IMG/VR virus record: IMGVR_UViG_3300047560_001719
Coordinates: 1-57,799 of that record
DNA from: a virus
Direction: 5' to 3' (one strand)
Length of the DNA stretch: 57,799 nt
The notes under the pieces were generated by a model, which did not search any database, had not been told where the DNA came from, and saw nothing but the letters and a program-made list of their open reading frames with translations. The position numbers were made by a program, and so were the translations under genes. Position 1 is the first letter of the stretch. Each line of letters starts with the position of its first letter. Shown here in pieces: positions 1-57,799 of this stretch.

Positions 1-1311
1 GTAGTCTATATTCCTGAAGTTCCTAACCTGCTCTGCAGTTCAGATGGAAAGATATCTTTCCGTCAGATGGAAGATTACTTTGTAGGCATTTCGAAGATCG
101 TTTCTCAGCTCAAACTTCAGGCTAAGTTCATCAAGGACGAGTGCGCCAAAGAACTCATCGAAGCTATTAAGAAAATTGAAAAGCTGATCGACGATATCAC
201 TGGTATCCTCATGACTGATGTGATGAAGAAGATTAAGTCAAAAGAAGAGGAGTTGAAGTACAAGGTCCGTGAGTTCTTCAAAGAGATCGATGTCTGGTTT
301 CAGAAGAAGATCGTAGAAGCTTTGCTAAAGATCATTAAGATCCTAGGAATTCCTGATATCCTAGCGATGCCGATTCCCTTTATCAGCGCGGTTACGCTTG
401 CTGATGCTAATGGAAACCCCGTTCGTTATCAGCCAGTGATCAGAGACTTCTTTACAAAAGAAGGTAAAGTCAAGATCAAAGCAGCTATCGCAGAAGATAT
501 CGAATCGATCAAGAAGTTCTTCGGTGGTGACAAGTATGATGGTACACTTGGCATCAAGAGCCCAGAACATGAAGCTGAAGAGTTCTGGCAAAAGGCTATG
601 AGATGGATGAAGGAGATGCTGAGCGACTTCATCGGTAAGTGTATCAATGCTATGATCAAACTTCTCACAAAGATCCCGATCATCGGCCCGCTGATCAAGA
701 AGCTCGGTCTGTTCATCGATCCTACGAAGCCTATCAAAGAACAGCTCAAGAAGATGTACGAAGAGCTGAAAGCCAAGATCAAGAAAGCGAAAGAAGACGT
801 CTTATCGGGTAAAGCACTGAAGGATCTTGGAGAGAAGATCCTTCAAGAACTGATAGACTTTGTATTGAATCTGCCGATCCCGCTGTTCGGAACTCTCGGT
901 AAACTAATTGGGTTTGTAGAGAAAGAGAGAAAGAAGAAGGAAACTGTACACTCGAAAGTAGGGTTGTGGCATCGAATCGAAGATGCGTTCGAAGATGCCA
1001 TGGAAAAGATCAAGCGATTCTTTCAAGGTGAGTTCATTGGTAAGATCTATGACATCCTTCTAAAGGCACCAGGTTGGTTGCTGAAGCAGTTCCCTATCAT
1101 CGGTAAGATCATCAGAACTATTGAGTTGATCATCAATATCATTCGCGGCAAGGTTCCAGTTTGCTTTGTAATCAGTATCATCTTAAAACCAATCTTTGAT
1201 ATCCCTGAGCAGATCTTGAAGTTCCTTCCAGATTGCATCGAGATCAAGCGAACGAAGTACGGGTTAGAACCAAACCCTGCAGTATCTCCGGAGTGGGCGA
1301 GACCAGTATGA
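1..1311 (+). CDS. Partial unrecognised protein (5' end outside window), probably baseplate/tail associated
   Basis: The reading frame is open from base 1, so the gene starts upstream; the first ATG in the window (67) is internal. At least 436 residues are visible. The protein is rich in Lys, Glu and Ile and looks largely helical. Several hydrophobic segments share a Pro-Ile-Ile-Gly-like core (KIPIIGPLIKKLG near 680-720, NLPIPLFGTLGKLIG near 870-910, QFPIIGKIIRTI near 1085-1125), separated by charged amphipathic helices. I recognise no catalytic motif. It lies directly upstream of gp25 and gp6 and overlaps the next gene by ATGA, so a baseplate or tail role is inferred from position only. A membrane-interacting or tape-measure-like protein are alternatives. 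Confidence 0.7.
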   Translation, partial: VVYIPEVPNLLCSSDGKISFRQMEDYFVGISKIVSQLKLQAKFIKDECAKELIEAIKKIEKLIDDITGILMTDVMKKIKSKEEELKYKVREFFKEIDVWFQKKIVEALLKIIKILGIPDILAMPIPFISAVTLADANGNPVRYQPVIRDFFTKEGKVKIKAAIAEDIESIKKFFGGDKYDGTLGIKSPEHEAEEFWQKAMRWMKEMLSDFIGKCINAMIKLLTKIPIIGPLIKKLGLFIDPTKPIKEQLKKMYEELKAKIKKAKEDVLSGKALKDLGEKILQELIDFVLNLPIPLFGTLGKLIGFVEKERKKKETVHSKVGLWHRIEDAFEDAMEKIKRFFQGEFIGKIYDILLKAPGWLLKQFPIIGKIIRTIELIINIIRGKVPVCFVISIILKPIFDIPEQILKFLPDCIEIKRTKYGLEPNPAVSPEWARPV

Positions 1312-1763
1312 CAGATGATTACATGATCAATGAGAACGGGTTCTTCTTTACTGATATCAATGCTCCGAGTTTTCCGGACACATCTTATGGTGACTTAAGT
1401 CCTCCTGGAAATCCACCTACTACTCAACCGGAACCCGGAACGACTACTCTTACAGACGGAAAAGTAACGAAATACGAAGACGACGATATGATTATGGATC
1501 ACTTCACGTATGATGGAGAGAAGATGGTATCGTATCTCGAAACGAACAAGTCCACTGGTAAGATGATCTTGTTTACGGTCGTTCGTACACCGGGACCAAA
1601 GCTTGATCCAGTAGGGACCAACGAAGATTATCAAAACTTTGCAGATACTGGAACGGTTGGCAACTTAGCTGATGATATTCCGGATGCTGATATCGAAAAT
1701 TATGACTTTACAGAGACAGAGATTGCATCTATCGGTCCGCACGGCGAACTGATTCCAGCATAA
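1308..1763 (+). CDS. Hypothetical small acidic protein upstream of gp25
   Basis: This 151-residue protein starts at the ATG of an ATGA overlap with the preceding gene, which suggests translational coupling; an in-frame ATG at 1233 lies inside the upstream gene and is less likely. The N-terminal third is rich in Asp, Pro, Gly and Thr and probably disordered. The middle contains short beta-like stretches (KMILFTVVRTPGPKL). I do not recognise a family. Its place between an unknown tail gene and gp25 suggests a baseplate accessory protein. Confidence 0.65.
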   Translation: MTDDYMINENGFFFTDINAPSFPDTSYGDLSPPGNPPTTQPEPGTTTLTDGKVTKYEDDDMIMDHFTYDGEKMVSYLETNKSTGKMILFTVVRTPGPKLDPVGTNEDYQNFADTGTVGNLADDIPDADIENYDFTETEIASIGPHGELIPA

Positions 1764-1766
1764 ATA
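1759..1766 (+). promoter_or_regulatory. T4-type late promoter (CATAAATA) before gp25
   Basis: CATAAATA fits the NATAAATA late-promoter consensus of T4-like phages and lies 20 bases before the gp25 start. The stop codon of the upstream gene (TAA, 1761-1763) is embedded in the octamer. Confidence 0.7.
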
Positions 1767-1785
1767 AAATAAAAGCAGGGTATCC

Positions 1786-2214
1786 ATGACAGACAGAATA
1801 GACGCTCTTACGACTCGGAAAACAGTACAAAAAGATCCGGTCTTTACAGATTTTTATAACAACTTTAACGTGCATCCGCAGACCAAAAACCTTGTTCTTC
1901 ACACAGACGAACAAGCGGTAAGAAGATCGCTGCGTAATATTTTGTCGACCAACAAAAAAGAAAGACTCTTTAATCCGGATTTTGGTAGCGGATTAAGAAG
2001 ATTTTTGTTCGAAGATATTTCTGTACTTACAACTGATCTCATGAAAGATGCTATTCAGGATGCTATCAAGAAGTATGAACCACGAGTAAGAGTAACAGAC
2101 GTGTTGATTATTACCAATGAGTTCGCTCATTCGTACGATGTATCAGTCTATTACGAGATCATAAATAATATTAATCCTCAAACACTTCAATTAACCCTTT
2201 ATAGAGTAAGATAA
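1786..2214 (+). CDS. 25: gp25-like baseplate wedge protein (GPW/gp25 family)
   Basis: The product has 142 residues; T4 gp25 has 132. The family signature is visible: an N-terminal stretch with a LHTDEQAVRRSLRNIL helix, then the strand/turn RLFNPDFGSGLRRFLFED, then a helix ending in KKYEPRVRV and C-terminal beta strands. gp25 is a conserved wedge component that links the inner baseplate to the first sheath ring. It is preceded by a late promoter and overlaps gp6 by one base (TAATG), as expected for a baseplate operon. Confidence 0.92.
   Translation: MTDRIDALTTRKTVQKDPVFTDFYNNFNVHPQTKNLVLHTDEQAVRRSLRNILSTNKKERLFNPDFGSGLRRFLFEDISVLTTDLMKDAIQDAIKKYEPRVRVTDVLIITNEFAHSYDVSVYYEIINNINPQTLQLTLYRVR
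2160..2167 (+). promoter_or_regulatory. Possible internal late promoter (CATAAATA) before gp6
   Basis: A perfect NATAAATA octamer lies inside the end of gp25, 46 bases upstream of the gp6 ATG. It encodes Ile-Ile-Asn residues of gp25, so it could be chance; its spacing is suitable for a promoter. Confidence 0.35.
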
Positions 2215-4091
2215 TGGCAGATTCCAGCATAGTCCTTACACAACTAGACTTCGATTCCTATAAGGACTCGCTCAAGACCTTCTTGAAATCTCAAGATCGA
2301 TTCAAGGACTATGACTTCGAAGCAAGTAACATGTCAGTGTTGCTCGATCTGTTGTCATACAACACATATCAGAACGCGTTCTATCTGAACATGGTCAGCA
2401 ACGAGATGTTCCTTGACTCAGCCAAAATGCGTGACAGCGTTATCTCGCATGCCAAGGAACTGAATTATCTTCCGCGTTCTTTCCGTTCTTCAAAAGCTGT
2501 GATCAAACTCACTATCACTTCAGCTGACTCAGCCAAGAGATCCATCGTGGTTCCAAAAGGAACCATCTTTAGCACAAGAATAGACGACTCTACCTATAAC
2601 TTTAGCACGGTAGAAAACATCGTTATCACGAATCGTTCACCTTCTGGTTCGAACTTCATTTATACTAGCGATGCTATCGATATCTACGAGGGAAGCTACC
2701 TAAGCGATACTTACAACGTCAACTATAATAATCCGCTAGTATTCAAGATCAGCAACAAAAGAGTCGACCTTGAAAGTCTGCTCGTAACCGTATTCGAAGA
2801 CAACGGCACGACCACTCATACTTACACTCGCGCGACTTCTCTGTTCGGACATGATCTGAACTCGAAGGTATTCTTCCTACAACCAGGAATTGGTGATACT
2901 TACGAAGTAGTGTTCGGAGATGGAGTCGTAGGTCGTAAGCCAAAAAACAACTCGGTTGTGATCATGGAATATCGCTCGTGCGCTGGTGAACTTCCAAACG
3001 GTGCATATCGCTTTCTGAATACTGCTCGTATCGATAACGAATCGAACATCGCTATTGAAGTCATAAGCGCTGCCGCAGACGGTGCGGTTGCCGAAGACAT
3101 GAACTCGATTAAGTACAACGCTCCTCGTGCTTTCACTACACAAGAACGTGCTGTCACTTCAGAAGATTACGAGAACCTACTCAAAGCAAATTTCCCTGAG
3201 ATCAACGCTGTCGTAGCATACGGTGGTGAAGAAGCTACTCCTCCGCAGTATGGCAGAATCTTCTTGTCGATCGATCTTCAAGACGTAGACGGTCTACCAA
3301 AGATCAAAGAGAACGAGTACAAGAGATTCCTTCGTTCACGTTCTTCTGTGGCTATCGAACCGCTTTTCGTATCTCCCGACTACACATATCTGTACGTCAA
3401 GACAAACATCAAGTACAACATCAACAGAACTGGTCTGAACCCAGAAGATATTCGTACTTACGTTATCGATGCTATCTTAAACTACGCTTCTGCTAACCTG
3501 AACAACTTCGGTCGTACTCTACGTTACTCGCGTTTCGTTCGTAACATCGACACTGCTGAGAACAGTATCATCAGCAACGAGACAGAGATCGAGCTAGTCA
3601 AGTATCTCACACCGATCTTGAGTACTACAGTGACAGGCACCTCTACTGCTACTTCTGGTTCTCTTGTAGCATTGGCTTCTTCAGGTGTAACTACATCTGG
3701 CCAGAACGTAACGATCGACTTTAAGAATCCTCTGCGTGACGATATTCCTGGAAAAGGAACAGAACACGTCATCGGAGATATTCATATCGTGAGCTCTTCG
3801 AACTTTACTTACAACGGGTTACCTAACTGCCGTCTCGAAGACGACGGTGATGGCATCATGAGAATCGTAAACAGTCAAGGCACTCAGCATAGAACTATCA
3901 CTAATATTGGTACAGTCGATTATAGTACTGGTATTGTCAATATCACTAACTTCAATATCACCAATTTTGTCGGTACATCTCTCAAGATCTATGCCAAACC
4001 GCGTACTCTGGACATCACGTCGTCCCAGAACGTCATACTAAATATCCTTGAAAACGACGTCGACGTCACAATCGAACAGATCAGAGAATAA
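2214..4091 (+). CDS. 6: gp6-like baseplate wedge protein
   Basis: This 625-residue protein is close to T4 gp6 (660) in length. The N-terminus, with LDFDSYKDSLKTFLKSQ followed by a DLLSYNTYQNAFYLNMVSNE helix and a KELNYLPRSFRSS segment, is the typical gp6/baseplate J-like opening. A central part with EVVFGDGVVGRKP and a later PRAFTTQERAVTSEDY segment are also characteristic. gp6 forms the ring-connecting dimers of the wedge. It starts by TAATG overlap with gp25 and ends by TAATG overlap with the gp7-like gene. Confidence 0.92.
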   Translation: MADSSIVLTQLDFDSYKDSLKTFLKSQDRFKDYDFEASNMSVLLDLLSYNTYQNAFYLNMVSNEMFLDSAKMRDSVISHAKELNYLPRSFRSSKAVIKLTITSADSAKRSIVVPKGTIFSTRIDDSTYNFSTVENIVITNRSPSGSNFIYTSDAIDIYEGSYLSDTYNVNYNNPLVFKISNKRVDLESLLVTVFEDNGTTTHTYTRATSLFGHDLNSKVFFLQPGIGDTYEVVFGDGVVGRKPKNNSVVIMEYRSCAGELPNGAYRFLNTARIDNESNIAIEVISAAADGAVAEDMNSIKYNAPRAFTTQERAVTSEDYENLLKANFPEINAVVAYGGEEATPPQYGRIFLSIDLQDVDGLPKIKENEYKRFLRSRSSVAIEPLFVSPDYTYLYVKTNIKYNINRTGLNPEDIRTYVIDAILNYASANLNNFGRTLRYSRFVRNIDTAENSIISNETEIELVKYLTPILSTTVTGTSTATSGSLVALASSGVTTSGQNVTIDFKNPLRDDIPGKGTEHVIGDIHIVSSSNFTYNGLPNCRLEDDGDGIMRIVNSQGTQHRTITNIGTVDYSTGIVNITNFNITNFVGTSLKIYAKPRTLDITSSQNVILNILENDVDVTIEQIRE

Positions 4092-7000
4092 TGAAGAACA
4101 TCGAAAAGAGAATCTCTCCGTTAATCGAAAGTCAGTTCCCTTCTTTTTATCAAGAAGAGGGAGAGAACTTCATTGCGTTCGTGAAAGCATACTACGAGTG
4201 GCTAGAAAATACTAATAATCCTCTCTACCATACTCGTCGTCTTCCGAACTATCGTGATATCGATGAGACGACTGACGACTTCATCGTTCACTTCAAAGAA
4301 AAGTATCTGAAGAACATTCAGTTCGATACTGCTACCAACAAGAAACTACTCGTCAAGAACTCGCTCGACCTGTATCGTTCGAAGGGTACAGAGCAATCGA
4401 TCGACCTGTTCTTTAAACTTGTATACGGTACATCTGCAGAAGTTCGTTATCCTGCTGATAAAATCTTTCGTCTGTCAGACGGGATCTACGAGCGTCCAGA
4501 ATACCTCGAGATCGGATACTCGATCTACAACATCGACTACGTCGGTAAGCAGATCGTCGGTCAGCTTTCTGGTGCCAAGGCATTCGTCGAGAAGTACATT
4601 CGCCGTCGCGCTGGTAAAGGCTATGTCAATCTTCTGTACATCTCTGGTCGAGAAGGTGAGTTTCAAAACGGTGAAGTTATCGGTCTGAACGTAAACAATC
4701 AACCAGTCTTTAACATCAAGAAAAGATCAAAGCTCGTAGGTTCTGTCAAGCGTGTAACAGTTCAGACTCGCGGCCGTGATTTCAACGTAGGTGATATCGT
4801 AAAGTTTGTTAACAGCGACAGAGGTCTAGGTGGACTGGCACGAGTCGAATCGATCGACTCAGAAGCAGGTCTTGTCGACTTCATCTTCGTCGACGGCGGT
4901 TACGGATATACTCTCAACTCTGAATCGATCATCTCTGAAAAAGTATTGAACCTTGACTACGTCACTGCAGACTACACGAGCGGGCAATACTATCGCCTGT
5001 TCGAGAGAGGTATTCAGCCGGTAGTCAACATCGGTTACAGCACTGCTACTTCGAACGTATCTGTCGGTAATACAGTCTATCGTTATGCTGCCAACGGGCA
5101 ACTCGCTGCCGAAGGTAGAGTTCTCGAAGTATCTGCTTCTTCGAATACAAACGGTTACATTTCTGTTTCTCATACTGCAGGTGTCTTCGTACCCAACGCT
5201 ACTTACGGTACGGCTAGCAACGTCATCACTTTCAAAGCTGAGACGGTAGAAGATAAGTCGATGTCGGGCAAGTTCATGAACACGCCGACCGACTACTTCG
5301 TAACCATCACGTCTCCATCACAGCCTTTCATGGTAGGCGATGTGATCATGCAGGTGAACAGCTCTGCTGCCATCGGTACTGCCACGGTAGCCAATGTCGT
5401 GGTAGTAGGAGACGGTACTATTCTGTCTGTGACAGATGCTCGCGGTGTATTCAAAAACAGTAAGAGAATGGCTGACTGGGACTATAAGGTCGGTTCGGGA
5501 ACTATTACATCGTCGAACACAAGCAACGTGGTAACGGGTACATCTACATCTTTTAGCAACAACTACCTGAACGCTACTCTCTACACTACAGGAAACGTTG
5601 TAGTAGGAAACGTGGCCACAGTAATCAACTCAACGTCTCTGACTCTTTCATCGAACGCTGCCGTAAGCGTCTCGACCAACGCTCATAGTTACGGTCTGAC
5701 TTATCGTATTGTTAATCAAAACAATACTCAGATCTATGCAAACGTCAGCCACGTTAACCTCGATGCTGGTCTGTACGACATCAAGAAACAAGTACATACT
5801 ATTCAGTTCAACAGCTGTTCATCGAACAACGTCACGTTCGCGAACAACATCTATATCTACAATACTTCTGGAAACCTTGTTTCAGAAGGTCAGGTCATCA
5901 CTGTCAACTACAGTGCCGCTTCGAATAGCGGAAACCTAACGTTCGTATCTCGTAAGGGTTACTGGAACGAGACGGACACAGTATACACTGCATCGAATGC
6001 CGTCAACTTTAAGATCGTTTCATACTCTCTCGATATTGAGGGTGGAGACTACGTCAGATCGTATCCAGCTCGAATCATCGCTCCTCTATCTAACACTGGA
6101 GCTAATATAGCTTCTATTAGTTATGGATCTGGTGCAGGGTTTGGTGTAGGGACGATCGGCGAAACAGAAGTAATCTTTGTTGGTACAGACATTGTTTCGG
6201 CCAACAGCCAAGACACACTCGACTATAGCAGAAAGCAACTATCTGTTACATCTAACTCGGGTTTTGCTGTAGGTCAAAGAGTTTATCAACAAGTTCGAAA
6301 GAGCTCATTTAACCCTTCGACTGCAGTCAACGCTACGAGCGGGTTTATCACCATCACGAACGCCAACACTTACTACATTGCTGGTGATCAGGTAACATAT
6401 GAAGTTGCTGCAGGTAACACAGCTGTCACCACTCTCGAGAGTGGAAAAACATATCATGTCGTGTTCTCAAATACATCTGGTCTGATACTGTCTCAGACTG
6501 CCAACAAGTACGTGCATATCAACAGCACAAGTTATCCTGGTGAAACGTTTGCTAACACGTCATTTAATGTTCCTGCTTTCGCGGCTACACGAGCGAACCA
6601 AACTGGACATTACATCTATAAGAAAGCATATGGAACAGTATACGATGTTGCAGGAACTACTCTGAAGATCAAAGATCCGATCAGAAGTTTTGGTTTCACT
6701 AATACATCTTCGACTCCGTCAAACAGTAATATAATTGTCTATAGTAATACTCTCGTAAACACGGCTATTACAGCAGTGTCTACTCTGGCTACTCTTACTC
6801 AAGCCAATCAGGTATTTGCATCTGAACTGATCTCGAGTGACGCTTATGGTTTTCCGAAGAATCCAGAAGGCAACTTCCTGGATAATCTCTATGCATGTCT
6901 GACGTTCGGTAGATTTGAGATTGGTATCATCGGTTCTCTCAATCAAGTCAACCCAGGTACAGACTACAACATCGACCCGTTCGTGTTGGCCTATCAGCCT

Positions 7001-9352
7001 TATATCTCGGCATTCGATCGAAAAGATCTTGTGATCTCTTACGAGAACGCTACGCGTAATTTCGTTACAGGTGAAATCGTTAATCAGTCACAAGCAAACC
7101 TAAAGTTCTACGATCTGAAGGTTTCTTCTGGTGCATACAGCAACACATACGATGCCAAGACTTTCACAGTTCAGACTCAGTACGAAGTCAACAGCACATC
7201 GAACGCTATCTTCTATCGTAACATCACCTCGACGTTTAATCCAACCGACGAAGTCAACTCTAACACAGACTTTATTACGATCACCGGTAACGAGTTTGCA
7301 GCTAACGATCTCGTTCGTTACTTCACCGATACTGGCAACACCGCTGTCACTGGCATGTCGAACAACTCTTACTACTACATCTTGTCATCGAACTCGACTG
7401 GCGTGATCCTTACTACTGATGCAGGTAACACTGCAGCCAAGGTCAACATCACTCAGAGCTCGAACGTTGCAGAGTTCAACTCAAATACGAGTGTGGACAA
7501 CAGTAACAACTTTATCTCGATCGCATCGGCAAACAGTCTGTTCGCGAACGGATCTCAGGTACGTTACGTAGTAACTCCTGGAACTACTGCTCTTTCTGGT
7601 CTGACTGAAGAATCTCTGTATTACGTTCGTTACGCTAACAGCACTGGCTTAGCTCTTTCTACGACAGCAAGCGGATCGAACGTCGACATCACTGCTCTGG
7701 CTCCTGGTGCAAACGGTCACTTCCTAAGATACTATAACCCTGATATTTCTGGACATCAACTCCGTAGCTATACCAACGAGTTTGCAAACGGACAGATCGT
7801 TCAGTATAGAATCCCGACAGGAAACACTGCTATCGGCGGGTTGACAGCAAACGCCACGTACTACGTCGTAGAAGCTAACACAGTGGCGTTTAAGCTTTCA
7901 TCGACTCTTGGTGGTACATCGATCAACATCACAGCCAACTCGACGGGCGGCGAATCGCATACTATCGCCACTCTTCCTGGTTATCTTCCAAAGGATCGTC
8001 TGTTCCAGAACGTAGGCGGTAACATCGTCAACGCCACGGTCTCTTCGATCTTCTCGAATACTACAGGAGACTACGTTCGAATCACAGCAAACACCGCGGC
8101 CATTACGAACAACGCTATCATCTATTCTTACACTGTTCCAACTGCCAACGGTCTGATCTCAAGCGTATCGCTGTTCGAGATCGTTTCGACTGCCAAGGCG
8201 ATCGTCAAGTCAAGTAATGGTACTCATATCTTCGCGAAGAGAATCACCTTCGAGAATACATGGCAAGCAAACGGAACTATGATAGGTGAAGTCAGCGGTG
8301 CAGAAGCAGACGTGACGGGTGTGACAGAAGACGATTCGGTCTTGTACCCAATCGGCCTCAATGCAGATATCACTGCAAACGTTGTGACGGCAAACGGAGA
8401 AGTTACATCTCTACAAGTTATCGACTCTGGATTCGCTTACTCGAACTCTGAGATCGTTGACTTCGTGTCAGAAGATAATCTTCGTGCTGGTACGGCGAAG
8501 ATGATCCTTGATGGTCATGGTATCGGTAAAGGTTACTATCGCAGCTCGAAGGGATTCTTGTCTGACGATATCTACGTCCACGACGGTGACTACTACCAAG
8601 AATACTCTTACGAGATCCTATCGAAGATCTCGGTAGATAGATATGCAGACATGTTCAAGAAGGTCATGCACATGGCCGGAACGAAGTTCTTCGGCTCTGC
8701 ACAGGTAATCGAAGAGTCGAACGTCGCGCTCTCTGTCTCGAGCATCTCGACTGGTCAAGAAGTACAGTTCAATTCAGTAGACGACGTCTCGACCGTCAAC
8801 GATACTATTCAGACAGACATCGAAGATGCGCAGTATACCTTCCAAGTGAAGGATGTGAACAATGATACAGACTTTATATCACTCACGGTTAATCCCTATT
8901 ATAACAGTCAGGTATATAATGTACATGATTATTTACAGTATACTACGCTAGAAACGCAAACTATTCCTACTGGCGATGGAAGTTCTGGTTTGTCGAACAA
9001 TAGTTATTACTACGTGGTGTTTGCTAACACGACCGGCATCAAGATCTCCGAGACAAGAGGAGGAGATGCTCTTAACCTGAACACCGCCGCGATTAGTAAT
9101 ACTCTTGCTCTTCATAATCTTACGAGAGTCATCAACCCGTTTGCAAACGGCGATCTTGTACTGTACACGACTTCGAACACTGTGGTTCAGGGTTTGACGA
9201 ATGCCACTTCATACTACGTGGTTAACACGACTCCGAATACGGTAAAACTATCGTTGACAGCCAACGGAAGTCCTATAAATATAACAGCGAATGGTAGCAT
9301 CAGCGGTAGCGCGACTGCTGGTCACTTCTTGACAAAGACGGTAGAGGAATAA
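4091..9352 (+). CDS. 7: gp7-like giant baseplate wedge protein with repeated beta domains
   Basis: The product has 1753 residues against 1032 for T4 gp7. The first 150 residues (ISPLIESQFPSFYQEEG, then AYYEWLE, RDIDETTDDF and DLYRSKGTEQSIDLFFKL) match the N-terminal region of proteins annotated as gp7/wedge initiator in marine T4-like phages. The rest is beta-rich. About six copies of a module with the pattern FANGDxVxY, a short GL turn, YYVxxANTxGxxLS and a final NIT strand lie at roughly 6302-6540, 7230-7470, 7467-7730, 7759-7970, 8854-9120 and 9121-9330. A second domain type (start GSGTITSS, near 5491-5710) recurs in neighbouring proteins. The C-terminal half alternates modules with short gp7-like segments (for example around 8450-8760). 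Assignment as gp7 rests on the N-terminus and on position between gp6 and gp8. Confidence 0.8.
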   Translation: MKNIEKRISPLIESQFPSFYQEEGENFIAFVKAYYEWLENTNNPLYHTRRLPNYRDIDETTDDFIVHFKEKYLKNIQFDTATNKKLLVKNSLDLYRSKGTEQSIDLFFKLVYGTSAEVRYPADKIFRLSDGIYERPEYLEIGYSIYNIDYVGKQIVGQLSGAKAFVEKYIRRRAGKGYVNLLYISGREGEFQNGEVIGLNVNNQPVFNIKKRSKLVGSVKRVTVQTRGRDFNVGDIVKFVNSDRGLGGLARVESIDSEAGLVDFIFVDGGYGYTLNSESIISEKVLNLDYVTADYTSGQYYRLFERGIQPVVNIGYSTATSNVSVGNTVYRYAANGQLAAEGRVLEVSASSNTNGYISVSHTAGVFVPNATYGTASNVITFKAETVEDKSMSGKFMNTPTDYFVTITSPSQPFMVGDVIMQVNSSAAIGTATVANVVVVGDGTILSVTDARGVFKNSKRMADWDYKVGSGTITSSNTSNVVTGTSTSFSNNYLNATLYTTGNVVVGNVATVINSTSLTLSSNAAVSVSTNAHSYGLTYRIVNQNNTQIYANVSHVNLDAGLYDIKKQVHTIQFNSCSSNNVTFANNIYIYNTSGNLVSEGQVITVNYSAASNSGNLTFVSRKGYWNETDTVYTASNAVNFKIVSYSLDIEGGDYVRSYPARIIAPLSNTGANIASISYGSGAGFGVGTIGETEVIFVGTDIVSANSQDTLDYSRKQLSVTSNSGFAVGQRVYQQVRKSSFNPSTAVNATSGFITITNANTYYIAGDQVTYEVAAGNTAVTTLESGKTYHVVFSNTSGLILSQTANKYVHINSTSYPGETFANTSFNVPAFAATRANQTGHYIYKKAYGTVYDVAGTTLKIKDPIRSFGFTNTSSTPSNSNIIVYSNTLVNTAITAVSTLATLTQANQVFASELISSDAYGFPKNPEGNFLDNLYACLTFGRFEIGIIGSLNQVNPGTDYNIDPFVLAYQPYISAFDRKDLVISYENATRNFVTGEIVNQSQANLKFYDLKVSSGAYSNTYDAKTFTVQTQYEVNSTSNAIFYRNITSTFNPTDEVNSNTDFITITGNEFAANDLVRYFTDTGNTAVTGMSNNSYYYILSSNSTGVILTTDAGNTAAKVNITQSSNVAEFNSNTSVDNSNNFISIASANSLFANGSQVRYVVTPGTTALSGLTEESLYYVRYANSTGLALSTTASGSNVDITALAPGANGHFLRYYNPDISGHQLRSYTNEFANGQIVQYRIPTGNTAIGGLTANATYYVVEANTVAFKLSSTLGGTSINITANSTGGESHTIATLPGYLPKDRLFQNVGGNIVNATVSSIFSNTTGDYVRITANTAAITNNAIIYSYTVPTANGLISSVSLFEIVSTAKAIVKSSNGTHIFAKRITFENTWQANGTMIGEVSGAEADVTGVTEDDSVLYPIGLNADITANVVTANGEVTSLQVIDSGFAYSNSEIVDFVSEDNLRAGTAKMILDGHGIGKGYYRSSKGFLSDDIYVHDGDYYQEYSYEILSKISVDRYADMFKKVMHMAGTKFFGSAQVIEESNVALSVSSISTGQEVQFNSVDDVSTVNDTIQTDIEDAQYTFQVKDVNNDTDFISLTVNPYYNSQVYNVHDYLQYTTLETQTIPTGDGSSGLSNNSYYYVVFANTTGIKISETRGGDALNLNTAAISNTLALHNLTRVINPFANGDLVLYTTSNTVVQGLTNATSYYVVNTTPNTVKLSLTANGSPINITANGSISGSATAGHFLTKTVEE

Positions 9353-11776
9353 ATGTCAGTAACTCAGAAACTCGTTACGAGTAACTTCAACGTAGCCGCC
9401 GCGGCAAACTTCGTTAGCAGCTTTGCTAACAACGATTACTTCGTGTATGCAGCTCGACATATTCCTTATGCTGGCAGCGATACTTCTATTCCTGTTCCGA
9501 ACAACAGTATTCATACCACCGACATCGACGTATACGATAACATGATCTTTGCCAAGAGAGTCACGTCTTCTGATGTGGTTCATATGGCTGTCAAGAACCT
9601 ATGGACATCGAATACATACTACGATATGTACGATAATCTCGACGGAGATCTAGAAACAAAAGCTTTCTTTATCACAGTCGATGACGATACAGAATACAAT
9701 GTCTGGAAGTGTTTGTTCAACAACAGCACGAATACTGTACTGACCAACTCTACGGTGGCTCCATCGAGAGTAGGCAGTGCTGCTGACCTGAATCCGGTCG
9801 AGACTGGAGACGGTTATGTGTGGAAATATATGTACACCATTACCAAGACACAGTACGAAAAGTTTGCTACTTCTCAGTATATTCCTGTCATCGCCAACAA
9901 CGACGTGGTCGAAGGCGCTACTCGTGGCACGATCGAAGTTATCAAGGTAGAAGATGCTGGTGCTGGCTACGACAACTACATTGCAGACGGCACGTTCCTT
10001 TCAGGAGACATCACAGTCGGTGGTATCCCTACATTCTACGGTGCACCTGCCACTGCTGTATCGATCGACGATTACTATCAAGGTTGCGTCATCAAGATTA
10101 CATCTGGATTGGCCATCGGCGAGTATCGTAGAATCGTCAACTATGAAGGTACTGCGGCACAAAAGAAGTTCATTCTCGATCGTGCTTTCTTGATCACTCC
10201 ATCAGCAGGTGATACCTACGAAGTATACCCTTACGCTTTTGTTTGGGGAGACGGCGAAGAATCGACACCGGCTGAAGGCATCGTGTACATCGATTCTGCA
10301 TCGACCAACTCTATCAGTCGAGTAGAACTGCTCAATGTCGGTGAGAACTATCGTAAAGCCGAATCTTATGTTTCAGAGCAGCCTATTACGATCCCTCCAT
10401 CGATCTTTGACGAGACATACATTCAACTTCCGGAAGTTATCACCAGCGCTACTTACTTCTCTCCTGCATCTCTTCGACCGATTATCTCTCCTCGTGGTGG
10501 CCATGGATCAGATCCAAAGAACGAGCTGTTTGCGAAGAGAGTATGTCTCAGCGCAAAGTTCGTCAACAGCGAGAGCGGTATTATCCCGACAGAGAACGAC
10601 TTCCGTCAAGTCGGTCTAATCAAGAATGCCAGGTTTACACAGGTCGATATCAACATCACCAACTCAGTTGGTCCAGGTTTTTCTGTTGGAGAAAAAGTAT
10701 ACCAGTACAGAAAGCTGAAGCTTCACGGTAACGTAAGCATCAACGTTGACAGCACGACCATCGAAAAGACAAACTTCGGAGTCATCTCTACCAGCGCAAA
10801 CATCGTTAGCGGTGGTACAGGATATAATAGCACTGCCAACAACCAACTGGTCTTTAACAACAGCGGAACAGGCGGTTCAGGTGCAGCCGGCACGTTCTCG
10901 AACAACGGTTCAGGTGTTATCACATCAGTAACCATCACTTCGAACGGTTCTGGCTATGAGACAGCTCCGCTTGTTACTATCAACGGAGATGCCGGTGGAT
11001 CAAACGGCGTGATCACGGTTTCTCTTGCAAACCCTGATGCTCCTACGTATCAAGACGCATTCGCTGTAGGAGACTATGTACTCGTAACAGACGGATCGAA
11101 CAACTACATCTCGACAGTCGCTAACGTGCCTACAGACTATCGAATCACTACTGCTAATACAGACAGTTCGTTCACTGCAGACGACTGCGAAATCTCTGCT
11201 CTTGTTCTCGAAGCGAGCGGTATTGTTACCTACTCTGGTGTAAGTCAGATATCTCTTTCGAACGTGGCAGGAGTGTTCACTACTGGAAGTCGAATCTTTG
11301 GAACTGGTGGCATGTCAGGTGATACTGTAGTCAAGGTTTCTGGATCGACTGCAGAGATCACTGGTACTATCGAGATCAACGACAGAAACGCCAGCTCGTT
11401 CAACTACTCTCGTCAGCTAACTCGCCTAGTAGGAACCTTCAGTTCTGGTGGTGTTCCATTCCTTGAAGATGAAGAGATTACACAAGAAAGCTTGATCGCC
11501 TACGCTACTCCTCGCGGCAAGGTTCATCACCTTGAGACAACAGTCGGAGATGATATTCTTTGGATCAGTAACAAGTCAGGTATCTTTAATCTTGATCCTC
11601 GCGGCGTAAGAGATATCGCTGGCGCTGTATCGAGCGCAGAGCTTTCTCCGTTATTGAATAAATACTCTGGAGACTTTGTAGTAGGAAGCGGCGAAGTACT
11701 TTACTTGGAAAACCTAGATCCTATTACGCGAAACGATAACAAATCAGAAATTATAAAGATAGTATTGGAGTTTTAA
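9353..11776 (+). CDS. 8: gp8-like baseplate wedge protein, enlarged
   Basis: The product has 807 residues against 334 for T4 gp8. The N-terminal part carries the gp8 signature: an early YFVYAARHIPYAG strand, a YNVWKCLFNNSTN segment and the hallmark DGYVWKYMYTI near residues 148-158. The middle and C-terminal parts contain inserted Gly/Ser-rich beta segments, including a sequence around 10790-11020 with GGTGYNSTANN and SNGSGYETAPLVTING. It begins directly after the gp7-like stop codon. gp8 dimers form part of the wedge core that holds the outer baseplate; the extra length is probably surface decoration. Confidence 0.85.
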   Translation: MSVTQKLVTSNFNVAAAANFVSSFANNDYFVYAARHIPYAGSDTSIPVPNNSIHTTDIDVYDNMIFAKRVTSSDVVHMAVKNLWTSNTYYDMYDNLDGDLETKAFFITVDDDTEYNVWKCLFNNSTNTVLTNSTVAPSRVGSAADLNPVETGDGYVWKYMYTITKTQYEKFATSQYIPVIANNDVVEGATRGTIEVIKVEDAGAGYDNYIADGTFLSGDITVGGIPTFYGAPATAVSIDDYYQGCVIKITSGLAIGEYRRIVNYEGTAAQKKFILDRAFLITPSAGDTYEVYPYAFVWGDGEESTPAEGIVYIDSASTNSISRVELLNVGENYRKAESYVSEQPITIPPSIFDETYIQLPEVITSATYFSPASLRPIISPRGGHGSDPKNELFAKRVCLSAKFVNSESGIIPTENDFRQVGLIKNARFTQVDINITNSVGPGFSVGEKVYQYRKLKLHGNVSINVDSTTIEKTNFGVISTSANIVSGGTGYNSTANNQLVFNNSGTGGSGAAGTFSNNGSGVITSVTITSNGSGYETAPLVTINGDAGGSNGVITVSLANPDAPTYQDAFAVGDYVLVTDGSNNYISTVANVPTDYRITTANTDSSFTADDCEISALVLEASGIVTYSGVSQISLSNVAGVFTTGSRIFGTGGMSGDTVVKVSGSTAEITGTIEINDRNASSFNYSRQLTRLVGTFSSGGVPFLEDEEITQESLIAYATPRGKVHHLETTVGDDILWISNKSGIFNLDPRGVRDIAGAVSSAELSPLLNKYSGDFVVGSGEVLYLENLDPITRNDNKSEIIKIVLEF

Positions 11777-11780
11777 TTAA

Positions 11781-14700
11781 ATGGCTCTGAAAACAGACCT
11801 AAACGTATCTCCTTATTACGACGACTTCAGCGTATCGAAGGACTTCTATCGAGTTCTCTTCCAGCCAGGTGTCGCCGTTCAGGCTCGTGAGCTTAACCAA
11901 CTCCAGTCGATTCTGCAGAACCAGATCGAGAAGTTTGGTGACAACGTCTTCAAGCGTGGCACGATCATTGACGGATGTACCATTACTAAGCACGACATGG
12001 TGCCATACATCAAGATCAACGACCTTGCTACAGACGGTCTGCAGGTAGACGTTTCTCTTTATAATAACCTGTACGTTCGTAATACCAGCAACGTAGAAGC
12101 ATACGTTATCAAGACTGTAGCCGGTCTTCAATCACAGTCTCCTGACCTCAATACTCTTTATGTTCGTTACATTAACTCAGGTGCAGATGGCAACACTGAC
12201 TCGTTCTCAGCCGGCGAAACCCTGACAGTCTTCGATAAGTCTTATCCGATCTTTAACATTCGTGTGAACGACGGTGCATCGAAGTTCGGTAACAGCGACA
12301 CGGTCGTGGTGATGTCTTCTCTCGCAGTTCAGAACTCGACAGGCGGAGCAGCTGCAGCCGGTAGCTTTACTGCAGGTTCTGTCATTCAGAATGGTGTTGC
12401 TAACGCAGTCATCATCGAAGCTAACACAACTGCCAACAGCGAAGCTCTGATCCTGAAGGTTCGTCCTGAATGGGTCGATCTACAGTCTGCTAACACCATC
12501 AAGTGGAGATTCTCTGCTGGTGAATCGATTCGTAACGTCACTTCGGGTGTATCAGCAAATGTAGTTGCCATTATCGGTTCTGGTGCAGTCGGTTCTATTA
12601 CTACCGACTCTCTTGGTAAAGTCACAGATATTCAGGTTGTCGGTCAAGGTTCTGGATACTACGTTGAGCCTTACGTTACCATTGCTAACAACACCACAGG
12701 TTCTACTTTCACCTCGACAGAACTTCAAGAACTACAGCTAGCCGGTGAAACCTTCCTTACCAACATTCAGGTGGCCAATGCGGCTGCTCTTCCTATCGGT
12801 ACAGGATACGGTATCACGATCAGCGAAGGCACGATCTATCAGAAGGGATTCTTCTCTCGTGTCGAGTCTCAGTTCGAGATCGTCAATAAGTACTCGAACA
12901 CTGGTTTCGATAAGTCTGTAGGTTTTCATACAGAAGAAAGCATCATCAACTCGAGTCAAGATCAGACTCTTCTCGACAACGCAACAGGAACGTTTAACTA
13001 CGCTGCTCCTGGTGCAGATCGCCTGAAACTAACTCCTGTCATCAAAGTCTTTGACAAGACTGTTGCCGATGCCAACACCGAGTTCCTTCCGATCATCGAG
13101 TTCACAGACGGTAGAGCATACCGTGTCAACCAAGATACGGTTTACAACGTTATCAATCGCCAGCTTGCAAAGAGAACATACGAAGAGTCAGGTAACTACG
13201 TTATCGATCAGTTCCTTACTCTGTCAAAGGATTCTACGACTTTCTCTGAAACGAGTGATTCGTTCAAGCTTACTATCGATCCAGGTAAAGCTTACATCAA
13301 CGGTATTCGTATCGAAACTATCGACAACTACAAGCAAAGCGTCGATAAGGGTACAACGAAGCTGAATGAACCGGCCGCGCAGACACGTCTCGGTTACGGT
13401 AACTTTGTAGTCGTCGACGAACTTGCAGGTTCGTTTAACTTCGACTTTGGTTCTCAAGTAGATCTATACGATACTGCTGCAAACTACATCAGCACCGGTG
13501 CGTCGACTATCACAGCTTCGGGAACGAAGATCGGTACTGCTCGTATCCGTACTTTTGCATGGCAAGACGGAGACATCGGTAGCAGCACATGTAAGTATCG
13601 CATGTATCTGTTCGATATCAACATGAATGCAGGTCAAACGTTCAGCAACGTAAAGAGCATCTACTACGGAAGCGGCAACAAAGCTATCGCCGATGTGGTG
13701 CTCGATGTTAATCTGAACATCGCTGTTCTACAAGATACACGCGACTCTTCGCTTCTCTTCAAGATGAAGAATGCTACGTCTAACGTATCGAACATGACTT
13801 ATCAGTTCAGAACAGTCGACACCGCAGAGACTTCAAACTCTGCGGGTTATGTTGTTCTAAATCTTCCATCAGGCCAATACTTCCCTTACTCTGAAGATTT
13901 GAGCACTTCAGAGAAGCGTGATATTCTGGTTATTCCAAACGGAAACTTCAAGTCGCAGACTACCGGAACCGGTTCTATCTCGACCGCAAACAACACAACT
14001 CTGACCGTAACTGGTTCAGGTACGCTGTTTGCTACGCAGTTTGCTCCTGGAGATTGGGTTCTACTCGCCAACTCCACTGGAGGTAACACTTCATACGGTC
14101 AGATCTCATCGATCACGAACAGCACATCGATGTCGCTAGTATCGACTCCTGGTAAAACATACAGCGGTGGTAGCATCACTCTTTACTATCCACAGAACGT
14201 TCCTATCTCTCTAACAAACAAGGCCAGCAGATGGGCCAACGTCAGCAGCTCGAACAGTCAGGTCATGACAATCTACTTTGGTAACACCGTTGCCAACGCT
14301 ACGTCGAACGCTGCAGCTTCGATGCCAGTCTCTGTAGTATACAACGCTCAGCGAAACAACGTCAGCTCTGCTGCCAAGACATCGAATCGTGGTAACTATG
14401 CTCGTATCGTGATCGCGAACAACAACAGCGCAGGAATTCGCGGGCCATGGCCACTCGGTGTATCAGACGTATACCGCCTTCGTGGAGTGTGGAAGAAAGA
14501 CGGAGCTTCGCAAGAAGTCACATTCAACGTCTCGACTAATATCACCGGCTCTGGTACAGCGAACGCTTTCATCACCGTATCTAACAACCCGTTTGCAAAC
14601 GGTGATTCGCTAGTATACTCGAACACTGCAGGCACCGGTGTAGTAGGCGGACTGACCAATGCCAGCACTTACTACGTAGTGTATGCCAACACCTCTGGCT

Positions 14701-17195
14701 TTGCTCTCGCATCGACAAGAGGAGGTGCAAACCTCACTCTGTACTCGAACTCTTCGTCGACTCATAAGTTTACTGGCAACGCAGTCTTCTTTACAGAGAA
14801 CACATACGGCGTGACAGACGTAACAGGCGATTTCTTCATTGACAGCCGTCAGAACGAAGATTTCCTTGACATCTCTCGCCTTGCTAGAAAGCCGCGTGCA
14901 GATAGTCTAGCAGCTACAGACGTGCTTCTTGTCAAGTTTGATGCGTTCACATCTGCATCTGGTGTCAAGACGATCTCGTCATACAATATCACTGATACTG
15001 CAAACCTCACTTCGCTGGTCAGCGATACAGGAGTGCACACTCTTGAAATCCCAGAATTTGTAGGAAAGAACGGCACGTACTACGATCTTCGTGACTATGC
15101 CGATATGCGTCCGGCGGCTGCTAACACGATCAACTATATCACGAACATCTCTGCTACAGCAGCAGGTGCAAACGCTGCATCGATCATCAACCCAACTCTT
15201 CCATCGAACACCAACTACTTTGCTTCTGCGAGCTCGTACTTCCCAGTACCGAACTCGACCATGACAGCAAACGTTAGCTCTTATCTCGGAAGAATGGATC
15301 GTGTGATCATCAACTCCGTTGGAGCTTTTGAAATCAGATCGGGTGAACCGGGTACTGATCCTGTTGTTCCACAAGAACAAGACAACTCTCTGACTCTACA
15401 GATCTATAACATTCCTCCTTATCCTTCACTGCCAGAATCTCTGTCTGCAGACATGATCAGCATCGCTGATACGAAGGTGCAGAGCGAAGCTACAGGTAAG
15501 AGAAAGCGTAACTACACCGTCAAGCCATTGATCAGCGCTTCTGAACGCACAAGAATTCAGCAGCGTCGCTACACGATGGCAGACATCGGTAGCCTTGATA
15601 AGAGAATCAAGGATCTCGAGTACTACGTATCGTTCACTCTCGCAGAAGCTCTTGCAAAGGCTCGCTTCATTCCGAGCGGTCTCGATGCAGCGGTCGATCG
15701 CTTTAAGTTTGGATTCTTCGTCGATCCGTTCACAGACTACAACTACTCTGAAGTTGGCCACGCAGAGTTCTACGCTTCTATCAGAGACGATCAACTCGGT
15801 CCGTTCCTGAAAGAACTGAACCTGCAGTTTATGCCTGATGGTGGTGGAGAGTTCGAAGGTATCCTGACTCTTCCATATGTGGAAGTTACCATCGGTGAAC
15901 AGAATGCTATCACCAATGGACCTATCCCAGCTGCTCCTGTTGCTAACACTGCTACACCTACTCCTGTTGCAAACACCACAGGTGATGTCACTGTAACCAC
16001 AGTAACTCAGCGTATCGAGACCATCATTCAGTCTCAGCGTTCAACAAGCCACAGCGACAGCGGCTCGGTGTACGAAGAGTTTACATACACCTTCAGCAGC
16101 TTCTCTGGCCCAGTCGAGTTCTACATCAACTCTCAAGACAACGTGATGTCTGCATCTGTCTATCAGAGTACTACACCAAACGGTCCATGGTCTCTGACTA
16201 CAAACTCGTTGACAGCTCAATCTATCACTGACGCAGACGTTGCTCGAATCTATCAGATCAGCAGCCTAAACGAGGGCAAGCCGATCGAGCATAAGGGTTC
16301 ACTCGACTATAAGTCGTATCCGTCGGGTATCGATTCTGGCCACTTCTGGGAAGATCAGTTCAAGATGCTTTGGACGCATGATCCGGCTGCAGGTCAGTAT
16401 GTAAAGATTCGTATCTACAAGGGTGATCACCACAGCGGATTCCTTGGTGGTGGCGGAAGCAACAGCGGTAAGTACGGATTCTTGATGAAGTATCCTACAG
16501 ACACTGTTACTACCGAGATCAGAACTGTTCCGAACCCAGCGACGTTCCAGTATACTGGCATCGTACACAGTATTTCTCCAGATTCGTTCACAGTATCTGA
16601 AGGATTGCAGACCATCGGAGATTATTACTACGGATTTGCTTATACGTATCCGTACATCGCAGATGCTCAACGCTTCACGATCTCGGTATCTGGCCTGAAG
16701 CCAAATACAAACCATACGTTCAACTTCGACAGCGAAGATAGAACTTCGAAGTGTTCGCAGATAAGAACATCGACTACGAATACCACTGGTCTAAAATCAG
16801 ATGCTAACGGTGTTCTTACGTTCGACTTCTACTACGATGCGGGACTCGATGAAGCCGGAACAGATGTTGAAGCTCGCAACCGTGCGATCGCAAGCATCGC
16901 CGGTCAGAAGCGCTTCTCGATCGACAACAATGACGGTACTTCGAGAGCTGCCGGCGTGATCACGATGGCTTACTACACCAACAATCCGACAGGATATGAT
17001 TACCTGAACGTTTCGCCGACAACGACTGGTGCAGCTACATCTACTACCGGCACTACCACTGCTCCAGTAGATACTGCAACAGCTGCATACAGCGATACGA
17101 CTGCTGCGACCGGATCTTATAACGTGGTGACTCTCGATATCAATAAACAGCTTGAGATCGAAATTGCAAGAGCGATGAACGGCATCTACTACTAA
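11781..17195 (+). CDS. DUF4815-like giant virion structural protein
   Basis: At 1804 residues this is the longest protein in the window. Its opening (LNVSPYYDDFSVSKDFYRVL, then LFQPGVAVQARELNQLQSIL and EKFGDNVFKRG) is characteristic of DUF4815 proteins in marine T4-like phages, which are virion or baseplate-periphery components. A helical stretch near residues 1245-1310 (EQ..RRYTMADIGSLDKRI, then LEYYVSFTLAEALAK) is also typical. Inserted beta modules include a GxGT-type domain (about 13961-14190) and one copy of the FANGDxVxY domain (about 14530-14780) shared with the gp7-like protein and the sheath. The C-terminus is Thr/Ala-rich and ends in a short helix. It follows gp8 by four bases. Its role at the periphery, linking fibres to the baseplate, is inferred from gene order. 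Confidence 0.75.
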   Translation: MALKTDLNVSPYYDDFSVSKDFYRVLFQPGVAVQARELNQLQSILQNQIEKFGDNVFKRGTIIDGCTITKHDMVPYIKINDLATDGLQVDVSLYNNLYVRNTSNVEAYVIKTVAGLQSQSPDLNTLYVRYINSGADGNTDSFSAGETLTVFDKSYPIFNIRVNDGASKFGNSDTVVVMSSLAVQNSTGGAAAAGSFTAGSVIQNGVANAVIIEANTTANSEALILKVRPEWVDLQSANTIKWRFSAGESIRNVTSGVSANVVAIIGSGAVGSITTDSLGKVTDIQVVGQGSGYYVEPYVTIANNTTGSTFTSTELQELQLAGETFLTNIQVANAAALPIGTGYGITISEGTIYQKGFFSRVESQFEIVNKYSNTGFDKSVGFHTEESIINSSQDQTLLDNATGTFNYAAPGADRLKLTPVIKVFDKTVADANTEFLPIIEFTDGRAYRVNQDTVYNVINRQLAKRTYEESGNYVIDQFLTLSKDSTTFSETSDSFKLTIDPGKAYINGIRIETIDNYKQSVDKGTTKLNEPAAQTRLGYGNFVVVDELAGSFNFDFGSQVDLYDTAANYISTGASTITASGTKIGTARIRTFAWQDGDIGSSTCKYRMYLFDINMNAGQTFSNVKSIYYGSGNKAIADVVLDVNLNIAVLQDTRDSSLLFKMKNATSNVSNMTYQFRTVDTAETSNSAGYVVLNLPSGQYFPYSEDLSTSEKRDILVIPNGNFKSQTTGTGSISTANNTTLTVTGSGTLFATQFAPGDWVLLANSTGGNTSYGQISSITNSTSMSLVSTPGKTYSGGSITLYYPQNVPISLTNKASRWANVSSSNSQVMTIYFGNTVANATSNAAASMPVSVVYNAQRNNVSSAAKTSNRGNYARIVIANNNSAGIRGPWPLGVSDVYRLRGVWKKDGASQEVTFNVSTNITGSGTANAFITVSNNPFANGDSLVYSNTAGTGVVGGLTNASTYYVVYANTSGFALASTRGGANLTLYSNSSSTHKFTGNAVFFTENTYGVTDVTGDFFIDSRQNEDFLDISRLARKPRADSLAATDVLLVKFDAFTSASGVKTISSYNITDTANLTSLVSDTGVHTLEIPEFVGKNGTYYDLRDYADMRPAAANTINYITNISATAAGANAASIINPTLPSNTNYFASASSYFPVPNSTMTANVSSYLGRMDRVIINSVGAFEIRSGEPGTDPVVPQEQDNSLTLQIYNIPPYPSLPESLSADMISIADTKVQSEATGKRKRNYTVKPLISASERTRIQQRRYTMADIGSLDKRIKDLEYYVSFTLAEALAKARFIPSGLDAAVDRFKFGFFVDPFTDYNYSEVGHAEFYASIRDDQLGPFLKELNLQFMPDGGGEFEGILTLPYVEVTIGEQNAITNGPIPAAPVANTATPTPVANTTGDVTVTTVTQRIETIIQSQRSTSHSDSGSVYEEFTYTFSSFSGPVEFYINSQDNVMSASVYQSTTPNGPWSLTTNSLTAQSITDADVARIYQISSLNEGKPIEHKGSLDYKSYPSGIDSGHFWEDQFKMLWTHDPAAGQYVKIRIYKGDHHSGFLGGGGSNSGKYGFLMKYPTDTVTTEIRTVPNPATFQYTGIVHSISPDSFTVSEGLQTIGDYYYGFAYTYPYIADAQRFTISVSGLKPNTNHTFNFDSEDRTSKCSQIRTSTTNTTGLKSDANGVLTFDFYYDAGLDEAGTDVEARNRAIASIAGQKRFSIDNNDGTSRAAGVITMAYYTNNPTGYDYLNVSPTTTGAATSTTGTTTAPVDTATAAYSDTTAATGSYNVVTLDINKQLEIEIARAMNGIYY

Positions 17196-17199
17196 GCAG

Positions 17200-17207
17200 C
17201 ATAAATA
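17200..17207 (+). promoter_or_regulatory. Late promoter (CATAAATA) before 17227 gene
   Basis: A NATAAATA octamer lies in the short gap after the DUF4815 gene and is followed by a GAGGA ribosome-binding site (17216-17220) and an ATG at 17227. Confidence 0.7.
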
Positions 17208-17226
17208 AAGATAAACGAGGAACTGC

Positions 17227-19338
17227 ATGTCTTTCAATTATATTCAAACATTTTATGTGAACCCTGAAAGAGTCGCGAACGCGGCTGAAGTCATGCTGAC
17301 TTCTGTCGAAGTAAGTTTTAAGTCTAAACCTGAAAGAGGCAGAGCAACTTCAGGCGCTATCGCTCCTGGTATCAACGCATGGATCTGTGAAGTAGAGAAC
17401 GATTCTCCTATCGAAAGTAGAGTGATCAAGAATTCTCTTGTATACGTAGAGTACGATCAAGTCCCTACTTCAAACGACGGTTCGGCTGCCACTGTTGTTG
17501 GTTTCAGAACACCAGTAAGACTGGCTACTGGCCGTTACTACGGTCTTGTTCTCAAGTTTAACGATCCTGCATACGATGTATGGACCAATATTCTTGGAGA
17601 AAGACTCGTAAAAGACGGTGTGACGACAAACGATCTTTCAACTGGTATTCGCGGAACGCATGGCGGGAAGCTTTATACTTGCACGAATACAAACTCGCAT
17701 CGCGAGATGCCAGATCGTGATATCAAGATCAAGATCAAGGTTGCTAAGTTTACAGCAAACAATGTCTCTGTCAACCTCGTCAACAGAGACTATGAGTTCT
17801 TCACCATCGACAACACCAACACGGGTGCATTCATCGGTGGAGAGTATGTTTATCAAAACATTGCAAACCAAACAGGTACGGTTACAGTATCTTCTTCAAG
17901 CCAGAACGTTGTCGGTGTAGGCACTACATTTACGAGCCATGCCACCGGAGATAAGATCGTCGTGGCTAGCGGAGGTTCTACAGAAGTACTCAAGATCACA
18001 AACATCACTAACACTACACACATGACTGTAGACCGTTCTCCTCCGTTCTCAGCAACGGGTATCGGATACAAGCTTCCTCCACTCGCGTTGGTTTATAAAG
18101 TAGACTATCCAAAAAATCTGGTTATACTTGTAGACTCGACCGCAAACTCATCCGTCAAGTATGCAGTAGGAGGAGGTAGACTCGTAGGTGTTCGCTCTGG
18201 AGGTACTGCTAACATCGCATCGATCGATCGTTATCCAGTCGATAACTTCAAGCCTTCGTTCCTGATCGGCAACCCTACCGGTTCTACGTACACTCTGAAC
18301 TATCAGATCGCCAACTCATCGAACCAGCTTTCTTCGTCTTCTACCAACATCAACCTTCTGCAGATGAACAAGTCTGCAACGACTGGTTATGTTCTATCGA
18401 GATCGGTAGAGGTGGATACTTCGAAGAGCTCGAATCTTTTTGGAACTCTGAGAAAGTCAGTAGTAGCCAACCTAAACATCACAGTATCGACTGACGAAAA
18501 AGATCGATTCTCGGTGCCGTACGCTACGAGCCGAGAGATGGACTTTTACTTCTATCAGAACGACATCAACAACACTTATACCGAGACTCGTACGGTCGGC
18601 CTTTCTTCTATCGCAGAGTATGACACCGAAACAGGCCCGAACGGTCTTGCCAAGTCGAAGTACATCTCGAAGGTGATCAACTTCGCTCAAGACAAGTACG
18701 CCGAAGATATCGTTGTCTATCTGACTGGATATCGCCCAGCTGGAACTCAGATCAAGGTATATGCCAAGATCCATAACGCTGCGGACAGAGAATCTTTTGG
18801 CAGCAAGGCGTGGACTCCTCTAATCCTGAAGGACAACGTCGATCGTTACAGTTCTACAGATCCTCGCGATATGTACGAGTACACATACGGGTTCGACGTC
18901 AATCCAGAAGTTCAAACCGAACTGAGCGGTACAGCTACTATTACATACAACTCGAACACGATCACTACCACTGCAGACCAATCGGCTATCTTGACAGCAG
19001 GTGATCTCATTCGAGTTCGTGATGCCGACTTCGGTAATCAAGAAGTGTACGTAGTATCTTCTGCTAACACCACGGCTATCAGCACATATCGTAAGATCAC
19101 CACTTCTAGCCTCGTATCATCAGGAGTTACTCGTTCAGACATCGTGATCGATAAGCTGAAGTACAGAAACACTGCATGGAACAACGTAGAGAACGATAAT
19201 CAAGTTCGTTACGTTAACAGTGAGTATGCGGAGTTCGATCGTTACACATCGATGCAGATTAAGGTGGTCTTGCTGGCTGAACAAACACATGTAGTTCCGA
19301 AGGTAGAGCAGATTCAAGTCATCGGAGCTTCTGCATAA
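17227..19338 (+). CDS. Large virion structural protein of marine T4-like type
   Basis: The 703-residue product has no catalytic motif that I recognise. The N-terminal 190 residues (NYIQTFYVNPERV, ATSGAIAPGINAWICEVE, ATGRYYGLVLKF) resemble structural proteins that follow the DUF4815 protein in marine T4-like genomes. Two GxGT-type beta modules are visible: one near 17874-18075 (core VVGVGTTFTSHATGDKI) and a weaker one near 18934-19110. The part around 18640-18870 (YISKVINFAQDKYAEDIVVY, YRPAGTQIKVYAKI) looks like a carbohydrate-binding or jelly-roll-type domain, but this is tentative. It overlaps the next small gene by TAATG. Confidence 0.7.
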   Translation: MSFNYIQTFYVNPERVANAAEVMLTSVEVSFKSKPERGRATSGAIAPGINAWICEVENDSPIESRVIKNSLVYVEYDQVPTSNDGSAATVVGFRTPVRLATGRYYGLVLKFNDPAYDVWTNILGERLVKDGVTTNDLSTGIRGTHGGKLYTCTNTNSHREMPDRDIKIKIKVAKFTANNVSVNLVNRDYEFFTIDNTNTGAFIGGEYVYQNIANQTGTVTVSSSSQNVVGVGTTFTSHATGDKIVVASGGSTEVLKITNITNTTHMTVDRSPPFSATGIGYKLPPLALVYKVDYPKNLVILVDSTANSSVKYAVGGGRLVGVRSGGTANIASIDRYPVDNFKPSFLIGNPTGSTYTLNYQIANSSNQLSSSSTNINLLQMNKSATTGYVLSRSVEVDTSKSSNLFGTLRKSVVANLNITVSTDEKDRFSVPYATSREMDFYFYQNDINNTYTETRTVGLSSIAEYDTETGPNGLAKSKYISKVINFAQDKYAEDIVVYLTGYRPAGTQIKVYAKIHNAADRESFGSKAWTPLILKDNVDRYSSTDPRDMYEYTYGFDVNPEVQTELSGTATITYNSNTITTTADQSAILTAGDLIRVRDADFGNQEVYVVSSANTTAISTYRKITTSSLVSSGVTRSDIVIDKLKYRNTAWNNVENDNQVRYVNSEYAEFDRYTSMQIKVVLLAEQTHVVPKVEQIQVIGASA

Positions 19339-19547
19339 TGTTAGTAAAAACTGAAACAGAAGGCTACATGAAGGACACCACGTCTGGAGCTTTCATAAAT
19401 ACAGATGACGCATCGTATGCCCGATTTCTGGCACAAAGATCGAATATCAAGAAGAACAACGATCTTTGCAAAAGAATCGACGCGGTGGAAGATGATCTAA
19501 GAGAGATTAAGAACCTACTCTTACAAGTAGTTAACGGAAGAAATTAA
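19338..19547 (+). CDS. Small coiled-coil protein
   Basis: The 69-residue product has a flexible N-terminus and a C-terminal heptad-like helix (KRIDAVEDDLREIKNLLLQVV) that probably forms a coiled coil. Both ends overlap neighbours by TAATG, so it is translationally coupled to the structural protein before it and the fibre after it. A trimerisation or chaperone-like role for the fibre is inference. An internal CATAAATA octamer (19394-19401) could act as a late promoter for the following fibre gene. Confidence 0.7.
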   Translation: MLVKTETEGYMKDTTSGAFINTDDASYARFLAQRSNIKKNNDLCKRIDAVEDDLREIKNLLLQVVNGRN

Positions 19548-21556
19548 TGGCAAGACAAGTAGCTAACGTAGATGTCATCACTGATACATTCGAGATTTGG
19601 CTCTTAGAGACCAACGAGCTGCTGAATGCTCTCTCGACAGAGATCATCACTGCCAACAGCACGTATGCCAATACTGGTAACAGCACCTTCTCGAGAACAG
19701 CTCAGCTGTATGGAACGTTCGGTGCAAACAACCTTGTCGTATCCAACTGGATGAAGGGCGGAAACGTCAACGGCCAGTTTGCAAACCTATACATCAGCAC
19801 CAACACAGTACTCAGCAACGTCAACTCTACTGAGATTCGTCTCGAAGTCGCCAACGGCTCTTCGAACACATTCATGTGGCAGTACGGTCTCCATGCTGGT
19901 CTGACAGGTGCAAACCTTGTAGCTAACACCACCAAACTTACGGTTCAATCGAACTCTACGACCAACTCTACTGCAAATGCCACGCTGATCTCTGTTCAGA
20001 ACAGTACGATCTCGGCGAACATGACATCGAACAGCTTCGCTGTCGGTATCTCGAAAGTCAGCAACGTAGAGATCAACGTCGGTGCAAACCTGATCGCCAA
20101 CTCGACTGCTCTATATGTTGGTAACTCAACGATCAACTCTGTGCACTCACAAGCACAGAGCCTTCTACAAAACTCGATTCACTCGACTACTGTTACACAA
20201 GAAAAAGTGTTGATCGGTAACAGCACCATCAATGCTCTTGCTAACTCGACGATCATCACTATCGCTAACAGCACGTCGTCTGCCAACATCAACCCGATTA
20301 GTTTCAAGACCGGTATCTTCCAAGCTAACACGATCGAAGTTCAAGTCGGCGCGAACGTCATCGCTAACTCGACAGCTCTGTATCTGGGCAACAGCACGAT
20401 CAATGCCATTCATAACCAGACTACTACGTTACTTCAGAACAGCACTCACTCTTCGACTCTGACTCTGACGAAGCTTGAAGTAGGCAACAGCACTATCAAC
20501 ACTGTAGCCAACTCGACGATCATCAAGATCGCGAACAGCACCTCTTCTGCTAACGTAGATCCTATCAGCTTTAAGACCGGTATCTTTACTGGTAATACAA
20601 CTGCAGTCTCGGTCGGAGCGAACGTGATCGCGAACAGCTCTGCTCTGTATATCGGCAACAGCACTGTTAACACGATCGCTACTCAGACGAGTACAGTTAT
20701 CGCTAACTCGACTCAGAATACTACGATCGGTATCAACAGCGTAACTCTTGGCAACACAACTGTCAACACACAGATTACACAGGCTCTGTTTAGAGTAGCT
20801 AACTCAACGGTCAGTGTAAATGCAACTACCGCTGGATTCGTAACGGGCATCTTCAATGCAAACCAGACGATGGTTTCAGTAGGTGCAAACGTATACGGTA
20901 ATGCAACTTCAGTCTTTGTAGGCAACTCTACGTTCAATACGGTGGTCGGTAACGGATCTATTACAGCTTCGGCAAACTTGACGATCACTCCTACAAGTTA
21001 CCTTAATATCGTCGGTGCTGTAACGGTCAGTTCGAACGTTGCTCTATCGAATACGCTTTCAGTAGCAGGTGCTGCGAATCTAGCTAGCACTCTGGGTGTT
21101 ACAGGAGCCGCAACTCTTTCGAATACGGTTACTGTAACAGGTGCAGCTACATTCTCGAATACTCTTGCAGTAACAGGAACATCTTCGTTCGGCGGAGCGA
21201 TGACGATCGAGACTGATCACGTTGTCGACGTCTTTGCAAACAGCAACCTCGGTGCTACGACCGGTTCGGATGTTCTTGTGTTCCAGTTTGCGAAAGCCGA
21301 TTACAGCAGTGCGAAGCTTCTCATTCAACTGAAGAATGCAGGCAATACACAGATCTCAGAGGCCCTGGTAGCTCATGACACCACAGATGCATACCTCACG
21401 ACATACGGCACTGTATCTTCTCCTGCATCGGCTAACGTCGGAGTAAGCTTACTCGGTACATTCTCTGCAAACGCAGATACGACTAACGTAAGAGTATACG
21501 TAAAACAAACAAGAGCGAGCTCGGCTGCAAAAGTCGTGGCGCAGTTCATCAAGTAA
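19547..21556 (+). CDS. Tail-fibre-like protein with 89-residue repeats
   Basis: The 669-residue protein opens with a short conserved fibre head (DVITDTFEIWLLETNELLNAL), typical of fibre proteins that anchor to the baseplate. The central part has four units of exactly 89 residues beginning at 19988, 20255, 20522 and 20789. Each has an IANSTSSAN stretch, a VGANVIANSTALYVGNSTIN stretch and a Ser/Thr-rich linker, and the fourth is degenerate. The many Asn-Ser-Thr motifs suggest a beta-helical shaft. Repeats of the SNTLSVAGAANLASTLGVTG type precede a C-terminal compact domain (from about 21200; DVLVFQFAKADYSSAKLLIQ) that may bind ligand or cap the trimer. It overlaps the upstream coiled-coil gene by TAATG. 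Confidence 0.8.
   Translation: MARQVANVDVITDTFEIWLLETNELLNALSTEIITANSTYANTGNSTFSRTAQLYGTFGANNLVVSNWMKGGNVNGQFANLYISTNTVLSNVNSTEIRLEVANGSSNTFMWQYGLHAGLTGANLVANTTKLTVQSNSTTNSTANATLISVQNSTISANMTSNSFAVGISKVSNVEINVGANLIANSTALYVGNSTINSVHSQAQSLLQNSIHSTTVTQEKVLIGNSTINALANSTIITIANSTSSANINPISFKTGIFQANTIEVQVGANVIANSTALYLGNSTINAIHNQTTTLLQNSTHSSTLTLTKLEVGNSTINTVANSTIIKIANSTSSANVDPISFKTGIFTGNTTAVSVGANVIANSSALYIGNSTVNTIATQTSTVIANSTQNTTIGINSVTLGNTTVNTQITQALFRVANSTVSVNATTAGFVTGIFNANQTMVSVGANVYGNATSVFVGNSTFNTVVGNGSITASANLTITPTSYLNIVGAVTVSSNVALSNTLSVAGAANLASTLGVTGAATLSNTVTVTGAATFSNTLAVTGTSSFGGAMTIETDHVVDVFANSNLGATTGSDVLVFQFAKADYSSAKLLIQLKNAGNTQISEALVAHDTTDAYLTTYGTVSSPASANVGVSLLGTFSANADTTNVRVYVKQTRASSAAKVVAQFIK
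19988..20950 (+). repeat. Tandem 267-bp in-frame repeats in fibre gene
   Basis: Equivalent codons recur at exact 267-base spacing (19988, 20255, 20522, 20789). The second and third copies are the most alike; the fourth is divergent and cut short. Confidence 0.8.
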
Positions 21557-21564
21557 GGTAAGAC

Positions 21565-23295
21565 ATGGCAGGCGCAAACAGTAGATTTAAAGTTGATAAC
21601 GGTCTAGTTGCTTCTGGTAACGCCATCTTCTATGATCGTGTCGATGTCGAGGCTAACGCTCACTTCAAGAACGACTTGTTCGTTGTATCTGGTAACCTAG
21701 TCGTTAACGGATCGCTAGTATACGCTAACGTGACAGTAGGCAACGGCGGTATCCTTCTGATCGCGGATCAGCAACCGCTCGGTAACACATCGAATCGTTT
21801 CAACGGTTTCCTTTACGATACCATCTCATACGGAACTCTTCGTCCGAACTCCAACGGTGGTGCTCTCGGTACTACGACTGCACGTTTTGATGTTTTTGCA
21901 AACAACATCACTCTCACAAACTCTCTGCAGTTGACAGGCGGTGGTGGAGTCAACTCATCCCTCTATACGGGTACAGCGAGCAACGCAAATACTGTTTACA
22001 ATATCTCGGCAAACGGTATAGTAGTTCGTACAGGTACAGGAACTGGTGAAGCAAGAACTATCGTCGGTTCAAATGCCGTTACAGTTACCAACGGTGATGG
22101 TGTATCTGGTAATCCAACTTTGACGTTTGCCAATGGTACGGGTCTTACCGTCAACTCGACTGGTGTACACGTCGATCTTTCTGCTGTCACGACTGGTACT
22201 CTTGCAGTGGCTCGTGGTGGTACAGCAGGTAACGTAAACAACCTTCTACCTACTCAATCGGCCGGTGTAGCAGGATACGTTCTGTCTACTAACGGTGCTG
22301 GCGGTGGTCTATATTGGTCTGCTCTTGCTGGACCACAAGGACCACAAGGTGCGACAGGTGCAACTGGGGCCACAGGATCTACAGGTGCACAAGGACCACA
22401 GGGACCACAGGGACCGCAGGGAGCTGCATCGACAGTTGCAGGTCCACAAGGTGCTACAGGGGCAACTGGAGCGACTGGACTTACAGGACCGCAGGGACCT
22501 ACTGGACCACAAGGGCCACAAGGTGCTCAAGGTTTACAAGGTGCTACTGGATCTACTGGAGCTACAGGTGCACAAGGACCACAAGGACCACAAGGTGCTA
22601 CTGGTGCAGCTTCGACTGTTGCAGGTCCACAAGGACCACAGGGACCGACAGGAGCTACAGGATCAACTGGTCTTACCGGGGCCCAAGGACCACAAGGACC
22701 AACTGGGGCACAAGGTGCTACTGGGGCGCAAGGATTACAGGGCGCGCAGGGATTACAGGGTGCAGCTGGTGCTACAGGTGCGCAGGGACCGACGGGTGCA
22801 CAGGGACCTGCAGGATCGAATGGTTCGACAGGTGCTACGGGGGCACAGGGTCCACAGGGACCACAAGGAAGTGCAGCTTCAGCAGCTGCACCTATTCTCA
22901 GACACGTTACATCTGGTTACACATCAGGCGGTCAAGTCTTCGTAACGGGAACTACACCGACTGCATCGGCCGCTGGTGATATCTGGATCGATACTTCTGG
23001 TTCTTCAGGGTTTACGCAGTCTCTCTCTTCGAGCGGTTATACTAAACTACCGAACGGTGTGTACATTCAATGGGGTTCGATATATACATCTCCAAACTCG
23101 AATGGGTCAGGATCATGGCCTATCACTTTCCCGAATGCATGTTTTGCTGGTGTGATGAACGGTGTCGGTGAAACAAGTACATTCGGCGGTCAAGGTGGCG
23201 ACCCGACGATCTATAGTGTAAGTACTTCTGGATTTAGTTATCACTCTGGTGATGATGTTGGATGTACAGCATGGTTCATAGCAGTAGGATACTAA
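21565..23295 (+). CDS. Collagen-like tail fibre with gp53-like C-terminal domain
   Basis: The 576-residue protein has an N-terminal beta-repeat fibre domain ([19 protein letters not shown]), then about 180 residues of Gly-X-Y triplets (residues about 256-436) rich in GPQ and GAT and broken twice by a GAASTVAG linker. The C-terminal domain of about 120 residues has [17 protein letters not shown], an ITFPNACF strand and a final WFIAVGY, as in C-terminal receptor-binding or fibre-tip domains of the gp53-like/short tail fibre type. It is followed at once by a likely fibre assembly chaperone. A trimeric collagen-like shaft carrying a receptor-binding tip is the natural reading. Confidence 0.85.
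22330..22872 (+). repeat. Collagen-like Gly-X-Y coding repeat
   Basis: About 60 in-frame Gly-X-Y triplets, mostly GPQ, GAT, GST and GAQ. The DNA is a near-repeat of GGACCACAAGGA-type units, which also makes long spurious open frames in other phases. Confidence 0.9.
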
Positions 23296-23296
23296 G

Positions 23297-23671
23297 ATGA
23301 CAATTTACTATAGTCTTTCAACAAACGGATTTTATGACTCTGCTTTAGGTTATAATACGTATCCTGACGATATCATCGAGATTACCTCTGCACAACACAA
23401 CTCGTTTCTTGACGGAATCAACCGTCTTGGTAAAGAGGTGTATCTGAACGAATCGAACCAGCTCGCTCTGAGAACAAAAGTAGTCGTGATTACATGGGAT
23501 GATATCAGAGGAAAAAGAGACAAGTTGCTGCTACAGAGCGACTACACTCAAGTTGCAGATTGGCCTGGAGATAAAGCAGCATGGGCGACGTATCGTCAAG
23601 TTCTTCGCGACATCACCACTACGTTCTCTGATCCAGCAAGCGTTGTTTGGCCTACACCTCCTGGAGAGTAA
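23297..23671 (+). CDS. Putative tail-fibre assembly chaperone
   Basis: The product has 124 residues. Its C-terminal half has the pattern of phage tail assembly chaperones: ITWDDIRGKRDKLLLQSDYT, then QVADWP, then WATYRQVLRDI and a terminal PTPP. It lies one base after the collagen-like fibre, the usual place for such a chaperone. The N-terminal half (FYDSALGYNTYPDDIIEIT) resembles the fibre-mimicking part of these proteins. It probably assists folding or trimerisation of the upstream fibre and may not be retained in the virion. Confidence 0.75.
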   Translation: MTIYYSLSTNGFYDSALGYNTYPDDIIEITSAQHNSFLDGINRLGKEVYLNESNQLALRTKVVVITWDDIRGKRDKLLLQSDYTQVADWPGDKAAWATYRQVLRDITTTFSDPASVVWPTPPGE

Positions 23672-23674
23672 TAG

Positions 23675-24187
23675 ATGCCTAATGCAGTAAAATACTGGAA
23701 TGGTTCTTCTTGGCAATCTCCAGGCTACTTTGGCCAAGTACGTATGTGGAACGGTTCTGAATGGAGAATGGTCGAAGTCAAGTATGCAGGAGGATCAGGC
23801 AGTGGATCGTGGAACGTTCCTGCTGGTCTACTCGACTATCAGACAGTCACCGTTGGTGCTTATGAGGTAGTAGACTACGAATTTGGTTACTATAATTATG
23901 AATATGGATATGGTAACTATACTGGTGGAAGTATCTCTGATGGAACTTCTAACATATATAGTGGTGCTGCAATCAATGGAATATACTATGATGAATCTGG
24001 TTCAGGAGCATATATTATTTTAGATATAACTGGAGCTACTAACAGCGGTTGGACTACAATGAACATCAATGGAACCAACTACTCAAGATCTTCTGCATCA
24101 TTTAGTAGTGGTCAGTGGACGTGGTCAGTAGCTATAGGATCAAACCCGTTCGGAACAAGTGGATCGAAAGCCGTTTATTGGTCTTAA
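23675..24187 (+). CDS. Small structural/fibre-tip-like protein with WNGxxW repeats
   Basis: The 170-residue protein starts with two WNG-type repeats (YWNGSSWQ and MWNGSEWRMVEVKY), as in many phage appendage proteins, then a Gly-rich linker. The C-terminal part contains an aromatic YNYEYGYGN stretch and SISDGTSNIYSGAAINGIYY, resembling a beta-sandwich domain found at the end of phage fibres. DNA of the C-terminal half (about 23870-24060) is clearly more AT-rich than its neighbours and lacks their Ser-TCG bias, suggesting recent acquisition. Function as a fibre tip or second adhesin is inferred. Confidence 0.65.
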   Translation: MPNAVKYWNGSSWQSPGYFGQVRMWNGSEWRMVEVKYAGGSGSGSWNVPAGLLDYQTVTVGAYEVVDYEFGYYNYEYGYGNYTGGSISDGTSNIYSGAAINGIYYDESGSGAYIILDITGATNSGWTTMNINGTNYSRSSASFSSGQWTWSVAIGSNPFGTSGSKAVYWS

Positions 24188-24193
24188 TAAATA
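24186..24193 (+). promoter_or_regulatory. Late promoter-like octamer (AATAAATA)
   Basis: An NATAAATA octamer overlaps the stop codon of the 23675 gene and is followed by an AGAGGAAG ribosome-binding site and the GTG start at 24216. Confidence 0.55.
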
Positions 24194-24215
24194 ATGATAA
24201 ACAAGAGGAAGTAAA

Positions 24216-24545
24216 GTGGCACTCAAGGCTAACATCACGATCGATCAAGGCACATCGTTTGCTACTACTATCGACGTGACAGACGAAGAAGGTAACGTAG
24301 TCGATCTCACTGGTTTTACCGGTGCTGCACAGATGCGTAAGCACTACACTTCAGGAACTGCCTTTACTTTTACGGTAGGGATCACTGCAGGAACTGGAGA
24401 AGTTACATTGTCGATGACCGCGAACACCACGAGTAACATGGCTCCTGGTAGATACGTGTACGACTGTGAACTCACTGATGCAAGCGGCACTGTTTCTCGT
24501 CTGGTTGAAGGCATAGTTACGGTTACACCAGGAGTTACTCGATAA
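24216..24545 (+). CDS. Small virion structural protein (GTG start)
   Basis: The 109-residue product starts with GTG at 24216, supported by an AGAGGAAG ribosome-binding site about seven bases upstream and no better ATG. The sequence (ITIDQGTSFATTIDVTDEEG, VDLTGFTGAAQMRKHYTS, GRYVYDCELTDASG) is an Ig-like beta sandwich similar to small structural proteins found near the fibre genes of marine T4-like phages. It overlaps the next gene by TAATG. The exact position in the virion is unknown. Confidence 0.75.
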   Translation: MALKANITIDQGTSFATTIDVTDEEGNVVDLTGFTGAAQMRKHYTSGTAFTFTVGITAGTGEVTLSMTANTTSNMAPGRYVYDCELTDASGTVSRLVEGIVTVTPGVTR

Positions 24546-24793
24546 TGGTAGGAACTACTCGTTTAGTTGCCAAGATTACCAACAACAGCGGTAGATTATC
24601 GTCTGCTGCTCCTGTTACTTTGAAGAATCAGATTCAAGAGATCAGAAGCATCGAAGATATCTTCGACGTATCAGAGGTCGACGTGTCTGCTGGAGCTACG
24701 CTTGTGTACAATCCTACAAATGATAAATATGAAGTGAGACCTCTACAATCAGAAGACTTCGAGACGCTAAATCTTGACGGCGGATCATTTTAA
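24545..24793 (+). CDS. Small structural protein ending in LDGGSF
   Basis: This 82-residue protein starts by TAATG overlap with the Ig-like gene. A short beta strand (TRLVAKITNNSG) is followed by an EIRSIEDIFDVSEVDVS segment and a C-terminal tail ending LNLDGGSF. The tail is nearly the same as the end of the following fibre (TLDGGTF), suggesting a shared docking peptide. I do not know the family name; similar short proteins occur next to fibre genes in marine T4-like phages. Confidence 0.65.
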   Translation: MVGTTRLVAKITNNSGRLSSAAPVTLKNQIQEIRSIEDIFDVSEVDVSAGATLVYNPTNDKYEVRPLQSEDFETLNLDGGSF

Positions 24794-24807
24794 ACTAAGG
24801 AACAAAG

Positions 24808-26247
24808 ATGGCTAACTTAATTCAGATCAAAAGATCGTTAACGACAGCCACCGCTCCGTCATTAGCTAATGGTGAATTGGCCTTTACTGCAAACGGTGAT
24901 CATTTATTCATCGGATCGAACGGTGCTTCGATCACAATCGCAGGTAAGTTCAATCCCGGTGTGCTCACTGCAAACCAAGCTCTTGTAGCTAACGGTACTG
25001 GTTACCTCGACGCAGTAAAAGCTGACGCTCTTACAGTACGTACTATCACTGCCAACGGAGTATCTACACCAGGTGCAGGGTATATTCTTGCAGTCGACGG
25101 TGGCGGTAATACTTATTGGCTTGCTCAGTCGTCTGTTAGCATCAACACCGCCGCTCAGTTTTCATGGACGAACACTCACTCGTTCGCTGCCAACGTAACA
25201 GTCAACGGCACTCTTGTCGCTAACGGAATTCTGGCAAACGGTTCTCTCGGTACTGCCAACCAAGTACTTCGTACAGACGGTACAAAGGTTTACTGGGACA
25301 CAGATGCAGGTGATATCTCTGGTATCACAGCTGGTTCTGGTCTTACAGGTGGAGGCACTTCAGGAGCCATCACTCTTGACGTAGGTGCTGCTAACGGTAT
25401 TACGGTTTCTGCTGATGCGATCGCGGTCACAGCAGCTAATGGTATCAGCGTAACTGCTGCCGGTGTTAACGTACTTGCAAACTCTGGTGTAGTTTCAAAT
25501 ACATCTGGAGTATTTGTCAATGCTGGCGATGGTCTTGTAGCTAACGCTACAGGTGTACACGTTGTAGCAGGAAACGGCATCTCTACTTCTGCAGATGCGA
25601 TCGCTGTCAATGCTGGTTCTACCCTTACTGTAAACACAGCTGGTGTGCATGTCAATACAAACCTAGCACTTACGTCTCTGTCTCTGACAGGAGACCTTAC
25701 GGTTGCTGGTAACCTGACGACTACCAACGTAAACTCGGTTATTGTTTCCGACCCGTTGATCTATCTTGCTGGTAATAACTACACATCAGATCTTGTCGAC
25801 ATCGGTTTTGCTGGTAACTATAATAACGGTACGAACCGTCACACTGGTCTTTTCCGTGATGCTACAGACGGCATCTATAAGCTGTTCTATAACCTTACAC
25901 AAGAACTCGATGCTGCCACAACGGTAAACACAGCGGATCCTACGTTCGCTACTGCTACTCTGCAAGCATACCTCAACTCTGGTGGTCTTGTATCGAACAG
26001 CACCGCAGTTACTCTCACCGCTAACTCTACGCTCAACGTTAACCTGACAGCTAACAGCTTGACACTAACGACTCCGCTGGCAGTATCTTCAGGTGGTATC
26101 GGCCGCGCTAGCATCACTGCAGGTGCTATCTTGGTAGGTAACGGTGCAGGTGCAACGACTGTACTCGCTGCAGCGACAGACGGTTATGTCTTACAATCAA
26201 ACGGCACATCAGTCGTTTACGGAACACTTGACGGAGGCACGTTCTAA
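24808..26247 (+). CDS. Tail-fibre protein
   Basis: The 479-residue protein begins with a fibre anchor motif (LIQIKRSLTTATAPSLANGE, then LFIGSNG), common at the N-terminus of baseplate-attached fibres. It has a shaft of short beta repeats (VTAANGISVTAAGVNVLANS type) and near 25732-25875 the module IVSDPLIYLAGNN, DIGFAGNYNNG, HTGLFRDATDG, which also occurs in the larger fibre at 30349-30590. It ends in TLDGGTF, like the preceding small protein. It is followed two bases later by a small coiled-coil gene. Confidence 0.8.
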   Translation: MANLIQIKRSLTTATAPSLANGELAFTANGDHLFIGSNGASITIAGKFNPGVLTANQALVANGTGYLDAVKADALTVRTITANGVSTPGAGYILAVDGGGNTYWLAQSSVSINTAAQFSWTNTHSFAANVTVNGTLVANGILANGSLGTANQVLRTDGTKVYWDTDAGDISGITAGSGLTGGGTSGAITLDVGAANGITVSADAIAVTAANGISVTAAGVNVLANSGVVSNTSGVFVNAGDGLVANATGVHVVAGNGISTSADAIAVNAGSTLTVNTAGVHVNTNLALTSLSLTGDLTVAGNLTTTNVNSVIVSDPLIYLAGNNYTSDLVDIGFAGNYNNGTNRHTGLFRDATDGIYKLFYNLTQELDAATTVNTADPTFATATLQAYLNSGGLVSNSTAVTLTANSTLNVNLTANSLTLTTPLAVSSGGIGRASITAGAILVGNGAGATTVLAAATDGYVLQSNGTSVVYGTLDGGTF

Positions 26248-26249
26248 GC

Positions 26250-26435
26250 ATGGAAGCTGAATTTGTTAATGAATATATCAATCGACTGATTGCAAACGTT
26301 CATGATCTTACAAGCAAGAACATTCTACTCGAAACAAGGCTGGCTATCGCTGAGAAGTTGGTAGCCAGCCTTCAGATCGAAAAGCAAGAAGCCAAAGTTT
26401 CTAAAACTAAAAAAGCTGAAGATCCGACGGTATAA
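26250..26435 (+). CDS. Small coiled-coil protein
   Basis: The 61-residue product is mostly one amphipathic helix (EFVNEYINRLIANVHDL, then a stretch with Leu heptads) with a Lys-rich tail. It sits between two fibre genes and probably oligomerises. Its stop codon TAA (26433-26435) is embedded in the next late promoter. A role in fibre assembly or attachment is inference from position. Confidence 0.7.
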   Translation: MEAEFVNEYINRLIANVHDLTSKNILLETRLAIAEKLVASLQIEKQEAKVSKTKKAEDPTV

Positions 26436-26438
26436 ATA
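26431..26438 (+). promoter_or_regulatory. Late promoter (TATAAATA) before fibre gene 26488
   Basis: This is a perfect T4 late-promoter octamer 49 bases before the fibre start. It overlaps the end of the coiled-coil gene and is followed directly by an inverted repeat. Confidence 0.8.
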
Positions 26439-26468
26439 GAGTATTAGGGGTTCATATAACCCATACTC
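26439..26468 (+). other. Stem-loop in fibre mRNA leader
   Basis: GAGTAT (26439-26444) and GGGTT (26448-26452) pair with AACCC (26458-26462) and ATACTC (26463-26468), giving 11 base pairs with a 3-base bulge and a 5-base loop. There is no T-run, so it is not a classic terminator. It lies directly after the late promoter and may shape or stabilise the leader, or act on read-through transcripts. Confidence 0.5.
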
Positions 26469-26487
26469 ACTCTACATAGAGGTTGGA

Positions 26488-27996
26488 ATGGCAAATAAGT
26501 TTCAGTTAAAGCGCACGACCGTATCTGGTCGTACAGCGAACACCACCGATAGTGGTAATACATCCTTCATCGATAAAGGCGAACTCGCCGTCAACTTGGC
26601 CGACAGAAAAGTCTTCTCGTCGGACTCGTCGAATGTCATCTTCGAAGTCGGTTCCAACCTCTCATCTCTTTCAGTAGGATCTATCGTAGCCAACGGGTCG
26701 TTGGGTACTAGCGGCCAGGTACTTACTACCAATAGTAGCGGAGTATACTGGGCTACTGCGGGTGGTGGAGTAAACGCGGATCAAGTCACTTACACCTATA
26801 CGATCGCTGCTAACACCACTGTTATCACCGGTGCAGACGATGCCACTCGAACTCTGACTTATACCTCCGGACTCGAAAGCGTGTTCATCAATGGATCTCG
26901 TCAGATTTCAGGAGTTGATTATAACACTACCAACTCTGCTGCTATCACTCTTACTTCGAACGTAATAGCCGGAGAAGTCGTACAGGTCATTACATGGCAA
27001 GGTGCAGTCAACAGCGCTAACGTCGATGCTCAGTATACTTGGACTAACACTCATACTTTTAATAGTCTACTCACAGCGGCAAACAGCATATACCTCACCG
27101 GAGGAGGTGATGTTATTATTTCTTCGGCAGGAGTCGGAGGAGCTAACGCTAATACATCTTTCTATAACGATGCATCTGATCTTTATATTAACGTAAACAA
27201 TGCGATTCGTGCTTATATTGCAAGTAATGGCAACTTCGGTGTAGGCAATACTTCTCCTGCTCATAAGTTTAGAGTAGATGGGAATGTATCTTATTCTGGC
27301 ACTCTCTTTACGGCAGGCATTTCAGCGAACGGATCAGTAGGTTCTTCTGGACAGATTCTTACATCGAACGGGTCACAAGCCTACTGGCAAACACAACAGT
27401 TTCGCACTGCCGGCCAAACAGTTATTTCCGCTAACACGACTCTTGATTCGACTTATCTCGGCGAAAACATTCTTGTTGTTACAGCTGATATTACTATCAC
27501 ACTGCCATCCAGCGGTTTCGATTCAGGCACTTTGGCTTTTATCTCAAACGTCTCGGGTGGTAAAGTCAACCTATCATATGCATATGCTGGTGACGGTCCT
27601 ACTGTTCTTTATCCAAACGATAGCGTTATTCTCTGTACTGATGGTAACGGATCCTCTCTTTATTGGCGCCAGTATTCTTATACTAATACGTTACAGTTAG
27701 AACCAATAGTAGCGGTTTCTGCATTAGACGTAGACTGCTCTAAAGGAACATATTTTACTAAGACTATCGCTGCTAATAGCACGTTTACATTCTCAAACGT
27801 ACCGACGAGTGTTGCGTATAGTTTCACTCTTGAAGTAACTCATACAAGCGGTACTATTACCTGGCCTGCTGCAGTGAAATGGCCATCAGATACAGCTCCT
27901 ACTCTCACAACTGGCAAAACTCACCTGTTCATGTTTACTACTGCTAATGGTGGTACGCGTTGGAGAGGTTCAGCTCTCGTGGACTATGTAAACTAA
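26488..27996 (+). CDS. Tail-fibre protein (partner of Gly-rich adhesin)
   Basis: The product has 502 residues. Its N-terminus (FQLKRTTVSGRTANTTDSGN, then GELAVNLADRKVFSSD) is a recognised fibre anchor in marine T4-like phages. A domain around 26790-27010 with VFINGSRQISGVDY and VVQVITWQG is a common fibre beta module. The C-terminal domain (FTKTIAANSTFTFSNVP, then ITWPAAVKWPSDTAPTL) is a widespread fibre end domain also present in the 29080 gene. It ends by TAATG overlap with a glycine-rich adhesin gene, like T-even gp37/gp38-type pairs. Confidence 0.82.
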   Translation: MANKFQLKRTTVSGRTANTTDSGNTSFIDKGELAVNLADRKVFSSDSSNVIFEVGSNLSSLSVGSIVANGSLGTSGQVLTTNSSGVYWATAGGGVNADQVTYTYTIAANTTVITGADDATRTLTYTSGLESVFINGSRQISGVDYNTTNSAAITLTSNVIAGEVVQVITWQGAVNSANVDAQYTWTNTHTFNSLLTAANSIYLTGGGDVIISSAGVGGANANTSFYNDASDLYINVNNAIRAYIASNGNFGVGNTSPAHKFRVDGNVSYSGTLFTAGISANGSVGSSGQILTSNGSQAYWQTQQFRTAGQTVISANTTLDSTYLGENILVVTADITITLPSSGFDSGTLAFISNVSGGKVNLSYAYAGDGPTVLYPNDSVILCTDGNGSSLYWRQYSYTNTLQLEPIVAVSALDVDCSKGTYFTKTIAANSTFTFSNVPTSVAYSFTLEVTHTSGTITWPAAVKWPSDTAPTLTTGKTHLFMFTTANGGTRWRGSALVDYVN

Positions 27997-28817
27997 TGGG
28001 TAGACTCGGTAGAATGCTTATGCGAGGAGCTGCTGGTAGGCGTGGAGGTCCTGGTCAGATAGCATATACGGTTCCCGGTACATATACTTGGGTAGCTCCG
28101 GCCGGCGTGACAAGTGTATGTGTTGTCTGCGTAGGTGGTGGAAGTTCGCAAGGTGGAGGCGGGGCTCTTGCATACGGTAATGATATTGCGGTCACAGCTG
28201 GTGCATCATATACTGTTGTAGTTGGTGGCACAGACACCAATACTGGAGGACAATCGTACTTTAGTTCAACATCTCTACTTTATGCGAATGGCGGAAATAG
28301 CAATGGATCAGGTGGCACCGGGGGAGGTACAGCAAGAAATGGAGGAGGTAGCGGCGGGAATCGTGGCGCTTCTGCAAGTGCCCCAGGTGGAGGTGGAGGA
28401 GCAGGTGGTTACAGCGGTAACGGTGGAGATGGCGGGTCTGGTACCAATCCTCCGGGACTTGGAGATATCAATTGGGGTGGTGGTAGTACAGGCGGTTCTG
28501 GAGGTGCAGGAGGTGGTGGAGCCGGAGGTACTTCCCTCACTAGCGTTTCTGGAGAGTCATCATATCCAGGTGGTGCCGGTGGTGGAGTAGGGTTATTGGG
28601 TCAAGGTTCATCGGGTGCCGGTATTGCAAGCGCATATAATCAGGGTGATGGGAACCCTGGCTCGGGAGGAAGTGGTAAACTCTATGGAGGTGGAGCCGGC
28701 GGATGGGCTTATGATTATGCTGGGCGTGAGGCCTACAACGGAGGTGGTAAAGGCGCAGTTCGTATCATATGGGGTACAAACAGATCGTTTCCTTCTACAA
28801 ATACAGGTGATGTATAA
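27996..28817 (+). CDS. Glycine-rich adhesin, gp38-like
   Basis: The start is taken as the ATG of the TAATG overlap; an in-frame ATG at 27960 lies inside the fibre gene. This gives 273 residues. A beta strand module (YTVPGTYTWVAPAGVTSVCV) is followed by many poly-glycine motifs (GGSSQGGGG, APGGGGGAGG, GGAGGGGAGG), and the protein ends in AVRIIWG. Such Gly-rich blocks form polyglycine-II sandwiches in distal adhesins of the T2/S16 gp38 type, with variable loops that bind the receptor. Its place directly behind a long fibre gene supports this. It is a likely host-range determinant. Assignment by architecture only. Confidence 0.72.
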   Translation: MGRLGRMLMRGAAGRRGGPGQIAYTVPGTYTWVAPAGVTSVCVVCVGGGSSQGGGGALAYGNDIAVTAGASYTVVVGGTDTNTGGQSYFSSTSLLYANGGNSNGSGGTGGGTARNGGGSGGNRGASASAPGGGGGAGGYSGNGGDGGSGTNPPGLGDINWGGGSTGGSGGAGGGGAGGTSLTSVSGESSYPGGAGGGVGLLGQGSSGAGIASAYNQGDGNPGSGGSGKLYGGGAGGWAYDYAGREAYNGGGKGAVRIIWGTNRSFPSTNTGDV

Positions 28818-29083
28818 TGAGACTATTCATACGACTACAAGATGGTCAGCCTGTTGATCATCCCATTTATGAAGAGAATATGAGACAGGCTTATCCAGGT
28901 ATTGATTTGGATAATTTACCTGAAACTTTTGCAGAGTTTGAGCGCATAGATGTTCCTGCTCTTCAAAAGTATGAAATATACGAAGGCGTTACATATCAAT
29001 GGGTTGATGGTATTGTTAAAGATGTGCACAGTGTACGCCCTATGACAGATGAAGAAAAAGCTGAACTCGAAGAATTATTATAA
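28817..29083 (+). CDS. Small fibre-associated protein, possible assembly chaperone
   Basis: The 88-residue protein starts by TAATG overlap with the adhesin. The sequence (LFIRLQDGQPVDHPIYEENM, then LPETFAEFERIDVPALQKYE and a C-terminal PMTDEEKAELEELL) resembles short proteins next to fibre or adhesin genes that are usually taken as tail-fibre assembly chaperones. Its stop region (ATAA at 29080-29083) overlaps both a late-promoter-like octamer and the presumed start of the next fibre. Function is inferred. Confidence 0.65.
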   Translation: MRLFIRLQDGQPVDHPIYEENMRQAYPGIDLDNLPETFAEFERIDVPALQKYEIYEGVTYQWVDGIVKDVHSVRPMTDEEKAELEELL

Positions 29084-29086
29084 ATA
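29079..29086 (+). promoter_or_regulatory. TATAAATA late-promoter octamer at fibre gene start
   Basis: This is a perfect consensus octamer with the upstream stop TAA embedded in it, as at 1759, 26431 and 46941. A transcript starting here (about 29092) would lack any usable start codon or ribosome-binding site for the fibre gene, so the promoter may be fortuitous or the leader may have been lost. Confidence 0.45.
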
Positions 29087-32000
29087 ATAAAAACAATTTT
29101 AGAGTCAAGAACGGGCTCACAGTAAGTAACGGGATCGTAGTAGAAGCCGGAGTTATTTCTGGTAACGGCTCTTCGATCACATCGGTCAACGCAGCTACTC
29201 TTAACGGTAACACCGCTGCTCAGCTTCGAGCTTATACTGACTCATCTATCGGTACATCCAACACTGCTATCGTAGCGAATGCTTCTGCGGCTTACACGAA
29301 CGCTGTAAGCTATACAGATACTAAAATTGGAACTGCCAACTCTGCCATCACTGGTAACGCTGCTACTGCTTATACGAACGCCACTTCGTTTGCATCGAAC
29401 GGTTCGAACATCTCGACAGGAACTGTAGCTTTCGCTCGCCTTCCTACTGTCGACTCGGTAGCTAATACATCAGTTGCATTAATCCCGACAGCCAACAACG
29501 TCAAGACTGCATACGATGCTGCTATCACAGCCAACAACAATGCTGCGTCTGCACTCACTGCGGCCGGTACAGCATACAGTAACGCTGTAACCTACACCGA
29601 CACCAAGATCGGTACGGCCAACTCTGCTATCGTAGCTAATGCATCGGCTGCTTATACTAACGCAGTTTCTTATACAGATGGCAAGATCCTAACTGCAAAC
29701 TCTGCTATTACAGGCAATGCTGCCACCGCCTACTCTAACGCGACTAGCTACACTGACACGAAGATCGGTACTGCAAACTCTGCGATGATCGCGAACGCCA
29801 GTGCAGCTTATACCAATGCTACAACCTATGCATCGAACGCTTCGAACATCTCGACAGGAACTCTTGCTTTCGCGAGACTTCCTACTGTAGACTCTGTAGC
29901 GAATACATCAGTAGCTTTGGTTCCTACTGCCAACAACGTCAAGACGGCATACGATGCAGCTATCACCGCAAATACCAATGCGCAGACAGCTTTGACTGCA
30001 GCGGGTGCAGCTTATACCAATGCAGTGAGCTACACAGATACGAAGATCGGTACTGCAAATACGGCCATGGCTGCTAACGCTGCAGCTGCTTATACAAATG
30101 CTGTCAGTTACACAGACGGTAAGATTCTAACTGCGAACTCTGCTATTACAGGCAACGCAGCTACGGCATATACCAATGCGACGACATACGCTTCGAATGC
30201 CAGCAATCTTTCTACCGGAACAGTAGCAGAAGCTCGGCTTCCATATCGTATGAACCAAAACGTTCGTACTACAGATTCTGTAGAATTTGCTGGTATCACT
30301 CTCACAGGAAACCTTGTTGTTTCAGGTAACGTGAACGTTGTCGGCGCAAATAACCTGATCGTGTCCGATAACATGATCTATCTGAACAGCAACAACGACG
30401 TCACGAACCCGGATATCGGTATCGCTGGTAACTACAACGACGGCGTGTATCACCACACGGGTATCTTCAGAGATGCCACTGACGGGTTCTGGAAAGTTTT
30501 TGATAACTATGATCCAGAACCAGACGCGAACGTGTACATCGATACTACTAACACGTCGTTCCATATCGCTGATTTCTGGGCAAATACAGCACGTATCGGT
30601 AACACATCAGTATACGCCACCATTAATACCACGACGTTTACTGGCACCGCGAACAACTCTACGTATCTTAATGGTCAACTAGCAGCTTACTATACGAATG
30701 CCACGAATATTAGTACAGGTACACTCGCAGCAGCTCGTTTACCTTCACTGTATCTCGGCACTACGACTATTCAGTCTACCAGCGCCGCGCAGGCTGTTAG
30801 CGGTATCACGACTCTTGCTGCAGGTAATACTACGATTACCGGTTTTGCAAACGTATCGGTGTCTGTTAACTCTGCTGCTCTTTCTGTCGGATCAAGCTTT
30901 GTAGCCAACACTACACAAGTAACTTATGGTATTCCACAGCTGATCAATAATAATCAGCATCTAAGATTCCAGACAGTCAACACTTCTGCATACGCATACT
31001 TTACACAGCAGAACGACGATAACTTTGTATTCTATACATCGAACACCACTTATGGCGCTCGTGCAGTATTCTCGATCTTTGCCAACAGCGTCACGAGTAC
31101 TTTTAACATCTCTCCAGGTGTTGTATTCAACGGCGGTATCTATGCTAACGGTTCGTACGGTACTTCTGGTCAAGTCCTAACAACGAATGGAACCGGAGTC
31201 TACTGGTCAACTGCATCAGCAGGTGTGAACGTCAACTCTACGTATGCTTGGACTAACACACACTCGTTTGCCGCCAACGTTACTTTTGCAAACAACATCT
31301 CTATCACTTCAGGAAACTCTTCTGTTGCTGGTGGGTTCTTGCTATTCAACGGTATAGCAGACGCTAACTGGAAGATCGGCAGAAATACCAACGGTACAAC
31401 CAAGTGGTACTACACAAACAACTCTCTTGATATCTTAGTAGCCAACTCGAACCTCGAAGGTATCGTTCTCGGTAACCCGCTCGTTAGCGGACAATCTTAC
31501 CTCGAAACTGGCCATGCCGGAACTTACATCGCAGGTAACGTAACTATCGGTAACACTTCGTCTAAATCTACCATCAACTCGACTGCGTTCTCAGGCTCTG
31601 CTAACAACTCTACATACTTTGACACAGCAACATGGGCAGCACCGAAAGCTATCGGTGGAGGCACTGCCAACTCGGGTGCTTTCACTACGGTAACTGCTAC
31701 GAGCGTTTCTGCTACTACAAACATCACCGCTACAGCAAACGTTTCGGGTGATATGGTTATCACAGCCAATAACGGTAACGGTACAAACTTCAAGGTCGGA
31801 GACGATGCTTGGATCGGAGACGTCAACCAGGCAGATACTCTTCGTATTCAAGGTCAACAGAGCGCAAACAACGCATACATCGTATTCGGCAATGCCGATA
31901 ACTCGATTAAGCTTGGCCGTGCAGGAACAGGAGCACTAACTTGGAACAGTAACTTTGCTGTTACAGGTAACGTTAACGTCAGCACTATTAATGCCACATC

Positions 32001-33918
32001 GTTCGGAGCTACGATCACGTCGAACGCTTCTGTAGCAGTCATGACGATCGGTAACTCTTCAGTGAGCTCAACCGTAAACAGCACGACGTTTACCGGCACC
32101 GCCAACAACGCTACGTATCTTAATGGTCAACTTGCTGCATACTATACCAATGCCACGAACATCACTACCGGTACTTTACCTTACGCTCAGATCCCAGCAA
32201 ACGTAATCAATACGACAGCGAACTTTACTATCTCTGGCCAGCATACCTATAATGTTGCAACGTGGGGAGTAATATTTAGAGCATCGAATACTACAAACTT
32301 CTCTGGAGCTAGATGGGAAGACACCGGTGGTACGGTTAGAGCAGGTTGGTATCGTTACGATAATTCTGATCTAACGCTGTCGACATACTATGCGAACGGT
32401 ACATATCAAGCTTCTCCTATTATTGTTTCATCAGCAACGGGAGCAGTTTCTCTTACATCGCTGTCAACGACAACCGGTACTTTCTCCGGCGCGGTTTCAG
32501 GTATTACTACTCTTGCAGCCGGTAACACTACTATTACTGGCTTTGCGAACGTATCTACTTCAGTCAACTCTGCACTGTTGACGGTTGGATCTAGCTTCAT
32601 TGCAAATACCACAGGTGCATATCATACAGGAACAGTCAACGCTGCATCTTATACAGTCGGAACAACGTTCGTTGCGAACAGTACATTCCTAACAGTAGGT
32701 ACAGCAACTCCATACAACAGCGGACTCGTTACATCATCTGCTCCCGATGGAAAACAAGCATATACTGCGCAAGTAGCCAACAATGTTTATTCACTATTCC
32801 AAGGATTCAACTCAAGCGGCGGTCTTGCTTTCCAAGTAACTGGTTCTGGATCTGTTACCGCAAACGGGTCATTGTCAGGAGTTACCACTCTTGCAGCTGG
32901 TAATACAACTATCACCGGATTCGCTAACGTTAGTGGTACCGGTGGAACGCAGCCTGCAATCGCTCTTAGAAGTGGTGTTTATGGAGCATTTGTTGTACCA
33001 CAAGCCAGTCCAGGCGCGTATAATAACTTAGTAGCTAATAATGACAATTTATTGTACTTCTCGAATGGCACTATAAACGGTGGAAATCTTGTCATTGGAT
33101 CATGGTCAGATCGTGCATCAGGCTATGGCATTAAATTTACCGGCAGTACATACGATTTAGCAGTTACTGCTAATACCCTCACTATTACTGGTAACACGAC
33201 TATTACCGGTTTCGCCAACGTAACTACTACTCTCCAGGTCGGAGGAGGCACTGCAGGTTCTCCAGCAATCACCGCTGCTACATCTACTGGCGGTGTTTCC
33301 CTGTCTCTTACAGATAGTGTTACGAGTACTCTTATCGTAAGGCATGATTCTGGATCAGGTCATCCTATTATTGGTACAAATGGTTCTGGTTTGAGACTTG
33401 CGGCTGGAGGTTCACAGTCAGGTCAAACTGCTATCACTATCATCAACAGTGGTAATACCGGTATCGGTAACACCTCTCCAGCACATAAGTTTTCAGTTAA
33501 CGGAACAACATACCTTGGAGGTATCACGACAGCTGCAGCTAACGTGGCGATGGCTAACAACTATATCGTTGCTCCTGCATTCCAAGCATACTCTGAATAC
33601 GTGTCGACGAATGCCACTGCAACTGGTGCTATCACTCTCGACCTGTCGACTTCGAACTTCTTCAACCTGACTCTGACAGGTAACATCACTCCGACGTTTA
33701 GCAACGCTCCTTCTGGTAGAATGTTCTCGTTCACGTTCGTTGCCAAGCAAGACGCGACAGGTGGTAGAACGATCACATGGCCGACAGGAACGAAATGGCC
33801 AGGCGGTGTTGCACCTCCTGCAACGACTACGGCAAACGCCATAGATATATGGTCAGTCATGACATACGACGGCGGTACTACATGGATCGCTTCACTCTCA
33901 GTTAAAAATGCGAGCTAA
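29080..33918 (+). CDS. Giant tail fibre without canonical start (probable ATA start)
   Basis: From the last in-frame stop (29062-29064) the frame is open to 33918, but the first ATG is at 29785 and there is no GTG or TTG before it. The 29092-29784 stretch is clearly coding: it holds the same repeats as the rest (AYTNAVSYTDTKIGTANSAI, STGTVAFARLPTVDSVANTS). With ATA at 29080 as start, the N-terminus reads (I/M)NNKNNFRVKNGLTVSNG, which parallels the start of the collagen-like fibre ([13 protein letters not shown]), and ATA-A overlaps the upstream TAA just as ATGA does at other junctions. This gives 1612 residues. Later parts carry the IVSDNMIYLNSNNDVTNPD module (30349-30590), four GITTLAAGNTTITGFANV-like repeats and the common fibre C-terminal domain (ITWPTGTKWPGG). 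This is probably a long tail fibre. Confidence 0.75.
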   Translation: MNNKNNFRVKNGLTVSNGIVVEAGVISGNGSSITSVNAATLNGNTAAQLRAYTDSSIGTSNTAIVANASAAYTNAVSYTDTKIGTANSAITGNAATAYTNATSFASNGSNISTGTVAFARLPTVDSVANTSVALIPTANNVKTAYDAAITANNNAASALTAAGTAYSNAVTYTDTKIGTANSAIVANASAAYTNAVSYTDGKILTANSAITGNAATAYSNATSYTDTKIGTANSAMIANASAAYTNATTYASNASNISTGTLAFARLPTVDSVANTSVALVPTANNVKTAYDAAITANTNAQTALTAAGAAYTNAVSYTDTKIGTANTAMAANAAAAYTNAVSYTDGKILTANSAITGNAATAYTNATTYASNASNLSTGTVAEARLPYRMNQNVRTTDSVEFAGITLTGNLVVSGNVNVVGANNLIVSDNMIYLNSNNDVTNPDIGIAGNYNDGVYHHTGIFRDATDGFWKVFDNYDPEPDANVYIDTTNTSFHIADFWANTARIGNTSVYATINTTTFTGTANNSTYLNGQLAAYYTNATNISTGTLAAARLPSLYLGTTTIQSTSAAQAVSGITTLAAGNTTITGFANVSVSVNSAALSVGSSFVANTTQVTYGIPQLINNNQHLRFQTVNTSAYAYFTQQNDDNFVFYTSNTTYGARAVFSIFANSVTSTFNISPGVVFNGGIYANGSYGTSGQVLTTNGTGVYWSTASAGVNVNSTYAWTNTHSFAANVTFANNISITSGNSSVAGGFLLFNGIADANWKIGRNTNGTTKWYYTNNSLDILVANSNLEGIVLGNPLVSGQSYLETGHAGTYIAGNVTIGNTSSKSTINSTAFSGSANNSTYFDTATWAAPKAIGGGTANSGAFTTVTATSVSATTNITATANVSGDMVITANNGNGTNFKVGDDAWIGDVNQADTLRIQGQQSANNAYIVFGNADNSIKLGRAGTGALTWNSNFAVTGNVNVSTINATSFGATITSNASVAVMTIGNSSVSSTVNSTTFTGTANNATYLNGQLAAYYTNATNITTGTLPYAQIPANVINTTANFTISGQHTYNVATWGVIFRASNTTNFSGARWEDTGGTVRAGWYRYDNSDLTLSTYYANGTYQASPIIVSSATGAVSLTSLSTTTGTFSGAVSGITTLAAGNTTITGFANVSTSVNSALLTVGSSFIANTTGAYHTGTVNAASYTVGTTFVANSTFLTVGTATPYNSGLVTSSAPDGKQAYTAQVANNVYSLFQGFNSSGGLAFQVTGSGSVTANGSLSGVTTLAAGNTTITGFANVSGTGGTQPAIALRSGVYGAFVVPQASPGAYNNLVANNDNLLYFSNGTINGGNLVIGSWSDRASGYGIKFTGSTYDLAVTANTLTITGNTTITGFANVTTTLQVGGGTAGSPAITAATSTGGVSLSLTDSVTSTLIVRHDSGSGHPIIGTNGSGLRLAAGGSQSGQTAITIINSGNTGIGNTSPAHKFSVNGTTYLGGITTAAANVAMANNYIVAPAFQAYSEYVSTNATATGAITLDLSTSNFFNLTLTGNITPTFSNAPSGRMFSFTFVAKQDATGGRTITWPTGTKWPGGVAPPATTTANAIDIWSVMTYDGGTTWIASLSVKNAS

Positions 33919-33921
33919 TCG

Positions 33922-35601
33922 ATGGGTATTGGTGGCGGTTCTAAATTTACATTAGAAAAAACATGGCGTGGATCTGGAACGGGAACTACTAAGTTCAACT
34001 CTCCGGGTAACATCGCTATTCCTTATGGTCGTAACAGCATCTACGTTTCAGGGCAGGGTGGTTCTGGGAACGCGCTCGTTCCAGGACCAGGAACTGGTAC
34101 TTACAACGTTATTCCTGGTAATGCGACCGGTACTTACAACATTATTCCAGGAAATGCTACTGGAACCTACAACATCGTTCCTGGTAACATCTCGACTTAC
34201 AATATCATTCCTGGTCCAGTGGCTACGTACAACATCATCTATCCAGTAGCTACATACAACATCATCTATCCAGGAACTGGTACATACAACATTATCTATC
34301 CAGGAACTGGAACCTATAATATCGTTCCAGGTAATGCTACTGGTGCTTATAACATTATTCCAGGAAATGCTACTGGCATCTACAACAAAATTGCCGGTAA
34401 TATAGCTACATACAACATCATCTATCCAGGAACCGGCACGTACAATATCGTTCCAGGTAATGCTACTGGAACCTACAATATCATTCCAGGCAATGCTACT
34501 GGTATCTACAACAAGATTCCCGGTAATATAGCTACATACAATATCATCTATCCAGGAACTGGTACATATAACATCGTTCCGGGTAATGTCGTTTCTTACA
34601 ACGTCACATATCCAGGAACCGGTACTTACAATAAGATCCCAGGTAACGTAGTAAGTTACAACATCGTTCCCGGTAATGTCTCTACGTATAACGTCATTCC
34701 GGGTAACGGTACTTACTACCCTCCGTATCCTGGATTTCAAAATTACTATTATTCTCCGAAGTACGGTGGTCCTGTACTAGACTTCTTTTATAATGCCCCA
34801 ACGCCCGGTTTTGTAGGTGCACCTTATAACGCTCCGACCGGTGGTCCTGCAAACTACAACGCTGCAACAAACGGGCCCGCGAACTACAACGCTGCAACAA
34901 ATGGTCCTCAGAACTACAACGTAGCGAACGGACCTGCAAACTACAACGCTGCAACAAATGGTCCTCAAAACTACAACGTAGCCAATGGTCCGGCTAACTA
35001 CAATGCGCCTACTAACGGCCCGACTAACTATAATGCTGCGACAAATGGTCCGCAGAACTACAATGCACCTACCAACGGTCCTCAAAACTACAACGTAGCC
35101 AATGGTCCGGCTAACTACAATGCACCTACCAATGGTCCGACTAACTACAATGCGCCTACTAACGGTCCTCAAAACTACAACCCTGCTACCAATGGTCCGC
35201 AGAACTATAACGTAGCGAACGGTCCTCAAAACTATAACGTAGCCAATGGTCCTGCAAACTATAATGTAGCGAACGGCCCTGCGAACTACAATGCTCCGAC
35301 GAACGGCCCTGCGAACTACAATCCAGCTACCAACGGTCCACAGAACTACAATCCAGCTACCAACGGTCCTCAGAACTATAACCCAGCAACAGCTGGTCCG
35401 CAGAACTATAATACTCCTACTCCAGCAGTTGCAGGTAACCCATCTTCTGCTCTTGGAATCACTTTCCCTGGGTCAAACGTCGGAGGTACACCTGCTCCTG
35501 TTATAAGTAATCAGCTGGCAAGCTACTACTCATACCCAGATGGTCAAACGCATTCGGTAACGGTAGCTCCCGGAGGTTATATCGACATTACCATTCAATA
35601 A
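33922..35601 (+). CDS. Repeat-rich fibre-tip-like protein (TYNIIPGN and NGPxNYN arrays)
   Basis: The 559-residue protein follows the giant fibre by three bases. The N-terminus (GIGGGSKFTLEKTWRGSG, then IPYGRNSIYVSGQGGSGN) resembles the opening of Gly-rich adhesins. Then come about 20 units centred on TYNIIPGN or TYNIIYPG (34081-34714), a short Tyr/Pro-rich spacer, and about 20 units of NGP(A/Q/T)NYN followed by AAT, APT, PAT or VA (34843-35421). The C-terminus ends with a beta strand (THSVTVAPGGYIDITIQ). Units of 9-11 residues with a fixed Tyr-Asn and Pro suggest a solenoid or extended fibre. By analogy with the 26488/27996 pair, it may be the distal adhesin of the giant fibre. The function is not known; the two arrays are directly visible. 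Confidence 0.75.
   Translation: MGIGGGSKFTLEKTWRGSGTGTTKFNSPGNIAIPYGRNSIYVSGQGGSGNALVPGPGTGTYNVIPGNATGTYNIIPGNATGTYNIVPGNISTYNIIPGPVATYNIIYPVATYNIIYPGTGTYNIIYPGTGTYNIVPGNATGAYNIIPGNATGIYNKIAGNIATYNIIYPGTGTYNIVPGNATGTYNIIPGNATGIYNKIPGNIATYNIIYPGTGTYNIVPGNVVSYNVTYPGTGTYNKIPGNVVSYNIVPGNVSTYNVIPGNGTYYPPYPGFQNYYYSPKYGGPVLDFFYNAPTPGFVGAPYNAPTGGPANYNAATNGPANYNAATNGPQNYNVANGPANYNAATNGPQNYNVANGPANYNAPTNGPTNYNAATNGPQNYNAPTNGPQNYNVANGPANYNAPTNGPTNYNAPTNGPQNYNPATNGPQNYNVANGPQNYNVANGPANYNVANGPANYNAPTNGPANYNPATNGPQNYNPATNGPQNYNPATAGPQNYNTPTPAVAGNPSSALGITFPGSNVGGTPAPVISNQLASYYSYPDGQTHSVTVAPGGYIDITIQ
34081..34714 (+). repeat. Array of about 20 TYN-(I/V)-(I/V/P)-PGN units
   Basis: In-frame units of about 9-11 codons, each with Tyr-Asn followed by Ile/Val and PGN or YPG. 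Third-base variation between copies shows that the array has been maintained for some time rather than just expanded. Confidence 0.85.
34843..35421 (+). repeat. Array of about 20 NGPxNYN units
   Basis: In-frame units of 27 or 30 bases encoding GP(A/Q/T)NYN plus VAN, AATN, APTN or PATN. Blocks such as GTAGCCAATGGTCC recur, indicating unequal recombination. Confidence 0.85.
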
Positions 35602-35623
35602 GTGAATTGATAAAGGATTTAAT

Positions 35624-36217
35624 ATGCCATATAATATTCCTAAGTACGGGAAACAACTGAATTGTTTTGCGGTGTGGTCCGGAGGATTTACTTCAGAAGA
35701 AGTCGATAAGATCATTGATCTCGAACGACTTCAAACATTTGAAAAAGGAAAAGTTGGTTTTGATAAGAATGCTGCTGCGCCCGCTGAGACACGAGACTCA
35801 GACGTATCCTGGATTCATCACGATCAACACAGCGACTGGCTTTTCAATCGTATGGCCGGTATCACGTCTATCGTCAACTACGATAACTTCATGTACAACA
35901 TCGATGGAGTCGATGCGTTTCAGTACACGAAGTATGGACCAAACCAGCACTATACTTGGCACTGGGATGTAGAGTTCGGCTGGCAAAAATGGGTTCGAAA
36001 GATCTCGGCTGTTCTGTTACTCTCTGATCCTGATGAGTATGAAGGTGGAGAACTTGAGATCGTTAACACTGGAAACCTCGAAGACAAAGTTTCCTTTAAA
36101 CCGAACAAAGGTGATATCGTATACTTCGCTTCGTGGATGCCGCATCGTGTTGCTCCGGTAACTTCTGGTCTTCGTAGAAGTCTTGTAGCATGGATAATGG
36201 GTGAAAGAGAATGTTGA
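35624..36217 (+). CDS. 2OG-Fe(II) oxygenase, prolyl 4-hydroxylase-like (PKHD type)
   Basis: The 197-residue protein has the complete iron and 2-oxoglutarate site of the P4Hc fold: YGPNQHYTWHWD with H113 and D115, a distal H174 in WMPHRVAPV and R184 in TSGLRR. A conserved GGELEI turn and GDIVYFAS strand complete the jelly roll. The family hydroxylates protein side chains or small molecules using oxygen and 2-oxoglutarate. It follows the Pro-rich repeat protein by 22 bases and overlaps the next gene by seven bases, so it leads the accessory operon. The substrate is not shown by sequence; hydroxylation of Pro in the neighbouring fibre repeats is a hypothesis. Confidence 0.88.
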   Translation: MPYNIPKYGKQLNCFAVWSGGFTSEEVDKIIDLERLQTFEKGKVGFDKNAAAPAETRDSDVSWIHHDQHSDWLFNRMAGITSIVNYDNFMYNIDGVDAFQYTKYGPNQHYTWHWDVEFGWQKWVRKISAVLLLSDPDEYEGGELEIVNTGNLEDKVSFKPNKGDIVYFASWMPHRVAPVTSGLRRSLVAWIMGEREC

Positions 36218-36948
36218 GTTGGAATCCTTTTAAGAAAAAGCCTATCATCGAGTTTTATTGTCATCGAGACGATGTAGCCACTCTTCCTCAGCCTCGACCG
36301 GCAGCAAAGTACATACCGGAATGGTACAAGAGAATTCCACCTGTGATCAATGATGGTAATAACGACCGCGATCAATACGGAGCTCGAACCTTTACAGCCA
36401 AGAAGTGCATGCCAATGTTGGATGCGATGTCTCTTGGATATGTTATTCCCTTGATATCAGATCTTTCAGTTAGGTCAAATCATGATTGTAGCACGATCGA
36501 AGTCACATCTTCTCCACATATCAACGTTTGCGAGTTCCATGACATTCGCCAACTCGGAGAGAGAACTGCTCCTGGATTCCCAGCTCCTCCTCTTAAATTC
36601 ATCAATCCGTGGATCGTGAAGACCGCTCCGGGTTGGTCGACGCTGTTTATGCCGCTTATTAACAATATGGAAAGCCACTTTACTTGTCTTTCTGGTCTGG
36701 TTGATACAGATACCTATCCAAAGGAAGTTAACTTCCCGGCTGTTTGGCACACACCAAACTTTGATGATTTGCTTCCAGCTGGTACTCCCCTTGTAGTAGC
36801 TATTCCGGTCAAGAGAGATGCAATTCCGACAAAACCGGTAGTACGTGACATGACAGATAAAGAATTTGATAAAGTCAATCTTATTACGAAGATGCAGAAC
36901 ACACGTAGAAAAGTTTATACTGATGAATTGAGAGCACCTAGAAAATGA
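36211..36948 (+). CDS. Unknown phage protein, paralogue of 36945 gene
   Basis: The 245-residue protein begins with IIEFYCHRDDVATLPQPRPA and IPEWYKRIPPV, a pattern seen in uncharacterised phage proteins (possibly the DUF6065 group, not certain). The middle has LGYVIPLISD, and the C-terminal half NPWIVKTAPGWSTLFM, then SGLVDTDTYPKEVNFPAVW and AGTPLVVAIPVKR. These stretches align with the downstream gene product. The fold looks like a beta-sandwich or cupin, but no metal triad is evident. It overlaps both neighbours, so it is co-translated with the hydroxylase. Confidence 0.7.
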   Translation: MLSWNPFKKKPIIEFYCHRDDVATLPQPRPAAKYIPEWYKRIPPVINDGNNDRDQYGARTFTAKKCMPMLDAMSLGYVIPLISDLSVRSNHDCSTIEVTSSPHINVCEFHDIRQLGERTAPGFPAPPLKFINPWIVKTAPGWSTLFMPLINNMESHFTCLSGLVDTDTYPKEVNFPAVWHTPNFDDLLPAGTPLVVAIPVKRDAIPTKPVVRDMTDKEFDKVNLITKMQNTRRKVYTDELRAPRK

Positions 36949-37685
36949 AGAATCCATTTACATCATGGTTTAAACCGCAAAAAGATCTCGAATTTGTAGA
37001 TACTACTCGCCTTACGTATCATAACTTTACGGTCGAAAGAGCGTGCGATGTCAAAGCAAACACGTATCGCCATCAACTTGATACGTATGGAAAACATATG
37101 ATGCCGGGTTGTCCAGGAATCCTCGACTACTCTCAGTATGGGTATATTATTCCTGCATGGGTAGACATCCATATTTTTGCAAACAAAGCAGGAGTTTCCT
37201 GGCGCATAGGAGATGGTGCAGCTCGTGGAGATAGAGGGTTTGCAAACGGAAATCCTATGGATTATAGGTTGATAGACGGAGCCTTCGAAGTCGAAGATGT
37301 TCCTCCTACGGCTATTCTATTTCCATCTCCTTGGAAAATCTTTGCACATAAAAATATCAGTGCAATGGTAATGCCTGCAACGTATCATGGTTCTCATTTT
37401 GAAGATTTACATGTTATTCCAGGAATAGTTGACTACAACAAGTTTCATGCAGTCAATTTTATTTGTATGCCGCGACGATCTTGCGAAGTTCATATTAAAG
37501 CCGGAGAACCGCTTCTTCATGTCATGCCGTTTTTAAATAAGTCTATTACAGCGTCGGTCGGTCCAGGCACAGAAGAGCAGGTAGATAAAGCAAAGAACAT
37601 GATTCCGGGTGATGACGAGCAATACTATCGAAAGTTCATGAGAACAAAAAAGATTTTTAAGATAAACAAAGAGAGTGAGCAATGA
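36945..37685 (+). CDS. Unknown phage protein, paralogue of 36211 gene
   Basis: The 246-residue protein shares the layout of the preceding gene product: YGYIIPAWVDIHI against LGYVIPLISDLSV, PSPWKIFAHKNISAMVMP against NPWIVKTAPGWSTLFMP, and PGIVDYNKFHAVNF against SGLVDTDTYPKEVNF. Both have a KAGEPLLHVMPF or AGTPLVVAIPV strand. The two are divergent tandem duplicates. Start and stop both overlap neighbours by ATGA. The function is unknown; the position between a hydroxylase and a glycosyltransferase suggests a part in the same modification pathway. Confidence 0.7.
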   Translation: MKNPFTSWFKPQKDLEFVDTTRLTYHNFTVERACDVKANTYRHQLDTYGKHMMPGCPGILDYSQYGYIIPAWVDIHIFANKAGVSWRIGDGAARGDRGFANGNPMDYRLIDGAFEVEDVPPTAILFPSPWKIFAHKNISAMVMPATYHGSHFEDLHVIPGIVDYNKFHAVNFICMPRRSCEVHIKAGEPLLHVMPFLNKSITASVGPGTEEQVDKAKNMIPGDDEQYYRKFMRTKKIFKINKESEQ

Positions 37686-38698
37686 ATATTTTTGTTTCGA
37701 TCTGTTCTTACCAAGATCCATTACTGCCACATACTATCAAGAGTATGATGCAGACCAAATCTAATAGAAACAACGTCGTGTACTCGATCTTCGAACAGAC
37801 TCGTTATGAGGATTCTCTTGCATGCACAGAACCTGTATTAGTAGGTCGTGAAGACGTTATCTACAAAAGAATTGATCCTGAGTATTCGGACGGATGTGTG
37901 TGGGCAAGATACGTCAACATGTTGAACGTTACTGACGAGTTCGATTTCATCTATCAGATCGATTCGCATATTCTGCACGATCAGCATTGGGATCGCGCGC
38001 TGATCGAAGATTATAAGAGAGCGTTGGATATATCTGGAACAAACAAGATCATCATCACGGGATCGTGTAAAGGTTTCAACATCTCTGAAGAAGATGACGA
38101 GATAAAGACTTATTTGATTGAACAAGAAGATCTATCTTGTAAAGTAGGGTACTACACAATCGATCCTGAAACTCTCATTCCAGTAGTGCACGGAGATTCT
38201 TTTCCTGCAACCGAAATGCCTCAGCCGGCATTTCATATCATGGCAGGCAACTTCTTTACTCACAAAGATTGGGTAGATAATGTCGGCTTAAATCCAAAAA
38301 TCTTCTTCGAAGGCGAAGAAGTAATGATGGCAATGATGTCGTATGCAGCTGGCTATAAGATGTTCCATCACAGTAAGATGGTTTCTTATCACCTAGCTGA
38401 TACAAAGACTTGGCATACAAAGAACAATGTAGTCGAACCAGCAGGTGCACGCCGTAGGCAAAGACTTTCTGAGATCGGTCGACTTGAATGGAGGAAATAC
38501 TTAGATACATGTCGTGAAGATATGCTAGAAGCTTTCCATCAAGAGTTCGGAATCGATTTTATTAATCTTGAAATCGCAGAGAGTGCCCGAACATACAGCT
38601 TAGACACTCCAGGTAAAGCAAATCATTTTACTGAATTCAAGAAGGTTCCAGAAGAAAACCAACTTCCTCCTGCTCTGTTTATGAAAGACGATGAATGA
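37682..38698 (+). CDS. GT60-like glycosyltransferase (GlcNAc-transferase family)
   Basis: The 338-residue protein has the GT-A features of the Skp1-GlcNAc-transferase/GT60 group: an N-terminal IFVSICSYQDPLLPHTIKSM, the segment DGCVWARYVNM, the donor/metal motif YQIDSHILHDQHWD (residues 91-104) and the later KIFFEGEEVMMAMMSYAAGY with a following YHL. In Dictyostelium, GT60 Gnt1 adds GlcNAc to a hydroxyproline made by a P4H; that is family knowledge. Here the gene shares an operon with a P4H-like oxygenase. No membrane anchor is seen, so it acts in the cytoplasm. The actual donor and acceptor are unknown. Confidence 0.78.
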   Translation: MNIFVSICSYQDPLLPHTIKSMMQTKSNRNNVVYSIFEQTRYEDSLACTEPVLVGREDVIYKRIDPEYSDGCVWARYVNMLNVTDEFDFIYQIDSHILHDQHWDRALIEDYKRALDISGTNKIIITGSCKGFNISEEDDEIKTYLIEQEDLSCKVGYYTIDPETLIPVVHGDSFPATEMPQPAFHIMAGNFFTHKDWVDNVGLNPKIFFEGEEVMMAMMSYAAGYKMFHHSKMVSYHLADTKTWHTKNNVVEPAGARRRQRLSEIGRLEWRKYLDTCREDMLEAFHQEFGIDFINLEIAESARTYSLDTPGKANHFTEFKKVPEENQLPPALFMKDDE

Positions 38699-39228
38699 TC
38701 GTTTGTTCTATTCCTCGGTGCGGAGCTACTCGGTTCTGTCTTGATTTGCAAGATCAGACCGATATTCCATTCATCGGAGAACTGAACCCGCTTTACATGT
38801 TCGAGAACAAGAAGGTGGATCATCACGAGACAAAGTTTCAGAAAGATTTTACTCCTGATCGGTTTGCCGATCTTATCTACGATAAGAAAAGCAGCATCGT
38901 CATGATAAATAAATCATCGTATCTGATAGCTGACAAAGCTGACTATGTGATCTTGAGAAAGAATATGATAGACGCTTTCATGAGCTACGCTAACTTCATG
39001 CTGAAGTTGTACCCAGATATCGATACGAAGGTGCTCTTAAAAGAGATACAGTTTACTGTCTACGACTACTTTGGTTTAAAGTCTTACGTTGATAAGTATG
39101 TATGTAATATCGTGTGGTATGAAGACTATTTTGGAAAGAGTGGAACACAGACTCCTTTATTGGATAGTCATAGGCATGGATCGGTAATAAAGAAAGCAAT
39201 TCAGGATGTTTTTAAGGAATGTAGATAG
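38695..39228 (+). CDS. Sulfotransferase-like protein
   Basis: The 177-residue protein begins with a P-loop-like CSIPRCGATRF (residues 4-14), resembling the 5'-phosphosulfate loop of PAPS sulfotransferases (PRSGTT). A second motif VILRKNMIDAFMSYANF (R88, S97) matches the 3'-phosphate site RDPxxxxxSxxxF. It is shorter than most sulfotransferases (250 or more), so it may be a minimal phage version. It overlaps its upstream neighbour by ATGA and the downstream desaturase by 23 bases. It could sulfate a glycan or lipid made by neighbouring enzymes. Activity is inferred from two motifs only. Confidence 0.6.
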   Translation: MIVCSIPRCGATRFCLDLQDQTDIPFIGELNPLYMFENKKVDHHETKFQKDFTPDRFADLIYDKKSSIVMINKSSYLIADKADYVILRKNMIDAFMSYANFMLKLYPDIDTKVLLKEIQFTVYDYFGLKSYVDKYVCNIVWYEDYFGKSGTQTPLLDSHRHGSVIKKAIQDVFKECR

Positions 39229-39931
39229 AACATATCACTTGTTTGCTCTACAACTTATTATGCCCGTCATCGCAGTATGGGCAATGATAACATACTTTTC
39301 ATGGCCATGGGTCTTAGCATCCTTGGTCATGTTTTTCCTTATGCGGTGTGTAGGAGCAGTGGTCACGTATCACCGTATTCATGGTCATCGTACACATACT
39401 ATGCATCCTGTAGTCGAGTTTATATGTACAGGCCTCGGTTTTTATGGTAGCATATCATCGCCGATCGACTTCTGTGCAGCGCACGTCAACCATCACAAGT
39501 ACATGGACACGGAAAAGGATCCTCACTCTCCGAAGTACCTCGGTTGGAAAGCTATGTTCCCTCTCTTTTGGGTAGATCGACAAGCAGGAGATCTTCGAAC
39601 GATAGTAAGATTAGGTAAGAACAAGATCACGAGATTTTATCATGACTACTACTGGCCGTTGCTTCTCGTTCCGTTCTTGTTACTCTTCGTTTCTTTGAAC
39701 GCGTTCTTGTTTTTGTTCGTAGTACCGACCGGTCTTTCGTTGTTTACGCTTTCGATATCAACTCTCAATCATGATAAGAACGGACCAAAAAAGATGCCAT
39801 GGTGGTACGGAATTTTGACCGGTGGAGAACACCATCATAAATGGCATCACGAACATGCAACAGACACGAGCGGAGAAGGATGGCTCGACTACGTTGCCAA
39901 TGCAGTAGGCACAAAAAGGGTTAAGAAATGA
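39206..39931 (+). CDS. Membrane fatty-acid desaturase (Delta9-like)
   Basis: The 241-residue protein has the three histidine boxes of membrane desaturases: HRIHGH (H56-H61), HVNHH (H93-H97) and HKWHH (H211-H215) with the preceding GEHH, plus an LNHD near residue 189. Hydrophobic segments at about 14-50 and 150-185 form the membrane hairpins. It resembles bacterial acyl-CoA/acyl-lipid Delta9 desaturases, somewhat short. It would introduce double bonds in host acyl chains and change membrane fluidity during infection. It overlaps the sulfotransferase-like gene by 23 bases and the next gene by ATGA. Desaturases have been reported in marine phages. Confidence 0.88.
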   Translation: MFLRNVDRTYHLFALQLIMPVIAVWAMITYFSWPWVLASLVMFFLMRCVGAVVTYHRIHGHRTHTMHPVVEFICTGLGFYGSISSPIDFCAAHVNHHKYMDTEKDPHSPKYLGWKAMFPLFWVDRQAGDLRTIVRLGKNKITRFYHDYYWPLLLVPFLLLFVSLNAFLFLFVVPTGLSLFTLSISTLNHDKNGPKKMPWWYGILTGGEHHHKWHHEHATDTSGEGWLDYVANAVGTKRVKK

Positions 39932-40470
39932 ATATCGTACACTCTATAATCAACGATCTATCAGAGATCGACTTCGATGATCTCTACGAAAGAGCGAAGG
40001 ATGCAGTTGAGGCTAGTTGGCCAGCACATTCTCCGTATACTGACGCAGAAAGAAAAACAAAGTTGCTTGAGATGATTGAGAGCGGTATTAACAACGAATG
40101 GCCAGGGACGAACGTACGTGGTGAAGATGACGTATGGTTTATGGCAAAGTCAGTCGATACTGATACAGGAATAGTCATGAGTCTTGGATGTGGTTACATT
40201 ATCGATGGAGACACACACGATGGTAGAATCTCGCTTGTTGCTCCAGACGAAACAGGATCTCGGAACTATCTGTACAACGAGCAGACTCGTTTAGATAGAA
40301 ATCGATTTTATACGGAAAACGGTATATCCAAAATCCTTTATAGAATGATCCCTACTAACTCTGTGATGCATAGGTTCATTAGATACAGAGCGAATGCTGG
40401 TTATTATAGTGTTATAGAAGAAACACCGAGAGGTGATGTAACAGATATTATGGTATCTCTCAACTTATAA
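39928..40470 (+). CDS. Hypothetical protein, last gene of accessory operon
   Basis: The 180-residue product starts by ATGA overlap with the desaturase. Its N-terminal helix (EIDFDDLYERAKDAVEASW) is followed by an alpha/beta region with GIVMSLGCGYIIDGDTHDGR and a C-terminal helix/strand part (YTENGISKILYRMIP). The last part faintly recalls a GNAT acyltransferase end, but I see no acetyl-CoA loop and do not assign it. Its stop codon abuts the stop of the minus-strand glycosyltransferase gene with no space between. Confidence 0.65.
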   Translation: MNIVHSIINDLSEIDFDDLYERAKDAVEASWPAHSPYTDAERKTKLLEMIESGINNEWPGTNVRGEDDVWFMAKSVDTDTGIVMSLGCGYIIDGDTHDGRISLVAPDETGSRNYLYNEQTRLDRNRFYTENGISKILYRMIPTNSVMHRFIRYRANAGYYSVIEETPRGDVTDIMVSLNL

Positions 40471-41241
40471 TTACCACTTTGTTCCGTGTCTTGAACTATA
40501 CTTCTTCTCGGGATGAAACGCAGCAAAGTCTTCATAGCGTGGATCTCCAGGTTCGGCTCTCTTGCCGATGCTGTACTCTCCGATATGAGTAACGAGGTTC
40601 TTTCCTTCTGAACTCTTTAGCTTGCATGTCTTCATTTCCATTTGTTTCAACGATGCTGCCACCACATACTCGCTGAGATTCTTCTCTCCAGTCATCTCAC
40701 GATGCGGGATATCTGCCATGCTTCTTGGAAAGAAGCTCGCTAGACTCCAGAAATACTGATCAGAGAGCTCTACTCGATATTGCGTACTAAGATTTTGAGC
40801 TTTGTCTAGAATGATGTCCGACTCGAGTGGTTGTGTCTCTTCTTCGAAGTCATACCACTTCTGACGCGTCAAGCATACTTGAGAGAACGTTTTGTTGTCA
40901 TGTAAAATCTGAGCGAGATCGAGAACCTTCACCGGTTGGTTGAATGTAACGTCGTCTTCTGACAAGTAAACATAATCGTAATCTCTCTGTCTCAATAGCT
41001 CGAACGTGGCGTTCCATACATATGGAAGTCCCATGTTCTGTTGATGCAGAATTACTTCAGTGTAACCAAAGTTCTTGGCCAACTCATACATCGTTCCGTC
41101 ATGCCGACCTTTTGGCATGTCATCGATAAAGATGCCTTCGACTTCACAGTGACTAAAGTCAAGCATATCTCTCTGAGACTTGAGAGTCGGGATCAGGTAC
41201 TCGAGTCTATTCGTCGACCAGATGATCTTACATACTTTCAT
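40471..41241 (-). CDS. Glycosyltransferase, GT-A fold
   Basis: This minus-strand gene encodes 256 residues. It has a GT-A/GT2-like layout: KIIWSTNRLEYLIPTLKSQ, then IFIDDMPKG (residues 37-45), HQQNMGLPYVWNAT and the metal-binding YLSEDDVTF (residues 92-100). The later SDQYFWSLASFFPRS segment is typical of an acceptor loop. There are no membrane segments. It starts by TGATG overlap with the minus-strand DUF6445-like gene upstream. The acceptor is unknown; it could act on a virion protein or on a product of the adjacent plus-strand operon. Confidence 0.78.
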   Translation of the reverse strand: MKVCKIIWSTNRLEYLIPTLKSQRDMLDFSHCEVEGIFIDDMPKGRHDGTMYELAKNFGYTEVILHQQNMGLPYVWNATFELLRQRDYDYVYLSEDDVTFNQPVKVLDLAQILHDNKTFSQVCLTRQKWYDFEEETQPLESDIILDKAQNLSTQYRVELSDQYFWSLASFFPRSMADIPHREMTGEKNLSEYVVAASLKQMEMKTCKLKSSEGKNLVTHIGEYSIGKRAEPGDPRYEDFAAFHPEKKYSSRHGTKW

Positions 41242-41807
41242 CAGTAAGTCTCCGTATCAAAGAAGAACGTTTGGAAAAGACGACCGTCGTATAGATCCTT
41301 GCCGAAGTAATCGAGGCTGGCATGGAACAGGTCACCGCGATAGATCACAAGTCGATTGTACTTGTTGCCTACAACGTCGATTCGATCCCATTTAGTATAG
41401 TCGTATCCTTCATGTATGTTCTCAGTAGAACGATACTCTCCTGATTCTTTGTGACGATAGATGGCAGTGCCTGCGGTAGGAGGAGCATCAGGAGTCAAGT
41501 AGCATACTGCTGCCCACATACTCGTATGATCGCTGTGGATCCATGTACGATCGAACGCAGTTGCATACTGAAAAGCTCCAGTATAACCAGAGTCTTCATG
41601 CCAATTGGTCACAGGACCAGCAAACCACATCCAGTTCTGAATGCACTGTTTGACGTCGTCTGTGAGAAATGATTTTGTTCTTTTACCTGGATAGTTTCCA
41701 GCGACATCGAATTCTTGGGTCAGAGCGTATGCTCTCACAGCATCAGGATTTATGTAAAAGTTATCGATGATCATCAAGTCTAGATTCATGTCAAGTCGCC
41801 CGTTCAT
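41241..41807 (-). CDS. DUF6445-like putative 2OG-Fe(II) oxygenase
   Basis: The 188-residue minus-strand protein has the pattern of the DUF6445/jelly-roll oxygenase group: WIHSDHTSMWAAVCYLTP with H91 and D93, a PTAGTAIYRHKESGE turn, and a distal LVIYRGDLFHAS with H162 and a later R176. The HxD...H...R order is compatible with an iron and 2-oxoglutarate site. An alternative start is Met7. It is the first gene of the minus-strand unit, just behind a reverse late promoter. It would be a second hydroxylase-type enzyme in this cassette. The substrate is unknown. Confidence 0.7.
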   Translation of the reverse strand: MNGRLDMNLDLMIIDNFYINPDAVRAYALTQEFDVAGNYPGKRTKSFLTDDVKQCIQNWMWFAGPVTNWHEDSGYTGAFQYATAFDRTWIHSDHTSMWAAVCYLTPDAPPTAGTAIYRHKESGEYRSTENIHEGYDYTKWDRIDVVGNKYNRLVIYRGDLFHASLDYFGKDLYDGRLFQTFFFDTETY

Positions 41808-41821
41808 AGTGTTACTGACTG

Positions 41822-41829
41822 TATTTATG
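41822..41829 (-). promoter_or_regulatory. Reverse late promoter (CATAAATA)
   Basis: On the minus strand this reads CATAAATA, 14 bases before the DUF6445-like start codon at 41807. It forms a divergent pair with the plus-strand octamer at 41835-41842. Confidence 0.65.
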
Positions 41830-41834
41830 CGCCT

Positions 41835-41842
41835 TATAAATA
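41835..41842 (+). promoter_or_regulatory. Late promoter (TATAAATA) before gp13
   Basis: This perfect octamer lies 33 bases upstream of gp13, with an AGAGGGA ribosome-binding site at 41865-41871. A second ATAAATA-containing site lies at about 41850-41857. Confidence 0.8.
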
Positions 41843-41875
41843 GCTAGTGGATAAATATACTAAAAGAGGGATTAC

Positions 41876-42619
41876 ATGGCAACTCCTACATCAAAAGCCG
41901 AGTTTAAAGAATACTGTCTTCGTAAGCTAGGCAAGCCAGTAATCGAGATCAACGTAGACGACGATCAGGTCGACGATCGCGTTGACGAGGCCATCCGTTA
42001 TTGGTATGACTATCACTTCGATGGTTCAGACAAGGTCTACTACAAGCATGCTATCACCGAAACCGATGTAGCTAACAAGTACATCACTCTTCCAGAGAAT
42101 ATCCTCGGTGCTGTCAGCGTATTCTCGATGGGTGATCCTTCGATTCGCTCAGACGACCTCTTCAATATCCGTTATCAGATCGCGCTGAACGACCTCTACA
42201 CTCTCACTAACGTATCGCTCGTTCCGTACTACATGGTCATGGAACACCTTGGTCTCATGACAGAGTTGCTCGTCGGTAAGCAACCTATTCGCTACTCGCG
42301 TCATAAAGATCGTCTGTACGTTGACATGGACTGGAACACGGTGGCTGTCGGCGAGTTCTTGCTCGTAGAAGCTTATGAAGTCGTGGATCCAGAAACATGG
42401 ACGGATGCATGGAACGATCGCTGGCTTCAGAACTATGCCACGACTCTGATCAAAGAACAGTGGGGTTCCAATCTGACCAAGTTTACTGGCATGACTCTTC
42501 CAGGTGGCGTTCAGTTCAATGGAGAGAAGATCTACGACGATGCTGTCGCCGAGAGGAGAAAGTTGGAAGATGAGATGATCACTTCGTACTCACTTCCGGT
42601 CCTCGATATGATTGGATAA
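41876..42619 (+). CDS. 13: gp13-like neck protein
   Basis: The 247-residue protein (T4 gp13 has 309) begins with EFKEYCLRKLGKPVIEINVD and DDRVDEAIRYWYDYHFDG, the conserved opening of T4-like neck proteins. A C-terminal WLQNYATTLIKEQWGSNL helix and GGVQFNGEKIYDDA are also typical. gp13 and gp14 form the neck that closes the filled head and joins it to the tail. It heads the neck/terminase operon behind a late promoter and is followed by gp14 after three bases. Confidence 0.92.
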   Translation: MATPTSKAEFKEYCLRKLGKPVIEINVDDDQVDDRVDEAIRYWYDYHFDGSDKVYYKHAITETDVANKYITLPENILGAVSVFSMGDPSIRSDDLFNIRYQIALNDLYTLTNVSLVPYYMVMEHLGLMTELLVGKQPIRYSRHKDRLYVDMDWNTVAVGEFLLVEAYEVVDPETWTDAWNDRWLQNYATTLIKEQWGSNLTKFTGMTLPGGVQFNGEKIYDDAVAERRKLEDEMITSYSLPVLDMIG

Positions 42620-42622
42620 TAG

Positions 42623-43351
42623 ATGTCGACTAATTTTTATTTCAACAACTTTACGAACAGTCAAGAACAGATCTTGATCGAGAACCTTGTTCTTGAGTCT
42701 ATCAAGATGTATGGTCATGATGTGTTCTATTGTCCAAGAACGCTGAAGGCCAAAGACGATATTTACGAAGAAGATACGGTTTCAGAGTACAATATGGCTT
42801 ATGAGATCGATATGTACATTCGCAGCTACGAAAGCTATGAAGGAGACGGTCAGTTCCTCTCGAAGTTTGGTCTTGAAATCAGAGATCAGGTTACGTTTAC
42901 GGTTTCAGTTCGAAACTTTATGGATGAAATTGGCCAGTTAGAGATGATCGATCGTCCTCAAGAAGGCGATCTCATCTACTTGCCGATGGCAGATCGTTTG
43001 ATGTACATCAAGTACGTGAACAAGACTCCGGTCTTCTATCAGATGGGTGCAATCCAAATGTACGATCTTGTTTGTGAAATGTTCGAGTACAGCAGCGAAC
43101 ACCTCAACACGGGTATCAAGGCCATCGACGATCTTGAGCGCAAGCTTGGTCTCAGCCTTGATATGTACAGCATCACGACTTCTGATGGTGGCTTCCTTCT
43201 TACTCAAGACGGAAACCCAATCATTCAGGCCGGATACGACTTCGAGACTCAAGCTGGAGACTACTTCGAAGATAATACAGAGATCCAGCAAGAAGCAGAA
43301 GGTGTTCTCGATTGGACACAACGAGATCCATTCAGTGAAGGAGTGATTTAA
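42623..43351 (+). CDS. 14: gp14-like neck protein
   Basis: The 242-residue protein is close to T4 gp14 (256). It opens with NFYFNNFTNSQEQILIENLV, followed by IKMYGHDVFYCPRTL, which is the gp14 signature. The segment RPQEGDLIYLPMADRLMYIK and a later EYSSEHLNTGIKAIDDLE are also conserved. It works with gp13 at the head-tail connection. It overlaps gp15 by one base (TAATG). Confidence 0.92.
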   Translation: MSTNFYFNNFTNSQEQILIENLVLESIKMYGHDVFYCPRTLKAKDDIYEEDTVSEYNMAYEIDMYIRSYESYEGDGQFLSKFGLEIRDQVTFTVSVRNFMDEIGQLEMIDRPQEGDLIYLPMADRLMYIKYVNKTPVFYQMGAIQMYDLVCEMFEYSSEHLNTGIKAIDDLERKLGLSLDMYSITTSDGGFLLTQDGNPIIQAGYDFETQAGDYFEDNTEIQQEAEGVLDWTQRDPFSEGVI

Positions 43352-44181
43352 TGTTTGGAAGAACCTGGAATCACGACTCGCTTCGTAAGTACATCATCGT
43401 CTTCGGAACTCTGTTTAACGATATCTATCTCAATCGTTCTGACATAAACGGTAAGACTATCCAGACTCTGAAGGTTCCTTTGACATATGGTCCAAAGGAC
43501 AAAGTTCTTACGAGATTGGATCAAAACCCAAGACTCGATAACCAAGTAGCTATCGTACTGCCGAGAATCTCGTTCGAGATGTTATCGATGGACTATGATC
43601 CTACTCGTAAGCTGAATACCCTTAATAAGTTGACTAAACAATCTACCACGATGGGAACTGACGACGAAGTCAAGTATCAGTACCAACCCGTTCCGTATGA
43701 CATGATATTCGAGATGAACATCATGGTCAAGAACTCTGAAGACGGCACACGAATCGTAGAGCAGATTGTTCCTTACTTTACACCTGACTTCACGGTCAGC
43801 GTGAACATCGTTCCTGAAGTTGACAATGCTCGTGATATCCCTGTTATCCTAAACAGTATCACTCACCAAGACGAGTACGAAGGCAGCTTCGAGCAAAGAA
43901 GAGCCAGCGTGTGGACTCTCAACTTTACCATGAAGGGATGGCTGTACGGACCTACGAAGAAGTCGAAGCTGATCAAGTTTGCTGAGACTACATTTAGGTT
44001 GACAGAAGACGTTACGATCGCCAACACTACTAATACAACTGATACGATCGTAGTATCTTCTCAGCCAGGATTGACTGTAAGCGGTCAACCTACAAGCAAT
44101 GTTGCTGAAAGTATCGATTATCAAGAAATCATAAGTACAGATGATTACGCAATCATCAATACAATTACAGAGAATCTATAA
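43351..44181 (+). CDS. 15: gp15-like tail completion/sheath terminator
   Basis: The 276-residue protein equals T4 gp15 (272) in size and carries HDSLRKYIIVFGTLFNDIYL, VPLTYGPKDKVLTRL and VLPRISFEMLSMDYDP, all typical of this family. gp15 forms the hexameric ring at the top of the tail and binds the neck. The C-terminus is Thr-rich and variable. It overlaps gp14 and the small terminase gene by TAATG. Confidence 0.93.
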   Translation: MFGRTWNHDSLRKYIIVFGTLFNDIYLNRSDINGKTIQTLKVPLTYGPKDKVLTRLDQNPRLDNQVAIVLPRISFEMLSMDYDPTRKLNTLNKLTKQSTTMGTDDEVKYQYQPVPYDMIFEMNIMVKNSEDGTRIVEQIVPYFTPDFTVSVNIVPEVDNARDIPVILNSITHQDEYEGSFEQRRASVWTLNFTMKGWLYGPTKKSKLIKFAETTFRLTEDVTIANTTNTTDTIVVSSQPGLTVSGQPTSNVAESIDYQEIISTDDYAIINTITENL

Positions 44182-44570
44182 TGAGTAATGAACTTGATAA
44201 GTTTTTGAACATCGCTCCCGGCGAAAACCTACCAGCGGTGGTGGAGAAGAAGATGACGACACAGGTAGACGCTGACTTCGAGTATGCTCGTGAGAACATG
44301 ATGGAAGTCATCAATAAGGGACAAGAAGCTTTGTTCGATCTGATGGATGTGGCTCGTCAGAGTCAGCATCCGCGAGCATACGAAGTTCTTGCTACCATGA
44401 TGAACACGATGGTCGGAGCCAGCAAAGATTTGCTCGACCTTCAGGCAAAAAAGAAAAAGATCATGGAAGAAGATCCTACTGCTTCTCCTCAGCAAGTCAC
44501 GAACAACCTGTTCGTAGGCTCGACTGCCGAACTTCAAAAGTATTTAAAGCAAAACAGAGATGGCGAGTGA
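44181..44570 (+). CDS. 16: gp16-like terminase small subunit
   Basis: The 129-residue product (T4 gp16 has 164) lies between gp15 and gp17 and is predicted as a long helical hairpin (FEYARENMMEVINKGQEALF, ATMMNTMVGASKDLLDLQAK), the core of the small terminase ring. The C-terminus has NNLFVGSTAELQKYL, which is conserved in marine T4-like gp16. It recognises DNA and stimulates the large subunit. It overlaps gp17 by 11 bases. Confidence 0.88.
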   Translation: MSNELDKFLNIAPGENLPAVVEKKMTTQVDADFEYARENMMEVINKGQEALFDLMDVARQSQHPRAYEVLATMMNTMVGASKDLLDLQAKKKKIMEEDPTASPQQVTNNLFVGSTAELQKYLKQNRDGE

Positions 44571-46233
44571 AAACTATCTAGGTAATCCTAGACTCAAACG
44601 CGCAGATACCAAAGTAGAGTATACTCCCGAACAGGTTCAGGAGTACATCAAGTGTTCTGAGGATCCGATCTACTTTATCTTGAACTACTGTAAGATCGTC
44701 AACATCGATAAGGGTCTGATCATGTTCCCTCTCTGGGAATTCCAGAAGGAAATGATCCTATCCTTTGAAGAGAATCGCTTCGTTATCTGTAAGATGCCTC
44801 GTCAGGTGGGTAAGACGACTACCGTTGCTGCTTACCTGCTATGGAAGATCCTCTTCAACGAAGAGTACTCGATCGCCATTCTCGCTAACAAGGACAGACA
44901 GGCCCGTGAAATTCTTGGTCGTATCCAGCTCATGTTCGAACACCTTCCAAAGTGGCTCCAGATGGGAGTTACAGAATGGAACAAAGGTAACATTAAGCTC
45001 GAGAACGGGTCTGAAATCCTTGCGTCTGCTACGTCTTCTTCCGCCATCCGTGGTACTTCTCAGAACATGGTCTACCTAGACGAGTTCGCGTTCGTACCTA
45101 CAAATATTCAAGACGAGTTCTTCGCATCGGTATATCCTACCATTTCATCGGGTCAGAGTTCTAAGGTTCTGATCACATCGACGCCGAACGGCATGAACAT
45201 GTTCTACCGTATTTGGACAGAGTCTGAAGAAGGTCGTAACGCTTACGCTCGAGTCGACGTTCACTGGTCACAGATTCCTGGTCGCGATGAGGCTTGGAAA
45301 GAAGAAACGATCTCGAACACCTCTGAAGATCAGTTCAGACAGGAATACGAGTGCGAGTTCCTCGGTTCATCGAACACACTCATTCACCCAAGCAAACTTC
45401 GTAATATGGTCTACAAACAACCTATCGCACAGGATGTGGGTGGGTTGAAGGTATACGAGGAACCAGAAGAAGATACCATCTATGCTATCGTTGTCGATAC
45501 CTCTCGAGGAGCAGGAGCCGACTACTCTGCCTTCATTGTCGTCAACGTATCTACGATGCCGTATCGACAGGTGGCCACGTATCGAAATAACTTGATCTCT
45601 CCGATGGTATACCCGAACATCATCTACGGAGCTGCGATCAAGTACAACAACGCTTTGGTACTTGTCGAAACAAACGATATCGGCCAACAGGTAGCAGACA
45701 TTCTTCACTATGATCTTGAATATGACGGAGTTCTGGTGACTGCCAACAACGGTCGTACTGGTCAGAGTCTGTCAGGTGGCTTCGCTACCACCACTCACTA
45801 TGGTGTCAAGACTACCAAGCAGGTGAAGAGAATCGGTTGTGCTACTCTCAAGACGTTGGTCGAGTCAGATAAGTTCATCATCGTCGACTATGATACCATT
45901 TATGAACTGTATAGGTTCTCTTTGAAAAACAGTCTCAAAGGCAACCAGTCTTACGAAGCCGAAGAAGGCAACGACGACATGGCTATGTGCTGTGTTCTGT
46001 TTGCATGGTTGACGACTCAGCCATACTTGAAAGAGATCACGAACCTTGACATTCGTATGCAGATCTACGAGCAGAACGAGAAGATGCTCGAGCAAGCTAT
46101 GCTGCCCTTTGGTCTGATGAGCACAGGCGACGATGCATACGATGATGAAGTCAACGAACCACTCTTTGACGGCGGTCAGAAAGACGAGTTCTGGGCGGAT
46201 CGTAAGAGAGGATTCTTTGAAGGAAACTTTTGA
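44560..46233 (+). CDS. 17: gp17-like terminase large subunit
   Basis: The 557-residue protein (T4 gp17 has 610) has an ATPase domain with Walker A RQVGKTT (81-87), Walker B VYLDEF (171-176, with D174 and E175) and the coupling motif LITSTPNG (204-211). The nuclease domain follows with VVDTSRGAGADYSAF (D313 and D321) and a C-terminal EGNDDMAMC acidic motif. It pumps DNA into the prohead and cuts the concatemer. The start overlaps gp16. A Coq4-like gene follows only one base after its stop. Confidence 0.96.
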   Translation: MASENYLGNPRLKRADTKVEYTPEQVQEYIKCSEDPIYFILNYCKIVNIDKGLIMFPLWEFQKEMILSFEENRFVICKMPRQVGKTTTVAAYLLWKILFNEEYSIAILANKDRQAREILGRIQLMFEHLPKWLQMGVTEWNKGNIKLENGSEILASATSSSAIRGTSQNMVYLDEFAFVPTNIQDEFFASVYPTISSGQSSKVLITSTPNGMNMFYRIWTESEEGRNAYARVDVHWSQIPGRDEAWKEETISNTSEDQFRQEYECEFLGSSNTLIHPSKLRNMVYKQPIAQDVGGLKVYEEPEEDTIYAIVVDTSRGAGADYSAFIVVNVSTMPYRQVATYRNNLISPMVYPNIIYGAAIKYNNALVLVETNDIGQQVADILHYDLEYDGVLVTANNGRTGQSLSGGFATTTHYGVKTTKQVKRIGCATLKTLVESDKFIIVDYDTIYELYRFSLKNSLKGNQSYEAEEGNDDMAMCCVLFAWLTTQPYLKEITNLDIRMQIYEQNEKMLEQAMLPFGLMSTGDDAYDDEVNEPLFDGGQKDEFWADRKRGFFEGNF

Positions 46234-46234
46234 T

Positions 46235-46945
46235 ATGAAAGACGAATATAGATTAGATCTTAAGAGACTATTCAAAGCTCTGAAACATACGCTGTATCAC
46301 CCTACTAACGCTTTGATATTTCTTTCTCAGATCGTTAGACATGGCAGTGGACCTTCTCTTAAGTATACTTACAAGAAGATGCTTGAGACTCGTATTGGTG
46401 GTCAAATGGCGTTCAAGAGCGAGGAGATTTTACACTATATTCCCACACTCAAAGATCGACCTGTTGGTTCGGTCGGTCATATTTCATACGAAAAGTTTAA
46501 ACAAGCACAGTTGAAAGTAGTAAAGATTAGTCGAAGACAAGCTAATGATAAATGGATAGATGCTGAGCATCCATATAGTTGGATGGCTCGAAGATATCGT
46601 GATACTCATGATTTTTGGCACGTATTAACTGGTTACCCTACGACTATCGATGGAGAGATGTGCCTTGCTATGTTCTCGTTCGCACAAACGAGATCGCTGA
46701 GTTGGCTAATTATAGCTCTTACTATTTTGTTCGACCTCGGCCGACCATTTCGAGAAAGGGACTTCACTCTTACAAGATTAAGAATGGCATACGAAGCCTA
46801 CAAGAATGGTAAGAAGGCAAAGTTTCTACTCGCCGAGGACTATGATAAATTATTATCAGAGAACTTACAAGATGCTAGGGAACGATTGGGCGTAAGAAGG
46901 CCGAGCTTCTTCGTCGATAGATCTCCCGAATTGCTGAAGTTATAA
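46235..46945 (+). CDS. Coq4-like protein (ubiquinone biosynthesis family)
   Basis: The start is taken as the ATG at 46235, one base after the gp17 stop; an in-frame ATG at 46133 would overlap gp17 by 101 bases. The 236-residue product is the usual size for Coq4. Residues 119-141 contain RRYRDTHDFWHVLTGYP and then GE, giving exactly HDxxHx11E (H125, D126, H129, E141), the zinc-binding signature of Coq4. Helical flanks and a hydrophobic segment (WLIIALTILFDLG) fit the family. Coq4 acts on the ring of the ubiquinone precursor and organises the Coq complex. Its DNA is somewhat AT-richer than gp17. The role in infection (supporting host respiration) is inference. Confidence 0.85.
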   Translation: MKDEYRLDLKRLFKALKHTLYHPTNALIFLSQIVRHGSGPSLKYTYKKMLETRIGGQMAFKSEEILHYIPTLKDRPVGSVGHISYEKFKQAQLKVVKISRRQANDKWIDAEHPYSWMARRYRDTHDFWHVLTGYPTTIDGEMCLAMFSFAQTRSLSWLIIALTILFDLGRPFRERDFTLTRLRMAYEAYKNGKKAKFLLAEDYDKLLSENLQDARERLGVRRPSFFVDRSPELLKL

Positions 46946-46948
46946 ATA
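46941..46948 (+). promoter_or_regulatory. Late promoter (TATAAATA) before tail sheath
   Basis: This perfect octamer contains the Coq4-like stop codon (46943-46945) and lies 47 bases before gp18, with an AAGGGAGA ribosome-binding site at 46984-46991. Confidence 0.85.
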
Positions 46949-46995
46949 AAGAAAAACATAACTTATATGACTAAACCTTCAAAAGGGAGATAACA

Positions 46996-49635
46996 ATGGC
47001 GTTTCAAGTCAGCCCGGGAATCAACGTTTCCGAAATTGATCTTACAACTTCCGTACCAGCACTAGCGACTACTGTCGGTGGTATTGGTGGCGTGTTTCGT
47101 TGGGGTCCGATCGGAAAGTTTGTCCTCGTAGATTCAGAAAATACACTCGTAAATCGCTTCGGTAAGCCGACTGCCGACAACTACGAAACCTTCTTCACAG
47201 CAGCTAACTTCCTTTCGTATGGAAACGCCCTGTATGTTTCGCGTGCTGGTACCACGACAGCGTCTTTTGCTAATACGGTTGCATCTTCGAACGTTAACCT
47301 ACAGAGCAATACTACTGTCGTTCTTTCAGACAATACAAACCCATACGGTGTTACTGCTGGTCAAAGAGTAATCGGTGACGGTATCGCAGAAGGAACATAT
47401 GTTACTTCGGTTACAGCAAACTCTTCTGCTCTTGCAGTCGTTCTTAATCGCGCTGCAACTTCAAGCACAGACGCTGCGCTTACGTTCCTTTCGAACAACG
47501 TAGCTCTTTCTGCTTATGCGGGCGACACATCAGTTGCAAACAGTCTTGCGACAATCGTCAAGAACACTGAGCAGTTCGAAAACATGGGTGCAACTAACAC
47601 TGCCTTCACTGGTACAGAGTTTATTGCTCGTTATCCTGGTGAACTTGGTAACTCTCTCAAGGTTTCGATGTGCTCTACTGCGCAGCAATACAGCGAGACT
47701 GTTACATTCGAAACTAATACCTCATGGGGTTACACCGCTGCAAACACATACGCTCTTGCAGATCTTACATCTGCAACGATGTCGATCAACGTTGCTAGCA
47801 ACACTGCTAACGTCGTGTTCGTATGGTCGGGAGACGACTTTGCGGATCGTGTAGCTGCTTCTGCAACCGCTCGTACACTCGGATCGAACAACGTTTCAGC
47901 CAACTTCATCACTCTATCGACAGCTAACACTCTGTTCACTAACGGTGATACAGTATGGTTTGCAAAGGGTGCAGCTTCTTCAGCGAACAGTATTCAAGGC
48001 CTTTCAGAAGGTACAACTTACTACGTTATCGGAGCGAATACAACAGGTCTATCTCTGTCGCTGACACTTAACGGTGCAGCCGTTTCGATCTCGAACGGTG
48101 CTGCTAACTCGGTTAACTACATCGTCAAGCAATCGGCTACTGACCTTGGTCTTACTCTTGCTCAGGCTCGTCTGGCTGTTACAGCCCTTCGCGATAAGAT
48201 CACTGTCGGTGACTACGTTGAAGTTGGTAACACAACTGTCGGCAAGCAGAACCTGAAGGTAACTTCGAAGGGTTCACAGCTCGACGACGGTACAAACATC
48301 TACTTCAACATCGGCTTCGATACAACTTGGAACAAGTCAACTAACTACAGCGCTTCGGCACTGACTCGTAAGTGGGAATACTTCAACGTTGTCGAGTCTG
48401 CTCCAGGTACATCTTCGGCGATGGCTGCAGCAGGTCGTGCTATCACTGACGAAGTATCGGTTGTAGTTGTCGACGAAGACGGTCTGATCTCGGGTACACC
48501 CGGTCAAGTTCTTGAAATCTACCAGAACCTTTCGCGCGCGACAAACGCCAAGAAGGACGACGGTACAACGAACTACTACAAGACTATCATCAACGACTTC
48601 TCACGTTACGTATGGGCAACCAACGATCGTTCAGCAGCCGCATCGGATACTCTTGGAGACCTTTCTGATTCGACCAATACTGTTCCTTACACCAAGTCGT
48701 TCGTACGCGGTGCAGATGGTGCTACAGAGAATACGATCTCGATGGCTGCTCTCGGCGCTGCTTACGATCTGTTCGCAGATGCAAGCACTGTTGATCTTTC
48801 GCTGCTTCTACAGGGTAAGGCAACAGGAACAAACGACGTTCAGCTAGCCAACTATCTGATCGACAACGTCGCTGAAGTTCGCAAGGATTGCGTAGTGTTC
48901 ATCTCTCCTGCTAAGTCAGACGTCGTAGGTGTTGGTCTTGAAAATCTTCAAGCACAAAACATCGTCGACTTCAGAAACGCACTGCATAACACATCTTATG
49001 CATTCCTCGATTCTGGTTACAAGTATCAGTACGACAAGTACGCTGACGTTTACCGCTATATTCCACTGAACGGTGACATCGCCGGTATCACTGCTCGCAG
49101 CGATAGCGTAAGAGATCCTTGGTTCTCACCAGCTGGCTTCACACGCGGTCAAGTCAAGAACCTTGTAAAGCTTGCCTTCAGCCCGAACAAGACTGAAAGA
49201 GATCTTCTGTACAAGAACGATGTCAACCCAGTCGTTACGTTCCCAGGTCAAGGTACAGTACTTTACGGAGACAAGACACTTCTTGGACGTTCAAGCGCAT
49301 TCGATCGTATCAACGTTCGTCGCCTGTTCATCGTTCTTGAAAAGGCGATCGCCACTGCTTCTAACTCGGCACTGTTTGAGTTCAACGATGAGTTCACAAG
49401 AGCTCAGTTCAGAAACCTCGTAGAACCTTACCTACGTGACGTACAAGGTCGCCGCGGTATCTACGACTTCCGTGTGGTTTGCGATGAAACGAACAACACT
49501 GCTGAAGTAATCGACAGCAACCGCTTTGTTGGAGATATCTACATCAAGCCTGCTAAGTCGATCAACTTCATTCAGCTGAACTTCGTTGCCGTAAGATCTG
49601 GTGTCGAATTCAACGAAATCGCTGGCCAGTTCTAA
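46996..49635 (+). CDS. 18: gp18-like tail sheath protein with inserted domain
   Basis: The product has 879 residues against 659 for T4 gp18. The N-terminus (FQVSPGINVSEIDLTTSVPA, then GGVFRWGPIGKF) and the C-terminal 330 residues (DPWFSPAGFTRGQVKN, AFDRINVRRLFIVLEKAI, FTRAQFRNLVEPYLRDVQGR) are the conserved contractile sheath core. The middle is expanded. Residues about 298-378 (47886-48130) hold one copy of the NGDxVxF...YYVxGANTTGLSLS module seen in the gp7-like and DUF4815 proteins. Such insertions project outward in known sheaths. It has its own late promoter, as expected for a high-copy protein. Confidence 0.95.
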   Translation: MAFQVSPGINVSEIDLTTSVPALATTVGGIGGVFRWGPIGKFVLVDSENTLVNRFGKPTADNYETFFTAANFLSYGNALYVSRAGTTTASFANTVASSNVNLQSNTTVVLSDNTNPYGVTAGQRVIGDGIAEGTYVTSVTANSSALAVVLNRAATSSTDAALTFLSNNVALSAYAGDTSVANSLATIVKNTEQFENMGATNTAFTGTEFIARYPGELGNSLKVSMCSTAQQYSETVTFETNTSWGYTAANTYALADLTSATMSINVASNTANVVFVWSGDDFADRVAASATARTLGSNNVSANFITLSTANTLFTNGDTVWFAKGAASSANSIQGLSEGTTYYVIGANTTGLSLSLTLNGAAVSISNGAANSVNYIVKQSATDLGLTLAQARLAVTALRDKITVGDYVEVGNTTVGKQNLKVTSKGSQLDDGTNIYFNIGFDTTWNKSTNYSASALTRKWEYFNVVESAPGTSSAMAAAGRAITDEVSVVVVDEDGLISGTPGQVLEIYQNLSRATNAKKDDGTTNYYKTIINDFSRYVWATNDRSAAASDTLGDLSDSTNTVPYTKSFVRGADGATENTISMAALGAAYDLFADASTVDLSLLLQGKATGTNDVQLANYLIDNVAEVRKDCVVFISPAKSDVVGVGLENLQAQNIVDFRNALHNTSYAFLDSGYKYQYDKYADVYRYIPLNGDIAGITARSDSVRDPWFSPAGFTRGQVKNLVKLAFSPNKTERDLLYKNDVNPVVTFPGQGTVLYGDKTLLGRSSAFDRINVRRLFIVLEKAIATASNSALFEFNDEFTRAQFRNLVEPYLRDVQGRRGIYDFRVVCDETNNTAEVIDSNRFVGDIYIKPAKSINFIQLNFVAVRSGVEFNEIAGQF

Positions 49636-49641
49636 TAAATA
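49634..49641 (+). promoter_or_regulatory. Late promoter-like octamer (AATAAATA) before gp19
   Basis: An NATAAATA octamer overlaps the gp18 stop codon and is followed by the strong ribosome-binding site AGGAGG (49652-49657) before gp19. Confidence 0.65.
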
Positions 49642-49664
49642 AGACAAACCTAGGAGGAAAGTAA

Positions 49665-50201
49665 ATGGCTTTTAATATCAATGAAATGAGAAGCCAACTA
49701 ACTTACGGCGGTGCAAGACAAAACCTGTTCCAAGTGCAGATCAATAACCCTGCAAACGGAGCTGGCGACGCGAAAACCCGATTCATGTGTCAGGCAGCTC
49801 AGCTGCCTGGCTCTGACCTCGGAGTCATTCCAGTCTATTACTTTGGCCGTCAGATGAAGTTAGCTGGTGACAGAACGTTCGCAGAATGGACAGTCACGAT
49901 CATCAACGACGAAGACTTCCTAATCCGTAACGCCATGGAAGAATGGTCGAACGCGATCAATCGTCTACAGCGTAACGTCAGAGAAATCAACCGTTACAAG
50001 TCACAAGCTCAGGTAACTCAGTTTGGTAAAGACGGTTCGAAGCTGCGTACGTATGAATTCAACGGGATCTTCCCGAGCAATATCAGCCCAATCGAGCTGG
50101 ATTGGTCCACGACCGACCAGATCGAACTGTTCCAGGTTACCTTCCAGTATGACTACTGGACAATCGGTAACAGTGTAACAGGCGACGCCGGCGGTGATTA
50201 A
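49665..50201 (+). CDS. 19: gp19-like tail tube protein
   Basis: The 178-residue protein (T4 gp19 has 163) has the expected opening FNINEMRSQLTYGGARQNLF and FMCQAAQLPGSDLGVIPVYY, the DRTFAEWTVTIINDEDFLIR strand pair and a C-terminal IELDWSTTDQIELFQVTFQY. Hexamers of it form the rigid inner tube. It has an optimal AGGAGGAA ribosome-binding site and is followed by a strong terminator. Confidence 0.95.
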   Translation: MAFNINEMRSQLTYGGARQNLFQVQINNPANGAGDAKTRFMCQAAQLPGSDLGVIPVYYFGRQMKLAGDRTFAEWTVTIINDEDFLIRNAMEEWSNAINRLQRNVREINRYKSQAQVTQFGKDGSKLRTYEFNGIFPSNISPIELDWSTTDQIELFQVTFQYDYWTIGNSVTGDAGGD

Positions 50202-50202
50202 T

Positions 50203-50235
50203 AAGTAAGGGGTAGCCATTCCCCTTACTTTTTTT
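50203..50235 (+). terminator. Intrinsic terminator after tail tube gene
   Basis: AAGTAAGGGG (50203-50212) pairs with CCCCTTACTT (50221-50230) across an 8-base loop and is followed by a run of T. It starts two bases after the gp19 stop codon. Confidence 0.9.
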
Positions 50236-50256
50236 GTTAGTTAAATTGGAGATCAC

Positions 50257-51888
50257 ATGGCCGAGTTATTTGGTTTTGAAATCAAGAGAAAGCAAGAGGA
50301 AAAAGAGCTCCCTTCGTTTGTCCCTAAACCGGACGATGAGGGATCTCTTGTTCTTGCCGAAGGTGGAGCGTACGGCCAATACGTTGATATGGAAGGTGCT
50401 ATTCGCACCGAATCAGAGCTCGTCAGCAAGTATCGCGAGATGGCTCAACACCCAGATATCGAGCTTGCACTCGACGATATCCTCAACGAAGCTGTAGTCC
50501 TGGATCCGAAGAAAGAGGTCGTCTCTCTTAATCTCGACGACCTCGAACAGCCAGACAAGATTAAGAAGTTGATTCTTGCAGAGTTCGACAACGTAGTCGA
50601 GCTACTCGAGTTCAATCAACATGCATACGAAATCTTTAAGAAGTGGTACGTAGACGGTCGCTTGTTCTATCACGTCATGATCGACGAGAAAAAGCCACAA
50701 GAAGGTATCAAAGAACTTCGTTACATCGATCCTCGTAAGATTCGCAAGATCAAGACTCAGAAGAAGAGAAAAGCCTCGAAGGACTCGAACGTTATCATTC
50801 CTACCAAGGGTGAAGAGTTCTACATCTACAACGAGAATGGCTTCGGTAAAGTACCGACTCAGCCGAACTATCAAGATCCTACAACACAAGGTATCAAGAT
50901 CGCTGTCGACTCGATCGTCAACGTTGCTTCAGGCATCGTCAACGTCAAGGGTGACATGGTTCTCGGTTACCTTCAGAAGGCTATTAAGCCTCTCAACCAG
51001 TTAAAGGCGATGGAAGACTCGCTGGTCATCTATCGTATCTCTCGTGCACCTGAACGTCGTATCTTCTACATCGACGTTGGTAACCTACCGAAGATGAAAG
51101 CTGAGCAGTATCTCCGTGATATCATGACTCGCTTCAAGAACAAGGTAGTCTACGATGCCGGAACAGGCGAGATCAGAGACGATCGCAAGCACATGACGAT
51201 GCTCGAAGATTTCTGGCTACCACGTCGTGAAGGCGGTAAGGGTACGGAAATCACCACTCTGCCAGGTGGACAGAACCTCGGTCAGATGGACGACGTCGTG
51301 TACTTCCAACGTAAGCTGTACAAAGCGCTCAACGTTCCTATCTCACGTCTCGATCCTGAAGTTGCGTTCAACTTTGGTCGTGCTACCGAGATCACTCGCG
51401 ACGAAGTCAAGTTCGCGAAGTTCATCACTCGCCTTCGTGCAAAGTTCTCTGAACTCTTCAGCAAGATCCTTGAAAAGCAACTGATCCTCAAGGGTATCAT
51501 TACCTCTGATGATTGGGCCGAGTTCAAGTCAAACTTCAAGTACGAGTACTCCGAAGATAATCACTTCGCTGAGCTGAAGAACACTGAGATTCTTCGTGAT
51601 CGCATCTCGATGCTTCGTGATATCGACGACTATGCAGGCAAATACTACTCGCATGAATGGATTCGTCGTAACGTTCTGTATCAGACAGAAGAAGACATGA
51701 AGGAAATCGACGAGCAGATTGTCGAAGAACAAGACAATCCTCAATATGCCGAACCGGTAGTTGGTCCAGACGGACAACCGATTCCTGGTGGTGACGCTGC
51801 TCCAGTAGCAGACGCTACTCCACCTTCACCACCAGCTAAACCTAAATCCACTTCTCTACCAAATGTGCCCGATTTGGTAGGAAAGTAA
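50257..51888 (+). CDS. 20: gp20-like portal protein
   Basis: The 543-residue protein matches T4 gp20 (524) in length. Typical segments are MAQHPDIELALDDILNEAVV, RLFYHVMIDEKKPQEGIKEL, RAPERRIFYIDVGNLPKMKA and LPRREGGKGTEITTLPGGQN, followed by the ALNVPISRLDPE helix. The dodecameric portal starts prohead assembly and is the DNA entry channel. The C-terminal tail is Pro/Ala-rich. No late promoter is seen between the gp19 terminator and this gene, so expression probably depends on read-through or another promoter type. Confidence 0.95.
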   Translation: MAELFGFEIKRKQEEKELPSFVPKPDDEGSLVLAEGGAYGQYVDMEGAIRTESELVSKYREMAQHPDIELALDDILNEAVVLDPKKEVVSLNLDDLEQPDKIKKLILAEFDNVVELLEFNQHAYEIFKKWYVDGRLFYHVMIDEKKPQEGIKELRYIDPRKIRKIKTQKKRKASKDSNVIIPTKGEEFYIYNENGFGKVPTQPNYQDPTTQGIKIAVDSIVNVASGIVNVKGDMVLGYLQKAIKPLNQLKAMEDSLVIYRISRAPERRIFYIDVGNLPKMKAEQYLRDIMTRFKNKVVYDAGTGEIRDDRKHMTMLEDFWLPRREGGKGTEITTLPGGQNLGQMDDVVYFQRKLYKALNVPISRLDPEVAFNFGRATEITRDEVKFAKFITRLRAKFSELFSKILEKQLILKGIITSDDWAEFKSNFKYEYSEDNHFAELKNTEILRDRISMLRDIDDYAGKYYSHEWIRRNVLYQTEEDMKEIDEQIVEEQDNPQYAEPVVGPDGQPIPGGDAAPVADATPPSPPAKPKSTSLPNVPDLVGK

Positions 51889-51895
51889 GACACAT

Positions 51896-51903
51896 TATAA
51901 ATA
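51896..51903 (+). promoter_or_regulatory. Late promoter (TATAAATA) before prohead core operon
   Basis: This perfect octamer lies 25 bases before the gp67-like start, with a TTGGAGAA ribosome-binding site at 51916-51923. Confidence 0.85.
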
Positions 51904-51928
51904 ATAAAAAGACTTTTGGAGAATCTAT

Positions 51929-52234
51929 ATGGATATTGACGAACTGATCGGCGCAGCTGTAGATCAACAACCAACGCGGTTCGCTTCGGTTTTCGACGAA
52001 CTGATGGGTCAGAAGATCGCTGCACGTCTTGAAGACGAGAGAATCTCGTATGCACAGCAGATGTTCGCAGAGCCAGCTGAAGACGATGAAAACGAAGACG
52101 AAGACTACGACGACTATGAAGATAACGTAGACTTTGATATCGATGACGACGAGTTCGAAGATATTGATCTAGATGATCTGGATCTAGAAGACATCAACAC
52201 AGAGGAAGAAGACGACGATGGCGAAGACGCTTAA
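51929..52234 (+). CDS. 67: gp67-like acidic prohead core protein
   Basis: The 101-residue protein has an N-terminal helix region (FASVFDELMGQKIAARLEDE, ISYAQQMFA) followed by an almost wholly Asp/Glu tail of about 45 residues. This is the layout of T4 gp67 (80 residues), an internal prohead core protein cut to peptides by the prohead protease. It lies between portal and protease genes as in T4. It overlaps the next gene by 17 bases. Confidence 0.85.
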   Translation: MDIDELIGAAVDQQPTRFASVFDELMGQKIAARLEDERISYAQQMFAEPAEDDENEDEDYDDYEDNVDFDIDDDEFEDIDLDDLDLEDINTEEEDDDGEDA

Positions 52235-53687
52235 AGATTTCTTAAACGAAAGACAGCTTGGGCCGATGGTCGTCAAGAACCCTGACGAGCAGAAGTTCAT
52301 TGACAAGCATGTCGTTGCAAAGGTTGCTGACCGCAACGGTAACGACGACGAGCTTTTCAAAGGCTCGAAGGTCAAGATGGCTGATCGTAAGAAAGAAGGC
52401 CATGGATATAATCCTGGCGAAGACGAAGAAGTATACGAAGAGCTGAAGGGCAATCAGCACAAGATCGATGCCAACAAGAATGGCAAGGTCGACGCTCAAG
52501 ACTTTAAGCTTCTGCGCAAGAAGAAGAAAGTTGCTGAAGAAGCAGAGCAGATCGACGAGCTTTCAACTGCAACACTTCAGAGTTATCGTAAGAAGGCTCG
52601 TGCACAGGGCAATGACATCGTCGATAAGATGAAAGTGGGCGGCGGTGACTGGTCAAAGGATCAGAAGGACACCAAGACTCTTCGTAAGAGATCAGCTGGC
52701 GCACAGATGTCAGGTAAGACTCTTCGTAAGCGTGGTGAAAGCCTAAAGACTGAAGAAGCAGAACAGATCGATGAGATTTCAAAGAAGACTCTTGGTTCAT
52801 ACCTTAAGAAAGCAACTGCGGACGGCGCAGGTCGACCCGGCATGCCATTCCATGATCGTGCAAAGGGCAGAGGATTAGCCGCACGGAAACTTCATGGTGG
52901 TAAGGGTATGGTAGCTCCCGCCCGTGTACCTGCTAATGAAGAAGCCGAACAGATCGACGAGCTATCACATGATACGCTTCGTAGCTACAGAATGAAGGCA
53001 AAGTCTATTGCTGATCATGGTGATGATCCATTTTATCGCGAAAAAGGTCGGGCTCTAGCCGGACGTAAGTCATACGGTGGCAGAATGGCTGGTATTGAAA
53101 AAGCCAAGGTCATGGCCAAAGAAGAAGCTGAACAGATCGACGAACTGTCAAAGGCAACTCTAAGATCATATGCACAGAATGCTAAGGATCAGATGAGTCG
53201 CTCAGATACCGTGGCTGGTAGAGAAATGGGTGCTCGCGCTGCAGGAGCTAAGCCATCTGCAAGAGAACGTATGCACAACCGCAGAGCTGATAAGCGTCAT
53301 GCCGGTCTTGGTCTAGCCATCGATAAGTTGGCTCGCGAGGAAGTCGAGATCGAAGAAAAGCTGGATATGAAGAAAGCTTCGATGGGAACCGTAGTCAAGG
53401 ATTTCCAAAAGTCAGACGCTCCTCAGTTCAAAGGTAAGTCGCAGAAGAAGCGTCAGGTAATGGCGATCGCTGCTAAGCTTTCTGCAGAACGCGGTGGTAA
53501 GCCACTCAACAAAGAAGAAAGACTGCTTGCAAACCTTGGCGATCTCGCTGAGTCGCACAAGCGTACACTTCTCAACGTGTTCTCAAAGCTAAACGAAGAC
53601 AATCAAAGAAAGTTCATGGCAACTTGCGAGACACCTGAAGGTATCGAGCAGATGCTAAACTTCGCTATTCAAAACAGAGGTGAATAA
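52218..53687 (+). CDS. Prohead core/internal head protein with four EEAEQIDEL repeats
   Basis: The 489-residue, strongly Lys/Glu-rich protein lies in the position of T4 gp68. Four copies of a unit EEAEQIDE(L/I)Sxx(T)LxSYxxKA start at about 52536, 52752, 52938 and 53121, each followed by a basic linker. The sequence IDE before Leu or Ile fits the (I/L)xE cleavage rule of T4 prohead proteases, so the protein is likely processed into several basic peptides during maturation. The N-terminus (AKTLKDFLNERQLGP) and C-terminal RTLLNVFSKLNEDNQRKFMA are conserved-looking. Identity with gp68 is by position only. Confidence 0.75.
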   Translation: MAKTLKDFLNERQLGPMVVKNPDEQKFIDKHVVAKVADRNGNDDELFKGSKVKMADRKKEGHGYNPGEDEEVYEELKGNQHKIDANKNGKVDAQDFKLLRKKKKVAEEAEQIDELSTATLQSYRKKARAQGNDIVDKMKVGGGDWSKDQKDTKTLRKRSAGAQMSGKTLRKRGESLKTEEAEQIDEISKKTLGSYLKKATADGAGRPGMPFHDRAKGRGLAARKLHGGKGMVAPARVPANEEAEQIDELSHDTLRSYRMKAKSIADHGDDPFYREKGRALAGRKSYGGRMAGIEKAKVMAKEEAEQIDELSKATLRSYAQNAKDQMSRSDTVAGREMGARAAGAKPSARERMHNRRADKRHAGLGLAIDKLAREEVEIEEKLDMKKASMGTVVKDFQKSDAPQFKGKSQKKRQVMAIAAKLSAERGGKPLNKEERLLANLGDLAESHKRTLLNVFSKLNEDNQRKFMATCETPEGIEQMLNFAIQNRGE

Positions 53688-54079
53688 TGGCTGTAACTAT
53701 TTCTAACAGAAAGAACACATCGTTCGTTATTCATGTCTCGGCTGCTAACACAGGTAACGTCGTCGTTTCTGGTAACAGCACGACGACCAACGTCAATGGA
53801 ACTACTACGTGTATCGCAGTAGGCAACGAAGTCATGACGGGTGCTTACATCACACAAGCAGTGTGGGGAACAGACGGTGTCGGTTCGATTCAGGTTCTCA
53901 GAGGTGGTACACTCGTAGCAGTATACGACTCGACTGGCCAGAAGGATTATGCTGGTTGTGGTATCCCTCTGAACGTCAACCCTTCTGCTAACCTCGTCGT
54001 TAACTTCGTAGGTTCGGCAAACGGTTATTGCCTACTCGAACTACAGAAGCTCGGCACAACTTCAGAATACTACTCGTAA
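53687..54079 (+). CDS. Small beta-rich virion protein, possible capsid decoration
   Basis: The 130-residue product starts by TAATG overlap with the core protein. It is beta-rich with repeated Asn/Thr/Val strands (VVVSGNSTTTNVNGTTTCIA, VGSIQVLRGGTLVAVYDSTG) and a C-terminal ANGYCLLELQKL strand. It resembles small proteins of unknown function encoded beside the prohead protease in marine phages. A capsid decoration or head protein role is inferred from its position; Ig-like folding is likely but not proven. Confidence 0.65.
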   Translation: MAVTISNRKNTSFVIHVSAANTGNVVVSGNSTTTNVNGTTTCIAVGNEVMTGAYITQAVWGTDGVGSIQVLRGGTLVAVYDSTGQKDYAGCGIPLNVNPSANLVVNFVGSANGYCLLELQKLGTTSEYYS

Positions 54080-54088
54080 GGTAAAGAC

Positions 54089-54760
54089 ATGAAGCTAATC
54101 ACAGAAGTCATCGAAGATCTCAGATGTATCACTGAAGCCCGTGAAGACGGGAAGAAGAACGTGTTCATCGAAGGCATCTTCCTACAAGGTGGTATCAAGA
54201 ACCGTAACGGTCGTATGTATCCGGTAGAGACACTCGAGAAAGAAGTCAAGCGCTACGACGAGACTTACATTCAGAAGGGTAGAGCTCTCGGAGAACTCGG
54301 CCATCCAGAAGGTCCTTCGATTAACCTTGACCGTGTTTCACACATGATCACCTCGCTGAGAAAAGAAGGCAACAACTTCATCGGTAAAGCAAAGCTGATG
54401 GACACTCCTTTCGGTAACATCGCAAAGGGTCTGATCGGCGAAGGCGTAAAGCTCGGTGTGTCTTCAAGAGGTATGGGTTCGCTGAAGCTAAATAGAGAAG
54501 GCATCAACGAAGTACAAGACGATTTCTACCTCGCTACAGCGGCAGACATCGTTGCGGATCCGTCTGCTCCGGATGCGTTCGTAAACGGTATCATGGAAGG
54601 TGTAGAGTGGGTATGGCAAGACGATCTACTCGTCGCAAAGAAAGCACGTGTTGTCGAAGAGACAGTACAGACCATCGAAAAGGCGGTTTCATCAAGAGAA
54701 CTTGAAGCAAAGAAGTTTCAGATTTTCGAGAACTTCCTGAACAAAATTTCTAAAATCTAA
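54089..54760 (+). CDS. 21: gp21-like prohead protease
   Basis: The 223-residue protein (T4 gp21 has 212) belongs to the S78-type herpesvirus-like protease fold. The catalytic His lies in ALGELGHPEGPSINL and the catalytic Ser in VKLGVSSRGMGSL, followed by DFYLATAADIVADPSAPDAF. It digests the core and scaffold and trims gp23 after assembly. It lies between the core and scaffold genes as in T4. Confidence 0.95.
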   Translation: MKLITEVIEDLRCITEAREDGKKNVFIEGIFLQGGIKNRNGRMYPVETLEKEVKRYDETYIQKGRALGELGHPEGPSINLDRVSHMITSLRKEGNNFIGKAKLMDTPFGNIAKGLIGEGVKLGVSSRGMGSLKLNREGINEVQDDFYLATAADIVADPSAPDAFVNGIMEGVEWVWQDDLLVAKKARVVEETVQTIEKAVSSRELEAKKFQIFENFLNKISKI

Positions 54761-54765
54761 CTTAG

Positions 54766-54773
54766 AATAAATA
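54766..54773 (+). promoter_or_regulatory. Late promoter-like octamer (AATAAATA) before scaffold
   Basis: AATAAATA occurs at 54766-54773 and overlaps a second copy at 54770-54777. An AAGGAG ribosome-binding site follows before the scaffold ATG at 54798. Confidence 0.6.
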
Positions 54774-54797
54774 AATAAAATTCACAAGGAGCCAAAA

Positions 54798-55796
54798 ATG
54801 TCAGATAAAGAAACCAATGAAATCGTCCAGGACGAAATCCTTGACGAAGGTCTCGATGAGTCTGCTGGATCGGAAACACTGAAGCCGAACCCGACTCGTG
54901 CGGAAATGCTTGCAACCTTTAGCTCGCTGCTTTCGCAACTTAAGGGCGAGGACCTTTCACACTTCTTCAACGATTCGATTAAGAAGTATAGCCCAGATGC
55001 AGTTCCATCTTCTCCGGTTCCTGGTGGTGCACCTGGTATCGGTAAGATGCCTATGCCAACTCTTAACGCTGTCAAGGAAGACATCAACGAAGTGTTCGCT
55101 GGTGAGGACCTTACAGAAGAAGCAAAAGACAAGTTTGCAACTATCTTCGAAGCTGCAGTATCAGCTCGCGTTTCTCTCGAAGAAGCTCGCCTAGCGGAAG
55201 AGTTTGAAACACAACTCGCTGAAGCAGTAGAAGAAGTCAAAGAAGAAATGACGACTAAGATCGATCAGTATCTTGACTACGTCGTTGAATCGTGGATGGA
55301 AGACAACAAGCTTGCTATCGAGTCTACACTCCGCGCAGATATTGCTGAGAACTTCATGGAAGGTCTCTACAATCTGTTCGCCGAATCGTACATCACGGTT
55401 CCAGAAGAAAAGCTAGATGTTATCGGCGAAATGAAGGCACAGATCGAAGAGCTTGAATCAAAGCTTGACGAATCTGTCAATAAGCAACTTGAACTTCAGA
55501 ACACTATCGACGAAGCTACAATGGAAGCTACGTTCGATGAAGTTTCAGAAGGTCTTGCTGCTACTCAAGTAGAGAAGCTTCGTACACTTGCAGAAGGTAT
55601 CGAGTTCACTGACGTTGAGACTTACACAAAGAAGCTCAACATCATCAAGGACAAGTACTTCTCTGAAAAGAAGGAAGTCAACACAGGTGTTATCACTGAA
55701 GAAGCGACCGAAGGTCTTGCTGAAGCAGATAAGCCTGTAGCAGTCGGTGACATGGCAAACTATGTTAGCGCCATTTCAAGAACTCAAAAGTTTTAA
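54798..55796 (+). CDS. 22: gp22-like prohead scaffold protein
   Basis: The 332-residue protein (T4 gp22 has 269) is acidic, Glu/Lys/Ala-rich and predicted to be mostly coiled coil (MKAQIEELESKLDESVNKQL). It lies between gp21 and gp23 as in T4. Segments LDEGLDESAG, LTEEAKDKF and KLAIESTLRADIAENFMEGL are typical of scaffold cores in marine relatives. It has several (I/L)xE sites suitable for removal by the protease. Confidence 0.92.
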   Translation: MSDKETNEIVQDEILDEGLDESAGSETLKPNPTRAEMLATFSSLLSQLKGEDLSHFFNDSIKKYSPDAVPSSPVPGGAPGIGKMPMPTLNAVKEDINEVFAGEDLTEEAKDKFATIFEAAVSARVSLEEARLAEEFETQLAEAVEEVKEEMTTKIDQYLDYVVESWMEDNKLAIESTLRADIAENFMEGLYNLFAESYITVPEEKLDVIGEMKAQIEELESKLDESVNKQLELQNTIDEATMEATFDEVSEGLAATQVEKLRTLAEGIEFTDVETYTKKLNIIKDKYFSEKKEVNTGVITEEATEGLAEADKPVAVGDMANYVSAISRTQKF

Positions 55797-55799
55797 TTT

Positions 55800-55807
55800 G
55801 ATAAATA
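55800..55807 (+). promoter_or_regulatory. Late promoter-like octamer (GATAAATA) before capsid gene
   Basis: An NATAAATA octamer lies between scaffold and capsid genes, followed by an AAAGGGAG ribosome-binding site (55833-55840). Confidence 0.65.
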
Positions 55808-55845
55808 GATTATAACAAAAAATCCTTAGGTAAAGGGAGAATAAA

Positions 55846-57213
55846 ATGTTAGCTGAGGAACTAAACAACAAGTGGAAGCCAGTGCTCGAGCACGCAGATC
55901 TTCCAGAGATTAAAGATAGACATCGTCGTCTCGTTACGGCTACTGTCCTAGAAAACACCGAGAATGCTCTGCGTGAAGCAGCTGCTCAAGGTGGCGTTCA
56001 ACAAATGCTTGGTGAAGCTGACGGTCACGTCAACTCAGTAGGCAGCGGCCAGGTTGCAAACTTCGACCCAGTACTTATTTCGCTGGTTCGCCGTTCGATG
56101 CCAAACCTGATCGCTTACGACGTTTGCGGCGTTCAGCCGATGAACGGTCCAACCGGTCTTATCTTCGCGATGCGTTCACAGTACGCTAACTCGACAGACT
56201 CGACTGTTTCGGAAGCTTTCTACAACGAAGCTAACACAGGTCACTCGTCACGCCTTGGTGCAGGTCTTACCTTCGCTAACACTGGTGCCGCTTCTGCAAC
56301 TGCAGTCGGTGCTAACACAGCTGGTACAGCTCCTGACACTTCGAACAACGCTGGTAACGCATACTACAACTACACCATGGGTCTGCTAGTTGGTTCTGGC
56401 GAACTTCTTGGTGCTAACAGCACATACATCTTCCCGGAAATGGGCTTCTCGATCGAGAAGGTTACAGTTTCGGCTAAGACACGCGCGCTGAAGGCTGAAT
56501 ACACCCTTGAACTCGCACAAGATCTCAAGGCAATTCACGGTCTTGACGCAGAAGCCGAACTTTCGAACATTCTTTCAGGTGAAATCCTTGCGGAAATCAA
56601 CCGTGAAGTTGTTCGTTCGATCATCATCACCGCTGAAAAGGGTGCAGCTGAAGGAACCACAACTGCTGGTATCTTCGACCTCGACACCGACTCAAACGGT
56701 CGTTGGATGGTTGAAAAGTTCAAGGGTCTTCTGTTCCAGATCGAACGCGAATGCAACAAGATCGCAAAAGAAACCCGTCGCGGTAAGGGTAACGTAATCA
56801 TCTGTTCTTCTGACGTTGCTTCGGCTCTTCAGATGGCAGGCGTTCTTGATTACGCTCCAGCGATGAACACATCTTCACTGAACATCGACGACACAGGCAA
56901 CACATTTGCTGGTGTTATCAATGGTCGCATTAAGGTCTACATCGATCCTTATGCTGGTACAAACTTCCTGGTAGTTGGCTATAAGGGTTCGAATCCGTTC
57001 GACGCTGGTCTGTTCTACTGCCCATACGTTCCGCTACAAATGGTTCGTGCGGTTGATCCAGGTTCGTTCCAGCCAAAGATCGGCTTCAAGACTCGTTACG
57101 GTATGGCACCGAATCCGTTCGCTAAGGGTACAACTGCTGCTAACGCAACAGCTACTCTCGAGCAGGACTCGAACAAGTACTACCGTCGCGTTCTTATCAA
57201 CAACCTTATGTAA
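55846..57213 (+). CDS. 23: gp23-like major capsid protein
   Basis: The 455-residue protein (T4 gp23 has 521) has the HK97-type capsid features of T4-like phages: LVRRSMPNLIAYDVCGVQPM, GPTGLIFAMRSQY, VSAKTRALKAEYTLELAQDL and a C-terminal YGMAPNPFA. A maturation site is likely at QMLGE/ADGH (after Glu57), matching the (I/L)xE rule and the position of the T4 cut (after residue 65). The codon pattern is uniform, as expected for high expression. It is followed by a strong terminator. Confidence 0.97.
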   Translation: MLAEELNNKWKPVLEHADLPEIKDRHRRLVTATVLENTENALREAAAQGGVQQMLGEADGHVNSVGSGQVANFDPVLISLVRRSMPNLIAYDVCGVQPMNGPTGLIFAMRSQYANSTDSTVSEAFYNEANTGHSSRLGAGLTFANTGAASATAVGANTAGTAPDTSNNAGNAYYNYTMGLLVGSGELLGANSTYIFPEMGFSIEKVTVSAKTRALKAEYTLELAQDLKAIHGLDAEAELSNILSGEILAEINREVVRSIIITAEKGAAEGTTTAGIFDLDTDSNGRWMVEKFKGLLFQIERECNKIAKETRRGKGNVIICSSDVASALQMAGVLDYAPAMNTSSLNIDDTGNTFAGVINGRIKVYIDPYAGTNFLVVGYKGSNPFDAGLFYCPYVPLQMVRAVDPGSFQPKIGFKTRYGMAPNPFAKGTTAANATATLEQDSNKYYRRVLINNLM

Positions 57214-57246
57214 TCATAAGAGTTGGGTACAACCAACCGGTAACTG

Positions 57247-57277
57247 GAAGGGGAGTCGAAAGGCTCCCCTTCTTTTT
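57247..57277 (+). terminator. Intrinsic terminator after major capsid gene
   Basis: An 11-bp stem (57247-57257 with 57262-57272, one G-T pair) closes a GAAA tetraloop (58-61) and is followed by TTTTT. It ends the capsid transcript. Confidence 0.92.
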
Positions 57278-57288
57278 GGCATGTACAA

Positions 57289-57296
57289 TATAAATA
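57289..57296 (+). promoter_or_regulatory. Late promoter (TATAAATA) before last gene
   Basis: A perfect octamer lies just after the capsid terminator and 37 bases before the ATG at 57334. Confidence 0.8.
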
Positions 57297-57333
57297 GAAT
57301 GTGTATAATGCCTATTAAGGCCGAGGATAAGAT

Positions 57334-57799
57334 ATGGCTGCCGTTAACGATATCAACAAGAATTTTCTGTCACCGCTAGGTTATAAGCTGACATTGGCTC
57401 GAGCTCCTGCGGTCGTTTACAACGTGCAGAACATTCGTTTTCCTGGTGTACAGATGAGTAACGGAGAAAGCCCGACACCGTTTGTGCCGATTCCTACGAC
57501 TGGCAAGCTTACTTATAGTCCGCTCGACGTATCGTTTCGTCTGAACGAGGACATGACAGACTATCTCGAGCTTTACAACTGGATGGTCGCGTTGGCATCT
57601 CCTGTAAGTTTCGATGCATACAAAAGTTTACAAGACTCTGGTCCAGGTGCAATCGAATCATTGTATTCAGACGTAAGCTTGCAGATCATGAACAGTAGCA
57701 TGAACTCAAATATTTTGATTACTTTCTACGATGCTTTTCCGATCTCTCTGGCAGATATTGAGTTTAATAGTACAGATACCAGTGTCAATTATATAGAAT
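57334..57799 (+). CDS. Tail-tube-fold structural protein, 3' end outside window
   Basis: 155 codons are visible and the frame stays open to the window end. The sequence (NFLSPLGYKLTLARAPAV, NIRFPGVQMSNGESPTPFVP, SPLDVSFRLNEDMTDYLELY, NWMVAL) belongs to the gp19-like tail-tube-fold proteins often found after gp23 in marine T4-like phages; gp3-like tail completion is an alternative label. An AGGA ribosome-binding site sits about eight bases upstream. An ATG at 57308 is in another frame and was not used. Confidence 0.8.
   Translation, partial: MAAVNDINKNFLSPLGYKLTLARAPAVVYNVQNIRFPGVQMSNGESPTPFVPIPTTGKLTYSPLDVSFRLNEDMTDYLELYNWMVALASPVSFDAYKSLQDSGPGAIESLYSDVSLQIMNSSMNSNILITFYDAFPISLADIEFNSTDTSVNYIE

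Follow-up and report, generated by a model that had tools for sequence, protein, structure and literature searches.

A repeat adhesin-like phage protein inherited with a predicted prolyl hydroxylase and a GT60-like glycosyltransferase

Related hydroxylation systems and viral oxygenases

Hydroxylation of a proline followed by addition of GlcNAc is an established two-enzyme reaction on Skp1 (PMC11570480). In Dictyostelium and Toxoplasma the pair consists of PhyA, a PHD-type prolyl hydroxylase, and Gnt1, a GlcNAc transferase of the GT60 family, and the phage locus described here is predicted to encode the same two enzyme types. In contrast to the Skp1 system, the phage genes are clustered and include additional DUF6065 partners, and their products seem to act on a repeat fibre containing dozens of prolines rather than on a protein modified at one. 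By analogy, the cassette may work like the Skp1 hydroxylation–glycosylation pathway, and we do not file it as a member.

2OG oxygenases and viral prolyl hydroxylases are common in aquatic phages, and their use has been called cryptic, as stated for viral prolyl hydroxylase genes in PMC9301287, or assigned to host metabolism (PMC9301287, PMC3037559). The chlorovirus prolyl 4-hydroxylase vCPH of PBCV-1 (5c5t) is likewise a viral 2OG prolyl hydroxylase and a structural match of the phage enzyme, but it ranks below the PHD-type enzymes that match best, and chloroviruses infect algae. The cyanophages Syn9, P-TIM40 and S-SSM5 carry relatives of the phage oxygenase near fibre or other oxygenase genes, together with other modifying enzymes; the 2OG-oxygenase clusters of Syn9 and P-TIM40 also include a DUF6065 relative. 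Unlike the cassette, these phages contain no relatives of its repeat protein or its GT60-like transferase, neither of which had a match in any isolate phage record or cultured phage of the collection searched. Haloviruses of the HF1/HF2 type (DUF6065/phrog_7084) encode full-length relatives of the first DUF6065 protein at ~30% identity, but no annotated hydroxylase gene adjoins theirs.

The five-gene cassette and its predicted enzymes

The window, which is the whole analysed stretch of 57,799 nucleotides, contains a cassette of five genes on the plus strand, as do all features below: a repeat protein (REP, 33922..35601, 559 aa), a 2OG-Fe(II) oxygenase (P4H, 35624..36217), the DUF6065 paralogues D1 (36211..36948) and D2 (36945..37685), and a PF11397/GT60-like glycosyltransferase (37682..38698). 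P4H and D1 overlap by 7 bases, and D1/D2, D2/GT60 and GT60/next gene are joined by ATGA overlaps. All ORFs and overlaps lie where the preliminary description had placed them. The operon-like run extends past position 38698 into a sulfotransferase-like gene (38695..39228). Directly upstream of REP lies the gene of a large tail-fibre protein (29785..33918), the C-terminus of which matches phrog_9017 tail fiber (1.6e-15), and relatives of this protein also precede REP at other loci.

P4H had been described as a complete oxygenase of the P4H type, and sequence comparisons bear this out: it matches PF13640 (8e-19; 68.8 bits against a curated cut-off of 27), its residues H113, D115, H174 and R184 are invariant across 17 aligned relatives, and the HxD..H..R set is intact in 57 of 57 P4H copies linked to D1/D2. 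A subgroup (L172, L175, L176 and L178) has Ser or Ala in place of the distal His in the copy beside GT60, which is probably inactive. By sequence profile the best solved relative is PiuC, which counts against the model proposed below. The AF2 model (pLDDT 88) has a predicted fold closest to PHD-type peptidyl-prolyl hydroxylases; Foldseek placed the P. putida P4H first (3.7e-13), with the Dictyostelium PHD (6t8m; 2.7e-11) and PHD2 also among the top matches.

The next two genes, previously noted as paralogues without assignment, both belong to phrog_7084 (1.2e-20 for D2, which also aligns with D1), and D1 additionally matches DUF6065 (PF19541, 2.5e-7). D1 is modelled as a dUTPase-like fold (AF2, pLDDT 88): all 50 listed PDB matches in Foldseek are dUTPases or dCTP deaminases (best E 2.9e-4), with TM scores of up to 0.74 by target and only 0.3–0.4 by query. 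Within the D1/D2 alignment, a resemblance to dUTPase motifs was seen by eye at GLVDTD and AGTPLV.

The transferase, earlier called GT60-like on the basis of its QIDSH motif, matches PF11397 (3.7e-24; 86.3 bits, cut-off 21), as do 10 of 10 aligned family members. The motif, as Q[IV]DSH, occurs in 42 of 42 distinct relatives and is a candidate counterpart of the acidic metal-binding motif of GT60 enzymes. Family precedents include transfer to Thr by trypanosome GT60 enzymes. The single match in bacterial genomes lies on a 4.4-kb contig of a Chitinophagaceae MAG that looks viral and starts, as read, in a REP-like C-terminus. The sulfotransferase-like gene is identified by the motifs PRCGATxFC and LRKN...S, conserved in its alignment, because it has no Pfam or PDB match; other cassettes contain genes with Sulfotransfer_1/2 matches. 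Sequence searches found no convincing PDB relatives for GT60, D1/D2 or the sulfotransferase-like gene.

A repeat protein with two equal arms

REP contains about 40 units of ~10 aa, which start at YN and mostly carry one Pro; the protein has 70 Pro in total, with 18 NGP, 13 PGN and 6 YPG motifs. The count of repeats agrees with the preliminary description, and the units fall into two arms of 20. An N-terminal domain (aa 1–50, 33922..34071) is followed by arm 1 (aa 51–259, 34072..34698; YNI(I/V)PGNATG-like units), a central non-repeat segment (aa 260–305, 34699..34836), arm 2 (aa 306–504, 34837..35433; YNAATNGPQN-like units) and a C-terminal domain (aa 505–559, 35434..35598). Among 11 close relatives the end domains show mean identities of 74% (N-terminal) and 86% (C-terminal) versus 27% for the central segment, and both end domains are conserved even in divergent relatives. 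The arms are of similar length across REP relatives as well, with a median difference of 4% of the arm sum. Equal arms flanking a hypervariable centre suggest an antiparallel hairpin adhesin. This symmetry is absent from the preliminary description. A match to Extensin_1 was rejected (26 bits against a curated cut-off of 105) and probably reflects composition.

The closest known adhesins are of the gp38 type (T2/S16/PP01), the genes of which also directly follow a large fibre gene and which also combine a repeat scaffold with a hypervariable receptor-binding part (PMC12892980). Sister cassettes to that of REP add to the resemblance, as they use Gly-rich repeat proteins. REP differs in its Pro/Asn/Tyr repeats, its two equal arms around one central variable segment and its dedicated predicted modification enzymes, and gp38 families are not among its Pfam or PHROG matches.

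Linkage of the genes, candidate substrate and competing explanations

Surveys of related loci, which are not independent samples, revealed that the cassette genes are closely linked. Among GT60 clusters (80% identity) with enough upstream DNA, P4H lies upstream in 14/14 and D1 and D2 in 13/14, and REP is present in every cluster reaching far enough upstream (L179 judged by eye). P4H follows 42 of 50 distinct REP ORFs; most of the others are the first of tandem REPs. A scan with D1 found P4H adjacent in 24 of 24 clusters, and in nearly all of them a repeat protein rich in Gly or Pro is encoded ahead of these genes. Pro makes up at least 8% of the product of the gene preceding P4H for 50 of 53 partner-linked copies (that gene being D1 itself in 7 of the 50) versus 0 of 22 copies without a partner. 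In an unbiased survey of the backbone, relatives sharing a neck protein of 86–95% identity have either all five genes (20, including L320, with minus-strand genes, read from its own row) or lack REP, D2 and GT60 altogether (13); in the latter another repeat or fibre protein occupies the same site, accompanied in some by other enzymes. Genomes with two REPs have a separate P4H for each, and there GT60 accompanies a P4H copy and not D1–D2. The genome survey that had been proposed as a check thus shows repeat protein, P4H and GT60 co-occurring far beyond chance, a link much stronger than the preliminary description could know. The core of the association lies in the DUF6065 partners, a role that it overlooked.

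We consider it probable that REP is the substrate of P4H, and likely, with a little less assurance, that GT60 also acts on REP. Fibre repeats had been named as possible targets together with a collagen-like fibre at 21565; the latter is a poor candidate because none of its 32 Pro stands in a Pro-Gly pair. This context, typical of collagen-type P4H, occurs 25 times in the REP of the window, and other REPs use YP, QP and NP. Pro is found in every repeat protein, while Asn falls to 2% in L090 and Tyr plus Phe to 0–1% in L099 and L088b, which rules out Asn or Tyr as a universal target, a verdict that does not extend to the REP of the window. We favour Pro as the hydroxylated residue. Pointing the other way, in the REPs of L180 and L172 more than 40% of 12-residue windows contain no Pro, and the Tyr/Phe-Asn pair is the more regular element.

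These observations can be joined in a model in which the cassette encodes a receptor-binding fibre tip that can be exchanged, together with the enzymes that decorate it; we give this model as a whole an even chance. REP would fold back so that its equal arms run antiparallel and form a rod, with both end domains forming its base, seated on the large fibre, and the hypervariable centre forming its tip. Pro in the repeats would be hydroxylated by the PHD-type oxygenase of the adjacent gene, D1 and D2 may assist the oxygenase as subunits that chaperone or present this substrate, and GT60 would then glycosylate the repeats, probably with GlcNAc. Attachment to the new hydroxyproline is the simplest route, although we hold it only tentatively; the glycan may be completed by the sulfotransferase-like enzyme. 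Since REP always stands beside a predicted prolyl hydroxylase and usually a sugar-adding enzyme, the data suggest that a family of uncultured bacterial viruses chemically decorates the fibre part that probably touches the host. More speculative still is a general class of tailed-phage adhesins, built as antiparallel hairpin rods of Tyr-Asn/Pro repeats with arms kept equal by selection, hydroxylated on Pro, glycosylated on hydroxyproline by neighbour-encoded enzymes, much as plant extensins or Skp1 are modified but here on the receptor-binding fibre of a virus, and exchanged as one module. If true, this would be, as far as we know, the first phage hydroxyproline glycosylation; a hairpin with equal arms would likewise represent a novel fibre architecture, one that requires any change in the length of one arm to be matched in the other. 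The oxygenase is inherited together with a single fibre protein, and its substrate is therefore directly testable.

The relay from P4H to GT60 proposed earlier stands in part. The modelled resemblance to PHD-type enzymes, including that of Dictyostelium, agrees with it, but the loss of the distal iron ligand from the GT60-adjacent P4H of one subgroup speaks against a strict sequence of the two. This loss would fit different chemistry on the same adhesin, with hydroxylation of Pro or another residue serving stability and GT60 independently glycosylating Thr, Ser or Tyr, as would the frequency of Thr in most repeats, the regularity of Tyr/Phe-Asn in GT60-linked REPs, and cassettes that have P4H but lack GT60 (L090, L091, L093 and L155). 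We regard this alternative as rather unlikely, given that GT60 never occurs without a nearby P4H-family gene in the 14 clusters and follows P4H in two-REP genomes.

The decorated fibre tip also has to be weighed against action on host targets or metabolism (EF-Tu-type hydroxylation, 2OG drawdown, nucleotide or lipid modification) by enzymes merely parked beside a fibre gene. The top structural match of P4H is an EF-Tu hydroxylase, and an influence on host 2OG/nitrogen signalling or on DNA repair has been suggested for the 2OG oxygenases of cyanophages (PMC3037559). Against this, the genes are inherited all-or-none with one structural gene among relatives sharing the rest of the backbone, and the fixed REP–P4H order and the pairing of one P4H with each REP make a host target very improbable. 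Equally improbable is that the P4H-fold protein, D1 and D2 serve chiefly to chaperone assembly of the repeat fibre and catalyse little or nothing, leaving GT60 as the sole modifying enzyme: some P4H copies are kept despite losing a metal ligand and the dUTPase-like fold has no known protein-modifying activity, but a pure chaperone is not expected to keep complete Fe/2OG residues through the strong divergence seen among the D1/D2-linked copies.

Cassette layout and enzyme families

The terminase of the 57.8-kb virus record shares 57% identity with its counterpart in cyanophage S-RIM8, which on sequence grounds places the virus among the T4-like phages. Its cassette consists of a repeat adhesin-like protein (REP, 33922-35601, plus strand), a PHD-type 2OG-Fe(II) oxygenase (P4H, 35624-36217), two paralogous DUF6065 proteins (D1, 36211-36948; D2, 36945-37685) and a GT60 transferase (37682-38698). 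The preliminary description of a repeat protein followed by an oxygenase, a paralogue pair and a transferase was thereby confirmed, and its ORF positions match those found in the window exactly. Successive overlaps of 7, 4 and 4 bases join the four genes after REP. A sulfotransferase-like fifth gene (38695-39228) has an ATGA overlap with GT60. Genes of the sulfotransferase family turn up repeatedly within or next to the cassettes of related loci (L083:13546-14304, L086:8588-9220, L180:8914-9786).

P4H matches PF13640 above the Pfam cut-off, and an alignment of 17 diverse relatives shows no change in its iron and 2OG residues. Among solved structures, PiuC is the closest to it in sequence; the structural model (pLDDT 88) is closest to the EF-Tu-modifying prolyl hydroxylase of Pseudomonas putida, followed by Dictyostelium PHD, human PHD2 and PiuC. 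GT60 is a clear member of PF11397. D1 carries DUF6065, and both D1 and D2 match phrog_7084. The D1 model (pLDDT 88) points to a dUTPase-like fold, with weak TM-scores by query length (0.3-0.4) but agreement across every listed PDB match. DUF6065 relatives also lie near baseplate genes, without an annotated P4H, in HF1- and HSTV-2-type haloviruses (L125, L126). In cyanophage S-SCSM1 (L199:4435-6852), a P4H relative annotated as ferrochelatase stands in a row with an O-fucosyltransferase and a further 2OG oxygenase.

Downstream in the window, a membrane protein (39206-39931; no Pfam match above cut-off) has three histidine boxes resembling those of fatty-acid desaturases. A DUF6445 protein with an HxD..H pattern adjoins a GT2-like transferase (40471-41807, minus strand), forming a second oxygenase-plus-transferase pair whose place next to the neck gene is conserved even in some relatives that lack the cassette.

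Co-occurrence and exchange of the cassette

Co-occurrence was surveyed from GT60, REP, D1 and the neck gene. GT60 relatives form 17 clusters at 80% identity, 14 of which have sufficient upstream DNA; among these 14, P4H is present in all and D1 and D2 in 13; a preceding REP was recognised by profile in 13 and by eye in L179, the last. P4H follows REP in 42 of 50 distinct REP ORFs; most of the rest are the leading copy of a tandem REP pair. It also adjoins D1 in 24/24 clusters, nearly all behind a repeat protein, often very glycine-rich with Asn-Pro-Gly motifs. In some close relatives (L009:6427-7739, L224), the opposite strand carries an additional D1-P4H pair that follows a Gly-rich repeat protein.

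The neck-gene survey starts from a gene blind to the cassette. With L320 scored from its own row, all five genes are present in 20 relatives, REP, D2 and GT60 are jointly absent in 13, and none has just one or two of these three. The exact probability of this split is 2e-9, or 3e-6 after near-duplicates are merged roughly by eye, values that serve as guides rather than proper significance levels because the loci are related. Among those 13, five have a P4H relative, accompanied in two by a D1 in the Gly-rich arrangement. Cassette-less relatives carry a different fibre module at the same site: in L298 a Gly-rich protein with D1 and P4H, and in L336 and L338 other genes together with an RCC1-like repeat protein. 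L093 and L155 carry the cassette among different structural genes. Since it is all-or-none, replaced by other modules and found in different surroundings, the cassette behaves as a single unit in both inheritance and exchange.

Probable substrate and possible order of reactions

The linkage of the enzymes to REP points to REP as the substrate. The proposed hydroxyproline-glycosylation system is partly supported; its other suggested target, the collagen-like protein at 21565, lacks Pro-Gly. Asn is nearly absent from the L090 repeat protein, and Tyr and Phe are absent from that of L099, while Pro occurs in all repeat proteins compared. This comparison, together with the enzyme family, favours Pro as the modified residue.

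On whether GT60 acts on hydroxyproline, the evidence points both ways. In its favour, GT60 always occurs with a P4H relative; where a genome has two REPs, P4H-GT60 comes after one and P4H-D1-D2 after the other. Against it, the GT60-adjacent P4H in those genomes has its distal His replaced by Ser or Ala (4/4), so that this copy is probably inactive, and the canonical copy is some 3.5 kb further downstream. In mode of action the proposed system resembles the two opening steps of the Skp1 pathway (PMC11570480), transferred to a fibre; it is a counterpart of that pathway rather than a demonstrated member.

Architecture of the repeat protein

REP (559 aa) is built of units that begin with Tyr-Asn and mostly contain one Pro. 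Its relatives have in common a short N-terminal domain and, the most distant ones aside, a C-terminal domain, and the repeats vary freely between proteins. Most REPs (268 to 854 aa) carry repeat arms of matching length on either side of a hypervariable centre, the one main non-repeat segment, whose midpoint has a median position of 0.49 of protein length. The arms differ by a median of 4% of their sum (<10% in 21/26), with 20/20 YN units in the window and 27/27, 23/24, 16/17, 15/15 and 22/23 elsewhere. The repeat period varies from 8 to 28 across proteins, but within a REP the two arms usually have equal periods or one that is a multiple of the other. L090 and L093 are exceptions to this pattern; three split L172-type REPs and one L093 copy were either excluded or deviate from it. 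Equal arms would be required for an antiparallel hairpin rod, and the low identity of the centre among eleven close relatives (27% versus 74% and 86% at the ends) is what would be expected of a receptor-binding tip. REP resembles gp38 adhesins in its position after the fibre gene with phrog_9017 (PMC12892980); no gp38 family is among its family matches. In L172 (3572-5848), as in L173 and L176, a Hint/intein-like domain closes REP and the repeats resume in the next ORF, an arrangement suggestive of a split or spliced adhesin.

Follow-up and report, generated by a model that had tools for sequence, protein, structure and literature searches.

Directly behind the distal fibre gene, T-even phages encode the gp38 adhesin (e.g. 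in Salmonella phage S16) and haloarchaeal hafunaviruses a glycine-rich adhesin, and these have in common constant ends, a repetitive low-complexity body and hypervariable segments. Plant extensins and mussel foot protein have short Tyr/Pro-rich repeats with hydroxyproline. A pair of enzymes from the 2OG prolyl-hydroxylase superfamily and the PF11397 transferase family, PhyA and Gnt1, acts on Skp1 in Dictyostelium and Toxoplasma, where the substrate of Gnt1 is the Skp1 hydroxyproline made by the prolyl hydroxylase (PMC3515798, PMC11570480). For the prolyl 4-hydroxylase of Chlorella virus PBCV-1, viral Pro-rich proteins have been proposed as substrates (Eriksson, 1999, as cited in PMC9301287).

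The window (the whole stretch of viral DNA analysed here, 57,799 bases) has T4-like structural genes for baseplate wedge, tail sheath, tube, portal, terminase and major head protein, and the gene of a 559-aa repeat protein, whose open reading frame we confirmed at 33922–35601 (+), occupies a gp38-like position in it behind a fibre gene; a fibre end lies directly 5′ of the repeat gene in relatives too. Like gp38, the gene directly follows the distal fibre gene, at 3 nt, and hypervariable segments with conserved flanks are present, but the polyglycine-II glycine-rich motifs of gp38 are absent. Unlike gp38-type adhesins, the protein has no poly-glycine body but two Pro/Tyr/Asn-rich arms of equal length with one central tip, its gene is accompanied by those of an oxygenase and a PF11397 enzyme, and it has no sequence match to a gp38 family. 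The equal-armed, cassette-linked form would be a new one of a known kind, the phage adhesin. The features are as follows:

29785–33918, +, tail-fibre gene ending 3 nt before the repeat gene, with a phrog_9017 domain at its C-terminus
33922–34068, +, N-cap (aa 1–49), constant in relatives from alignment, cap profile and AF2 of relative L101; part of the predicted base domain
34069–34737, +, arm 1 (aa 50–272), 20 TYN(I/V)(I/V)PGN-type units
34738–34788, +, central non-repeat insert (aa 273–289), QNYYYSPKYGGPVLDFF, the presumed distal tip, hypervariable among relatives
34789–35421, +, arm 2 (aa 290–500), 20 NGPxNYN units and flanking variants
35422–35601, +, C-cap (aa 501–559) and stop, constant in relatives; with the N-cap it makes up the predicted base domain
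35624–36217, +, 2OG-Fe(II) oxygenase (PF13640; prolyl-4-hydroxylase/PKHD superfamily), the presumed arm hydroxylase
36211–36948, +, DUF6065 protein (phrog_7084), located after the oxygenase across the close clade
36945–37685, +, second DUF6065-like protein (phrog_7084)
37682–38698, +, PF11397 glycosyltransferase (Skp1 hydroxyproline GlcNAc-transferase family)

The original prediction of two adjacent arrays of about 20 short repeats in one protein was borne out in its counts, with 20 and 20 units. The [YF]N motif occurs 43 times in the 559 residues and 39 of its 42 successive spacings are of 9–11 residues (mean 0.66 and maximum 5 in 2000 residue shuffles), while identity at lag 10 extends to 183 residues (mean 61 and maximum 91 in shuffles). 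Array 1 comprises 20 units at aa 61–265 (nt 34102–34716) with periods of 9, 10 or 11, and array 2 comprises 20 units at aa 302–505 with periods of 9 or 10; invariant across all 20 units are Y-N in the former and G-P-x-N-Y-N in the latter. Between the caps the protein has 13% Gly, 13% Pro, 21% Asn and 13% Tyr, with no poly-Gly, and minus-strand open reading frames across the arrays are by-products of the repeats. The arrays share one protein but are not strictly adjacent, being separated by the non-repeat linker, and neither the caps and tip nor the modification genes had been noted originally.

A scan of IMG/VR revealed 31 loci related to the repeat protein. The N-cap is constant in all 31 (KFTLEKTW..GTTKFNSPGNIxIPYGRNSVxVSGRGGTG), as is the C-cap in full-length relatives (LGITFPGSNxGGTPAP..ASYYxYPDG..VAPGGYIDITIE). 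The repeat pattern is conserved among close relatives, which retain the repeat types except that Phe replaces Tyr in many of them; Tyr chemistry (DOPA, cross-links) is therefore not essential. Scans with the neighbouring enzymes added relatives with the same caps and wholly different repeats (PASYNTVPGTTNPTTFPYT, NPTAYGYNVTPGN, YNTNYNVAYPIANQPATAY and PGNANYNPPTPGN). Composition between the caps is alike across relatives (Pro 10–21%, Asn mostly 11–24%, Tyr plus Phe 10–22%, few charges), the exceptions being L107 (Pro 5%) and L111 (Asn 3%, with charged residues present), and L032 has the caps and the oxygenase almost without repeats and without a PF11397 gene. We found no confident match to the repeat protein in phrogs, pfam or ncbifam, no cassette in the named phage records searched, and no description of a capped repeat protein with its cassette in the literature searched. 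A likeness to the Caulobacter phage RW/RLK/KcrB pentapeptide repeats was rejected as composition-driven (26%, second array only), and so was membership of the extensins (PF02095), with 26.4 bits against a cut-off of 105; the Pfam Extensin_1 match is weak (E 7e-6, below cut-off), and extensins and mussel foot protein differ from the repeat protein in having no homology to it and in its phage origin. At two loci (L103, 734–4043, and L104, 2727–5938) two tandem capped repeat proteins with different tips precede one modification cassette, and in L106 (4513–5937) the capped protein is present as two open reading frames (4513–5211 and 5407–5937), either because its frame is broken or because the assembly is at fault.

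Comparison between units gave a pS of 0.72 and a pN of 0.12 for the 10-mers of array 2 and a pS of 0.56 and a pN of 0.07 for the 11-mers of array 1, with weaker constraint in the 10-mers of array 1 (0.67 and 0.34), so that pN/pS is 0.13–0.16 in regular units and 0.51 in the latter. Between units, synonymous sites have come close to saturation and the amino-acid pattern has nonetheless persisted; the arrays are old and under purifying selection, and the proposal that selection maintains the repeats was upheld. The further proposal, that unequal recombination would readily change their length, found no support within a virus: contigs of the same virus (sets of 11, 4, 3 and 2) showed zero nucleotide differences in the gene and no length polymorphism, with the proviso that these may sample few sites and that assemblies could hide rare variants. 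Between viruses length does differ, in both arms together. A pair of short VANGP units lies 121 aa from the C-terminus in eight of nine viruses: repeat units keep their positions along the protein.

Most members have two arrays with a non-repeat insert between them. We delimited the arms by self-similarity segmentation of each protein, a procedure without centre bias since inserts moved at random were recovered within 5–7 aa (median error 5 aa). In 23 single-insert proteins, with arms ranging from 44/44 to 294/269 aa, the lengths of the two arms are correlated with r = 0.99 and their mean absolute asymmetry is 0.021 (maximum 0.053), compared with a chance expectation of 0.50 and a smallest value of 0.285 among 20000 draws; for 12 proteins with different repeat types r = 0.992. 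Examples are 44/44 (L105), 104/102, 158/158, 212/213 and 246/242, the window protein having 223/211, and unit counts are likewise similar between arms (20/22, 18/18, 21/22, 24/25 and 27/28). The arms of sister viruses vary jointly, by −51 and −47 aa for L022 vs L026 and by 25 and 31 aa between L022 and L012. Where there are two inserts, the first and third arms together equal the second exactly in L109 (155, 284 and 129; 155 + 129 = 284), to within 9 aa in L110 (155, 367 and 221) and to within 43 aa in a second copy in L110 (161, 251 and 133). That the arms stay equal although the repeats are replaced altogether suggests that a protein rod obeys a rule of matched lengths, one that sequence searches would miss.

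Between the arrays lies a hypervariable segment, in agreement with the variable tip proposed originally. Among 10 close relatives with flanks 83–92% identical, the insert averages 35% identity and the caps average 91% and 88%, and insert divergence barely tracks flank divergence (r = 0.14). One insert type (KATNAFxSPKxGYTPAFYNAP) is common to four viruses from different branches, and the sisters L022 and L026 bear different types. These patterns are what a swapped, host-facing tip would show.

In an AF2 model of the short relative L101 (20-row alignment), both caps reached pLDDT 85–96 and the repeats about 40, and the strands of the N- and C-caps are predicted with high confidence to pack into one beta domain. 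Among the matches listed, both caps align jointly to a single compact domain in 9l20_A (65 residues, 2.7 Å) and to the Bxb1 tail tip 9d93_Pa (82 residues, 3.9 Å, Z 5.0). Foldseek matches to the caps, many of them in BFVD, are weak (best E there 0.02) and mostly to phage glycine-rich-domain proteins. The cap domain resembles these tail proteins weakly but repeatedly, with the difference that two arms and a tip replace their glycine-rich stretch and that there is no Pfam family match.

Because the arms are equal and both caps are predicted in one domain, the arrays most likely run antiparallel, out and back, as the two halves of a stalk that the caps close and whose tip is the insert. The repeat protein would sit at the distal tip of the T4-like tail fibre, in the place that the gp38 adhesin takes in T-even phages, and be anchored by the caps; the arrays would be the outgoing and returning arms of one rigid stalk, about one unit facing one unit, and the insert would be exposed and meet the host. 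A chain obliged to leave and rejoin its base would have equal arms, and, with two inserts, first and third arms that add up to the second. We consider it fairly probable that the protein is a virion tip or stalk, and we infer that the fold is a hairpin, that the tip binds the receptor and that the enzymes act on the arms. Of the solenoid or fibre cable envisaged originally, the virion or fibre role is supported, the gene lying behind a fibre gene, but a plain solenoid or cable is disfavoured by the equal arms and by the caps in one domain. The AF2 model of the full 559-aa protein, of low confidence (mean pLDDT 52.7), places a strand roughly once per 10 residues along each array (pLDDT 60–70), as would be expected if each array were a beta-solenoid and the two formed an elongated fibre, one on top of the other or next to each other, and several of the weak Foldseek matches to this model are beta-helical proteins; but none of its matches is significant (none below E 1.2), and units of 9–11 residues within an array and 10–20 across relatives, with arms still equal, fit length-paired arms better, so that we think such a fibre unlikely. 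Two solenoids lying side by side would in any case merge with the out-and-back stalk. It seems to us a shade less plausible still that the arrays form an uncharged spacer or bristle, flexible and disordered, whose arms are equal because tips tend to be inserted in mid-array, the enzymes acting elsewhere. Low pLDDT and the P/G/N/T-rich low-complexity sequence would suit it, but a loop has no cause to keep its arms equal while sisters differ by 50–70 aa, nor does it sit well with units constrained at saturated synonymous sites and variants fixed at one distance from the C-terminus.

The repeat gene is followed after a 22-nt gap by the oxygenase, and the cassette genes then overlap by 4–7 nt. The oxygenase matches PF13640 at E 8e-19, with H113, D115, H174 and R184 invariant in the alignment, and the glycosyltransferase matches PF11397, which we take to be the Skp1 Gnt1 family, at 86 bits (cut-off 21), with an invariant DSH (D94, S95 and H96). 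In a dereplicated oxygenase table, with the close clade cut at E ~1e-42 (30 members, 29 with upstream sequence), a capped protein lies 5′ of the oxygenase in 29 of 29, mostly at a distance of 5–61 nt; in L107, in L032 and at the first oxygenase of L105, one or two genes intervene. Among 54 distant oxygenases, 46 with at least 1 kb upstream, a capped protein lies 5′ in two, both collagen-like, these neighbour counts sharing ancestry and not being independent trials. A PF11397 gene is present at 24 of the 29 close-clade loci and at none of the distant oxygenases, and it is dispensable for the architecture since it is absent beside L101, L109, L110 and L111.

All arm repeat types contain Pro (5–21%) despite their entirely different sequences, and relatives of the oxygenase adjoin PF01391 collagen-like proteins, which together point to proline as the target; as the repeats of L107 have just 5% Pro, Asn or Tyr may be the hydroxylated residue instead. 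The arms may well undergo prolyl hydroxylation and O-glycosylation. The oxygenase would hydroxylate the stalk, most likely at arm prolines, the PF11397 glycosyltransferase would add a sugar to the hydroxyprolines, and the glycosylation would stiffen or shield the uncharged, aromatic-rich stalk; to this modification of the arms we give slightly less than an even chance. The substrate of the enzymes might instead be a nucleotide, a different protein of the virion or glycans on the host surface, the conserved gene order being just that of an old tail module, a possibility to be taken seriously, if on the doubtful side. It would accommodate the further cargo-like genes downstream (desaturase-like, glycosyltransferase-like) and the many cyanophages whose 2OG oxygenases do not lie near a repeat protein, oxygenases for which roles in nitrogen signalling or DNA repair have been proposed (PMC3037559). 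Nonetheless, the tie to capped proteins persists as repeats and fibres change and is absent among distant oxygenases, and L105 has two capped or collagen-like proteins, each paired with its own oxygenase and DUF6065 gene.

Taken as a whole, a closed equal-arm hairpin adhesin that has a hydroxylase and a Gnt1-family transferase of its own to hydroxylate and O-glycosylate its prolines, and whose repeats are free to change if the arms match, is a tentative reading, possible rather than probable. The Skp1 pathway has the same enzyme-family pair but concerns one proline of a eukaryotic regulator, whereas here the activity is putative and dozens of prolines of a phage structural protein are concerned; PBCV-1, by comparison, is a eukaryotic virus whose hydroxylase, in the account cited, has no link to a tail fibre or PF11397 enzyme. 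Should the enzymes act on the arms, hydroxyproline-linked glycans, until now a topic for eukaryotes and giant viruses, would also be made by bacterial phages, on the very protein with which they contact the host. The hairpin adhesin, if true, would be a new viral way to build the part that touches the host; it would assign a testable function to some of the many 2OG oxygenases of phages, which are as a rule counted as auxiliary metabolism, and offer a way into the DUF6065 family.

Several other loci touch on these genes. In L105 (3–5082) and L119 (539–6543), PF01391 collagen-like proteins have a DUF6065 gene and a 2OG oxygenase of their own behind them, and the N-cap profile matches the N-terminus of the collagen-like protein of L119 (E 5e-7). 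Halophage HF1 (L171, 5911–8748) has a DUF6065 homologue near a glycine-rich protein (7711–8748) resembling the hafunavirus host-range adhesin, and no oxygenase or repeat arms are annotated beside DUF6065 in haloviruses; likewise, no repeat protein is annotated beside the oxygenases of cyanophages S-SSM5, ACG-2014a and syn9. A TPTATPT-repeat open reading frame lies immediately 5′ of two distant PF11397-like glycosyltransferases in L088 (5706–8909), and a general link between PF11397 and Pro-rich repeats was rejected, the siblings L089 and L090 being without repeats and this 26%-identity subfamily unsupportive. A scan of a genome collection with the transferase identified one 4.4-kb contig, from a Chitinophagaceae metagenome bin, on which the genes stand in the same order; the contig ends before the repeat gene and was left out of host assignment.

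In the window itself, the PF11397 gene is followed, as in many relatives, by that of a 177-aa protein (38695–39228) starting MIVCSIPRCGATRF, sulfotransferase-like by eye and without a family match. A fatty-acid-desaturase-like protein (39206–39931) in the same gene run has a weak NCBIfam DesA match below cut-off and is 49–91% conserved in most relatives, and a glycosyltransferase-like gene on the minus strand (40471–41241; weak phrog_2456) is 77–78% conserved in relatives. Collagen-like GPQ/GAT tandem repeats occur at 22330–22760 within another fibre gene (21565–23295; phrogs tail-fibre matches). Finally, the best phage matches to the 879-aa tail sheath (46996–49635) cover just 66% of it, in two pieces, and the sheath seems to carry a large insertion.

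Follow-up and report, generated by a model that had tools for sequence, protein, structure and literature searches.

A Coq4-family gene between the terminase and tail sheath genes of uncultured T4-like phages, with a possible role in host ubiquinone synthesis

The DNA analysed here, referred to as the window, comprises positions 1 to 57,799 of IMG/VR record IMGVR_UViG_3300047560_001719 (57,799 nucleotides) and derives from a T4-like phage whose late block, as assigned with PHROGs, runs in the order gp13, gp14, gp15, gp16, gp17, coq4, gp18, gp19 and gp20, with the genes for the scaffold and major head proteins lying farther along. The + strand encodes the neck proteins gp13 (head-tail adaptor; 41876-42619, phrog_211) and gp14 (head closure; 42623-43351, phrog_460), the tail sheath stabiliser gp15 (43351-44181, phrog_227), the small and large terminase subunits gp16 (44181-44570, phrog_445) and gp17 (44560-46233, phrog_5989 and phrog_2), and the tail sheath protein gp18 (46996-49635, phrog_23). 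The last of these, at 879 residues compared with the 496 positions of the best PHROG profile, carries large insertions. Just before the neck genes, a block at 35624-41807 encodes a 2OG-Fe(II) oxygenase, a DUF6065 protein, a GlcNAc-type glycosyltransferase and, on the opposite strand, a further glycosyltransferase-like protein. The presence of coq4 (46235-46945, + strand) in a phage genome and its place between terminase and tail sheath, both proposed in the initial annotation, are confirmed by the gp17 and gp18 matches. The open reading frame starts with ATG, ends with TAA and specifies 236 amino acids; its start codon follows the gp17 stop (TGA, 46231-46233) after the single intervening base described previously, and a putative ribosome-binding-like site, AAGGAA (46220-46225, +), lies within the end of gp17, nine bases before the ATG. 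The third-position GC content of coq4 is 0.38 compared with 0.47-0.57 in the adjoining genes, which fits a foreign origin but is not in itself proof of one.

The octamer TATAAATA, a late-promoter-like sequence, occurs seven times in the window, always on the + strand, where 1.6 copies would be expected, and none of 100 shuffles reached seven. One copy (46941-46948), the predicted late-promoter box of gp18, overlaps the coq4 stop codon, as had been noted from the window itself, and does so in 41 of 41 related loci. Because this box lies downstream of coq4 it should drive gp18 and not coq4. The nearest such site 5' of the gene precedes gp13 (41835-41842, +), and a scan of the window detected no further copy between 41835 and 46941. 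Thus coq4, which sits in a tightly packed unit 3' of the box in the manner of T4-type late units, would most simply close the gp13-gp17 unit and be co-transcribed with it from the 41835 site. The initial view that the gene is expressed both late and strongly is therefore retained only in part; late expression is likely, from the box before gp13, but strong expression is not supported.

The encoded protein is a genuine member of the Coq4 family as judged by profile, motif, fold and phylogeny, in accord with the homology first proposed. A family profile search and structure prediction, the two computational checks suggested at that stage, gave concordant answers. The Pfam profile PF05019 matched residues 22-223 (profile positions 26-220 of 221) with 68.8 bits (cut-off 22.9; E = 5.5e-19), and phmmer retrieved both Coq4 proteins of known structure (3msq, 6e12), at E values of 2e-8 and 5e-7. 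An AlphaFold2 model based on 67 aligned phage and bacterial sequences (pLDDT 83.7, pTM 0.84) displays the all-helical Coq4 fold; an earlier model that used only 19 close phage relatives (pLDDT 43.7) was discarded, the problem being cured by the bacterial rows. In Foldseek the same two structures were the sole significant PDB matches of the model, and in VIA-align they gave Z scores of 19.0 (6e12; rmsd 3.8 over 204 residues) and 17.8 (3msq; rmsd 3.3 over 202 residues), whereas the next-best PDB entry scored only 3.0. Codons 125-141 (46607-46657, +) encode the putative metal motif HDFWHVLTGYPTTIDGE, in which H125-D126-F-W-H129, 11 further residues and E141 conform exactly to the HDxxHx11E pattern, found intact here just as first described. 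H125, D126, H129 and E141 are unchanged in all 19 distinct aligned proteins from the gp17-gp18 site, and the pattern is also intact in the more distant phage rows and the bacterial rows of the alignments. The phage protein would bind a divalent metal at this site. A chance occurrence of the motif is ruled out by the profile, the fold and the dN/dS values given below.

Relatives of coq4 were not detected by tblastn in 50,697 phage genome records, no PHROG family matched the protein, and no viral fold similar to the model was found in BFVD. In IMG/VR, by contrast with these libraries, the protein query identified 43 loci, and alignment queries more. These fall into two groups. Contigs in which coq4 directly follows gp17 and, wherever the contig extends that far, precedes gp18, at least 45 of them, make up group A; the 43 loci retrieved by the protein query all share one gene order around coq4. 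In one group A relative (L285, 9945-10658) a fatty-acid desaturase gene (PF00487), beside sulfotransferase-like genes, precedes the neck operon by a few genes. In group B, about 14 contigs (L071-L078 and L168-L173), the Coq4 proteins are 44-53% identical and most lack the C-terminal PNxLKL tail of group A. Here the gene is found outside any obvious late operon, in a different cassette (for example L072, 4265-7854) that, in the contigs read, consists of a glycosyltransferase gene, coq4 and a gene for a 207-209-residue protein of no assigned function, followed in several instances by a B12-radical-SAM protein gene, the product of which had no match in the 50,697 phage records. Judged by gp23 (65% and 39% identical to that of the window), two phages of group B are T4-like, and their coq4 is located away from gp23. 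Another ubiquinone gene was not seen beside coq4 in any cassette read. Across 20 kb of one T4-like contig with coq4 (L281), 28 tRNA genes lie around the group B coq4 region; neither the window nor the 58 kb analysed of a 128-kb relative has a tRNA gene.

In a tree of 92 Coq4 proteins all phage copies form a single clade (support 100/100) nested among Caulobacteraceae and Sphingomonadales proteins, and a second tree with different sampling agrees (41 rows, 100/99). The nesting of the phage clade, which has a long stem branch, among bacterial Coq4s sets the direction of transfer as bacterium to phage. Most simply, the trees point to one capture from an alphaproteobacterial lineage of the Caulobacteraceae/Sphingomonadales type, although some of the bacterial rows had been picked because they matched the phage protein most closely, which leaves the exact donor open. 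A genome scan with a phage-only alignment found no relatives, and addition of a Cupriavidus row to the alignment yielded 352. Being host-derived, nested in a bacterial clade and bordered on both sides by structural genes, coq4 has these attributes of an auxiliary metabolic gene.

Among the phages coq4 shows dN/dS values of 0.03-0.23, indicating that the protein is kept by purifying selection. Its history at the gp17-gp18 site is one of exchange and loss. When L001, which is nearly identical to the window, is set aside, group A phages share some 92-96% identity with the window in gp17 but only 51-73% in coq4, and at synonymous sites several pairs differ far more in coq4 than in gp17 (distances of 2.16 versus 0.40 for L002/L025), which indicates that coq4 alleles have been exchanged at this site. 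In one contig (L167/L197) a coq4 of 51% identity lies between a gp17 that is 95.7% identical and gp18. In addition, 16 contigs with gp17 more than 90% identical (L217, L218, L220, L222-L224, L228, L229, L237-L240, L242, L244, L251 and L268) have no intact coq4, their gp17-gp18 gaps measuring 95-198 bases. In most of these gaps 3'-terminal coq4 sequence can still be recognised: L244 fuses the first bases of the gene to its last 128, the final 59 bases match the L224 gap with an alignment score of 71 (33 for the best of 300 shuffles), and the gaps of L217, L218, L229 and L239 also beat all shuffles, while the alignment of L238 did not rise above them. The short gaps are therefore deletion scars in which the terminal part of coq4, with the gp18 promoter box, has been retained. 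The remnants rule out the near coq4-less relatives as the state before insertion. More distant phages (gp17 75-88% identical), in which gp17 itself ends inside TATAAATA, look like that earlier state. The gene is dispensable in several sister phages. The phage Coq4 lineage as a whole is real, is not listed in the libraries searched and, through its allele swaps and deletions, has a history that is informative.

What the phage protein does for its owner can be approached through the C1 step of ubiquinone synthesis, which in many bacteria is carried out by UbiD, the usual C1 decarboxylase, together with a hydroxylase. In human cells COQ4 performs a one-step C1 oxidative decarboxylation that replaces the carboxyl group of CoQ precursors with a hydroxyl (PMC11495197). 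A role in ubiquinone synthesis is the most likely single reading of the phage enzyme. We propose, at about even odds, that coq4 serves as an auxiliary metabolic gene whose product, a metal-dependent Coq4 of alphaproteobacterial origin made late, sustains host ubiquinone and respiration by C1 decarboxylation. A gene captured from a Caulobacteraceae/Sphingomonadales-type lineage, most simply once, would have diversified among T4-like phages; its protein, the last product of the neck-terminase unit late in infection, would act at the inner membrane, where, with its HDxxHx11E metal site, it would exchange the carboxyl group at C1 of prenylated 4-hydroxybenzoate precursors for a hydroxyl, and host ubiquinone, hence respiration and ATP supply, would be sustained during infection. 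The broader proposal, that one uncultured T4-like phage group runs this ring step with its own single-enzyme C1 oxidative decarboxylase, feeding host respiration, and that the gene is allele-swapped and repeatedly kept or lost at one late-operon site, is offered tentatively, as falling a little short of an even chance.

The distribution of UbiD provides partial support for the ubiquinone role. UbiD is absent from eight of nine tested sphingomonad genomes whose Coq4 belongs to the clade adjoining the phage copies, and in a set of 60 Sphingomonadales 10 of the 18 genomes that lack UbiD have Coq4, compared with 9 of the 42 that possess UbiD (Fisher p 0.015), although some of those 10 carry Coq4 lineages other than the phage-like one. 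Counting against the proposal are the finding that the remaining 8 of the 18 UbiD-less genomes have no Coq4, the presence of both proteins in all six tested Caulobacteraceae genomes, the failure to see any further ubiquinone gene next to coq4 in the phage cassettes read, and the dispensability of the gene in several sister phages. Across 142 Alphaproteobacteria no complementarity was observed (UbiD in 5 of 12 Coq4 genomes), and so the pattern is taken as partial support from the Sphingomonadales only.

It could be argued that the Coq4 fold serves a different lipophilic substrate, the enzyme acting on a membrane lipid or polyprenyl carrier, modifying an aromatic compound or catalysing a reaction like that of catabolic paralogues, and this we consider a substantial, if lesser, possibility. 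Bacterial Coq4 paralogues are encoded in P450 and acyl-CoA dehydrogenase clusters on sphingomonad plasmids (L081 and L084); there, and on a Cupriavidus replicon (L080), the genes next to Coq4 encode P450, acyl-CoA dehydrogenase and nitronate monooxygenase, a hint that these paralogues act in catabolism and not in quinone synthesis. Coq4 is also present in cyanobacteria, which are not known to make ubiquinone, and oleic acid is bound in the solved structure 6e12. The glycosyltransferase and B12-radical-SAM genes of the group B cassette, and the desaturase and sulfotransferase-like genes in the variable block near one group A coq4, could be read in the same way; gene neighbourhood in phages, however, is a weak guide to pathway. 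Also against this reading, the phage copies join, in the tree, the sphingomonad lineage that occurs mainly where UbiD is absent, apart from those paralogues that were sampled from genomes with UbiD. With bacterial Coq4s thus mixed, some following the UbiD pattern and others lying in catabolic clusters, the ubiquinone role is most likely rather than demonstrated.

Less probable again, and in our view unlikely, is a non-catalytic Coq4 that would bind lipids or act as a scaffold on host ubiquinone enzymes or lipids and change their activity, such that respiration might be taken over or slowed. A part in organising the CoQ complex has been proposed for Coq4 of yeast and COQ4 of humans (PMC11495197), and function may have shifted along the long stem branch of the phage clade, but the invariance of all four motif residues in every aligned phage protein argues for a kept metal site. 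That the protein serves in the virion or its assembly, as its position among structural genes in every group A phage might suggest, is highly improbable given the relatives with near-identical gp17 (>90%) and normally placed gp18 that lack intact coq4, and the separate cassette, away from gp23, in group B.

A literature search, mostly outside subscription journals, found no relevant paper that connects Coq4 to phages or to auxiliary metabolic genes, consistent with the remark in the initial annotation that no well-described case was known. The retention, exchange and occasional loss of coq4 suggest that phages may top up the respiratory quinone of the host, or another membrane lipid. If the enzyme does make ubiquinone, it offers a direct handle on how lytic phages sustain host respiration late in infection, and the existence of sister phages with terminases more than 90% identical, with and without coq4, constitutes a natural experiment. 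The phage copies also provide a distant, compact set of Coq4s with which to study the poorly understood bacterial enzymes.

A quinone-pathway-related gene in phages is not new in kind, as ubiG has been reported among the metabolic genes of viruses from the Baltic Sea (PMC9301287); UbiG, however, is a methyltransferase of another family, and Coq4, which is not reported in that study, is new. The T4-like phages Stenotrophomonas DLP_6 and Synechococcus S-RIM2 resemble the window in structural gene order but, unlike it, have gp17 and gp18 adjacent without coq4, and identity between the window and isolated phages reaches 57% in gp17 and 61% in gp23. Similar to the Caulobacteraceae/Sphingomonadales clade of the PF05019 family, the phage protein has the profile, the HDxxHx11E motif, the length and 33-43% identity to bacterial members. 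In contrast with those bacterial proteins, the phage copies are encoded by lytic-type T4-like phages and sit on a long stem branch, and the group A proteins differ from family relatives in a C-terminal tail ending in PNxLKL-stop, the coding sequence of which overlaps the gp18 promoter. The cyanobacterial structures 3MSQ and 6E12 share the fold over 202-204 residues but only 18-21% identity, and themselves have no assigned reaction. The comparison with human and yeast COQ4, the C1 oxidative decarboxylase, is drawn at the level of family and motif, both of which the phage protein has in common with them.
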